The notes under the pieces were generated by a model. It did no database searches, was not told the DNA's origin, and worked only from the letters and a program-made list of their open reading frames with translations. This document shows positions 1 through 35,851 of a DNA stretch of 35,851 bases, piece by piece (the first letter of the stretch is position 1; each line of letters begins with the position of its first letter). The translations under genes and the position numbers were made by a program. This stretch comes from Saprospiraceae bacterium (lineage in GTDB: Bacteria > Bacteroidota > Bacteroidia > Chitinophagales > Saprospiraceae): assembly GCA_022841745.1 (NCBI GenBank), contig JALHQW010000075.1, positions 1-35,851 on the forward strand. The letters are read 5' to 3'.

Positions 1-37
1 TCCGAGTACAAGTCCAAAATCTTTGGGTTCTTCATAT

Positions 38-55
38 GCCGCTACTTTTAGCGGC
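38..55. other. Short GC hairpin at left edge
   Basis: The sequence forms a 6-bp stem (gccgct / agcggc) around a 6-nt loop, 66 bases beyond the stop codon of the minus-strand nucleotidyltransferase. No T-run follows on the minus strand, so it is a poor match to an intrinsic terminator. A related ccgct...agcgg motif occurs near 1968-1986. The rest of 1-120 shows no gene. Confidence 0.3.
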
Positions 56-120
56 AAGTTAATGTTGATTAGAACCCTTTTTCAAATAACCTAATCTTCG
101 ACCTGCAATAGGTCAGTTGT

Positions 121-954
121 TCAGGCGAAGTTGCGGTTTTTTTTCAAAAAAGCCGCAGCAGCCTCCAATGCTTCCGGCTTGCCCACATCCAACCATTCAT
201 CAGCACTGTGGTCATGGCCAAGAATAAGCCCTGTTTGCGCAGCTTCCAAATAGACATCTATGATGGAAAAAGGCCCCTCCGTGGCTGGCATCCAGTTGAA
301 CAGCGCCGGGCTGATGGCGTGTATGCCGCTGAAAGCGAAAGGATTAAAGGATTGAAGGATTGAAGGATTGAAGTGGGGCTGACTGCCAACTAAAGGATTG
401 AGGGATTGAGGGATTGAAGGATTGAAGGGGGGCTGACTGCCAACTGCCAACTGTCGAACTGCCAACTTTTCTTCCCCCGTCTTGGCGTTCTGCCAGCCGC
501 AGAGGTGCATTTTTTCATCGAACAAAAAATAGCGGGACGTAGTGCGGCGGCGCACGGCAAGGGTAGCGATGGCGTGGCTTTCGAGGTGTTTCTGGTAAAA
601 ATGGGCCAGGTCCATGTCCGTCAGTACATCGGCATTGCAGACCAGGAAGGGCTGGCCGTCATCGAAGAACCAAGCGGCTTTTTTCAGGCCACCGCCTGTG
701 TCAAGCAATTGCTCACGCTCGTCGGACACGGCGATTTGGATGCCGAATTGCCCGTTTTTTTCAATAAAATCGATGATTTGCTCCGCAAAATGGTGGACGT
801 TCACGATGATTTCACGGCAACCCGCACCGATGAGCCGCCGGATGGCGATTTCGAGCAGGGTGACGCCGTTCACCTCCACGAGCGATTTTGGACGGTCGTT
901 GGTGAGGGGGCGTAGGCGGGTGCCGAGGCCGGCGGCGAAAATGAGGGCTTTCAT
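121..954 (-). CDS. Sugar-1-phosphate nucleotidyltransferase with in-frame repeat insertion
   Basis: This is a 277-residue NTP-transferase-fold enzyme that would join a nucleotide to a sugar 1-phosphate in the cytoplasm, feeding cell-wall or surface-glycan synthesis. The N-terminus shows the diagnostic GLGTRLRPLT loop followed by PKSLVEV (residues 9-28), and NADVLTDMDL (107-116) carries the metal-binding Asp. The start is placed at the ATG at 954 because the 20 upstream codons are repeat-derived and the family motif begins two residues after this Met (MKALIFAAG). Roughly residues 165-206 are low-complexity Pro/Asn/Ser/Gln sequence encoded by a tandem repeat at 341-467. Family logic resumes on both sides (KTGEEK before, FSGIHAISP after), so the repeat is an insertion in a surface loop. 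MurNAc-1-P uridylyl-, glucose-1-P thymidylyl- or mannose-1-P guanylyltransferase are all possible; substrate is not resolved. Confidence 0.88.
   Translation of the reverse strand: MKALIFAAGLGTRLRPLTNDRPKSLVEVNGVTLLEIAIRRLIGAGCREIIVNVHHFAEQIIDFIEKNGQFGIQIAVSDEREQLLDTGGGLKKAAWFFDDGQPFLVCNADVLTDMDLAHFYQKHLESHAIATLAVRRRTTSRYFLFDEKMHLCGWQNAKTGEEKLAVRQLAVGSQPPFNPSIPQSLNPLVGSQPHFNPSILQSFNPFAFSGIHAISPALFNWMPATEGPFSIIDVYLEAAQTGLILGHDHSADEWLDVGKPEALEAAAAFLKKNRNFA
341..467. repeat. Degenerate tandem repeat translated inside the nucleotidyltransferase
   Basis: Two blocks each hold runs of ggattgaag-like words followed by ctgactgccaact words; the second block ends with three more gccaact copies. The reading frame of the host gene stays open through it. 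The ctgactgccaactgcc words recur in the noncoding gap at 3490-3545, which ties this coding insertion to the intergenic repeats. Confidence 0.85.
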
Positions 955-963
955 GGAATAAGA

Positions 964-1050
964 AGGTGAGAGGGTGAGAAAGGTGAGAGAAGTGAGAGGG
1001 TGAGAGTCTCGCATCTCTTACGCTCTCACTTCTATCACCCTCTCACCCTC
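964..1050. repeat. Mirrored gtgagag repeat between two minus-strand genes
   Basis: The left arm (about 966-1006) is repeated gtgagag/ggtgag words and the right arm (about 1011-1050) is their reverse complement, so the transcript can fold into a long imperfect stem. It fills the whole 88-base gap. The TGA stop of the alpha/beta hydrolase (1043-1045) lies inside the right arm. Confidence 0.85.
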
Positions 1051-1855
1051 TAATTTCCGATAGAAACTCCCTGAACGCCTTGGCCGTCTCCCTGCTGGCC
1101 GAAAACATGCCCATGTGGCCAACAGTGGGGAAGACGTGGATGATGCCACGGCTGGGCAGGGTGGTCATGGCCATGCTCACATCGAGCGGAACAGCAGTAT
1201 CATGCTGGCCGATGAGCATGAGCACCGGGCAGTCGAGGTTGCGCAGCACCTGGGAACGGTCTTGGCGGTTGCGCATGGAATCGAGTGCAGCGATGATGGC
1301 TTCCGGCGAAAAATGAATGGCATTGTGAATCAAGCGGTTGACCTCCGATTGGTAGCCTTTCGAGAAATCATAGATGAAAAGCTGCGGGATGGTCTGGCGC
1401 ACGTAGATGACGTGGCCATTTGTCTTGATGAACTCGATGGCTTTGAGCCTTCCAGCATTTTTTTCTTCGGAGTCGGCAAAAGGGTGGGAATGGAACATGC
1501 AAAGCCCTGCTATTTTCTCGGCCCACTTCTCGGCATAAGCAAGGGCAACGTAGCCGCCCATGGAATGTCCCGTGAGGATAAATTTTTGAAGGTCCAAATG
1601 CTCCAAAACTGCGTCAACCGCCTCGGCCATGCCCGCCATGGTAAGGTTTTCCGTAAGCTCGGAACTACCAAAGCCGGGCAGGTCTATGCAAATATACCGT
1701 CGGTTGGGCAACAACGGGAGCCATTCTTCCCAAAGTCGGCTGTCCTCCAAAAAACCATGTATCAACACGACTGGCAGTTCATCTGCGTCCCGGCTCTTTC
1801 CCGGGTTGTTGTCAGAATAGGCGATTTGTTTTCCCTTGAATATTATTCGCTCCAT
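1043..1855 (-). CDS. Alpha/beta-fold hydrolase
   Basis: This 270-residue protein is a single-domain alpha/beta hydrolase, probably a cytoplasmic esterase or C-C bond hydrolase; substrate is not predictable. Visible elements are the oxyanion HG motif (VLIHGF, residues 30-35), the nucleophile elbow GHSMGG with Ser98, the acid Asp219 in IGQHD, and the catalytic His247 in VGHMGM. The triad order and length fit the family. There is no signal peptide. The ATG at 1855 sits a few residues before the first strand, and there is no better internal start. The last codons and stop fall inside the mirrored repeat at 964-1050. It shares its direction with the nucleotidyltransferase gene downstream, but the repeat hairpin between them may stop or process transcripts. 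Confidence 0.9.
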   Translation of the reverse strand: MERIIFKGKQIAYSDNNPGKSRDADELPVVLIHGFLEDSRLWEEWLPLLPNRRYICIDLPGFGSSELTENLTMAGMAEAVDAVLEHLDLQKFILTGHSMGGYVALAYAEKWAEKIAGLCMFHSHPFADSEEKNAGRLKAIEFIKTNGHVIYVRQTIPQLFIYDFSKGYQSEVNRLIHNAIHFSPEAIIAALDSMRNRQDRSQVLRNLDCPVLMLIGQHDTAVPLDVSMAMTTLPSRGIIHVFPTVGHMGMFSASRETAKAFREFLSEIRG

Positions 1856-2174
1856 TTTCCAAATTCAGGCGGCATTGTAGTGGCAAGTTAATTTACAAAA
1901 CATTGATTGACAAAAACTTGTGTGAATCCTGTCCGGTAAAAAGTTCGCTGCACTGGTCAATGACCGCTACTCACGTCAGCGGCGCTGCGATATTTTTTTC
2001 GCAAAAATACTTTTATTGCATGGTTTTCAAGTCAATTTCTAATTTTACCCATCCGTTTAGGAAAACTGCACAAGTGGCGTGACCAATTATCATCCCGTTT
2101 GGAGATAACTACCGTGAACTAAAGCCGCTCCACTTTTGAATTTTTCCATTGAATTTTCGATTTCCAACTTACTG
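1856..2174. other. Divergent intergenic region
   Basis: This 319-base gap separates the minus-strand hydrolase from the plus-strand phosphatase and should hold both promoters. A ccgct...agcgg inverted repeat lies at about 1968-1986. A weak Bacteroidota-like promoter (TTG at 2016-2018, TAATTTTA at 2040-2047, a 21-nt spacer) precedes the phosphatase. No open frame with coding character is seen. Confidence 0.4.
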
Positions 2175-3419
2175 ATGACTTCTCTTGGCAACGTAAAGCA
2201 AAAATTAAATACCATCGGGCAATTGGAGCGTGACCTGAACCTCAAGCAATTGCAGGTCAACCGTTTGCTGAACATCACGCAGGCCATCAACAACAATGTG
2301 AAGATGGCGGGCCTGTTCGAGATGTACACCTCGTTCCTCAGTTGGGAAATGGGTGTGAAGAAAATGGCGCTTTACTACCGAAAGGACAAAAAATGGGTCT
2401 GCTCGGCCCATATCGGCTTTGAAAAGGAGGAGCTAAAGACCGATGTTTCAGATCAACTCAGCCGCTACACCCGCCTGCATACCCTTGCCGACAGCGACGA
2501 CCCGTTTTTCCGCCAGTTCGACGTGGTGATTCCCGTAAAGCACAAGGACGTACACTTGGCATACGTTTTCATTGGTGGCTTTGGCGAGGAGGAGGACATG
2601 TACAATAAGGTGCAGTTCATCACCACCATCACGAATATCATTACTGTTGCCATTGAGAACAAGCGGCTTTTCAAGAACAAAATCGAGGAGGAACGACTTC
2701 GCAAGGAAATGGAGTTGGCCAGCGAGATGCAGCAGTTGTTGATTCCGAAAAACCTGCCCACCCGCAAGGAGTACGAGCTTTCGGCCATTTACCGCCCCCA
2801 CCTCAACGTCGGGGGCGATTATTTCGACTTCGTGGAGCACGGCAATGGCAAAATCACTTTTTGTATTGCCGATATTGCGGGAAAAGGCGTTGCAGCGGCA
2901 TTGCTCATGTCCAATTTCCAGGCGAGCTTCCACAACCTGCTGGAACAATACGACAGCCTTACCCCCTTTGTCGAGGCGCTGAACCGGGCAGTGCTTCGCA
3001 TCACGAAAGGGGAGCGGTTCCTTACCTTTTTCGTGGCTCAATGCGACCTAAATACCCGCCAACTGACCTACGTGAACGCTGGGCACAACCCACCCATCCT
3101 CGCCATGAACAAGCAATTGAAGTATCTCGACAAGGGCACAACGGTATTGGGTGCCTTCGACGACCTACCTTTCATCGAACAAGGCACGGAACAGTTGACC
3201 CATGAGGCGCTCATCCTGCTCTTCACCGATGGCCTGACGGAACTGCAAAACGAGGCGGGTGAATATGTGGACGAGAATTTTGGTCAAAAATTCGTGTTGG
3301 AGAACTACCACCTCAGTGCCACGGAGTTCAACCAAAAAGTGATGAATGCCCTCGACCTGTTCAAAGGGCAAGCTGGCTTCCAGGACGATTTTACCGTGCT
3401 GACGTGCAAGGTGTTTTGA
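2175..3419 (+). CDS. GAF-like sensor / SpoIIE-type PP2C serine/threonine phosphatase
   Basis: This 414-residue cytoplasmic protein has an N-terminal coiled-coil/GAF-like sensor (about 15-165), a linking helix (165-195, EEERLRKEMELASEMQQ) and a C-terminal SpoIIE/PP2C catalytic domain (about 200-414). The metal-binding aspartates are visible in GGDYFDF (Asp215), CIADIAGKG (Asp233), LFTDGLTE (Asp352) and QDDFT (Asp404/405). VNAGHNPPIL (300-309) is a family hallmark. Such proteins dephosphorylate Ser/Thr residues, often on anti-sigma-antagonist or partner-switching proteins, in response to the sensor domain. No anti-sigma partner lies next to it. The ATG at 2175 is chosen; an in-frame TTG at 2136 would add 13 residues with no family character. 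A degenerate repeat begins just after its stop. Confidence 0.9.
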   Translation: MTSLGNVKQKLNTIGQLERDLNLKQLQVNRLLNITQAINNNVKMAGLFEMYTSFLSWEMGVKKMALYYRKDKKWVCSAHIGFEKEELKTDVSDQLSRYTRLHTLADSDDPFFRQFDVVIPVKHKDVHLAYVFIGGFGEEEDMYNKVQFITTITNIITVAIENKRLFKNKIEEERLRKEMELASEMQQLLIPKNLPTRKEYELSAIYRPHLNVGGDYFDFVEHGNGKITFCIADIAGKGVAAALLMSNFQASFHNLLEQYDSLTPFVEALNRAVLRITKGERFLTFFVAQCDLNTRQLTYVNAGHNPPILAMNKQLKYLDKGTTVLGAFDDLPFIEQGTEQLTHEALILLFTDGLTELQNEAGEYVDENFGQKFVLENYHLSATEFNQKVMNALDLFKGQAGFQDDFTVLTCKVF

Positions 3420-3420
3420 A

Positions 3421-3545
3421 GCTGGGGGCTGGATGCTATGGATACTGGATACTGGACGAAACTACGGACTGTTTAACTAAAAGCAGCCCTTGACTAATCA
3501 ACTGCTGACTGACTGCTCACTGCCAACTGCCAAACTGCCCACTGT
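3421..3545 (+). repeat. Degenerate tandem repeat after the phosphatase gene
   Basis: Right after the TGA stop (3417-3419) the sequence becomes short-word repeats: ggatactgg copies at 3437-3455, then ctgactg and actgccaact words at 3490-3545. Arm mirroring is weak here. The actgccaactgcc words match those translated inside the nucleotidyltransferase at 341-467. Confidence 0.75.
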
Positions 3546-3609
3546 CAACGTTGGTCAGTTAAATAGGGGCAAGTATCGAAAGTCATTAACGCTGGGTGAA
3601 CCAATACCG

Positions 3610-3617
3610 TAGCTTTG
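3610..3617 (+). promoter_or_regulatory. Candidate Bacteroidota -7 box for the TM2 gene
   Basis: TAGCTTTG is an exact match to the Bacteroidota TAnnTTTG -7 element. A start about 7 bases downstream would give a leader of about 30 bases before the ATG at 3653. The -33 TTTG element is not clear at the expected spacing. Confidence 0.4.
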
Positions 3618-3652
3618 TGTTCAATTCGCATTTTGAATCTGAAGACCACTGA

Positions 3653-4429
3653 ATGAAAGATAAAAACGTAGCAGGAATTTTGGCCTTGTTCCTTGGTTGG
3701 GTGGGCATACACCGCTTCTATTTGGGGCAGGTGGGGTTGGGCATTTTGTACGCCATCTTCTTCTGGTTTCCGCTCGTCTGGTTGATTGCCTTCATTGATG
3801 CCATCGTGCTTTTTTCGATGGATCCCGATGTGTTTAACGTAAAATACAACAAGCAAACATGGCAGCAACGCCAGCAACAACCCGATTTTGAGCGTCAGCG
3901 GCGTCCAGATTTTGAGCGCCGGGAAATGCGCCCGCAGGCATCCCCTGCTGTTTCATCCCAGCGGAAGGCAACAGTTGACCGCCCAAACCCACACAAAACA
4001 ACGGGCCTCGAAAAATTTAAGGACTACGATTATTACGGTGCTATTGAAGATTTCAAAAAATCCCTCGAACTTGCGCCTCAGGACGTCGCTACGCATTTCA
4101 ACATCTCATGCGCTTACGCCTTGATTGAGGACAAAGAGAAAGCTTTCAAGCACCTTGATAAGGCAGTTTCCCTTGGCTTCATAGATTTTCAAAAAATAAA
4201 GGAGCACCACGCACTGGCTTACTTGCGCATCCAAAAAGAATTTGAACAGTTCGAGAAGAACGGGTTCCGATTACCACCTGTTTCTACTTCCAAAACCGAT
4301 GAAGACAATGTGCTTGCAGCGCAGCCCGACCTGCTCGACAGGTTGAAAAAACTGGCTGAGATGCGGGAACATGGCCTGCTCACGCAGCAAGAATACGATG
4401 ACCAACGGCAACGGCTGGTGGGAGGTTAG
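3653..4429 (+). CDS. TM2 domain / TPR-like / SHOCT membrane protein
   Basis: This 258-residue protein begins with a TM2 domain (about 1-65): LFLGWVGIHRFYLGQVGLG, then a second hydrophobic helix (FFWFPLVWLIAFIDAIVLF). It continues with a polar Gln/Arg-rich linker (about 68-115) and a TPR-like helical region (about 118-205; YYGAIEDFKKSLELAP, HFNISCAYALIEDKEKAFKHLDKA). It ends in a SHOCT-type helical hairpin (about 225-256; LLDRLKKLAEMREHGLLTQQEYDDQ). TM2 proteins are inner-membrane proteins of uncertain function; the TPR part probably binds partners and SHOCT hairpins are usually oligomerisation modules. The ATG at 3653 starts directly on the TM2 motif. It lies between a phosphatase and a CBS protein, which suggests signalling or envelope sensing, but that is inference. 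A mirrored repeat begins at its stop codon. Confidence 0.85.
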   Translation: MKDKNVAGILALFLGWVGIHRFYLGQVGLGILYAIFFWFPLVWLIAFIDAIVLFSMDPDVFNVKYNKQTWQQRQQQPDFERQRRPDFERREMRPQASPAVSSQRKATVDRPNPHKTTGLEKFKDYDYYGAIEDFKKSLELAPQDVATHFNISCAYALIEDKEKAFKHLDKAVSLGFIDFQKIKEHHALAYLRIQKEFEQFEKNGFRLPPVSTSKTDEDNVLAAQPDLLDRLKKLAEMREHGLLTQQEYDDQRQRLVGG

Positions 4430-4499
4430 AATTGTTGGAATTGCTGTATTGTAAGATTGATTTCTTCTATCAATACAACAATTCAACAATTCAGCAATC
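4430..4499 (+). repeat. Mirrored aattgttgg repeat after the TM2 gene
   Basis: The left arm (aattgttggaattgctgtattg) starts at the base after the TAG stop and is mirrored by the right arm (caatacaacaattcaacaattc...) at about 4470-4497, giving an imperfect stem-loop with a loop around 4458-4465. It could end or stabilise the upstream transcript. The rest of the gap up to 4615 is AT-rich with no recognised gene. Confidence 0.8.
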
Positions 4500-4615
4500 A
4501 TTCAGAACTGGCCGCAATTTTGCACTACCTGAAAATACAAGAAAAGTTTAACAAAACGACTATGTATTAAAGGAACTATGAAACGTCTTTAACAAAGACA
4601 CCAAACACAAACTAA

Positions 4616-5275
4616 ATGGTCGCTGAAAACCTTATTTCATCCGCGGTTTTGCCACTTAGGACCTCGGATACAGGCAAGATGGCCCTCGCTTCGATGGAGA
4701 CCTTCAACGTGCGCCATTTGCCAATCGTCAATGAGCACCAGTTGCTGGGCGTCATTAGCGAGGATGACATACTCATCCACAACACCAATGAACCCATTGG
4801 TTCCTACCAGCTTTCCCTGCTGAATGCCTTCGTGCAACATGACGACCACCTTTACGAGGTGATGCGCCTGTTGGCAGACCGCCAATTGACCGTCATTCCC
4901 GTGGTGGACGACAAGGGTGACTATATCGGCATGGTATCATTGGAAGATGTGCTGAACTATTTCGCCAAAACGGCAGCCTTCAGCGATACAGGCAGCATTG
5001 TCGTGCTGGAGTTCCAACAACGCAGCTATTCCCTGGCTGAAATAGCAAGGCTCGTGGAGGCAGAAGGGGCTGCCATCCTAAGTACCTTCGTCACGTCGCA
5101 TCCAAACTCTACCTTGGTGGAGGTTACCTTGAAAATCAACCGTCAGGATATCCGCAACATCCTCGCTGCATTCGATCGGTTCGGCTACGTCATCAAGGCT
5201 TCCTTCAATGAAGAAGAATACCTCGAATCGCTCCAAGAACGCTACGATGCACTTATGAGCTATCTGAACGTGTGA
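4616..5275 (+). CDS. CBS-pair protein with ACT-like C-terminal half
   Basis: This 219-residue cytoplasmic protein has two CBS motifs (about 1-60 and 65-125), recognisable from FNVRHLPIVNEHQLLGVISEDDIL and LTVIPVVDDKGDYIGMVSLEDVL. These motifs form a Bateman module that commonly binds adenosine nucleotides. The C-terminal half (about 128-215; GSIVVLEF, LAEIARLVEAEGAAIL, LVEVTLKIN) has the beta-alpha-beta-beta-alpha-beta pattern of an ACT-like domain, which usually binds a small ligand or dimerises. No catalytic domain is present, so it is probably a regulatory sensor. The ATG at 4616 is the first in-frame start and begins the first CBS motif directly. Its 3' end faces rnc across a 21-bp perfect hairpin. 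Target unknown. Confidence 0.88.
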   Translation: MVAENLISSAVLPLRTSDTGKMALASMETFNVRHLPIVNEHQLLGVISEDDILIHNTNEPIGSYQLSLLNAFVQHDDHLYEVMRLLADRQLTVIPVVDDKGDYIGMVSLEDVLNYFAKTAAFSDTGSIVVLEFQQRSYSLAEIARLVEAEGAAILSTFVTSHPNSTLVEVTLKINRQDIRNILAAFDRFGYVIKASFNEEEYLESLQERYDALMSYLNV

Positions 5276-5346
5276 TACGATTGCGGATTTGAGGTGCTGC
5301 AAAGGATTTCTTTTCAAGGGGATTTGGCCTTTAATGCAGGTCTTGT

Positions 5347-5392
5347 AAACAAGAGAGGGACGGAGCTTTGTAGCTCCGTCCCTCTCTTGTTT
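5347..5392. terminator. Perfect 21-bp hairpin between convergent genes
   Basis: Bases 5347-5367 pair without mismatch to 5372-5392 around a 4-nt loop (ttgt), with A-rich and T-rich flanks on the two sides, so it can act as an intrinsic terminator in both directions. It lies between the convergent ends of the CBS gene (5275) and rnc (5456). The length and perfection of the stem and its gggacggagc core suggest it may also be a mobile palindromic repeat. Confidence 0.8.
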
Positions 5393-5400
5393 TTGCTGTA

Positions 5401-5452
5401 CCCCCAATCCGAAATTCTTTGTCATTCCCGAAGGGAACCTAATTCCGAATTC
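5401..5452. repeat. Interspersed repeat, copy 1
   Basis: The segment cccccaatccgaaattcttt... through cattcccgaagggaacct is nearly identical to 29269-29320 upstream of the RND pump gene. It contains a small ttccc/gggaa hairpin. It sits just downstream of the rnc stop codon (minus strand). Confidence 0.75.
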
Positions 5453-5455
5453 GAA

Positions 5456-6238
5456 TCAATCCACGTTTTCCTCCTCCTCTTCCTCCTCTTCGGTGAAATT
5501 ATTCTCGCCGGAGTCGGCGAGGATGCCGAGGATGACCATGGCCTTTTCGGAGGCGGTCTGCTCGGCGCTCTTTTTGTTGAAGTCATCGGCAGTGGCCACT
5601 TTTTTGTTGTCCACCATTACGGCCACCTTAAAGCGGTCACGTTTCTCGAACTTATAGCGGGCCACAAGCTTGTAGCTCACGGTTTGGCCGTTCTTCTGGC
5701 ACCATTCGAGGAGCTGGCTCTTGTAGTTGTCGTCGTAGCTTTCCAACTCATGCACGTCCACGTAGTTGCGCAAGATTTTCCGGATGACGAAACGCTTGGT
5801 GGCTGGGTAGCCTTTTTCCAGATAGACTGCACCGACGAGTGCCTCGACCGCATTGCCAAGCATGGAGCGGCTAAGGCGGGTCTGGCTGTAGTCCTGCAGC
5901 AGCATGTCGAGGCCCATCTTGTCGCCGATTTTGTTCAGCGTATTGCGCTTCACGATCTTGGAGCGCATCTTCGTCAGGAAGCCCTCGTCGGCGTTGGGGT
6001 ACTTGATGAACAGGTATTCCGCCACGATGGTACCGAGCACAGCATCGCCCAAGAACTCCAATCGCTCATTGTTCTGCATGGCATAAGCCTTGTCGGAGGG
6101 GTTGGACTTGTGCGAGAAGGCCAATTTGAAAATGCCCATATTGGATGGCGTGAAGCCAATCAACGGACGCATTTTATTGGCAAAATCCCTTTCGGGATGA
6201 AAAAAACGGTTGTTAAATCGTAGAAGTAGCCGCAGCAC
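5456..6238 (-). CDS. rnc: Ribonuclease III
   Basis: This 260-residue double-strand-specific endoribonuclease processes rRNA precursors and structured mRNAs in the cytoplasm. The signature NERLEFLGDAVL is at residues 57-68, giving catalytic-site Glu58 and Asp65. The second metal-site segment reads LGNAVEALVGA (127-137): Glu132 matches E. coli Glu117, while Asn129 occupies the position of E. coli Asp114. The dsRNA-binding domain covers about 165-235 (YKSQLLEWCQKNGQ, SAEQTASEKAMVIL). The tail ends in a run of nine glutamates with one more before ENVD. A stop lies directly upstream, so translation begins at the GTG at 6238; the next Met (6172) would cut into the N-terminal helix. The acpP-fabF genes often found beside rnc in Bacteroidota are not upstream here. 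Confidence 0.95.
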   Translation of the reverse strand: MLRLLLRFNNRFFHPERDFANKMRPLIGFTPSNMGIFKLAFSHKSNPSDKAYAMQNNERLEFLGDAVLGTIVAEYLFIKYPNADEGFLTKMRSKIVKRNTLNKIGDKMGLDMLLQDYSQTRLSRSMLGNAVEALVGAVYLEKGYPATKRFVIRKILRNYVDVHELESYDDNYKSQLLEWCQKNGQTVSYKLVARYKFEKRDRFKVAVMVDNKKVATADDFNKKSAEQTASEKAMVILGILADSGENNFTEEEEEEEENVD

Positions 6239-6783
6239 TTATGTTGAAGTGTTTTGACGCTGACGGGCAAAGTGAAAATCACTTTCCAAAAATGTGCTAT
6301 ACCCTTGGAAAATGAACGGTAACACCTTCCCCTTCATGCCGAATTTACCTAAAACAGCTTGATTGCCCACCATGTGCCAACCATGGCGAACAGAACTGTC
6401 GAACCAAAACAAAAACTGAAAATCGAAGGGAGGAAAACAAAAAGGCTGCGTAAGAACAATCCTAAGAGTTGGTAAGAATAGTTGAAAACACTGCTTGCGG
6501 GTAATGGGAGGGATTATCTTAAGATTTGGGGTTGCACCCATGACCTGCAATTTTTATCGGTATTTAAATACTAAAATGAACGACCCGTTGGCCACCACGA
6601 CAGGCAATTTTGATGCAAACTTCAGAAGCAGCATACACTGCTTTTGAAGTCCTGAAGAAACCTTGTCTGCATGGGGAAGTTGGCTACGCTATTATCTTGC
6701 TTTCAAATCCTTTGATTCGAGGTTTAATCTTCCATGAAAACCAGGCCAAAACATGCTACAAACTCCTGATTTTCAATATTTTG
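6239..6783. other. Intergenic region between rnc and tRNA-Ser
   Basis: This 545-base gap lies upstream of rnc on the minus strand and should contain its promoter. The one longer open frame (minus, 6239-6550) has aromatic-rich, low-complexity composition and no family features. I see no convincing gene, RNA or repeat here. Confidence 0.35.
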
Positions 6784-6870
6784 CGGAGAGAGAGGGATTC
6801 GAACCCTCGGTACGGTTGCCCGTACAACGGTTTTCGAGACCGTCCCGATCGACCACTCTGGCATCTCTCC
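6784..6870 (-). tRNA. tRNA-Ser (anticodon CGA)
   Basis: Read on the minus strand from 6870, the 7-bp acceptor stem GGAGAGA/TCTCTCC closes the cloverleaf. The anticodon loop CTCGAAA (6838-6832) carries CGA, reading the serine codon UCG. A long variable arm (around 6807-6822) marks it as a class II tRNA. The T arm is GAGGG-TTCGAAT-CCCTC. The discriminator is G at 6784 and CCA is not encoded. Confidence 0.95.
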
Positions 6871-7221
6871 CGATGAGTTGGCAATTCGACAGACGGTAGA
6901 TTGCAGCCGAAGGCTGTTAATTTCGCCTGCTATCGCATTGGCCAGCAAAAAACAACACCAATATTTCAAACAATCCAAGTTCGCAGAGGTGCCATCACCA
7001 TTGGTGCTTAGCTACCCTCTTTGTGCTGGGCCAGCAAAGATAGGGCAGCTTTTCATAAAAACAGCAATACTTACTTACACCGTTCTGCTTTTTTGAAAGT
7101 TTGCTACCTTTCGCTCCGCAACTGGCTGGATTGGGAAACGGGGACATATCACCCTTGTTTCCACCAAATAGGGAAAAGAACGCTAGCCAGTCATTTTTCA
7201 TCAATATAAAATTTAGCACTC
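6871..7221. other. Divergent intergenic region between tRNA-Ser and the isomerase gene
   Basis: This 351-base gap holds the tRNA promoter on the minus strand (a candidate at 7034-7067) and presumably the promoter of the isomerase gene on the plus strand; a TACCTTTC box at 7105-7112 is a weak candidate. No gene is supported. Confidence 0.4.
7034..7067 (-). promoter_or_regulatory. Candidate promoter for tRNA-Ser
   Basis: On the minus strand TTGC (7067-7064) is followed after 22 bases by TATCTTTG (7042-7035), an exact TAnnTTTG -7 box. The spacer is slightly longer than usual, and the implied start leaves a leader of about 155 bases before the tRNA. Confidence 0.35.
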
Positions 7222-8133
7222 ATGCAAAGACGCAGTTTTTTGAAAAACAGCCTACTCACCACGGCGGCAGTGGCAGCCGGCGCTTCGGTAGCCAATGCCA
7301 GCGGAGACCACCCCGCTGCCCGGAAGTTCAAGATGAAATATGCCCCGCACTTCGGCATGTTCGAGCAGTCGGCGGGCAAAGACCTGATTGACCAACTAAA
7401 GTTCATGGCTGACCAGGGCTTCACGGCCATGGAAGACAACGGCATGATGGGTCGCACCCCAGAGATGCAGTCGAAAATCGGCGAGACAATGGCCAAACTC
7501 GGTATGACGATGGGCGTGTTCGTGGTATCCTACGACAATTGGCCGCTATCCACCTCGCTCACCAGCGGCGACAAGGAGTGGCGGGACAAGTTTGTCAAGG
7601 CCTGCCACGGCGCCGTCGAAACAGCCAAGCGGGTGAACGCCAAATGGATGACCGTCGTGCCCGGCAACTTCGACCGCCGCCTGCCGCTGGGCATCCAGAC
7701 CGCACACGTGGTGGAGTCGTTGCGCAGGGGCGCAGAAATCTTCGAACCACACGGCCTCGTGATGGTGCTGGAGCCGCTGAGCGACACCCCCGACCTCTTC
7801 ATGCGCTACTCCGACCAGACCTACCTGCTCTGCAAGGCCGTCAACTCGCCTTCCTGCAAAATCCTGTTCGACATGTGGCACATGCAGCGCAACGAAGGCC
7901 GTATGACCGTGAACATGGATCTCTGTTGGGACGAAATCGCCTATTTCCAAATTGGCGACGAGCCGGGCCGCAACGAACCGACCACGGGCGAAGTGAACTA
8001 CAAGAACCTCTTCAAGCACATCCACGACAAGGGCTTCACGGGCATCCTCGGCATGGAGCATGGCAATTCCAGCAAAGGCAAGGAAGGGGAAATGGCGGTG
8101 ATAAGGGCGTATGAGGAGGTGGATTCTTTTTAG
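7222..8133 (+). CDS. Exported hydroxypyruvate isomerase-like TIM-barrel protein
   Basis: This 303-residue protein belongs to the sugar-phosphate isomerase/epimerase-like TIM-barrel group, closest in feel to hydroxypyruvate isomerase (Hyi). The N-terminus RRSFLKNSLLTTAAVAAG fits a twin-arginine signal peptide (about 1-27), so it is probably exported folded. The likely metal and catalytic residues are Glu184 (VLEPL), Asp217 and His220 (LFDMWHMQ), Gln243 (YFQIGD) and Glu279 (LGMEHGNS), in the order expected for the fold. The ATG at 7222 begins the Tat motif. The downstream ROK kinase gene is co-directional, 71 bases away across a mirrored repeat, and the pair resembles a carbohydrate-utilisation unit. 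The substrate may not be hydroxypyruvate, since many secreted homologues act on other keto-sugars. Confidence 0.88.
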   Translation: MQRRSFLKNSLLTTAAVAAGASVANASGDHPAARKFKMKYAPHFGMFEQSAGKDLIDQLKFMADQGFTAMEDNGMMGRTPEMQSKIGETMAKLGMTMGVFVVSYDNWPLSTSLTSGDKEWRDKFVKACHGAVETAKRVNAKWMTVVPGNFDRRLPLGIQTAHVVESLRRGAEIFEPHGLVMVLEPLSDTPDLFMRYSDQTYLLCKAVNSPSCKILFDMWHMQRNEGRMTVNMDLCWDEIAYFQIGDEPGRNEPTTGEVNYKNLFKHIHDKGFTGILGMEHGNSSKGKEGEMAVIRAYEEVDSF

Positions 8134-8201
8134 GCTATTGGCTATTTGCTATTGGCTGTTAGCCGATGGCCAACAGCCAACAGCCAACAGCCAATAGCCT
8201 G
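8134..8201 (+). repeat. Mirrored ggctattggc repeat between isomerase and ROK genes
   Basis: Directly after the TAG stop, ggctattggctatttgctattggctg words are mirrored by ccaacagccaacagccaacagccaatagcc, forming a long imperfect stem. It fills nearly the whole gap and ends 3 bases before the ROK start. An in-frame ATG inside it (8166) is rejected as the ROK start because it would encode only repeat sequence. Confidence 0.85.
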
Positions 8202-8204
8202 AAA

Positions 8205-9113
8205 ATGTACAGCATCGGTATAGACATCGGCGGCACGAACATCAAGGCCATCGTAGTGGATGAGCAGGGCAACCGCATCCACCAGGCAACGGCCCCCACG
8301 GGGCAGCACAATCGCCCCGAGGATGAGCAGCGTTGGAAGGGCGCAGTGCGTGACGTTTTCATCAATTTGAAAAAGGAGTTCGGCAAAGAAGTGAAGGCCG
8401 TTGGCCTCTCTGCGCCCGGCATCGCCAATGCCGACAATTCTGCCATCCACACCATGCCCGGCAGGCTTTGGGGCTTGGAGCATTTCAACTGGTCGGAGTT
8501 CTTCGGCGAGCGGGTCTGGGTGCTGAACGATGCCCATGCCGCCCTCATGGCCGAGGCCCGTTTTGGCGCAGCCAAAGGGAGGAAACATGCCGTGCTGCTG
8601 ACGCTTGGCACAGGCGTAGGCGGGGGCATCCTCATCAACGGCGAATTGTACCAGGGCATGGGCCAAGTGGCGGGCCACCTAGGTCATTTCTCCATCAACG
8701 CCACCGATGCCAAACTTGATTCAACTGGAAGCCCTGGCAGCTTGGAGGACGCTTTCGGCGACGAGACCGTGCCGCACCGCTCGCATGGCCGCTTCCGCTC
8801 CACGCTGGAAGTGGTGCAGGCCTACCAGCGGGGCGACCATTTCGCCACCTGGCTCTGGCTAGACGCCGTTCGCAAATTGGCAGTTGCCATCTCGACCATC
8901 GGCAATGTGTTCTCTCCAGAAGTGGTGGTACTCGGCGGCGGCATCACCAAGGCCGACGATGCACTGTTCAAGCCCTTGGCCGATTTCGTGGAACTCTACG
9001 AGTGGCGGCCCGGCGGTAAGCAGGTGACGATTTTGAAGGCACATTTCACCGAGTTTGCGGGGGCGGTGGGGGCGGCGGGGTTTGCTTGGCAGATGACAAA
9101 TATTGTGCGTTGA
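8205..9113 (+). CDS. ROK-family sugar kinase, divergent
   Basis: This 302-residue protein has the actin-like ATPase fold of ROK kinases. It shows phosphate 1 IDIGGTNIKA (6-15), the catalytic-base region LNDAHAALMAEARFG with Asp109, and LTLGTGVGGGILING (133-147). It lacks the DNA-binding domain of ROK repressors, so it is probably a cytoplasmic hexose or amino-sugar kinase. Two hallmark sites differ. The usual GE(I/L)GH reads GHLGH (157-161), replacing the sugar-contacting Glu by His158. The CxCGxxGC zinc motif reads DSTGSPGS (172-179), keeping the glycines but none of the cysteines. It may bind a different substrate. The ATG at 8205 starts directly on the family motif. It follows the isomerase gene across a repeat hairpin. 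Confidence 0.88.
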   Translation: MYSIGIDIGGTNIKAIVVDEQGNRIHQATAPTGQHNRPEDEQRWKGAVRDVFINLKKEFGKEVKAVGLSAPGIANADNSAIHTMPGRLWGLEHFNWSEFFGERVWVLNDAHAALMAEARFGAAKGRKHAVLLTLGTGVGGGILINGELYQGMGQVAGHLGHFSINATDAKLDSTGSPGSLEDAFGDETVPHRSHGRFRSTLEVVQAYQRGDHFATWLWLDAVRKLAVAISTIGNVFSPEVVVLGGGITKADDALFKPLADFVELYEWRPGGKQVTILKAHFTEFAGAVGAAGFAWQMTNIVR

Positions 9114-9163
9114 TTCGGTGCCTATAAATGGTATTATTATTAACTTGCGAAAAAAATTTAGCT

Positions 9164-10075
9164 ATGAAAAATAAAATTTACTCTCCTCGGCTTTCAGCAA
9201 GCCTGATAGTTTCGCTTATAACCATTTTTACATTACCAATTTTTGCTCAAACTTGGCTTGCCGAAGGACAGACTTGGCAGTATGACGTCAAAGCAGGTTG
9301 GAACATTGATTTATATGGTTTATATGCGATGAGTGTAAACGGAGACACCACAATTCAGGGCATCATTTGTAAAAAGGTATTATTTGATAACTTGTATTTA
9401 CCAACACAGTATTTCGCTTATGAATCTGGGGGACAAGTTTACCTATGGAAAGGCAATGGTTTTTTGAAAATTTACGATTTTAACTTAGGCATTGGTGATT
9501 CAATCATCTTGAACCAAACACGGAAATACAAAATACTTAGTAAAGGTACTATTGAAATAGCAGGTTCAATTTTACAGACTCAGGAAATAGGTTTTATTAG
9601 TAACAACGGAATTGGAATTTCTCGACTTATTATTGAAGGGATTGGGTTAGCTGGTACTCCTAATCAGAATGATGGAAGTAAATGCAGTTTTTTCTTCCTA
9701 AATTATTCTCATTGCGATGGAGTATTTGACGGCTGGGATTTTTCTTTCCGCTGCTTTACTGATGGCGAATTTTATTACCATCCAAATGGTGAATGCACAT
9801 TATCTGACACATCGCCGCCCCTTGAGAATCAAGTCCATTTTACTATTTCTCCCAATCCTGCGCACCAGTCTTTATTATTGAAAATAGATGGACAAATGGG
9901 ACTTGCCAAATTGGAATTATTCAACACCACAGGGCAAATTGTACACCACCGAACGACGGTTGATTTAGACGACCCATTGGAAATATCCGTGGCGGATTTT
10001 CCAAATGGTCTCTATTTCGTCCGTTTGACCAATGAGCATGGAAGTATTTCAAAACCCGTAGTAGTGAATCATTAA
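9164..10075 (+). CDS. Secreted protein with T9SS C-terminal sorting domain
   Basis: This 303-residue protein has a Sec signal peptide (about 1-29; hydrophobic core SLIVSLITIFTLPIFAQ) and a C-terminal T9SS type-A sorting domain (about 225-303; FTISPNPAHQS, ELFNTTGQIV, FPNGLYFVRL). The middle (about 30-220) is beta-rich with several cysteines and matches no family I recognise. It would be exported through the type IX system and anchored to or released from the cell surface. The ATG at 9164 is preferred over one at 9128 because it puts the lysine-containing n-region just before the hydrophobic core. The gene is visibly more AT-rich than its neighbours. It ends 4 bases from the convergent acylase gene. 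Confidence 0.82.
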   Translation: MKNKIYSPRLSASLIVSLITIFTLPIFAQTWLAEGQTWQYDVKAGWNIDLYGLYAMSVNGDTTIQGIICKKVLFDNLYLPTQYFAYESGGQVYLWKGNGFLKIYDFNLGIGDSIILNQTRKYKILSKGTIEIAGSILQTQEIGFISNNGIGISRLIIEGIGLAGTPNQNDGSKCSFFFLNYSHCDGVFDGWDFSFRCFTDGEFYYHPNGECTLSDTSPPLENQVHFTISPNPAHQSLLLKIDGQMGLAKLELFNTTGQIVHHRTTVDLDDPLEISVADFPNGLYFVRLTNEHGSISKPVVVNH

Positions 10076-10079
10076 GGCT

Positions 10080-12374
10080 TTATTTTCCGGGACTATATTT
10101 TTTCTTAGCTCGTTTTTCCACATCCTCCCGATAAAACGCCACATCCTTGAACTGCACATCCACGTAGCGTTGTGCTTGGTCATAAAAATGCGGCGACTTC
10201 GGGTCGCCACTCTCGCCGCCCGCCAGCAGGCTCTTGGCCTTCAACTTTGGGCCGAACTCCACCACGGCTACGAAACTATTTCCACTGGTGCCGTAGATGC
10301 GCTTCGTGCCGTTGTGTTGGCGGGCACCGTAGCTAGCCAGTGCGCCCCATTTGGCGGAGGCAAGGCCACAGGCGAGGCTCGGCTTCGAGTCGTCGAATGG
10401 CTGCTCGATGTTCCCGGTCAGGCGCTGGAAACGGTTCACCTCGCCCCAGGGCACGTCCCAGCGGCCAAAGTCGGCTTTCAGCTTTGCAACGGATTCCTTG
10501 AAAATGGCCAACCGCTCCGCCGGGGGCGAACTAGTGCCGAAATAGTTGATGGTGGCCATATCGCCAAGGTACTCATAATCAACATTGTTGGGCATTTTGC
10601 CATGTTTTTCGTAGTGTGTGCCGTAGTAGTGCGCCAGCGTCATGGCGACGGATTCTTTTGAAACCCGGAAATCCCATTTGCGCAGCACCTCGATCTCTTG
10701 AGAAATAGAAGCATCTTTTTGCGGAGCTTTATCATAAGCAGCTATGAGACCGGGTATCAGCTTCTCAAACCCCGGCAACTGAGGGTCGTAGGCCGTTTCA
10801 ATCAATTTATCCAGCGTAAAATAACGGCGTTCTTTGAGCAAGCGCACTGCATGTACACCCCTGAAATTCTCCTCGGGAAGGCGCATATAAACAGGATACT
10901 CCTCTGGCTTGGGGCTATTTTCGCCAGCGCAGGTGAAGGGCGTCGAGTTGCAGTTTTGGAGCCAGCCGTTGGGCGGGTTGACGACTACGATGCAGTCGTC
11001 AACGTCGTGGAGGCCCTGCCAATCGGTGGCGGGGTTGCTGCCGTCCACGGGCTTTGAGAAGTCGAAGGAAGTATCCCTTTTCGGGACGAAATTGCCGTGG
11101 TAATAGGCGATGTTCCCCTCGGCATCGGCAAAGACGGTATTGTTCGAGGAGTTCGTGCGGATGTCCATCATTTCCCGAAACTCCTTGTGGTTATTGAGTT
11201 TTGTGCGGGTAAACGACTGCGTGAGCGCCTTCACGGGGTCCCACATCATGGCCGTGGATACCCAATAATCAGGGATGAGGGGTGAGGGATTAGGGATGAA
11301 AGGGGCAGCGTCTTTGGCGGCAATTTTGTGGGTGATGGGGCCATGATGGGTGCGGTAGATGGGAAATTTCCGCTCCTTCATTCCTTCGCCATCCTTGTAT
11401 TTTAAGCTGACTTGCTTCGCAATGACGGGGCGTTTTTCTTTGCCATATTGATAGACATACTTTCCGTTTTCTTTCGTCACCGTTTCCAAAAATTCGTCCA
11501 TCACGTCGGTGTAGGACGAGGTGTGCATCCAGCCCGTTTTCTCGTTAAAGCCTTGATAGACAAAAAATTGCCCCCAAGTGACAGCGCCATAGGCGTTCAG
11601 CCCCTCCTCGCTCACCACGTGGATTTCGGGCCGGAAATAGAACGAGGTATGTGGGTTGATGAGCAGCATGGCATGGCCACTGGCGGTCATTTTGCCCGAC
11701 AGGGCGAAGCCGTTGCTGCCACGGGGTTCGTCGTCTCTCTCGTGTAACACGGACTGCCAGTCCGTGCTTCCGGCACTTCCCAATGCCCAAGAACTTGATT
11801 CTTCGGAAAGCACGGACTGGCAGTCCGTGTTACCTTCTTGCTCCTCATACATCGCCTTAATCCGCTCGGTCGGAATCTGCTCGATGTCTGCGCCGATGGA
11901 GCCTTCGCTGAAGTACATCGGGTACCAAGGCTCGAAATGAGTCAGTAGTTTCGGCTTCACTTCTGGGTGGGTGTGCAGGTAGTAGTTGACGCCGTCGGCA
12001 AAGGCGTTGCACAGCTTTTTCAGCCAATCAGGGCTTTTCTCGTAGTTGGCCTTAGCCTCCTCTGCCGTCATGAACAGCTTTGCCCGCAGGTCGCTGTACA
12101 GTTCTTTTTCGCCTTCTACCTCGGCCAGCCTGCCGATGGCCTGGATATAGTTGCGCTCCACTCGGTTGAAATCGTCCTCGCATTGGGCATAGAGCATTCC
12201 AAACACGGCATCGGCGTCCGTTTTTCCGTAGATGTGTGGTATGCCGAAGTCGTCACGGAAGATGGTGACATTGGCAGCTTGGGCTTGCCAGCGGGTGAGG
12301 TCGGTAGTGTGTTGGGGGGCGTTGCAAGCGGCGATGAAAATAAATGGCAATAGGCAGAAAATGGTTCGCTTCAT
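10080..12374 (-). CDS. Penicillin acylase-family Ntn hydrolase (lipoprotein)
   Basis: This 764-residue protein is a penicillin-acylase/acyl-homoserine-lactone-acylase type enzyme that hydrolyses amide bonds after self-cleavage. A lipobox (FIAAC, Cys17) predicts a lipid-anchored periplasmic or outer-membrane protein. The alpha-chain motif FRDDFGIPHIYGKTDADAVFG (39-59) and tyrosine-rich helices are typical. The linker ends at RGSNGFALSG, where Ser220 should be the N-terminal nucleophile of the beta chain. The beta chain contains INPHTSF, YHGNFVPKRD and WLQNCNSTPF. Two repeat-derived stretches are translated in frame: about 181-211 in the linker just before Ser220, and about 358-367 (FIPNPSPLIPD). 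The first falls in the region normally removed during maturation, so it may be neutral. Substrate is unknown; quorum-quenching is possible but unproven. Confidence 0.9.
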   Translation of the reverse strand: MKRTIFCLLPFIFIAACNAPQHTTDLTRWQAQAANVTIFRDDFGIPHIYGKTDADAVFGMLYAQCEDDFNRVERNYIQAIGRLAEVEGEKELYSDLRAKLFMTAEEAKANYEKSPDWLKKLCNAFADGVNYYLHTHPEVKPKLLTHFEPWYPMYFSEGSIGADIEQIPTERIKAMYEEQEGNTDCQSVLSEESSSWALGSAGSTDWQSVLHERDDEPRGSNGFALSGKMTASGHAMLLINPHTSFYFRPEIHVVSEEGLNAYGAVTWGQFFVYQGFNEKTGWMHTSSYTDVMDEFLETVTKENGKYVYQYGKEKRPVIAKQVSLKYKDGEGMKERKFPIYRTHHGPITHKIAAKDAAPFIPNPSPLIPDYWVSTAMMWDPVKALTQSFTRTKLNNHKEFREMMDIRTNSSNNTVFADAEGNIAYYHGNFVPKRDTSFDFSKPVDGSNPATDWQGLHDVDDCIVVVNPPNGWLQNCNSTPFTCAGENSPKPEEYPVYMRLPEENFRGVHAVRLLKERRYFTLDKLIETAYDPQLPGFEKLIPGLIAAYDKAPQKDASISQEIEVLRKWDFRVSKESVAMTLAHYYGTHYEKHGKMPNNVDYEYLGDMATINYFGTSSPPAERLAIFKESVAKLKADFGRWDVPWGEVNRFQRLTGNIEQPFDDSKPSLACGLASAKWGALASYGARQHNGTKRIYGTSGNSFVAVVEFGPKLKAKSLLAGGESGDPKSPHFYDQAQRYVDVQFKDVAFYREDVEKRAKKKYSPGK
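11273..11302. repeat. Short gggatga tandem repeat inside the acylase gene
   Basis: About four degenerate agggatga/ggtgaggg words are translated in frame as FIPNPSPLIPD (residues about 358-367). The sequence style matches the short-word repeats elsewhere in the window. It could also be chance low complexity. Confidence 0.5.
11744..11833. repeat. Paired palindromic element inserted in the acylase linker
   Basis: Bases 11744-11772 (gtaacacggactgccag...) and 11805-11833 are inverted copies of each other with one extra base, and each copy is itself a palindrome (cacggact/agtccgtg around 3 nt). The whole 90-base unit is translated in frame as about 30 residues containing two xTDxQSVL words. The architecture recalls Rickettsia palindromic elements, which also insert in frame into protein genes. 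Confidence 0.85.
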
Positions 12375-12675
12375 GGTGTTGCAGTTGATAAAGCTGCCAA
12401 GATAGAATCAAGTGGGAAAAAAAGGCGCATGATTATGTACAATGTTTCGTGAAGTTTTCGGGTTTTCGGGTTCTAAGGTTGCGGCACAGTAGCCGTTTTT
12501 GAAAAGATAGGTTGCTTTTCCAACCTTGTCAAAAATGTTTTACAGTTAGGTTTTGCCCCAAATCCCGAAAACCATAGAACCTTAAAACTTCACGAACCAT
12601 TGATGTAAATCCTCATCCTTTATTTTTTGTATTCATTTGCCTTAACAAGATTAGTGAACCTCACCCGCATTAGCC
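12375..12675. other. Intergenic region upstream of the acylase gene
   Basis: This 301-base gap between two minus-strand genes is dominated by the inverted repeat at 12441-12605. The acylase promoter should lie in the 66 bases between the element and the start, or inside the element. No gene is seen. Confidence 0.4.
12441..12605. repeat. Family-B inverted repeat element, copy 1
   Basis: The left arm (12441-12480, ttcgtgaagttttcggg...) and right arm (about 12561-12605, ...cttaaaacttcacgaaccattgat) are degenerate inverted copies around an AT-rich centre with internal gaaaagg/ccttttc-like pairing. The right-arm core ttcacgaaccattgat also occurs at about 15813-15828 as ctcacgaaccattgat, which defines an interspersed family. 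Confidence 0.75.
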
Positions 12676-14934
12676 CTACCTCACCACCAACCGCTCCGTC
12701 CAAGCCAGGTATCCATCGCTCAACCGCAGGTAGTACAAGCCAGCGGGCGCCCCACTTGGCAATTGGAGGGGATGCGTGGCCATGCCCGGTTCCATCGCTT
12801 TTTCTTCGTAAAAAATGACCTGCCCAAGGGCATTTCGCCACTCAATGCTTAGCAGCCTTGGCGTGTAGGAAATGGCATCAAGGTACAGGCTCCCAGTAGT
12901 GGGGTTCGGATAGATTTTCACAGGGCTGCCGAGCAGTTCCATGGCTTGGCTGAAAAGGAACGGCGGACGGTTCAGCAGGAAATGCTCCAATTTTTCGATG
13001 CCTTTTTCCCAATCGTCCATGCCCTTGGGGAAATGCCAACGACGTACATGCCGGGGCATTTCTTTGGACAGTTCCTCGGTCATTTCATGCAGCAAGGGCA
13101 GGCTCCTTTTGGGCGACATGGTCGTCTGAAGAAAGTGGCGCAACCGCTCGTGGAAACGGCGGCGGAAAGGCTCGTTGTCCAGCATCTTCCTCAGCAAGAG
13201 GAATGACTTTTCACGGCTTTCCCAGTCCGTCAGGTGATGGCGCTGCTCCGCAAAATTGAAGGAAAGCCCCGTGTAGTTGGAAGCCTTCATGCAGCCGTCG
13301 AGGTCGTAGGCAATCCATCGCCATTTCGAGCCAGGCTGGTCGGTTTTCCAGAACTTCACGTTGTTGTTGGGCCAGTCGGCATTGGCAAAGGCGGTTTGCA
13401 ACACAAAATAATCCATGAAATTCTCGATGTCAATCAATGCTTCCGCCTTTGCAAAATGACTGGGGTTGTTCAGGTCGTGGTTGTTGAAAAAATCAAGTAA
13501 CGATGCATAATAAGCAGGGTCGCCGTTTTCTGCGTAGCTGTCCCAGTTGATGTGGGAAGTGATTTCCTCGTCGCCCACCCCGGCTACCTGTGCCATGAAA
13601 TATTGGTCTATGAACTCCCTAAAGCTATGGATTCCCCAATACTCCCCATTCACCAGCACCACGACGAATTGCCGCCGGGCATGGTCGGCAGCCACCTCGC
13701 CCAGCATCAGCTCATGGCAAAAATCATCGGTAAAGCCCACCTGCGACCAATCCCCCGAAAGGGTGCGTAGGGCCAGTCGTTTAAAATCCGAATGGTGGTC
13801 TTCGCCAAAAAACGGATGCTCGAAACGGGAAGGGCCGTATTCGCTCCGGGCATAGAGTTTCAGGGTCTTTTGTGGATAGGCACGGGTGGTGAAGCCGCTC
13901 AGTCGGATGCCGATGTCCTGTGCCAGCAGCAGGTTGCCCGTTTCATCGAAATACTCAAAATGTGCGGGGCGCTCCCAAGCTGCTCCGTACTGCTGATAGT
14001 TTTCGTGAAGCCCTTTGTGATAGATGCCAGTTTCCGCATCGAAAAGATGTGGCTTGGAAGTGGCCAAACTGACGACGGGAAGGCTATAGGGAAACCCACC
14101 TCCCCCCACGAAAAAAGTCCCTGTCAGCACCCTGCTATCTGGCTGACCATTGCGGAAGGCCCTTGCCCTGACCACATGCTCGATCGGCACTTCGCCCGAA
14201 GGGGCCTTCCAATTGTCGGCGGTAGGAATTTGCGCCAATTGCGCAGCGGGCAGATTGGCGGCGTTGAGGGGGATTGGGGCGCTCCACTTGGTATGGTACG
14301 GCTGCGGTTCGCTGCCATCGAGCGTAAAGTGGATTTCGGCATCGGGCCTATCGGCCCAAACGATGAGTTCCAGCCCGCCCGGATGGTGACCGGGTGGCTT
14401 CGAGAACTGAAGGGTGGTCGAAAAATGCGGCTGGTGACCATCGGGCAGATTAGGGTCGCCGGGTGTAGGGGCGGCAAAAATGGCAAAGCTGGCACTGCCA
14501 TCTGGTAGCCGCCCAAAACTTTGGTCGGCATCCAAGGCTGGGAATTCAACTTGGTCGGCCAAGCTGCCATTTGGATTGGATAGCAGCAATGTTTCGCCTT
14601 CTTTGTCTAACTTGAAATTGGTGTGCCAATAGCTGCCGTCGAAGAAGTCCAGCCCCGATGCGATGACGAGTAGGTGGCCCTTGGGCGGTAGGCTGGCTGC
14701 GGGCAGTGTCCACCGTTGGGGCTGTGCTGCATCGTCGGACAGGTGCCAGGATAGCAGGTCAATGGCTTGGTCGGAGGCGTTGTAGAGTTCAATCCAATCG
14801 TGCGGCTGGCCAGTGCCGTCAAAGAAGCTGGATTCGTTGTCTGCCATGACTTCGTTGATGGCTACTTGCGATACTGCTGCATTTGGCAGCATTGGCCAAA
14901 GGAAGGCCCAAGCCAAGAGTAGGCGAATGTTCAT
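12676..14934 (-). CDS. Lamin-tail / CotH kinase-like T9SS surface protein (CotH-1)
   Basis: This 752-residue secreted protein has a signal peptide (1-22), a lamin-tail domain (about 24-140; VAINEVMADNESSFFDG, HDWIELYN), a chitobiase-like Ig module (about 185-275; AEIHFTLDGSEPQ), a CotH spore-coat-kinase domain (about 285-660) and a T9SS sorting domain (about 675-752; IYPNPTTG, GLYYLRLSDG). The CotH part shows GIRLSGFTTRAYPQKTLKL with Lys356, VLVNGEYWGIHSFRE, Asp520 in NADWPNNN and the DLD triplet at 544-546. CotH domains are atypical kinases that phosphorylate secreted proteins, so this could be a surface-anchored kinase; activity is inferred. Its ATG overlaps the end of the upstream barrel-like gene by 4 bases, so the two are translationally coupled. 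Family-B repeats flank the pair. Confidence 0.88.
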   Translation of the reverse strand: MNIRLLLAWAFLWPMLPNAAVSQVAINEVMADNESSFFDGTGQPHDWIELYNASDQAIDLLSWHLSDDAAQPQRWTLPAASLPPKGHLLVIASGLDFFDGSYWHTNFKLDKEGETLLLSNPNGSLADQVEFPALDADQSFGRLPDGSASFAIFAAPTPGDPNLPDGHQPHFSTTLQFSKPPGHHPGGLELIVWADRPDAEIHFTLDGSEPQPYHTKWSAPIPLNAANLPAAQLAQIPTADNWKAPSGEVPIEHVVRARAFRNGQPDSRVLTGTFFVGGGGFPYSLPVVSLATSKPHLFDAETGIYHKGLHENYQQYGAAWERPAHFEYFDETGNLLLAQDIGIRLSGFTTRAYPQKTLKLYARSEYGPSRFEHPFFGEDHHSDFKRLALRTLSGDWSQVGFTDDFCHELMLGEVAADHARRQFVVVLVNGEYWGIHSFREFIDQYFMAQVAGVGDEEITSHINWDSYAENGDPAYYASLLDFFNNHDLNNPSHFAKAEALIDIENFMDYFVLQTAFANADWPNNNVKFWKTDQPGSKWRWIAYDLDGCMKASNYTGLSFNFAEQRHHLTDWESREKSFLLLRKMLDNEPFRRRFHERLRHFLQTTMSPKRSLPLLHEMTEELSKEMPRHVRRWHFPKGMDDWEKGIEKLEHFLLNRPPFLFSQAMELLGSPVKIYPNPTTGSLYLDAISYTPRLLSIEWRNALGQVIFYEEKAMEPGMATHPLQLPSGAPAGLYYLRLSDGYLAWTERLVVR

Positions 14935-15557
14935 TGTAGGTCGTTTTTGATTTTAGGAGCGTGAAAAAAGGTATAGCCCATTTTCAAGGAAAACAAGTGG
15001 AAATGCAGTGCGGACTGAGCTGCTTGCCCACTTCCGAAGGGCTTGAAGCGCAAGGTTGCACGGTGGTAATTGTAGCCGAGCCAAGCCTGCAGCTGGCCCT
15101 TGCTTCCGTTGAACAGGTTGAGGCCGTAAGCTGGGGCCACCATCCAACCACCCTTCAGCCGGTACTCCTGTGCCTCGGCTGGGCCTTGGCTTTGCGCCAG
15201 TGAGTAGCCCAATCGTAACCGGAAGTTGCCCTTGCCCCGTTTGCCCAGGGCGGTACCCGCCTCTAGGAAGATTGGCACGTGGTTGCTCCGCAAAAAAACT
15301 TGGTAACTTGCCCCGCCCAGCAAGGAGAACCCACCCCAGCGTGCCCCGTGCGCCATTGTGAAGGCAAAGCCGTGGTCAAGGACGAAAAAGAAGCCATCGC
15401 CGGAGCCGCCCAACAGATAGCCCGCCTCCAAATGGGTGAGGCGCTGGGATGTTGTTTGTTGGGCAGAAATGGTGAAGCCTGACAGCAACAGTATTGCTGC
15501 TATGGCCACCCCTTTTATTCGGGCGCAACTAAATAGGGAGTTGTTGGTGAAGCGCAT
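14931..15557 (-). CDS. Putative outer-membrane beta-barrel protein
   Basis: This 208-residue protein has a signal peptide (about 1-32; GVAIAAILLLSGFTISAQ) followed by alternating Gly/aromatic strands (GFSLLGGASYQVFL, FRLRLGYSLAQ, LQAWLGYNYHRATLRF, SLKMGYTFFHA), the pattern of a small 8-stranded outer-membrane barrel. I do not recognise a specific family. The final strand near the C-terminus (YTFF) is followed by a short polar tail. The ATG at 15557 is the first start and leads into the signal peptide. Its last four bases overlap the start of CotH-1 (ATGA arrangement), so the barrel may help anchor or secrete the CotH protein, or simply share regulation. Confidence 0.72.
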   Translation of the reverse strand: MRFTNNSLFSCARIKGVAIAAILLLSGFTISAQQTTSQRLTHLEAGYLLGGSGDGFFFVLDHGFAFTMAHGARWGGFSLLGGASYQVFLRSNHVPIFLEAGTALGKRGKGNFRLRLGYSLAQSQGPAEAQEYRLKGGWMVAPAYGLNLFNGSKGQLQAWLGYNYHRATLRFKPFGSGQAAQSALHFHLFSLKMGYTFFHAPKIKNDLQ

Positions 15558-15926
15558 GAAAGGTTCTGGGTCTTAATCGTGCAAGCATTGAGTCATGGGT
15601 ACTCATTAGCCGGTGCAAGTGTCACAATGGGCGTTTCAATAATTGATGGTTTGTGAAGGTTTCAGGTTTAAGGTTTAACGGAACTCCTGCTCAATGGCAT
15701 ACAAATCGCTTTTTTGAAAAGGCTGATTTAGCCAAACAACCAATTGAAAAATGATTTTTGCAGCCAATCCCTTGGAGCCCCGAGGAATCGGGGCAGGCTC
15801 TGAACCCTGAAACCTCACGAACCATTGATAATGCATGGTGGAACATATTTATGGCGATTAACCATGTCGGTGGATATGTTCAGGGAGGCGGATGCCCACG
15901 AAATTCCGAACAAATTACACTCGCCC
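15558..15926. other. Intergenic region upstream of the barrel/CotH-1 operon
   Basis: This 369-base gap between minus-strand genes contains the family-B repeat at 15638-15832. The operon promoter should lie at 15558-15637, but no clear TAnnTTTG box is visible there on the minus strand. Short open frames overlapping the repeat lack coding character. Confidence 0.35.
15638..15832. repeat. Family-B inverted repeat element, copy 2
   Basis: The left arm (ataattgatggtttgtgaag, then gtttcaggtttaaggtttaac) pairs imperfectly with the right arm (ctgaaccctgaaacctcacg, aaccattgataat), with an internal ccccgaggaatcgggg hairpin near 15778-15793. It is related to 12441-12605 through the ttcgtgaggttt / ccattgat core. 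Confidence 0.75.
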
Positions 15927-16703
15927 TCATACAGCCACCCCCAAGAACCGCAACGCCTCCATATTGAACCGCTGCCACTGCTCAACATTGCAGATATGGC
16001 CGCATTTTTCGATGACCACCAGCGTGGCTTTTTCCTGCTTCGCAACGAAACGGCGGGCAGCCTTGAAAAATACATGGTCTTCGGCGCCCATGACCACGAG
16101 GCTCCATTTTTTTAGTTGGCAGTGGAAGTACTCATCGAGCACCTGGAAGAACTCGCCGTATAGCCCCACCCATTTCATGTACTCGGCCTGCGTGAGTCGC
16201 TTGGCCTGTTGGCGGTAGAGCCGCCTCGATTTTTCGTGGTTCTTTTTTGGCAAAACTATGAGCGAGAACAAGGCATAAATATACCGATAGGGTAGGACGG
16301 CATTCAGCAGCCGAGAGGCGTTCACGAGCGCCCGCATCTTAAGCGTGGCCCGGAAGATGCCACCCGCCATTACCATCCTGTCAATCAAATCGGGGCGCAC
16401 TTGGTCAATGCGCTGTAGGATGGCACTGCCCAGCGAGAGCGAGATGAAGTGCGCCCGCTGAATGCCAAGGTGGTCAATCACTTCCAAAATATCATCGCAG
16501 ACGATGTCGAAATTATAGCTGGAAAACTCTGGCAAAACGTTCTTGGAGAGTCCGTGGTCACGCAGGTCGAGGAGCAGCAGGTTGAAGAACGGCTTGAACG
16601 CTTCGGTCTGGTAGCGCCAAGTGGCGATGGCCCCGCCCGCACCGTGGATGAACACGAGCCAAGGGGTGTTTTTTGACAATTCGTAGGTCTGAAAATGCAG
16701 CAT
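15927..16703 (-). CDS. Alpha/beta-fold hydrolase
   Basis: This 258-residue protein is a cytoplasmic alpha/beta hydrolase. It has the oxyanion segment VFIHGAGGAIATW (17-29), LLLLDLRDHGLS (42-53), the nucleophile elbow ISLSLGSA with Ser90 (the first Gly of GxSxG is Ser), the acid Asp209 in VMGAEDH and His236 in KCGHICNVEQ. The layout resembles ester- or lactone-cleaving members of the family. There is no signal peptide. The ATG at 16703 starts just before the first strand. It is divergent from the small conserved gene at 16758, with only 54 bases between them, so their promoters overlap. It is not closely similar to the hydrolase at 1043-1855, and the substrate is unknown. Confidence 0.88.
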   Translation of the reverse strand: MLHFQTYELSKNTPWLVFIHGAGGAIATWRYQTEAFKPFFNLLLLDLRDHGLSKNVLPEFSSYNFDIVCDDILEVIDHLGIQRAHFISLSLGSAILQRIDQVRPDLIDRMVMAGGIFRATLKMRALVNASRLLNAVLPYRYIYALFSLIVLPKKNHEKSRRLYRQQAKRLTQAEYMKWVGLYGEFFQVLDEYFHCQLKKWSLVVMGAEDHVFFKAARRFVAKQEKATLVVIEKCGHICNVEQWQRFNMEALRFLGVAV

Positions 16704-16757
16704 CCAAGTTTATTTTGAAAAGACAGAACAAGAAGCGCCGTGAAATGTTACGAAAGA

Positions 16758-17156
16758 ATGTCAAAAGAACGAAACACCGAACTTCCCCTCCTTCGCCCAT
16801 CCATTCAAGCAAACTTAGAAGAAAATCCTGAGAACAGCGCCGGACATTTTCAGAATGCCACCCTGCGCCCCATCCTCAAGCTGCAAAATGAGTTGTTGCT
16901 GCAAATGTTTCGGCACTACCTCCAGAAAACAAAAGGCAGTTTCTTCCAATTGCCACCGCCGAGGCAACTGGAGTTCATCGCCAACAGCATCCGTTCCGAC
17001 CTGCGCTTCCGCAACCTGCTCACGGGCGTCATCATCGGTCATTTTACCGAAGCCGAAATGGCCGTTTTCATTGAACAAGAGCAGGAACTGACCCGCCGCA
17101 TCGCCGATTTGCTGATTCAGCGGCTGAGCGACCAAGTGGAAAAACTCTTGGCCTGA
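16758..17156 (+). CDS. Conserved small helical protein of Bacteroidota type
   Basis: This 132-residue soluble protein has a polar N-terminus (about 1-30) and a compact helical core (FQNATLRPILKLQNELLLQMFRH, then RQLEFIANSIRSDLRFRNLLTGVIIGHFT, then a C-terminal helix). From memory, similar proteins of this length are widespread in Bacteroidota and are sometimes labelled glyoxalase, but I see no glyoxalase metal ligands or fold signature and would not use that name. The ATG at 16758 is preferred; an in-frame GTG at 16740 would add six residues. It is divergent from the alpha/beta hydrolase. Function is unknown. Confidence 0.75.
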   Translation: MSKERNTELPLLRPSIQANLEENPENSAGHFQNATLRPILKLQNELLLQMFRHYLQKTKGSFFQLPPPRQLEFIANSIRSDLRFRNLLTGVIIGHFTEAEMAVFIEQEQELTRRIADLLIQRLSDQVEKLLA

Positions 17157-17265
17157 GCCTTTCCGTCAAATTTTACTGCCTTACAGTAGGGTAGGCCGCC
17201 CATTCGTCGTTATCCTTGCTAAAACGCATTTACAGACCAAGTTTCTCCACCAATCTGACGACGAC

Positions 17266-18033
17266 ATGAAACGAATCCTAACTTTGCTCCTGCTGGCAAG
17301 CATGATTGCCAACCACGCCATCGCCCAATCCAATGGCCTTGGCCTTTCCCGTTTCGGCTTTGCCCTTGGCGGCGATATTGACATGCCCATAGGGCTGGAT
17401 GGTGACTACCTGCTCGCCACTGCCGAGCGTGCAACCTTTTCCATGACCGATGCACCCTTTGAGTCCGGCGAACTGACCATGATGGAGTGTGACAACGGCA
17501 CGGCAAGGCTCAATTTCGCCTTTGCAAGCCCAGCGGCACCTCATTTGGAGTGGCAGGTTTCGCTGCTCGGTATATCGGGCCGCATTGACATGGTGCGCTA
17601 TGAAAACGGGGAGGAAGGCTCTCCCGACTTCCAGTGGATGGAGGTCAATGCCACCAATAAAGAGACCACCGTGGAAATCGTCCATATCCGCCACAAGCGG
17701 ACGGAAAAGCCCATCGGCTTCCATTGGGGCGTGGGCACCAACCTTGGCGTCTCTCACAGCGGCAAGGTGCATGTGAAGGGTGAGTACACTGATGGTACTG
17801 CCACGGACAGCCCCGCATCGGTGCAGGCTTTCGAGCATAACTATAAACAGCGGGAAAGTCTTAACCAACGGCTCTTCCTGCAAGGCGGCGTCAGCGTCCG
17901 ATTTTTGAAAAAAATGGAGTTCGGAATAGAGCTTCGCAAAGGATTGGGCTACCGGGCCTCGTTCGGTGGACCGTTCCATGCGACCTTTCTGAAGCGGTCT
18001 CTGGGTTTATCGTTGCGGTGTAAGCTATTTTAA
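17266..18033 (+). CDS. Putative outer-membrane protein
   Basis: This 255-residue protein has a clear Sec signal peptide (1-21; LTLLLLASMIANHAIAQ) and a beta-rich body with alternating strands (GFALGGDIDMPIG, HLEWQVSLLGISGRIDM, GFHWGVGTNLGVS, QRLFLQGGVSVRFL). It ends in a strand with a terminal Phe (LGLSLRCKLF), typical of outer-membrane barrels recognised by the Bam machinery. No named family is recognised. The ATG at 17266 starts the signal peptide directly; a possible -7 box TATCCTTG lies at 17211-17218. A strong hairpin terminator follows at 18057-18092, so it is probably monocistronic and separate from the HlyD/TolC pair downstream. Confidence 0.75.
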   Translation: MKRILTLLLLASMIANHAIAQSNGLGLSRFGFALGGDIDMPIGLDGDYLLATAERATFSMTDAPFESGELTMMECDNGTARLNFAFASPAAPHLEWQVSLLGISGRIDMVRYENGEEGSPDFQWMEVNATNKETTVEIVHIRHKRTEKPIGFHWGVGTNLGVSHSGKVHVKGEYTDGTATDSPASVQAFEHNYKQRESLNQRLFLQGGVSVRFLKKMEFGIELRKGLGYRASFGGPFHATFLKRSLGLSLRCKLF

Positions 18034-18056
18034 TTACATTAGCGGCGCAAAATTTG

Positions 18057-18092
18057 AAAAGGGTTGATAATTCGCAGATTATCAACCCTTTT
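18057..18092 (+). terminator. Intrinsic terminator after the outer-membrane protein gene
   Basis: Bases 18057-18071 (aaaagggttgataat) pair perfectly with 18078-18092 around a 6-nt loop, and the stem runs into a T-run (ccctttttgg). It begins 23 bases after the stop at 18033. Confidence 0.85.
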
Positions 18093-18175
18093 TGGTGCGT
18101 TAGCATATCGGGTTTGCAGTTGCAAACGATGAGGCTGCCAAATGCTCTATTTGCTCGAAACTCGAAACTGAAAGA

Positions 18176-19210
18176 ATGCGTTTTAGGTTCAACATCATCT
18201 ACCTTGTTTTCTTGTTGGGAATTGGTTTTTTCTTCCCCATCACCCGTAAGCTGGTCAGCCGGCCAGAGGAGTTTTATGGCATTGCCGAAAACCAGATACG
18301 CAGCATCAACCTGCAATATCCAGTCGAAATCAGGGAAATCAATGTGAAACTCGGGGAGAAAGTGGACTCTGGCCAACTGCTCGCCCGACTCTACCGAACC
18401 GACCTGCCCATCAAACTCAACGACATCAATTATGAAATAAGGGAGTTGCAGGTAAAACGCATCATGGACACCGAGCACCTGCAATCGGAAATTCGCAAGC
18501 TGGAGGCCGAGCGGGCAGCTATTGGCGTCTCCTTTGACCAGAAGATTGCGCAGCTCGAAACCGACTATGCTGTGCAGGAAAAAGTGTTGGCGAACATAAA
18601 ATCCATAGACCTCGAATCGGCGAAATCCAGCGGTATAACAGACCCCCATTTGCAGCGCATTGAATCCCTAAAAAAAGAAAAGTCGCTGGAAATCAAACAG
18701 TTGGATGTGGACTTGGCCGAGCTTCGCAAACAGATGGACGCCGCTCAGGCTCCTATTGACCTCCGCATCAAAAAATTGGAGGGAGAGCAGGAACTGGTGC
18801 GCAGGCAGGAAGCCGACCTTGAAATCTACTCCCCGCAAGCTGGCATCGTTGGACAATTGGATTTTTTGGCGGGCGAGAAAATCGAGGAGTACACCGTCAT
18901 CATGCGCATCTACGGTACGCACCCGGATGTGGTGACGACCTATATCGGCGATGGGCGCTTGGCCGAAATCAAACTTGGCGAGGTTCTGACCGTTGGTTCC
19001 ATCAACCAGCCAGAATACACCGTTCAGGGCAAAGTCATCGGCCTTGGCACACGGGTGCGGGAGCTGCCAGAGCGGCTTCGCCGCATCCCCGAACTGAAGG
19101 CTTGGGGCCGGGAGGTACAACTCCAAATCCCGCTGAACAATGCTTTTTTGCAAGGTGAAAAAGTGAAGGTCACCATGCAGCGAACGGGTGGGGTTTTTCA
19201 GCTTAAATGA
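18176..19210 (+). CDS. HlyD-family periplasmic adaptor protein
   Basis: This 344-residue protein is a membrane-fusion (adaptor) protein. It has an N-terminal membrane anchor (about 5-22; NIIYLVFLLGIGFFF), a lipoyl-like half motif (about 40-75; PVEIREINVKLGEKVDSGQLLARL), a long coiled coil (about 80-215) and the second lipoyl half plus beta-barrel (about 218-344; IYSPQAGIVGQLDFLAGEKI, GEVLTVGSI). Adaptors bridge an inner-membrane transporter to a TolC-type channel. The next gene encodes such a channel, but no ABC, MFS or RND transporter lies beside the pair; the RND gene at 29.3 kb is 10 kb away and in a separate unit. The ATG at 18176 places the membrane anchor correctly. A mirrored repeat separates it from the TolC-like gene. 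Confidence 0.85.
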   Translation: MRFRFNIIYLVFLLGIGFFFPITRKLVSRPEEFYGIAENQIRSINLQYPVEIREINVKLGEKVDSGQLLARLYRTDLPIKLNDINYEIRELQVKRIMDTEHLQSEIRKLEAERAAIGVSFDQKIAQLETDYAVQEKVLANIKSIDLESAKSSGITDPHLQRIESLKKEKSLEIKQLDVDLAELRKQMDAAQAPIDLRIKKLEGEQELVRRQEADLEIYSPQAGIVGQLDFLAGEKIEEYTVIMRIYGTHPDVVTTYIGDGRLAEIKLGEVLTVGSINQPEYTVQGKVIGLGTRVRELPERLRRIPELKAWGREVQLQIPLNNAFLQGEKVKVTMQRTGGVFQLK

Positions 19211-19318
19211 TTGATAATCAAAATCTTATTTGATTTATGATGTATGAAATATGATTTAAGATGTATGATTTGGAACGCCGCTGTTAATCATACATCTTAA
19301 ATCGTACCTCATAGTTCT
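19211..19318 (+). repeat. Mirrored atgtatgattt repeat between the HlyD and TolC genes
   Basis: Beginning right after the TGA stop, gatttatgatgtatgaaatatgatttaagatgtatgattt words are mirrored by aatcatacatcttaaatcgtacctcat at 19287-19313 around the loop ggaacgccgctgtt. The arms pair well and would fold in the transcript. Confidence 0.85.
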
Positions 19319-19349
19319 TAAATCAGTATAATGTGTGAGCGGCCTTAAA

Positions 19350-20582
19350 ATGCGAGCACTCGTTTCCATTATTTCAGTCCTGTTGAGTTGCGTTGCAATT
19401 CATGCCCAATTGACGCCAAATGCCCTCCTCGCCTCCGCTTGGGACGACCCCGCCGTGCAATTGCAGCGGGAGCAGCAGGCCTATCTCGAAGGGCACGATT
19501 TCAAGCTGCCGCTACTGCGAAGCCTGCAAATACGCAGCAGTACCCGTGACTGGGACCCCGACCAACAGGAATACGCCATCCGCTTTGAGGGCAACACGCC
19601 GGGCATGAAGCGCACCCAGGCCTCCATCCATGCCACCATGAAGGCCATGAGCGAGGTGGAGCAATTGGAATTAGTGCAAGAGGCCATCATCGGGCGCTAC
19701 GAACTGGTCGTGGACGCCTATTTTGCGAAGCGAACCAAACAGCTTTTATTGCGGCAGCAGGCAGTACTGAAGGATAAAAAAGCGGTGTTTGCGGAGCAAC
19801 TGGCCCTTGGCGTGGAGCAGGATCTGGATGATTTCTTCCGGGCGGAACAAGACCTACTTGAGGTGGAGCGGCGGCTGCACAGCCTTGGCACGGAGGTAAG
19901 CTTGCAGCGCACCTTTTCCAAGATTTTCACGGGCCAGGCTGATACCTTAGTGGTGGACTCGCTCATTGAGCCGATGAAACTGGCCTTCTTGGCCGGAGGC
20001 AGTTTGGAGCGCCTACCACCTTCGGTGAAAAAGGAACAACTGCAAGCCCAACTGGCCAGCCTGAAACTGGAAATGGAGCGCAAGGAAAGCCGCAACCTGC
20101 TCGATTTCGTGCAGTTCGGCTACACAGGCAATGCCAACGACCCACTCAACAACCGCTTCCGGGCAGGGGCGGGCATCACATTGCCTTGGCCCAACGCTTC
20201 CAAGCTGCAAATCCAGAACCGGGAACTGGAGTTACTGCAAGCCAATGCCGAGGCAGCAATGGAAAAACAGGCCGCAGAGGAAGCATTGCTGCGCAAAGGG
20301 GCGGAATTCGGTAAACAGATGGAGCAGCTTTTTTTCCTCGAACGGCAGATGGAGGATTTTGCGAAGCAATACGACCCGCAGCGCCTCCACGCCAGTGGCC
20401 TTTCCAACCCTGAAACCCTGCTGCGGGTAAAGGAGAGCCTGCTTGCGCTGGAAGCCGAAGCCTTGGCAAAGGAAAAGGACATGTACCAAGCCTATGTCTC
20501 CATGATGGCAGAAACGGGGGCGCTATCGCAACAACCTGCCGTGAACTGGCTCTCGCCCACCTTGGAATTGATAGCCCGCTGA
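19350..20582 (+). CDS. TolC-family outer-membrane channel protein
   Basis: This 410-residue protein has a signal peptide (about 1-20; LVSIISVLLSCVAIHAQ) and the repeated long helical hairpins of TolC-type efflux channels (about 75-190 and 225-370; SEVEQLELVQEAIIGRYELVVDAYF, LELLQANAEAAMEKQAAEEALL), separated by strand segments such as FRAGAGITLPWPN. It should form a trimeric outer-membrane and periplasmic tunnel. It is slightly shorter than typical members (430-480). The ATG at 19350 is preferred over an in-frame GTG at 19335. It follows the HlyD-like adaptor gene, so the two probably make an export conduit with an inner-membrane partner encoded elsewhere. Confidence 0.82.
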   Translation: MRALVSIISVLLSCVAIHAQLTPNALLASAWDDPAVQLQREQQAYLEGHDFKLPLLRSLQIRSSTRDWDPDQQEYAIRFEGNTPGMKRTQASIHATMKAMSEVEQLELVQEAIIGRYELVVDAYFAKRTKQLLLRQQAVLKDKKAVFAEQLALGVEQDLDDFFRAEQDLLEVERRLHSLGTEVSLQRTFSKIFTGQADTLVVDSLIEPMKLAFLAGGSLERLPPSVKKEQLQAQLASLKLEMERKESRNLLDFVQFGYTGNANDPLNNRFRAGAGITLPWPNASKLQIQNRELELLQANAEAAMEKQAAEEALLRKGAEFGKQMEQLFFLERQMEDFAKQYDPQRLHASGLSNPETLLRVKESLLALEAEALAKEKDMYQAYVSMMAETGALSQQPAVNWLSPTLELIAR

Positions 20583-20696
20583 CAGTTCCAGCTTCTTTTT
20601 GCACTGCTTGCCCACTTTGAACGAAGTTTGCCCTGTCTGTTTATGCAACATGAAAAAATAGTGAGACAATTGGGGCACTTCCCCTATTAATTGTCT

Positions 20697-20704
20697 TAAT
20701 CTTG
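20697..20704 (+). promoter_or_regulatory. Candidate -7 box for the CotH-2 gene
   Basis: TAATCTTG resembles the TAnnTTTG -7 element and lies 43 bases before the ATG at 20747. A TTG at 20670-20672 is 24 bases upstream, longer than the usual spacing. An imperfect gacaattgggg...cccc...aattgtc hairpin (20665-20696) overlaps the spacer and could be an operator. Confidence 0.25.
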
Positions 20705-20746
20705 CGCCTTAGCGACTAAATTACAACCAACAAAATTTTTCGTTTT

Positions 20747-23314
20747 ATGACCAAAGTTTTATACCCAATTGGCCTAATGGCCCTGTTTGTTTTTTTGGCA
20801 TCCGCACTGCCCGCACAGGTGGTGCTGAACGAGTATTCGGCAGCCAATCATTCCACTACCCCCGACAACTACGGCAAATATGAGGACTGGCTGGAGCTTT
20901 ACAACACCGACTCCGTCAACGCAGTGGACCTTTCTGGCTGGCAACTCACCGACAACCCCGACAGGCTTGACAAATGGGCCATCCCACAGGGCGTCAGCAT
21001 CTCACCAAGGGGCTTCCTGACCGTTTGGCTGAGCGGCCGTGATGAAGGAAGCGGGGGACATTTGCATGCAAACTTCAAAATCACCCAGACCAAGACCGAA
21101 CCGGAGGAATTCGTACTCAGTAATCCTGCCGGTATTATTGCGGACAGCAAGAAAGTGCGCAAGACACAGATTAGCCAGGCTGTGGGCCGCAAGCAGAACG
21201 GTGGTGACGATTGGGGCGTGTCCACTTTGACAACCCCGGGCAGTTCCAACAACAATATTTATTACTACGAGGACTATGTTTCCGAGCCAGATTTCAGCCA
21301 ATCGGCAGGCTTCTACCAAGACTCAGTAAAGGTTGAAATCACCTGCGAGGACAGCACCGCCACCATCCGCTATACGACCAACGGCAACCTGCCAACGGCC
21401 AGTTCGGCTATTTATAATGGTCCGATTACCATCAACCAAACAACGGTGCTGAAGGCGATTGCCTTTCCGAACAACTTCGACCAGTTGCCGAGCTTTTTGG
21501 AGTTTGGCACTTATTTCATCAATGTGGACCACACGCTGCCTGTTGCTTCTGCTTCGGGCACACAACTGCTCCAATTGGCAAATGGCAACCAAGGCCTGCG
21601 GCCATTTGGCTCCTTCGAACTTTTCAATGTTGAAAAAGAAAGGGTATCCAAGGTAACTGGTGAACTCAATAGCCACGGCCAAGACTCCTGGGTGAACGAC
21701 CAGCGCAGCATTGACTGGGTGAGCCGTGATGAAATGGGCGAAGACAATGCTGTCGAAGAAGTGCTTTACCCAGGTCTGACCGAAAGGGACGAATTCCAGC
21801 GAATCATTTTGCGAGCCTCCGGTGACGACAATTACCCGGGGGGCAGCGATTACACAGAGAACGGCCAACCTGTGAGCGCCCACGTGCGTGATGCCTATAT
21901 CCACAACCTCGCCACCCGTGGCGATATGAGCGTGGATGTGCGCTACAGTTCCAAGGCTATCGTTTATCTAAATGGCGAATACTGGGGCGTCTATGACTTC
22001 CGATCCCTGCCCGACGACCACGACCACACCGCTGACGAGTACAACCAGGACAAGTATGACCTTGAGTACCTGCTCACTTGGGGCGATAGCTGGGCGCAGT
22101 ACGATGCCAATGGCGAGGCGTTCCAGAATTGGGAGAACCTCTATAACTTCATCGCAAACAACAACATGGGCGACCCCAACAACTATGCCTACGTGGAGAG
22201 CCAACTTGACGTGAAAAGTCTTTGCGATTATTTCATCGCCAACTCCGTCACCGTTGCCAGCGACTGGCTGAACTGGAACACGGGTTGGTGGCGGGGCCTC
22301 AACCCCGAAGGCACCCACCAAAAATGGGGCTATATCCTTTGGGACCTCGATGCTACTTTTGCCTACTATATCAACTATACGGGCATCCCCGACACCAGTG
22401 CCACCGCCCTGCCCTGCAACCCAGAAGTGATAGACCTCACTTTCTGGGATGACCCTCAACCGCAGCGCCACCTCAACATCCTGAACAAGTTGAAGAACGA
22501 AAGCCCCACTTTCCGGCAGTTCTATGTGACCCGTCAGGCCGACCTTTTCAAAACGGTGTTCAGTTGCGACAACATGCTGAGCTACCTCGATGAAATCATC
22601 GCCATTATTGCGCCCGAGATGCCTGCACACATAGCCCGCTGGGGTGGAACCGAACAGCAATGGAAGGACAACGTGGAGCGGCTTCGGTTTTTCGTGGAGC
22701 GGCGCTGCGCACACCTCAATGCCGGTTCTGGCCTCAACGACTGCTACCAGACCTCCGGCCCCTTTGATGTGGTGCTGATGACCGACCCTCCAGGTGCAGG
22801 TGTTATTCATGCCAACTCCTTGACTTACAATAATTTACCTGCTAACACCCCCTTCTTTGGCGGCATCGAAACGCTGCTGAACGTGGAGCCTGCCGGGCCT
22901 GGCTTTAACTTCAGTTTCTGGAAAACGAACCACCACAGCTTTGCGGACAGCAGCTTGGCACAGAACGCCGTCATGCTCGCTCAGGGAGATACCATCACGG
23001 CTGTTTTCAATTTCATCCCTTCCGGCAATGATGAGGTAGTGGCCGGCCAGTTCGATGCCAAGGTGCTGCCATCGGTATTCACGCAACAGTTCACGGTGAG
23101 CTACCATCTGGACGAGACCTCGGTCGTTTCCATGCGCCTGCTCGATGTGGCTGGCCGTGAGGTCGCCCCACTGTTCTCCAACTTGCGCATGAACGCTGGC
23201 GACCACCTCTTCGGCTTCGACAGTGCTGGCAAGGGAATCGCCCCCGGCATTTACTTCCTGAACATCAATGTGGATGGGGTGCAGCAGACGCTGAAGGTGG
23301 TGAAAGCGGAGTAG
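20747..23314 (+). CDS. Lamin-tail / CotH kinase-like T9SS surface protein (CotH-2)
   Basis: This 855-residue secreted protein has a signal peptide (1-24), a lamin-tail domain (about 25-150; VVLNEYSAANHS, EDWLELYN), a chitobiase-like module (about 185-260; ATIRYTTNGNLPTASSAIYN), a CotH domain (about 275-700), a beta-sandwich segment (about 705-765) and a T9SS sorting domain (about 770-855; GIAPGIYFLNI). CotH elements include VYLNGEYWGVYDFR, Asp506 in ASDWLNWN and the DLD triplet 533-535. The position of the conserved Lys in CotH-1 (PQK) and CotH-3 (PKK) is Arg320 (DQR) here, so nucleotide binding may be altered. The ATG at 20747 begins the signal peptide. It is convergent with the TonB receptor gene across a compound hairpin. 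Confidence 0.88.
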   Translation: MTKVLYPIGLMALFVFLASALPAQVVLNEYSAANHSTTPDNYGKYEDWLELYNTDSVNAVDLSGWQLTDNPDRLDKWAIPQGVSISPRGFLTVWLSGRDEGSGGHLHANFKITQTKTEPEEFVLSNPAGIIADSKKVRKTQISQAVGRKQNGGDDWGVSTLTTPGSSNNNIYYYEDYVSEPDFSQSAGFYQDSVKVEITCEDSTATIRYTTNGNLPTASSAIYNGPITINQTTVLKAIAFPNNFDQLPSFLEFGTYFINVDHTLPVASASGTQLLQLANGNQGLRPFGSFELFNVEKERVSKVTGELNSHGQDSWVNDQRSIDWVSRDEMGEDNAVEEVLYPGLTERDEFQRIILRASGDDNYPGGSDYTENGQPVSAHVRDAYIHNLATRGDMSVDVRYSSKAIVYLNGEYWGVYDFRSLPDDHDHTADEYNQDKYDLEYLLTWGDSWAQYDANGEAFQNWENLYNFIANNNMGDPNNYAYVESQLDVKSLCDYFIANSVTVASDWLNWNTGWWRGLNPEGTHQKWGYILWDLDATFAYYINYTGIPDTSATALPCNPEVIDLTFWDDPQPQRHLNILNKLKNESPTFRQFYVTRQADLFKTVFSCDNMLSYLDEIIAIIAPEMPAHIARWGGTEQQWKDNVERLRFFVERRCAHLNAGSGLNDCYQTSGPFDVVLMTDPPGAGVIHANSLTYNNLPANTPFFGGIETLLNVEPAGPGFNFSFWKTNHHSFADSSLAQNAVMLAQGDTITAVFNFIPSGNDEVVAGQFDAKVLPSVFTQQFTVSYHLDETSVVSMRLLDVAGREVAPLFSNLRMNAGDHLFGFDSAGKGIAPGIYFLNINVDGVQQTLKVVKAE

Positions 23315-23456
23315 ATTTACGATTTAGCGATTTACGATTGGGGGCAATGGGTTCTCCAAATAGAAAGGGGTTCGTGGCAGTTTGTCCAAGAACCCCTTTC
23401 TCATTTCGGCTGGGCCCCCAATCGTAAATCGTAAATCCCAAAATCGTAAATCGTCA
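23315..23456. repeat. Mirrored cgatttacgatt repeat filling a convergent gap
   Basis: The left arm (atttacgatttagcgatttacgattggggg) starts at the base after the CotH-2 TAG stop. The right arm (cccccaatcgtaaatcgtaaatcccaaaatcgtaaatcg) runs into the TGA stop of the TonB gene (23454-23456, minus). The arms enclose the terminator hairpin at 23362-23401, making a nested cruciform that touches both stop codons. Confidence 0.85.
23362..23401. terminator. Bidirectional terminator hairpin
   Basis: Bases 23362-23373 (agaaaggggttc) pair perfectly with 23390-23401, with a short inner tgg/cca extension. It lies midway between the convergent CotH-2 and TonB receptor genes and is nested inside the mirrored repeat. 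Confidence 0.75.
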
Positions 23457-25901
23457 AAACTCTCCCCGCCAAGTCAAAATCGGAATCAAGCCCAATTGGC
23501 GCTTCTCCAAGACCTTGCCCTGCACGGTGTCATAGTAGTGGTACTGGATGTTCTTACGGCTCGTAAGATTCTGAATATCAAGCGATAGCATGGAGTTCTT
23601 GCCCGTTTTGTTCCACTTCTTGTAAAGGCGGAGGTCTATGCGGAAATAGCTGTCCAATTTCAGAATATTTGCATCGGTGAGGTTGAAAACGGTGTAGCCT
23701 TGCTCTGCAGAAGTTGATTCCAGGATCGGCGTTTCCTTGAACCCACCCAGCCAAACGACCCGGCTACTGATGCCGTTGATGATGGTCTTGCCATTTTTTT
23801 GCTTCAAAAACTCCCGCCCGCCTGTCAGGTTCATCGTGTAACCCCCATCGAAGCGGGTACTGCGCCAACTGTGTTGGTTCTTGGGAGCCTTGTCCGTGTA
23901 TTCCGAACGGTAAAGTGACCCGGCCAGCAGGAAGAAAAAGCGGTCGGTCAGGTATTTCTGTAGGGAAAGGTCAATGCCGTAATTGCGGCCCTGGCCAATG
24001 CTATTGAAATCGTCTGGGACAATGCCGACGGTGGTGTTAAAATAGGCTTGCGAGAAATCCATCAAGTTCAGCAGGGAAATCGTGCCGTTCGGTGTTTCGT
24101 AAACGGGCTGGTCGAGCAAGTGCTGGTAGTAAGCCTCTGCTTTGAATATCAATGACTTGCCAAGGCTGTTTTGGTATCCAGCCACGATATGATGTGCCCG
24201 AGGTGCAGAAGGGAATTCGGTGGCGAATCCAGATTTGAGGGCATTCAACTGTAAGGGCAACAGCTGACTGTGCAGGCCATAGGACAAGCTCAAACGCCCC
24301 TGCCCAAGTTGGTATCCCAAACTAAGACGAGGCTCAGGCATCACTTCATTCCTGAGCACGGTATAAATGCTCGCTCTTATCCCTGCAATCAGTTCCAGCC
24401 TCCCAAAGTCCATTTGCCAATCGAAATGCGGCTGTACCACCCAGCCCTTGGCAGTGCCGCCAGTTTGCCATTGCAAGGTCGGCCTGATGAACAACGATTC
24501 GAACTCGCCCCGGTAGTTCATGGCCTCCACGCCTAGTTTTATACGGTTCGAGCCGTCAATTTTTTGGGTAAAAACGGAGGAAAAGCTCGCCTTCCTTTCC
24601 TGCATCAAATCATCTTCCCAGCGAGCGCCATTGGCCAGAAAGTCCGCTGTGCGCTCATGTTCCAGCGCCGACAAAATGGCCACCGTCCGCCACACGCTCC
24701 GCTTGCCCAGCGGCTTCACATAGGTAAGCCCCGCAGCCCCCATTTTCGATTGAAAATCAATGTTGAAAAGCTCTTTTTCTATCGTCGCCGAATCGGTGGG
24801 GGAGCGGTAAATCGTGCTGCTCTTGCCACCCATGCCAAAAAGGGTAAGGCTGCCCCCTTTTTTGCCCGGCAGGGCGACATGAAAAGCCACATCCTGAAAA
24901 GCCGTTTCCTCGTCCCCAAAATCGGCACCCATCGCCGTCAACAGCCCCGTGAACGAGTAGCGGTAATTTGCAAGGAAGGATGGTGATCGGTGACTGGTGA
25001 CTGGTGACTGGTGATTCGTGATTCGTGATTGGCTATCCGATTGGCCCTGACTAGGGACTGCGGACTGCGGACTTTGGACTCTCAAAGGCCCTTCCACAGC
25101 TGCTTCGATGCCAATGAAGCCTGCTTGCGCAATGAGTTCGTGGCGTTGGTCATTGCCCTTTCGGAAACTCATGTCCATGATGCCACCGAGGGCGTTGCCG
25201 TACTGTGCTGGGAAAGCCCCCGTCAACAGGGAACTGCCGCCCAGCAACTGGGCGCTGAGGATGTTCACCCCGCCACCTGCCCCTGTGGGGCGATCGCCGA
25301 AGGTGCCGCCATTGGCGGTGTGGTTGGGGTTCACGATTTCCACGCCTTCGAGCCGCCATTGCAGGGCATTGGGCGAGTTGCCCCGCACGGAGATGATATT
25401 AGTGCCATCGTTGTCGCCCGCCACACCGGGGTAGGCCATCGCCAAGCGGGCCGGGTCGAAATTGGTGCCGGGGAAACGGAACTGCTCCTCGACGCTGAAG
25501 TTCAGGCGGTTGACGTTTGAAATCGAAGCGTTGTTTTGGGAGGTCGCTTTTACCACGATTGTCTGCAAGCTGTCGGCCCGCTCCTGTAGCTGCACGTTTA
25601 GCACGGTCTCTCGTCCTGATTCAATGAGGATTTCGGTGATGGTGAGCGGCTCGTGGCCGATATAGGAAACCTTGACTTGGTAGCGCCCTACGGGCAATTT
25701 TTCTATCAAATAACTTCCTGATACAGAAGCGGTTGTGCCAACGATTGGGTTCGTGTTGGGCAACGAGATCGTCGCTCCGACCAATGGCTCCCCCGTGTCC
25801 GCATCCGTCACCGTGCCACGGAGCGTTTGCCCCGGCGATTGCGCCAGCACAAGTGTTGCGAAGCAAAAAAAGGAAAGCAGTAGCGGCAAGATTTTTTTCA
25901 T
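23454..25901 (-). CDS. TonB-dependent outer-membrane receptor with carboxypeptidase-regulatory-like domain
   Basis: This 815-residue protein is a TonB-linked outer-membrane transporter. It has a signal peptide (1-21), a CarboxypepD-regulatory-like domain (about 25-105; LRGTVTDADTGEPLVGATI, GSYLIEKLPVGRYQVKVSYIGHE), a plug (about 110-240; ISVRGNSPNALQWRLEGVEI, GGVNILSAQLLGGSSLLTGAF) and a 22-strand barrel to the C-terminus (ILTWRGEF). No SusD partner is adjacent, so it is probably not a SusCD pair; the ligand is unknown. The ATG at 25901 is chosen because the ten residues from an earlier start would precede the signal peptide. About residues 273-307 are repeat-encoded Ser/Gln/His/Arg-rich sequence, between strands reading IEAAVEGPL and FLANYRYSF. 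A hairpin terminator lies just upstream, so it has its own promoter or reads through. Confidence 0.92.
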   Translation of the reverse strand: MKKILPLLLSFFCFATLVLAQSPGQTLRGTVTDADTGEPLVGATISLPNTNPIVGTTASVSGSYLIEKLPVGRYQVKVSYIGHEPLTITEILIESGRETVLNVQLQERADSLQTIVVKATSQNNASISNVNRLNFSVEEQFRFPGTNFDPARLAMAYPGVAGDNDGTNIISVRGNSPNALQWRLEGVEIVNPNHTANGGTFGDRPTGAGGGVNILSAQLLGGSSLLTGAFPAQYGNALGGIMDMSFRKGNDQRHELIAQAGFIGIEAAVEGPLRVQSPQSAVPSQGQSDSQSRITNHQSPVTSHRSPSFLANYRYSFTGLLTAMGADFGDEETAFQDVAFHVALPGKKGGSLTLFGMGGKSSTIYRSPTDSATIEKELFNIDFQSKMGAAGLTYVKPLGKRSVWRTVAILSALEHERTADFLANGARWEDDLMQERKASFSSVFTQKIDGSNRIKLGVEAMNYRGEFESLFIRPTLQWQTGGTAKGWVVQPHFDWQMDFGRLELIAGIRASIYTVLRNEVMPEPRLSLGYQLGQGRLSLSYGLHSQLLPLQLNALKSGFATEFPSAPRAHHIVAGYQNSLGKSLIFKAEAYYQHLLDQPVYETPNGTISLLNLMDFSQAYFNTTVGIVPDDFNSIGQGRNYGIDLSLQKYLTDRFFFLLAGSLYRSEYTDKAPKNQHSWRSTRFDGGYTMNLTGGREFLKQKNGKTIINGISSRVVWLGGFKETPILESTSAEQGYTVFNLTDANILKLDSYFRIDLRLYKKWNKTGKNSMLSLDIQNLTSRKNIQYHYYDTVQGKVLEKRQLGLIPILTWRGEF
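24983..25083. repeat. Degenerate tandem repeat translated inside the TonB receptor
   Basis: Runs of gtgactg, gattcgt and gactgcg words (plus strand) are translated in frame on the minus strand as an SPQSA.../NHQSPVTSHRSPS stretch of about 34 residues. The flanking protein continues as normal barrel strands, so the repeat lies in a turn or loop. The word style matches the intergenic repeats. Confidence 0.85.
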
Positions 25902-25913
25902 AGCAATTGGCAT

Positions 25914-25957
25914 AAAAAGCAAAGGTGACACCTTCGATTGAAAGTGTCACCCTTGCT
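25914..25957 (-). terminator. Intrinsic terminator after the CDGSH gene
   Basis: On the minus strand a 14-bp stem with one mismatch (agcaagggtgacac / gtgtcacctttgct) is followed by TTTTT. It ends the CDGSH transcript and lies immediately upstream of the TonB receptor start at 25901. Confidence 0.75.
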
Positions 25958-25976
25958 ATTGTTAAACTGTTCTGTG

Positions 25977-26207
25977 TTAGGCAACTTTCTTAGGTGGCAG
26001 GTCAAAAGCCACAGGTTCGTGCTCGAAGCCGTGTGCCTTGTGCGAGCCGTCGCAGAACGGCTTGTTGGCACTGTGCCCACAGCGGCAAAGTGAGACAATG
26101 GTGCGGCCTTGGAGGCCATAAGCATTGCCCTGTGGGTCAACGATTTCAAAATCGCCGTCCAACTTGATGGAGCCGTTGTTGTTGATGGTAATTTTCGTTT
26201 TTTCCAT
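25977..26207 (-). CDS. CDGSH iron-sulfur domain protein
   Basis: This 76-residue protein carries the CDGSH signature CRCGHSANKPFCDGSH (about 41-56), where three Cys and one His coordinate a redox-active [2Fe-2S] cluster. The domain makes up most of the protein. Bacterial members are small cytoplasmic proteins linked to redox or iron homeostasis. There is no signal peptide or membrane anchor. The ATG at 26207 is the only suitable start. Its 5' leader (26208-26353) contains a two-copy tandem repeat, and a strong terminator follows at 25914-25957, so it is probably its own transcript. Confidence 0.93.
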   Translation of the reverse strand: MEKTKITINNNGSIKLDGDFEIVDPQGNAYGLQGRTIVSLCRCGHSANKPFCDGSHKAHGFEHEPVAFDLPPKKVA

Positions 26208-26215
26208 TTTGATGT

Positions 26216-26348
26216 GATTTGTTTTTGCTACGCAAAAAGTGTTTTTTGACGCAGAAAGACACTGATTTTTATGATTGGTTATGATTTGTTTTTGCTGCGC
26301 AAAACTGTTTTTTGACGCAGAAAAACGCTGATTTTTATGATTGGTTAT
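26216..26348. repeat. Two-copy 66-67-bp tandem repeat
   Basis: Units 26216-26282 and 26283-26348 are nearly identical (gatttgtttttgct..gcgcaaaa..., gacgcagaaa..., ctgatttttatgattggttat), differing at a few bases and one indel. The pair lies between the end of CotH-3 and the start of the CDGSH gene, so it is in the CDGSH promoter or leader region. Confidence 0.9.
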
Positions 26349-26353
26349 AATAT

Positions 26354-28390
26354 TTACTGCTTAATCACCAACCTGCTCCAGACCTTGCCGTCGCTAGTGG
26401 CGGTGAGCCAGTAACAACCGGAGAGAAGCCCATTGGTTGACACTTCTGCCTTGTTTTTTAAATCGAATGCTTGCCAGACCACCTCGCCTAACGCATTGGT
26501 CAGGCGCAGGTTGAAATGGTCGGGGCCGTTCACAAACAATTGATTGTCAAATGGATTTGGCGCAACGCCCATTGTTTCCCAACCGCTACCTGCCTCGCCC
26601 ACGGCTGAAACAGGGGAACAATCGCCCACTGGCAAGTTGGCATCCATCCAAGCCGCCCGCTGGGCTATCCATGTTTTCAATGTGCTAATTTCCTCGGCGT
26701 AAGTCTGCGGAATTGGCTGTGGGTTCGGCCAGACGTAGTTGCCGAGGATGTTCCAAATCGTGAAATTGTCGGTTTGGGTTCCTTCGAGTGCCGCTGCCCG
26801 TTCGGAGATGATAGCGTTGAGGCTGTCGGTATGCAGCGGGCCTTCCCGAAGCTCGTGCCAGCGGCAGGCGGCTTGCTGCGCAAAGGCGGTGTCCTGCCAG
26901 ATGCGCTGCCAGAAGAATGGCAACAGCCCCGTGTTGTTGGCCAGCCACTCGTAACGCCAGCCGCTGGGCAGCCAGCCATCCGAGTAGTCGGCATTGCGGA
27001 ACGCAAGGTCAAAATCCCAGGGCGGCCCTGCCTTCAGCTTGCCGTTTTTGTCTTTGTGCAAAAACGTGCTGAGCCAGTAGGCGTCCACATTGTTGGACAG
27101 TTCGTAGAGCAAGATAAAATCCGTGAACGAGCCTTCCGCCGCAAAGCGCCGCCAACCAAGTTCTGGGTCTTGGAAATCGGGGCCATGCATAGCCTGTTCG
27201 AAGCTGTCCACGTAGGACTGGATGTATTGGGCTTGGGTGGGGGTAATCTCGTCGGCGGCAGGGTAGTGATACTGGTAGTAGAGCGGCCCGTCTATGTTGC
27301 CTATTTGGTAAAACTGGGAGGAAAAGCCGCCGAGGTTCGTACCGTTTTGCCAGTCAATTTTAATGATATAGCCACCCGTCAAGTCCTCGCCCGTGTTCTC
27401 GTCGGGGTCGAGGCGGGCAATATCCACCCGCTGGCTGTCTCGTTTGATGCGCTCGCCAAGCAGGTAAATGCCCCTGTACTCGCCATCAATGATGAGTTCG
27501 CAATGGCGCATGCGGGGGCCGTAGCGGCCCATTTTTTCATAAAACGTTTGCGCCAAGTGATTGCGCATCAACGTTTTATCGGAATAATTGGCGAGGAGCA
27601 CCCAATCATTTTCAGCAGGCATCCCAAGCAATGGCACATCGTTGTTGGAGCTGTCGGGCAGTTGCGTCTCGAAGTTGAACGATTTCTTGGGCATCCAAAG
27701 GGAACTGTTGCCCCGCTGCTCGATGCGTATTTGGCCGTTGTAGCCCGTTGGCGGGTCGTTGACAAAGTTGGTTTGGCTGGGGTTGTCAATGATTTGCATG
27801 GAGCAGGTCGTTTTTTGCTCCGCAGCTATTACCTGGCCGCTCGTGCTGATTTTGACGATGGGCAAATCGGAAGCGTAAAAAGGGTAGGGCGTGGGCGGGT
27901 TTGACCCGAAGCTAATGCTCCAATCGAAAAGGGTTCCGGCATCGGCGAAGGGGTAGGTGTCACGGATTTTGAGCCGCCAGGTGCCGTTGGGGTTTGACCC
28001 ATTTTGGAAGAGGCTCATAAAGCCTTCTGGCCGGAAAGTTCCCGTGAAGGGCCACCACACTTCCCATACACCCTGCGGTGCGTTGGCATTGAAACAGGTG
28101 TTGATATAGCCATCGGTGTCCCCGCCGTTGTCGGAGGTGAGTTCGGCTTCAGTGCCATCAGGTGCGATAACGGTTATGAAAAGGTCGGCGTTCCAGGCAT
28201 GTGTCAAGTTGATGCAGACCGTCTCTACACCAAAATCGGGGTCTGTTGCCATAGGCAAACCACTTACTTCAATTTCATAGAACCCGATATTGCCGTCGTC
28301 GGGGATGGGGAGGTTAAAGGTATCGGCGAAGGTTTGCGCCAGCAATGAAAAAGGGAGCAGAAAGAATGCAGTTTGCAGGATTTTCTTCAC
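26354..28390 (-). CDS. P-domain / CotH kinase T9SS surface protein (CotH-3)
   Basis: This 678-residue secreted protein has a signal peptide (1-19; ILQTAFFLLPFSLLAQ), a proprotein-convertase P-like beta domain (about 22-165; HAWNADLFITVIAPDGTEAELT, NPNGTWRLKIRDTYP), a canonical CotH domain (about 175-580) and a T9SS sorting domain (about 605-678; VAPNPFDNQLFV, LLSGCYWLTAT). CotH hallmarks are clear: IEQRGNSSLWMPKKSFNFE with Lys236, GEYRGIYLLGERIKRD, GGYIIKIDW, Asp436 in NNVDAYWLS and DFD at 459-461. This is the most typical CotH kinase of the three. The GTG at 28390 is chosen because it begins a proper signal peptide (VKKIL...); a longer TTG-started frame from 28441 adds residues before it. 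The Nudix gene lies upstream in the same direction, 74 bases away. Confidence 0.88.
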   Translation of the reverse strand: MKKILQTAFFLLPFSLLAQTFADTFNLPIPDDGNIGFYEIEVSGLPMATDPDFGVETVCINLTHAWNADLFITVIAPDGTEAELTSDNGGDTDGYINTCFNANAPQGVWEVWWPFTGTFRPEGFMSLFQNGSNPNGTWRLKIRDTYPFADAGTLFDWSISFGSNPPTPYPFYASDLPIVKISTSGQVIAAEQKTTCSMQIIDNPSQTNFVNDPPTGYNGQIRIEQRGNSSLWMPKKSFNFETQLPDSSNNDVPLLGMPAENDWVLLANYSDKTLMRNHLAQTFYEKMGRYGPRMRHCELIIDGEYRGIYLLGERIKRDSQRVDIARLDPDENTGEDLTGGYIIKIDWQNGTNLGGFSSQFYQIGNIDGPLYYQYHYPAADEITPTQAQYIQSYVDSFEQAMHGPDFQDPELGWRRFAAEGSFTDFILLYELSNNVDAYWLSTFLHKDKNGKLKAGPPWDFDLAFRNADYSDGWLPSGWRYEWLANNTGLLPFFWQRIWQDTAFAQQAACRWHELREGPLHTDSLNAIISERAAALEGTQTDNFTIWNILGNYVWPNPQPIPQTYAEEISTLKTWIAQRAAWMDANLPVGDCSPVSAVGEAGSGWETMGVAPNPFDNQLFVNGPDHFNLRLTNALGEVVWQAFDLKNKAEVSTNGLLSGCYWLTATSDGKVWSRLVIKQ

Positions 28391-28464
28391 AGGTGTCACA
28401 TTTTTGAAAGGGAAATCGTTTAGGGCTGGCAAAAGTAGCAAAAGCGATAAGGGTGCTCAAAACT

Positions 28465-29019
28465 TTATATTCCTTCTTTTAGCCGCCCCAGCCCCCGCAG
28501 CACACAACTCTCCGTATGCGGGTGGATGAACTCCCCATTGAACAGCATCTTCCTCAGTTCGTCCAAGGGCATTTCCCGCACTCGGATTTCCTCCCCGTCG
28601 TCGAGGTCTTGTTCAGCTGACTTTACTGCCCCCAAAGCAAGGTAGTGATGCACGTAACTATCCATAAAAACGGGGTTGGCTGCCACACAGCCGAGGTAAT
28701 ACCATTCGGGGGCAGCGTAGCCTGTTTCTTCGAGTAGCTCCCGTTTGGCGGCGGCTTGGTGGTCTTCGCCAGCATCCACCATGCCGCCGGGCATTTCCAG
28801 CGAGAAGGCCATGATGCCGAAGCGGAAATTGTCGGCCATGACCACGTTCTGGTCGGGCGTGACGGCCATCACGGTCACCGAGTCATTGCCCGTGAGCGTG
28901 ACGATGCGGACATCGTGGCCATTTCGGGGATTGCGCAGGTGGTCGAAGCGTGCTTTGAACAGGTTTAAGTCGGCCATTTCCGGTTCGGAGTGGAGGCGCT
29001 CCCAGGCATTTTGTTTCAT
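28465..29019 (-). CDS. Nudix hydrolase
   Basis: This 184-residue cytoplasmic enzyme has a complete Nudix box, GxxxxxExxxxxxxREUxEExGU, reading from Gly79 through Glu85 to RELLEETGY (93-101), which binds Mg2+ and hydrolyses nucleoside diphosphates linked to another moiety. The upstream strand VTVMAVTPDQNVVMADNFRFG and downstream YYLGCVAANPVFMDSYVHHYLA resemble the ADP-ribose pyrophosphatase subgroup, so NDP-sugar or ADP-ribose is a likely substrate. The ATG at 29019 is the first start. It precedes CotH-3 on the minus strand, but a functional link is not evident. It is divergent from the RND pump gene. Confidence 0.93.
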   Translation of the reverse strand: MKQNAWERLHSEPEMADLNLFKARFDHLRNPRNGHDVRIVTLTGNDSVTVMAVTPDQNVVMADNFRFGIMAFSLEMPGGMVDAGEDHQAAAKRELLEETGYAAPEWYYLGCVAANPVFMDSYVHHYLALGAVKSAEQDLDDGEEIRVREMPLDELRKMLFNGEFIHPHTESCVLRGLGRLKEGI

Positions 29020-29324
29020 AAAGAGAAATTAAGCCCCGAAAGTAGGAAACTGCGGGATTATGGGTAAAAAAATTCGGGTATGGTATGACCCTCGAAATGC
29101 CCTACCTTTTTGATGCCTATCTTATGCTATATGGTACAGCGAAAGCCACGACTGGAAAAATGAACCCCATTGATTTTCTGAAAAGCTAATTTCCTCCCCA
29201 GATACGAGGCTTTTGGCAACTATGTACTGGCGATTTTGTTTAAACCGCTTACTTTGCCCCTACCTTGACCCCCAATCCGAAATCCTTTGTCATTCCCGTA
29301 GGGAACCTAATCCGAAATCGCCAC
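29020..29324. other. Divergent intergenic region, Nudix and RND genes
   Basis: This 305-base gap should contain both promoters. TACTTTGC at 29250-29257 is a weak -7 candidate for the RND gene without a properly spaced -33 box. The interspersed repeat at 29269-29320 occupies the rest up to the RND start. No gene is seen. Confidence 0.4.
29269..29320. repeat. Interspersed repeat, copy 2
   Basis: The segment cccccaatccgaaatccttt... with cattcccgtagggaacctaat matches 5401-5452 closely. It ends 4 bases before the RND start codon, so it forms the 5' leader of that mRNA and could fold (ttccc/gggaa). Confidence 0.75.
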
Positions 29325-32300
29325 ATGACCATCTCCGAACTTTCCCTCCGCCGCCCTGTGCTCGCCATCGTGATGAGCATCCTCATCGTGCTCTTTGGCA
29401 TCCTCGGTTTCCAATTCCTTGGCGTGCGGGACTTCCCCGCCATTGACCCGCCAACCGTCAACGTGCGCACCAACTACGCCGGGGCCAACGCCGACATCAT
29501 CGAGAGCCAGATAAGCGAGCCGCTCGAAAAGGCCATGAACGCCATCGCCGGGGTGAAAAGCATCACCTCTGGCAGCAGCCAAGGCACGAGCAATATCACC
29601 GTGGAGTTTGAGCTGGGCATCAGCCTAGAAGACGCCGCCAACGACGTGCGGGACAAGGTGGCCGGGGCGCTCCGCTCGCTCCCACCCGACCTCGATGGGC
29701 CGCCCGTCGTCTCCAAGTCCGACGCCAGTGCCGGGCCTATCCTCTCCATGATTGTGGAGAGCGACATCCGTAACCAATTGCAGCTCACCGAGTTTGCCAA
29801 CAACACCCTCGTGGAGCGCCTCGAAACCATCCCCGGCGTGAGCGGCGTCATGATTTGGGGCGAAAAACGCTACGCCATGCGCATCTGGATGGACCCCGCC
29901 AAGATGAGCGCATACGGCCTCACCCCCACCGACGTACGCAATGCACTCGCCCGTGAAAACGTGGAACTGCCCAGCGGCAAAATAGCGGGGAATAACACCG
30001 AACTGACCGTGCGCACTTTTGGCAGGCTCAACACGGAGGAGGAGTTCTCGGATTTAATCGTAAAAAACAGCCCCGCAGGTGACATCCGCCTGAAGGACAT
30101 CGGACAGGCCGTACTTGGCCCCGAAAACGAGGAGACCGTGCTCAAGCGCAGCATGGTGCCCATGATTGCCATTGCCATTACCCCGCAGCCCGGCAGCAAC
30201 TACGTCGAGATTTCCGACGAGTTCTACCGCCGCCTCGAACAACTGCAAAAGGAAGTGCCGGAGGACATCAAGCTCGACATTGCCTTCGATTCCGTCAAGT
30301 TCATCAAGCAGTCCATCACCGAAGTACAGGAGACGCTGCTTATCTCCATCGGACTGGTGGTACTGGTCGTGTTCTTTTTCTTTCGAAATGCACTGGTGGC
30401 CTTCCGCCCGCTGATTGACATCCCCGTGTCGCTCATCGGGGCGTTCTTTATCATGTACATTGCCGGGTTCACCATTAACATACTCACGTTGCTGGCCATC
30501 GTGCTGGCCACTGGCCTTGTGGTGGACGATGGCATCGTGGTGACGGAAAATATTTTCAAAAAAATGGAGGCTGGCATGAACAAATGGCAGGCCGCACGGG
30601 AGGGGTCGAAGGAGATTTACTTCGTCGTCATTGCCACGAGCATCACGCTGGCGGTCATCTTCCTGCCTATCATCTTCTTGCAGGGCTTCGTGGGGCGATT
30701 GTTCCGGGAGTTTGGCATCGTGGTGGCGGGAGCAGTGCTCATCTCGGCCTTCGTTTCATTGACCCTCACCCCTGTTTTGAACGTGAAAATGAGCGGCAGC
30801 CACCACGGCTGGCTATGGCGGGTCACCGAGCCGTTTTTTGCGGGCATGGAGCGGGGCTACGCTTGGCTGCTCAATGGTTTTATGAAAATACGCTGGATGG
30901 CCTTGCCCATTATTCTAGCCTGTTTTTTAGTTATCTGGAAAATAGGTGGGGGCTTGCAGTCCGAGCTTGCACCGCTGGAAGACCGAGGGCAGTTCCGTAT
31001 GCAGATGTCCATGCCGGAGGGCACCAGTTTCGATGCAATGGATCGCTACATAGATCGCATGTCGCAGTTTATGCTCGACTCGGTGCCGGAGCATCGGGTG
31101 GTGATGAGCGTGACGGCGCCCGGCTTTTTCGGCTCTGGCTCCGTCAACCAAGGCTTCGTGCGGGTGGTACTGGTGGAGCCAAACGAGCGAAACCGCAGCC
31201 AGCAGGACCTCGTGGCGATGGTGGGCAAAAACCTCGGCAAATTCAGCGAGGGCAAAGCTTTCCCCATACAAGAGCAGACCATCTCCGCCAATCGCCGGGG
31301 CGGCCTGCCCGTGCAATTTGTCATCCAGAACAACAATTTTGAAAAGCTAAAGGAGGTGCTGCCGCAATTCGTGGAGCAGGCCAACCAAAGCCCCGTGTTC
31401 CAAGGCGTGGACCCCGACCTCAAGTTCAACAAACCGGAACTGCGCATTGAGATTGACCGCTTGAAGTCCACCCAGATGGGCGTCAGTGTGGCCGATGTGA
31501 GCGAGACGCTTCAACTCGCCCTCTCCAACCGCCGCCTCGGTTATTTCATCAAAGAAGGAAAGCAGTACCAAGTCATCGGCCAAGTAGCCCGCAGTGACCG
31601 GGATGACCCCACTGACCTGAAGAACATCTTCGTCAGGAACAACCAAGGCCAGCCCATCCCGCTCGACAACCTCGTGAACATCCGGGAGGAGACCTCGCCG
31701 CCTGTGATTTACCACTTTGATCGCTACAAGAGCGCCACCATCAGCGCAGGCCTCGCCCCCGGCAAGACCATCGGCGACGGCATCGCCGAGATGCAGCGCA
31801 TTGCCGACGGGCTGCTCGATGATACTTGGAGCACCGCACTTGCTGGCTCCAGCCGGGAGTTCGCCGAGAGCCAGGGCAACACCAGCTTTGCCTTCATTCT
31901 CGCCCTTGTGCTGATTTTCCTCGTGCTTGCTGCGCAATTCGAGAGTTTCATTGACCCACTGGTCATCATGCTCACCGTGCCGTTGGCCTTGGCTGGGGCC
32001 GTGCTATCACTCTGGTTTTTTGACCAAACACTGAACATCTTCTCGCAAATCGGGATGATAATGCTTATCGGCCTCGTCACGAAAAACGGCATCCTCATCG
32101 TCGAGTTCGCCAACCAGAAGCGCAAGGCGGGCCTGGACAAATGGCAGGCCGTGGTGGAGGCCAGCACCGCCCGTATGCGCCCCATCCTCATGACCAGCCT
32201 GGCCATGTCGCTGGGTGCATTGCCCATCGCCATGTCCTTGGGTGCTGCTGCAACGAGCCGCATCCCGCTCGGTATCGTCATCGTGGGCGGCATCCTGTTC

Positions 32301-32423
32301 TCGCTGCTGTTGACGCTGTTCGTGATTCCGGCGATGTATTCGTTCTTGTCGAGGAAGGGGGGGAAGGGGTATGAGGAGATGATTGGGGAGGATGTGGTTG
32401 AGGAAAAAGCGGTAAGTTTGTAA
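29325..32423 (+). CDS. RND (HAE1/AcrB-type) efflux transporter
   Basis: This 1032-residue inner-membrane protein is a complete HAE1-type RND pump. It has an N-terminal transmembrane helix (LRRPVLAIVMSILIVLFGILG), porter-domain segments (FPAIDPPTVNVRTNYAGA), a second bundle and a C-terminal bundle ending FVIPAMYSFLSRK. The proton-relay residues are present: Asp401 and Asp402 in LVVDDGIVV (AcrB 407/408) and Lys920 in VTKNGILIVEF (AcrB 940). It exports drugs, bile-like amphiphiles or lipids in exchange for protons, working with an adaptor and a TolC channel. Neither is adjacent, so it probably recruits partners encoded elsewhere, possibly the pair at 18-20.6 kb. The ATG at 29325 is chosen; upstream codons are repeat-derived. 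Its last 135 bases are duplicated at 33052-33186. Confidence 0.95.
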   Translation: MTISELSLRRPVLAIVMSILIVLFGILGFQFLGVRDFPAIDPPTVNVRTNYAGANADIIESQISEPLEKAMNAIAGVKSITSGSSQGTSNITVEFELGISLEDAANDVRDKVAGALRSLPPDLDGPPVVSKSDASAGPILSMIVESDIRNQLQLTEFANNTLVERLETIPGVSGVMIWGEKRYAMRIWMDPAKMSAYGLTPTDVRNALARENVELPSGKIAGNNTELTVRTFGRLNTEEEFSDLIVKNSPAGDIRLKDIGQAVLGPENEETVLKRSMVPMIAIAITPQPGSNYVEISDEFYRRLEQLQKEVPEDIKLDIAFDSVKFIKQSITEVQETLLISIGLVVLVVFFFFRNALVAFRPLIDIPVSLIGAFFIMYIAGFTINILTLLAIVLATGLVVDDGIVVTENIFKKMEAGMNKWQAAREGSKEIYFVVIATSITLAVIFLPIIFLQGFVGRLFREFGIVVAGAVLISAFVSLTLTPVLNVKMSGSHHGWLWRVTEPFFAGMERGYAWLLNGFMKIRWMALPIILACFLVIWKIGGGLQSELAPLEDRGQFRMQMSMPEGTSFDAMDRYIDRMSQFMLDSVPEHRVVMSVTAPGFFGSGSVNQGFVRVVLVEPNERNRSQQDLVAMVGKNLGKFSEGKAFPIQEQTISANRRGGLPVQFVIQNNNFEKLKEVLPQFVEQANQSPVFQGVDPDLKFNKPELRIEIDRLKSTQMGVSVADVSETLQLALSNRRLGYFIKEGKQYQVIGQVARSDRDDPTDLKNIFVRNNQGQPIPLDNLVNIREETSPPVIYHFDRYKSATISAGLAPGKTIGDGIAEMQRIADGLLDDTWSTALAGSSREFAESQGNTSFAFILALVLIFLVLAAQFESFIDPLVIMLTVPLALAGAVLSLWFFDQTLNIFSQIGMIMLIGLVTKNGILIVEFANQKRKAGLDKWQAVVEASTARMRPILMTSLAMSLGALPIAMSLGAAATSRIPLGIVIVGGILFSLLLTLFVIPAMYSFLSRKGGKGYEEMIGEDVVEEKAVSL

Positions 32424-32448
32424 ACTGAATTAAAATCAAAATCGGAAA

Positions 32449-32664
32449 ATGATAACCGTTTCAACCAAAGCGCATATCACAGCCCGTAAGCCTTATGTAG
32501 AGGTTAAGGGTGTGCCAGATGGAATATACGACATCATCGTTGTTTTGCAGCCACAACAGAATGGAAATGGCAAGAAGCCACGCAAAGCTGGTTTTAGCAA
32601 GGCCAGCTTTGATATGTCGGCTGATTTTAACGCTCCTTTGGAGGACTTCAAAGATTATATGTAA
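32449..32664 (+). CDS. VapB-like antitoxin (DUF2281-like)
   Basis: This 71-residue protein ends in the typical DMSADFNAPLEDFKDYM tail seen in small antitoxins paired with PIN-domain toxins, after a beta-rich N-terminal half (KGVPDGIYDIIVVLQ). It would neutralise the toxin by binding it and may repress the operon. Its stop shares one base with the toxin start (taATG), so the two are translationally coupled. The ATG at 32449 is the first start after the RND stop at 32423. Confidence 0.82.
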   Translation: MITVSTKAHITARKPYVEVKGVPDGIYDIIVVLQPQQNGNGKKPRKAGFSKASFDMSADFNAPLEDFKDYM

Positions 32665-33050
32665 TGAACATCCTTGTTGACACTCAGGCCATTATTTGGT
32701 ATGCAGAAAATAACCCTGCATTGGGCAAAAATGCACGGCAAGCTATGGACGATGCCACCAATGCTTGCTATATCAGCATGGCTTCTTTTTGGGAAATGTC
32801 CATCAAGATAAACCTTGGAAAGCTCAACGTCAAGGGGCTTTCATTGGAGGAATTCATTCTGGAAGTGGAGGAAAACGGATTTTCTGTCCTCGAAATCTCC
32901 AAGGCACATGTCCTTCAAAATGGTTTGTTGCCTTTGCATCATAGAGACCCTTTTGACAGGCTGATTATCGCCCAAGCATCGATAGAAGATTGGTATATCA
33001 TCACAAGCGATGATGCTTTTGATGCCTATGAGGTTCAACGAATTTGGTGA
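32664..33050 (+). CDS. vapC: PIN-domain toxin, VapC-like ribonuclease
   Basis: This 128-residue protein is a PIN-domain nuclease of the VapC class, which cuts specific RNAs (often tRNA or rRNA) when freed from its antitoxin. The acidic site is visible: Asp6 (ILVDTQ), Glu44 (SFWEMSIK), Asp95 and Asp98 (HHRDPFDR) and Asp116/117 (ITSDDAFD). Length and order fit. It follows the antitoxin with a one-base overlap. Its TGA stop is one base from the duplicated RND tail at 33052, so the toxin-antitoxin pair is bracketed by two copies of the same 135 bases. AT content is higher than in the RND gene, consistent with separate origin. Confidence 0.92.
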   Translation: MNILVDTQAIIWYAENNPALGKNARQAMDDATNACYISMASFWEMSIKINLGKLNVKGLSLEEFILEVEENGFSVLEISKAHVLQNGLLPLHHRDPFDRLIIAQASIEDWYIITSDDAFDAYEVQRIW

Positions 33051-33051
33051 T

Positions 33052-33186
33052 GTCATCCTGGTCTCGTTGCTGCTGACGTTGTTCGTGATTCCGGCGATGT
33101 ATTCGTTCTTGTCGAGGAAGGGGGGGAAGGGGAATGAGGAGATGATTGGGGATGAGGTGGTTGAGGAAAAAGTGGTAAGTTTGTGA
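33052..33186 (+). pseudogene. Duplicated 3' end of the RND transporter gene
   Basis: These 135 bases match 32289-32423 with ten mismatches and no indels by eye, keep the same reading frame and end in a stop codon (TGA for TAA). They encode 44 residues matching the RND C-terminus (LLLTLFVIPAMYSFLSRKGG...EEMIG..VVEEK.VSL). There is no start or upstream coding part. It is a remnant of either a duplication or a lost tandem pump gene. Confidence 0.9.
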
Positions 33187-33229
33187 AAACAAACTACTAT
33201 GACAGAACGAGAACTACTTCAGGTAGCAA

Positions 33230-33424
33230 ATGGAAAAACAGCAAAATAATCCAAAAGCACTTCGCCAATCCGTCGAAGGTTTTTTCTCTACCGTGGACGA
33301 CCTCCTCGAAAAAGGCAAGCTGACACTCGCCGACCAAGATTGGCTCGAAAAGGAATTGGAGGAAATGGAGCAGAAATTGAAGGCTTATAAACTGGCGAAA
33401 GCTGGTAAAGTAGCTGCTGGTTGA
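33230..33424 (+). CDS. Small charged helical protein, hypothetical
   Basis: This 64-residue open frame encodes a Lys/Glu-rich amphipathic helix pair (QSVEGFFSTVDDLLEKGKLTLAD, QDWLEKELEEMEQKLKAYKLAKAG), compatible with a small coiled-coil protein. No family is recognised. It begins at the ATG at 33230, 43 bases after the RND tail remnant. A 16-codon frame (33199-33249) overlaps its start in another phase and could be a leader peptide or nothing. If the RND tail is what remains of a second pump gene, this could have been a companion gene. Confidence 0.45.
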   Translation: MEKQQNNPKALRQSVEGFFSTVDDLLEKGKLTLADQDWLEKELEEMEQKLKAYKLAKAGKVAAG

Positions 33425-33494
33425 GACAGATTTGAATTCACTACCAAGGAAAGCATGATTGAAGAAAACAAACTGCCTTCCGAAAGCCAGCTTC

Positions 33495-35021
33495 TTACCC
33501 CCGCCACCTTCGCCCTTCATCCAGAAGGCTCAACAGCCCATCACTGATGGCATTTAGCTGCAAGTTCGATTCTTTTACATCCAATTTGCCCTTCATTTTC
33601 TCTTTCTCCAATTGATTCAATCGCCCACTAAAATGTACCGCCTCATTGCGTACTTCCTCCACGCCGAGCAGCACGTCTATGGCACTGCGCAAATCACCTT
33701 TCTCGATAAAACCCCGTACTGATTCAACTTGGTGCGACAGCGTGTTGAACACACCTTCCAGCAATTGACGGACGGGCACTTCCGTATATTCATCATCTTT
33801 TAGGCACTGCGCCATGCCGCTGCCCTTGCCAATCACCTCCAACTGTTTGATGGAAAACAAAAATGGCTTGTCGCTCCCTGTGCAACGTTTGCAATTGCAA
33901 GGGATTTTCTCTTTCAACTTGGGCTTGAGGCCCCTGAACCACTCGTGCACCGCCCCCAATTCGTCCCGAATATCGAGCAGGCGGCGCTTGCGGTCTGGGC
34001 CGTGCAGCCGGATATTGATGGCATGTTCCACTTGGCTCTCCGTTACCTCGGCCACCGTGTCGTCCCATTGCAGGGTGACGCCGCTGCGCCATACGTAGTC
34101 GTCCTTCACATGGCTGCCCATGCGGGCTATGAAGCGAGTGAGGATGCCCCTCGGCATAAACTGGTACTCGTAGCGATAGCGCAGCAGTTCGGCCTTTGGG
34201 AAATTGGGGTCTTCGTTGCGTTCCACTGGCAGCATCTGCGGGGCCACGTACTCCTCGCTGTCCCGCACCCGGTAGCAAAGCTCGAACTCCGTCATCAGTT
34301 CCCGTAATTGCAGCAGCTTGCCCTTGTACTTGCGGTCGCTCCAGACCAATGCCAATTCCTCCTTCGTGAACCGTCCCTTCCTGCGCCGCACGGCATCTGC
34401 GTCCAATACTTTATAGACCGCATCGAGGCACCAGTTGGGTTCGAGGATGACGAGGTCTTCCAGCCCCGGCAACTCAGGGTAGTACAGCAGCACACCGAGG
34501 TTGTGCAAAGTTTTGCAGACTACCTTGGCGCTGTCCTCGTCCTTTACATCGTGGCGTTCGCAGATTTCCCGGAAGCGGTCGAAGGAAATGGTGTTCTTCA
34601 CTTGCTCGGCTTTCAGGTCTTGGCGTACTTTCAGCCAATTGCTCAGGATGGGCTTGCCCATTGCCTCCAGTTCGCAAAAATGCCGCTCGATGGTGCTGCG
34701 CACTAACCGCAGCCGGTCGAGATTATCATCTGCAAAATCAACATCCAAGGGCGTTTTCACGATTTGAGGGAAATTCTCGAACAATTCCTCGTCCGGCGAA
34801 ATCTGCCGCAATGCCCCGTTTTTTTCATTAAAAACCAACAGGATGGGGCAGCCGCTACCCGCCCGGATGGCTATGACATTGAGCCAATAATAAAAATCGG
34901 TATCACCTTTTCTATTGTCGTTCAGCAGTAGATAGAGTGTATCGGGCGATAGGAAAAATTGGTGAGTATCCTTGTAAATCTCCTGCCCGCCAAAGTCCCA
35001 AACATGGGCGGTGACTTCCAT
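33495..35021 (-). CDS. Roco protein, Roc (G3-G5) / COR / effector-associated-like part
   Basis: This 508-codon frame is the downstream part of a Roco GTPase gene whose start lies in a different frame. From its first Met it continues the Roc domain: VWDFGGQEIY (G3 switch II, 7-16), FYYWLNVIAIRAGSGCPILLVFNEKNG (with G4-like NEKNG). The COR domain follows (about 120-430; YYPELPGLEDLVILEPNWCLDAVYKVLD, FMPRGILTRFIARM), with a CxCxxC cluster at 375-380 (PCNCKRC). The C-terminal 70 residues (GDLRSAIDVLL, HFSGRLNQLEKEKMKG, LLSLLDEG) resemble the effector-associated domains found in bacterial conflict-system NTPases. It joins the LRR part by a one-base shift at 35019-35030. Confidence 0.8.
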   Translation of the reverse strand: MEVTAHVWDFGGQEIYKDTHQFFLSPDTLYLLLNDNRKGDTDFYYWLNVIAIRAGSGCPILLVFNEKNGALRQISPDEELFENFPQIVKTPLDVDFADDNLDRLRLVRSTIERHFCELEAMGKPILSNWLKVRQDLKAEQVKNTISFDRFREICERHDVKDEDSAKVVCKTLHNLGVLLYYPELPGLEDLVILEPNWCLDAVYKVLDADAVRRRKGRFTKEELALVWSDRKYKGKLLQLRELMTEFELCYRVRDSEEYVAPQMLPVERNEDPNFPKAELLRYRYEYQFMPRGILTRFIARMGSHVKDDYVWRSGVTLQWDDTVAEVTESQVEHAINIRLHGPDRKRRLLDIRDELGAVHEWFRGLKPKLKEKIPCNCKRCTGSDKPFLFSIKQLEVIGKGSGMAQCLKDDEYTEVPVRQLLEGVFNTLSHQVESVRGFIEKGDLRSAIDVLLGVEEVRNEAVHFSGRLNQLEKEKMKGKLDVKESNLQLNAISDGLLSLLDEGRRWRG

Positions 35022-35695
35022 TTCTTCTTGCCCTTAAGCGGCCATTGCCAGACCTCGATGCCTTCGGTGCGGATGTTCTTATCGGGGACTGGGTAATTCT
35101 CGTCTTTCAGTTTGTTGATAAGGGTCGTTTTGCCTGACTCGCCTGCGCCTACTATGACAATTTTGGCTTCAAGGAGGCGTTTGCTGTTTTGTTTTTTGGA
35201 TTCTCGGAACCAGGTGCGAGTAGCTTCCATGCCTTGGGCGAGGACTGAGAGGGGTGGGGATTCGATGGGGTTGTCACCCAGCATTATCATTTTATCCTGC
35301 CAGTCCTCTTCTAAATTCGGACGAGCATCCAAAGAAGTGAAAGTTGGAAGTTCAAACAGCCAATTTGGGAGAGTAATAAGATTATTACTTTCTAATGAGA
35401 CCCTTTTTAATTTCCGCAATTCACGCAATACTTCTGGTACACTATTGAATTGATTTCGATGTAAAGCTAAATTCTCAAGTTTTTTCAATTCCCCTAACTC
35501 TTCAGGAAGGGTTTTAAGTTGGTTCCAGCCCAAAAATAAGAGTTTCAATTTTTTTAATCTACCAATACTTTTAGGTAATGAAATCAGATGATTATAGGTC
35601 AAATTCAGAGTTTGCAATTCTTTCATCTCTGGCAACCATTCAGGTAAAGAAATCAATTGATTTCTTCTCAAGTCAAGATATTGCAGGTTTTTCAA
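34922..35695 (-). CDS. Roco protein, LRR and start of Roc domain (frameshifted, 5'-truncated)
   Basis: This 257-codon frame holds five to six leucine-rich repeats (1-125; LQYLDLRRNQLISLPEWL, LKLLFLGWNQLKTLPEEL) and the P-loop GAGESGKT (183-190) of the Roc GTPase domain. Coding sense ends near residue 225; the last 32 residues (after GKKK) are out of frame, and the proper continuation VWDFGGQ is read one base back in the next frame. The frame starts at a TTG at 35695, while LRR-like sequence (LKLTLIPEEVKEL) extends upstream to an in-frame stop at 35741-35743, so the N-terminus is missing. The intact protein would be an LRR-Roc-COR signalling GTPase. The shift may be a real mutation, a sequencing error in the AAGAAGAAA run, or recoding. 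Confidence 0.7.
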   Translation of the reverse strand: MKNLQYLDLRRNQLISLPEWLPEMKELQTLNLTYNHLISLPKSIGRLKKLKLLFLGWNQLKTLPEELGELKKLENLALHRNQFNSVPEVLRELRKLKRVSLESNNLITLPNWLFELPTFTSLDARPNLEEDWQDKMIMLGDNPIESPPLSVLAQGMEATRTWFRESKKQNSKRLLEAKIVIVGAGESGKTTLINKLKDENYPVPDKNIRTEGIEVWQWPLKGKKKWKSPPMFGTLAGRRFTRILTNFSYRPIHSIYC

Positions 35696-35740
35696 CTCCT
35701 TGACTTCTTCTGGGATTAAAGTAAGTTTTAAATTTGCTGA

Positions 35741-35851
35741 CTATAACGGATTGTAGTGATGGCCACCTTCCCCCCCAATCGAAGCCGATATGAGGAGGTT
35801 GTGAAGCCAGTTTTCGTGATAAATTTTGCCGTTGAGCCTTGCCGATGGGCA
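35741..35851 (-). CDS. Partial C-terminal open frame or repeat at right edge
   Basis: From the window edge a 36-codon frame runs to the TAG at 35743-35741 (ends GGEGGHHYNPL). It is in the same phase as the LRR part, separated only by the stop. The opposite strand is also open from an ATG at 35759. I recognise no family. The compact, two-way open structure would also fit an interspersed repeat that truncated the Roco gene. Confidence 0.3.
   Translation of the reverse strand, partial: CPSARLNGKIYHENWLHNLLISASIGGEGGHHYNPL

What the first reader, a model, noticed from the sequence alone, without database searches (positions are those of the whole stretch)
23312..23456. Mirrored short-word repeats that begin at stop codons
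In this convergent gap both arms of a degenerate repeat touch a stop codon, one for each gene. The same architecture (a locus-specific short word repeated several times, then its reverse complement) begins within a few bases of the stop codon at 964-1050, 4430-4499, 8134-8201 and 19211-19318, and in weaker form at 3421-3545. The words differ from locus to locus, so shared layout rather than shared sequence defines the class. This is unlike a normal transposed repeat and suggests local growth of 3'-end hairpins, or an element that targets gene ends. They could act as terminators or mRNA 3' stabilisers.
Basis: seen in the sequence. Interest (0 to 1): 0.72.

Follow-up and report, generated by a model that had tools for sequence, protein, structure and literature searches.

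The report
Short-word hairpins at gene ends
In these bacteria roughly one gene end in ten is followed, starting at the stop codon, by a long hairpin made of a short repeated DNA word and its mirror image; related species keep the layout at some genes while the word itself can change.

Summary
The observation largely holds. Five of six cited window sites are mirrored short-word arrays; 3421-3545 is not mirrored. In 32 sampled stretches of this genome (640 kb; relatives are Saprospiraceae) 50 'worded' hairpins occur, against 1 in five shuffled sets; by eye 15 of the 50 are other repeats. Restricted to the 36 periodic ones, 19 ends lie within 4 nt of a stop codon against 9.2 expected for random placement in the same gaps. 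Arcicella aurantiaca repeats this (16 against 6.6). Unworded inverted repeats do not (3 against 10.1).
Words are not locus-private: one arm family gives 116 matches in this genome, and nine copies share a core of about 55 nt. Orthologous gaps keep the same word, carry another, or lack the hairpin. At the target gap a sister species has related arms but an inverted spacer, a published signature of template switching.
Best reading: dispersed word-array hairpins, kept mirrored by template switching, that end at the coding boundary. A role as mRNA 3'-end structure is inferred, not shown. No T-run follows them, and 0 of 70 has a G3 quadruplex motif, unlike the similarly placed G-rich heptamers of Xanthomonas and Nostoc. 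New variant of a known kind.

The parts
23312..23314 (+). TAG stop codon of the left gene (20747-23314); its G is the first base of the left arm
23314..23339 (+). left arm, word GATTTAC
23362..23401 (.). inner terminator-like hairpin inside the word arms; the spacer that holds it is inverted in the G008 ortholog
23414..23454 (.). right arm, word AATCGTA (mirror of the left arm)
23454..23456 (-). TGA stop codon of the convergent right gene (23454-25931)
961..1006 (.). left arm, word GGTGAGAG
   Evidence: same word in the G011 and G001 orthologs
1015..1055 (.). right arm, CTCTCACC; contains the TGA stop of the minus-strand gene at 1043-1045
4429..4456 (.). left arm, word GAATTGTT, starting at the last base of the TAG stop
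4466..4492 (.). right arm, AACAATTC
8127..8164 (.). left arm, word GGCTATT/GGCTGTT, containing the TAG stop at 8131-8133
8168..8205 (.). right arm, word GCCAACA
19226..19270 (.). left arm, word TGATGTA/GATTTAA, starting 15 nt after the stop
19286..19331 (.). right arm
3438..3456 (.). unmirrored array TGGATAC, G-rich left side of a mixed gap
3501..3549 (.). unmirrored array ACTGCCA, C-rich right side of the same gap

Best explanation
These are dispersed word-array hairpins that occupy the free space between a stop codon and the next constrained sequence. Shown: arrays of mostly 7-8-nt words, often in mirrored pairs, begin at the stop codon more than random placement gives; in 23 of 49 stop-adjacent cases the arm includes part of the stop codon; arm families recur at many loci; orthologous gaps keep the same word, carry another, or lack the hairpin; at the target locus the spacer has flipped between arms. 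Inferred: word arrays spread in trans to gene ends by an unidentified copying process; replication template switching between the arms keeps them mirrored and can flip the spacer; spread halts at the stop codon because coding sequence is under selection; the long stem right behind the stop codon acts as an mRNA 3'-end structure (exonuclease barrier, or a stop for ribosome and polymerase traffic between neighbouring genes). G-rich, C-poor 5' arms, which carry more stop triplets, fit a family-level filter: a hairpin at a gene end must supply or keep a stop codon.
For: Enrichment over shuffles: 50 worded hairpins against 1 in five shuffled sets. Ends within 4 nt of stops against random placement in the same gaps: all own 32 vs 14.8, unselected stretches 21 vs 10.2, Arcicella 18 vs 7.7, unworded inverted repeats 3 vs 10.1 (own) and 8 vs 4.7, p 0.10 (Arcicella); periodic subset 27 vs 12.6, 19 vs 9.2 and 16 vs 6.6. 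Pairing across the arms: 0.18-0.41 upstream of the stop codon, 0.41-0.51 on it, 0.53 at the next base, 0.63-0.71 at the following twelve. Convergent gaps filled from stop to stop: worded 8 of 13, strict 7 of 10, unworded 1 of 24. Trans copies: 116 matches of one arm family; core shared by nine copies; AAGGATTG words in 10 of 14 genus genomes. Orthologous gaps. Spacer inversion: score 43.5 inverted, 13.5 forward, at most 0.5 in 300 shuffles; arm homogenisation and spacer inversion are the signatures named in PMC8604942 (passages). 5' arm richer in G than C in 64 of 70, 5 reverse, 1 tie; Arcicella 28 to 6 of 35. Stop triplets 7.16 against 4.49 per 100 positions in 5' and 3' arms. Folding z below -5 in all 8 tested.
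Against: No RNA 3'-end data were available, so function is inferred. No mover was identified. The own partner is the best-matching arm in only 5 of 15 loci of the GATTTAAG family and 1 of 5 of AGTTGGC, and by the best-pair measure within-locus similarity exceeds between-locus similarity in three of five families only. One spacer inversion was seen, and the G008 arms there fall below the word threshold (p 0.25). Canonical terminators are neither depleted nor enriched at worded stops. In many orthologous gaps the hairpin is absent. In Xanthomonas, transcripts started or stopped less often in repeats unable to form quadruplexes than in quadruplex-forming ones (PMC4692102), which speaks against layout alone being enough there. 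Genes were called by my own codon-usage script, and the word threshold was set while looking at the first 20 stretches; Arcicella is the independent set. 10 of 70 5' arms have no stop triplet in any frame of their first 36 nt.
Confidence: 0.47

Rival explanations
1. Selfish REPIN/MITE-like families moved by an unidentified transposase; they sit at stop codons only because insertions there do least harm. No host function.
For: Dispersed copies, arm pairs around variable spacers, a core in one family, uneven load of given words across the genus. Words with stop codons make an insertion at a gene end tolerable. Y1 transposases are present in 12 of 14 genus genomes.
Against: Y1 counts do not follow the load of the three words searched: G009 has 8 with few matches, G013 has 0 and G006 1 with many; but only three words were counted, and G010, with none of them, has a worded hairpin of another word in the 6.2 kb read. 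In G011 word-like arms (below threshold, p 0.17) stand on both sides of a terminator also present in the own genome and G006, which one insertion does not explain. No target duplication was noticed by eye in nine copies.
Confidence: 0.33
2. Local growth at each gene end: slippage plus template switching on a seed hairpin creates a private word at each locus.
For: Spacer inversion; arrays end at the coding boundary.
Against: Same arms, and in one family the same core, at many loci and in three species; same words across the genus.
Confidence: 0.08
3. Ordinary intrinsic terminators whose stems happen to be repetitive.
For: They sit at gene ends, and some gaps hold a canonical terminator inside the arms.
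Against: No T-run after worded hairpins: T fraction 0.247, 5 of 76 with 5 or more T in 8; T before (0.35) and A after (0.35) is the reverse of a terminator. Worded hairpins number 1 in five shuffled sets and 2 in a 643,587-bp control set, with 1 in its shuffled set.
Confidence: 0.07
4. G-quadruplex repeats as proposed for Xanthomonas and Nostoc heptamers.
For: Same polarity and same stop-codon proximity (PMC4692102).
Against: 0 of 70 worded hairpins have a G3 quadruplex motif, 13 of 70 a G2 motif.
Confidence: 0.02

Closest known systems
Heptameric GGGNATC repeats of Xanthomonas and Nostoc (Rehm et al. 2015, PMC4692102)
   Same: Heptamer arrays, intergenic, G-rich on the coding strand within 50 bp of stop codons, some overlapping the stop, few between divergent genes; 70 and 75 inverted pairs in two Xanthomonas genomes; [quoted passage not shown]
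   Different: One G-rich word type was studied, and it is explained by quadruplexes; few inverted pairs in Nostoc. Here many words coexist, 0 of 70 hairpins has a G3 quadruplex motif, mirrored pairs often fill convergent gaps, and words differ between some orthologous gaps.
TAACTGA direct repeats of Beggiatoaceae, cyanobacteria and some Bacteroidetes (MacGregor 2015, PMC4679880)
   Same: Heptamer arrays in gaps, dispersed, patchy across phyla; stop codons in one reading direction were already noted as limiting overlap with genes; some Microcystis sets lie between stop codons and one Flexibacter set right after a stop. The Arcicella genome is rich in the same heptamer.
   Different: Described mainly as direct repeats upstream of start codons, with one indirect repeat in the BOGUAY genome (abstract and sections 9, 10 read; the rest of the paper not read).
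REP/REPIN elements (PMC3116915 and PMC12306157, passages)
   Same: Short dispersed extragenic elements, inverted pairs around a variable spacer forming hairpins; in E. coli REPs fewer than 16 nt from a stop codon are reported to lower translation.
   Different: Arms here are tandem 7-8-nt words. The GTAG/CGTC tag was not looked for, and a link to Y1 transposases was not shown.
BrickBuilt MITE of Porphyromonas gingivalis (PMC4596501, passages)
   Same: A Bacteroidota element that combines inverted ends with an internal tandem repeat.
   Different: 23-nt unit, leader and tail, 49-591 nt from the nearest coding sequences, whereas these begin at the stop codon.
Template-switch mutations at quasipalindromes (PMC8604942 passages, PMC8794818 abstract)
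   Same: Arm homogenisation and spacer inversion.
   Different: A mutation process, not an element; it explains mirroring, not the spread of words.

Membership tests
Heptamer repeats at stop codons (Xanthomonas/Nostoc type) | tandem 7-nt words, intergenic, next to stop codons, G-rich on the coding strand | tested here: met
   106 period-7 arrays in 158 kb intergenic, 19 in 678 kb coding (all own stretches); unpaired arrays near stops G-rich reading away in 29 of 33, C-rich in 3
Heptamer repeats at stop codons (Xanthomonas/Nostoc type) | G3-tract words able to form quadruplexes | tested here: not met
   0 of 70
REPIN | inverted pair of a dispersed short unit with variable spacer | tested here: met
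REPIN | association with a Y1/RAYT transposase | tested here: inconclusive
   Y1 genes in 12 of 14 genomes; counts do not follow the load of three searched words, but other words were not counted and neighbourhoods were not examined
REPIN | GTAG or CGTC tag at the palindrome foot | not tested
   -
MITE | terminal inverted repeats plus dispersed copies | tested here: met
   GATTTAAG family
MITE | target site duplication and empty sites | tested here: inconclusive
   none noticed by eye in nine copies; no close strain pair was available
Intrinsic terminator | stem followed by a T-run on the coding strand | tested here: not met
   T fraction 0.247 in the 8 nt after, 5 of 76 with 5 or more T
Template-switch quasipalindrome | spacer inversion between orthologs | tested here: met
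   one locus
Template-switch quasipalindrome | arm homogenisation within loci | tested here: inconclusive
   best-pair measure higher within loci in three of five families, equal in one, lower in one; own partner best in 5/15, 1/5, 3/6, 1/3, 4/6; detection favours similar arms

The most novel reading that the evidence does not exclude
A phylum-crossing class of gene-end hairpins in which only the layout is under selection: mirrored, G-rich-first, word-repeated, anchored at the stop codon. The vocabulary is arbitrary, spreads between loci without a dedicated transposase, is kept mirrored by template switching, and is swapped in orthologous gaps. The quadruplex heptamers of Xanthomonas and Nostoc and the TAACTGA repeats would be special cases.
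Probability: 0.25. Interest if true: 0.8.

Novelty: new variant of a known kind. Interest (0 to 1): 0.62.

Why it matters
Heptamer repeats in bacterial gaps have been described before, with quadruplexes or regulator binding proposed. A genome with many different words in one layout separates layout from sequence: here neither a quadruplex nor one binding motif can be the common cause. It makes the question testable in a cultured, named species (Arcicella aurantiaca), and offers a natural case in which template switching may act on many gene ends of one genome.

Tried and rejected
Common core over all word families: the core of the GATTTAAG family scored above all 30 shuffles in only 3 of 56 other-family spacers. 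A second scan found 9 hits in 55 other-family gaps, 0.67 per kb against 0.26 shuffled, 0.19 in gaps without inverted repeats and 0.49 in gaps with unworded ones. That is weak, and I do not claim a shared core. Model R1 gave strong matches only in the own genome, G006 and G011.

Y1 transposase as the mover: no support from counts, but the load was measured by three words only, so this is open. XisH as a correlate, suggested by a remark in PMC4679880 and by a XisH gene in the G006 version of the target gap: G010 has 9 with none of the three words, G013 and G004 have 0.

G skew as a general 3' flank bias: rejected, since gaps without inverted repeats have G 0.211 and C 0.210 after the stop, worded gaps 0.266 and 0.136 (unworded inverted repeats 0.248 and 0.190). 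Terminator replacement: canonical terminators are not depleted at worded stops. Stop codon usage is similar at worded edges (TGA 25, TAA 14, TAG 10) and elsewhere (TGA 185, TAA 138, TAG 50). Quadruplexes: rejected. Rfam: only a tRNA in the window at gathering threshold.

An early phylum scan for AAGGATTG words found them only in the own genome of 296, but that draw held no other genus member; the genus scan found them in 10 of 14.

I also added, which repeats the placement test without the non-periodic repeats.
Full report
WHAT WAS CHECKED. The window is a whole contig (G000:C75) of an 8.43-Mb draft genome of 178 contigs. The finding cites six sites. Five are mirrored short-word arrays. Site 3421-3545 has a G-rich word on its left and a different C-rich word on its right and is not mirrored. 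In the target gap the arms reach from the TAG of the left gene to next to the TGA of the right gene, and a terminator-like hairpin lies inside. All eight stretches folded as RNA had z below -5, and none of 200 shuffles of each did as well.

CHANCE. Gapped inverted repeats were sought in gaps of 25-900 nt between genes called by my own codon-usage script; longer and shorter gaps were dropped. An arm counts as worded if its repeated 5-mers exceed those of shuffled arms (p at most 0.02 in either arm). In 32 stretches not chosen by hits (640,000 bp, 335 gaps, 77,259 bp) there were 144 inverted repeats against 32 in five shuffled sets together, and 50 worded ones against 1. The threshold is loose: by eye 15 of the 50 are other repeats, not short-word arrays. 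Period-7 tandem arrays number 106 in 158 kb of intergenic and 19 in 678 kb of coding sequence over all own stretches.

PLACEMENT. Over all own-genome stretches (window, the 32, and 8 stretches chosen because they held matches) 70 worded hairpins were found. Hairpin ends lie within 10 nt of 49 of the 76 stop codons and 20 of the 64 start codons that bound their gaps. In same-direction gaps 36 lie nearer the stop and 14 nearer the start; in the 32 unselected stretches 24 and 9. An earlier count on 21 own stretches plus 13 sister stretches gave 39 of 59 stops and 9 of 49 starts. Long hairpins fill short gaps by necessity, so each was placed at random in its own gap 10,000 times. Within 4 nt of a stop: 32 observed, 14.8 expected (p about 1e-4); unselected stretches 21 and 10.2; unworded inverted repeats 3 and 10.1. 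Within 10 nt the excess is smaller (49 against 37.4), and at start codons there is none (20 against 21.6). Only hairpins with a period of 6-11: 27 against 12.6, unselected 19 against 9.2; worded but not periodic: 5 against 2.3. Of 13 worded hairpins between convergent genes 8 fill the gap from stop to stop (strict set 7 of 10); of 24 unworded, one does. Pairing between the arms is 0.18-0.41 upstream of the stop codon, 0.41-0.51 on it, 0.53 at the next base and 0.63-0.71 at the following twelve; hairpins were selected with ends in this zone, so the step is partly built in. In 23 of 49 stop-adjacent cases the arm includes at least one base of the stop codon, as in T|GATTGCG or T|AGTTGGC. Of 322 stop ends beside examined gaps in the unselected stretches, 33 have a worded hairpin within 10 nt.

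REPLICATE AND CONTROL. Arcicella aurantiaca DSM 22214 (G353, reached through L083), 20 stretches of 20 kb, at a slightly stricter score: 35 worded hairpins and none in one shuffled set; ends within 10 nt of 31 of 36 stops and 7 of 34 starts; 21 against 3 in same-direction gaps; 5' arm richer in G in 28 and in C in 6. Within 4 nt of a stop 18 against 7.7 expected, periodic ones 16 against 6.6; unworded inverted repeats there 8 against 4.7, p 0.10. Of 247 stop ends 31 carry one within 10 nt. A control of 643,587 bp from named, mostly Flavobacteriaceae loci (13 loci numbers of other groups left out, and loci under 15 kb) had 2 worded hairpins and 1 in the shuffled set. In 14 genomes of the same family (289,619 bp; loci under 4 kb dropped) there were 7 worded hairpins, of which one in G027 lies stop to stop; in 9 genomes of the order (133,076 bp) none.

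POLARITY. The 5' arm has more G than C in 64 of 70 worded hairpins (5 the reverse, 1 tie) and in 66 of 104 unworded ones (12 ties). Unpaired arrays follow the rule: read away from a stop, G-rich in 29 of 33 and C-rich in 3; away from a start, 22 and 7 of 29. Gaps without inverted repeats show no skew after the stop. Stop triplets are commoner in 5' arms (7.16 per 100) than in 3' arms (4.49), with more in the 5' arm in 41 hairpins and fewer in 15; unworded hairpins give 4.90 and 3.97, 55 and 25. In the first 36 nt of 5' arms, 10 of 70 carry no stop triplet in any frame and 9 carry one in all three; read as reverse complement, 24 and 4. I read the skew as a filter: stop codons contain no C, and a hairpin that starts inside a gene's last codon must supply or keep a stop. 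MacGregor made the matching point for TAACTGA.

ORIGIN. The words are not private. The query L043:4950-5130 gives 116 matches in this genome (both arms of a copy count), 80 in G011, 42 in G006, 14 in G004, 13 in G007 and 0-4 in the other nine. Nine full copies read from three species share a core of about 55 nt between the arms, detected strongly only in those three genomes; other copies of the arm family have short unrelated spacers. The target gap has matches, mostly to its word arm, in 9 of 14 genus genomes, AAGGATTG words occur in 10 of 14. So purely local growth is rejected, and some copying between loci must occur.

TURNOVER. Orthologous gaps were compared in three to ten genomes each. 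Gap after 8133: GGCTATT here; AAGGATTG in G006; GAGAATG in G008; AATTGAAA types in G004 and G013, and in G001 below the word threshold; ordinary hairpins in G011; no inverted repeat of score 13 in G012 (which has AAGGATTG words on one side only), G007 and G002. Gap after 4429: GAATTGTT here, AGTTGGC in G011, GGTTTCA in G001, a sub-threshold hairpin in G012, none in G008, G004 and G007. Gap 955-1042: the same GGTGAGAG word here, in G011 and in G001; none in G004, G007 and G008. Gap 3420-3652: none here; sub-threshold hairpins (p 0.05) in G011 and G001; none in three others. Gap 19211-19334: related words here and in G011, a sub-threshold one in G001. Target gap: same word here and in G011; G008 keeps recognisable arms below the word threshold; G006 keeps the left arm and has a XisH-bearing insert on the right (XisH match at G006:C213:8185-8571). 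Gap 5276-5455 has no worded hairpin in any of five genomes. Thus the layout recurs in the same slot, sometimes with the old word, sometimes with a new one, and often it is absent.

MIRRORING. Between the arms of the target gap, the G008 spacer matches the window spacer in inverted orientation (score 43.5, 62 identities and 12 mismatches) far better than forward (13.5); 300 shuffles reach 0.5. Spacer inversion together with arm homogenisation is what template switching between inverted repeats produces (PMC8604942, passages; PMC8794818, abstract). This is one case. In G011 word-like arms (below threshold, p 0.17) stand on both sides of a terminator that is also present in the own genome and in G006 (gap 18034-18175); a single hairpin insertion does not make that arrangement. 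Homogenisation within loci is seen in three of five families by the best-pair measure.

FUNCTION. The stem starts at the stop codon and would form on transcripts that leave the gene. Canonical termination on the arms is unlikely: no T-run follows, and T before with A after is the reverse of a terminator. Canonical terminators occur about as often with as without them (6 of 49, 5 of 26 with a worded hairpin elsewhere in the gap, 50 of 308; gaps of 60 nt or more). The remaining plausible roles are an exonuclease barrier at the mRNA 3' end, a brake on ribosomes at the stop as reported for E. [quoted passage not shown] This step is inference.

COMPARISON. The nearest published case is the G-rich heptamer of Xanthomonas and Nostoc (PMC4692102; abstract, passages and sections 10, 13 and 15 read): same polarity, same closeness to stop codons including overlap, inverted pairs in Xanthomonas, prominent repeats at different genes in sister species. 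That work explains them as quadruplexes, and found transcripts starting or stopping more often in quadruplex-forming repeats than in the others, which is a point against layout alone. Here 0 of 70 hairpins have a G3 motif, so the layout does not need quadruplexes. I found no description of many-word mirrored stop-to-stop hairpins in eight paper searches, of which I saw the listings; subscription papers are mostly not held there.

VERDICT. The class is real and replicated in a second species. New variant of a known kind, with an open copying mechanism and an untested function.

Noticed in passing
window 338-445: Two 54-nt repeats made of AAGGATTG and ACTGCCA words lie inside the minus-strand ORF 121-954, read in the C-rich direction; the G011 ortholog region also carries AAGGATTG words (G011:C428:5334-5360).
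   Followed up: partly
G006:C213:8185-8571 (target gap of G006, L272): A XisH gene, followed by what by eye looks like XisI, sits in the G006 version of the target gap where the right arm would be.
   Followed up: partly
L234 about 11700-12850 (G000:C53:48693-49898): Head-to-tail array with eight core copies of the element, mostly spaced about 140 nt, interrupted by a run of N.
   Followed up: no
L035 2187-2274; also L036, L039, L040, L045: A second, wordless palindrome family (GGAGGCGGGGTTATCAAACCCCGC and mirror, near-perfect) dispersed in gaps; looks like an ordinary MITE or REP.
   Followed up: no
window 5401-5452 and 29268-29320: A repeat of about 50 nt, also at G000:C11 and C74, 90-94% identical.
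   Followed up: no
window 26215-26348: 66-nt direct duplication, 92% matches, next to a called gene start.
   Followed up: no
L222, L223, L033 and window 12440-12602: Dispersed element of about 165 nt with arms like CAATGGTTCGTGAAGTTTTAAGGTTCTATGG; copies in L222, L223 and L033 passed the word threshold.
   Followed up: no
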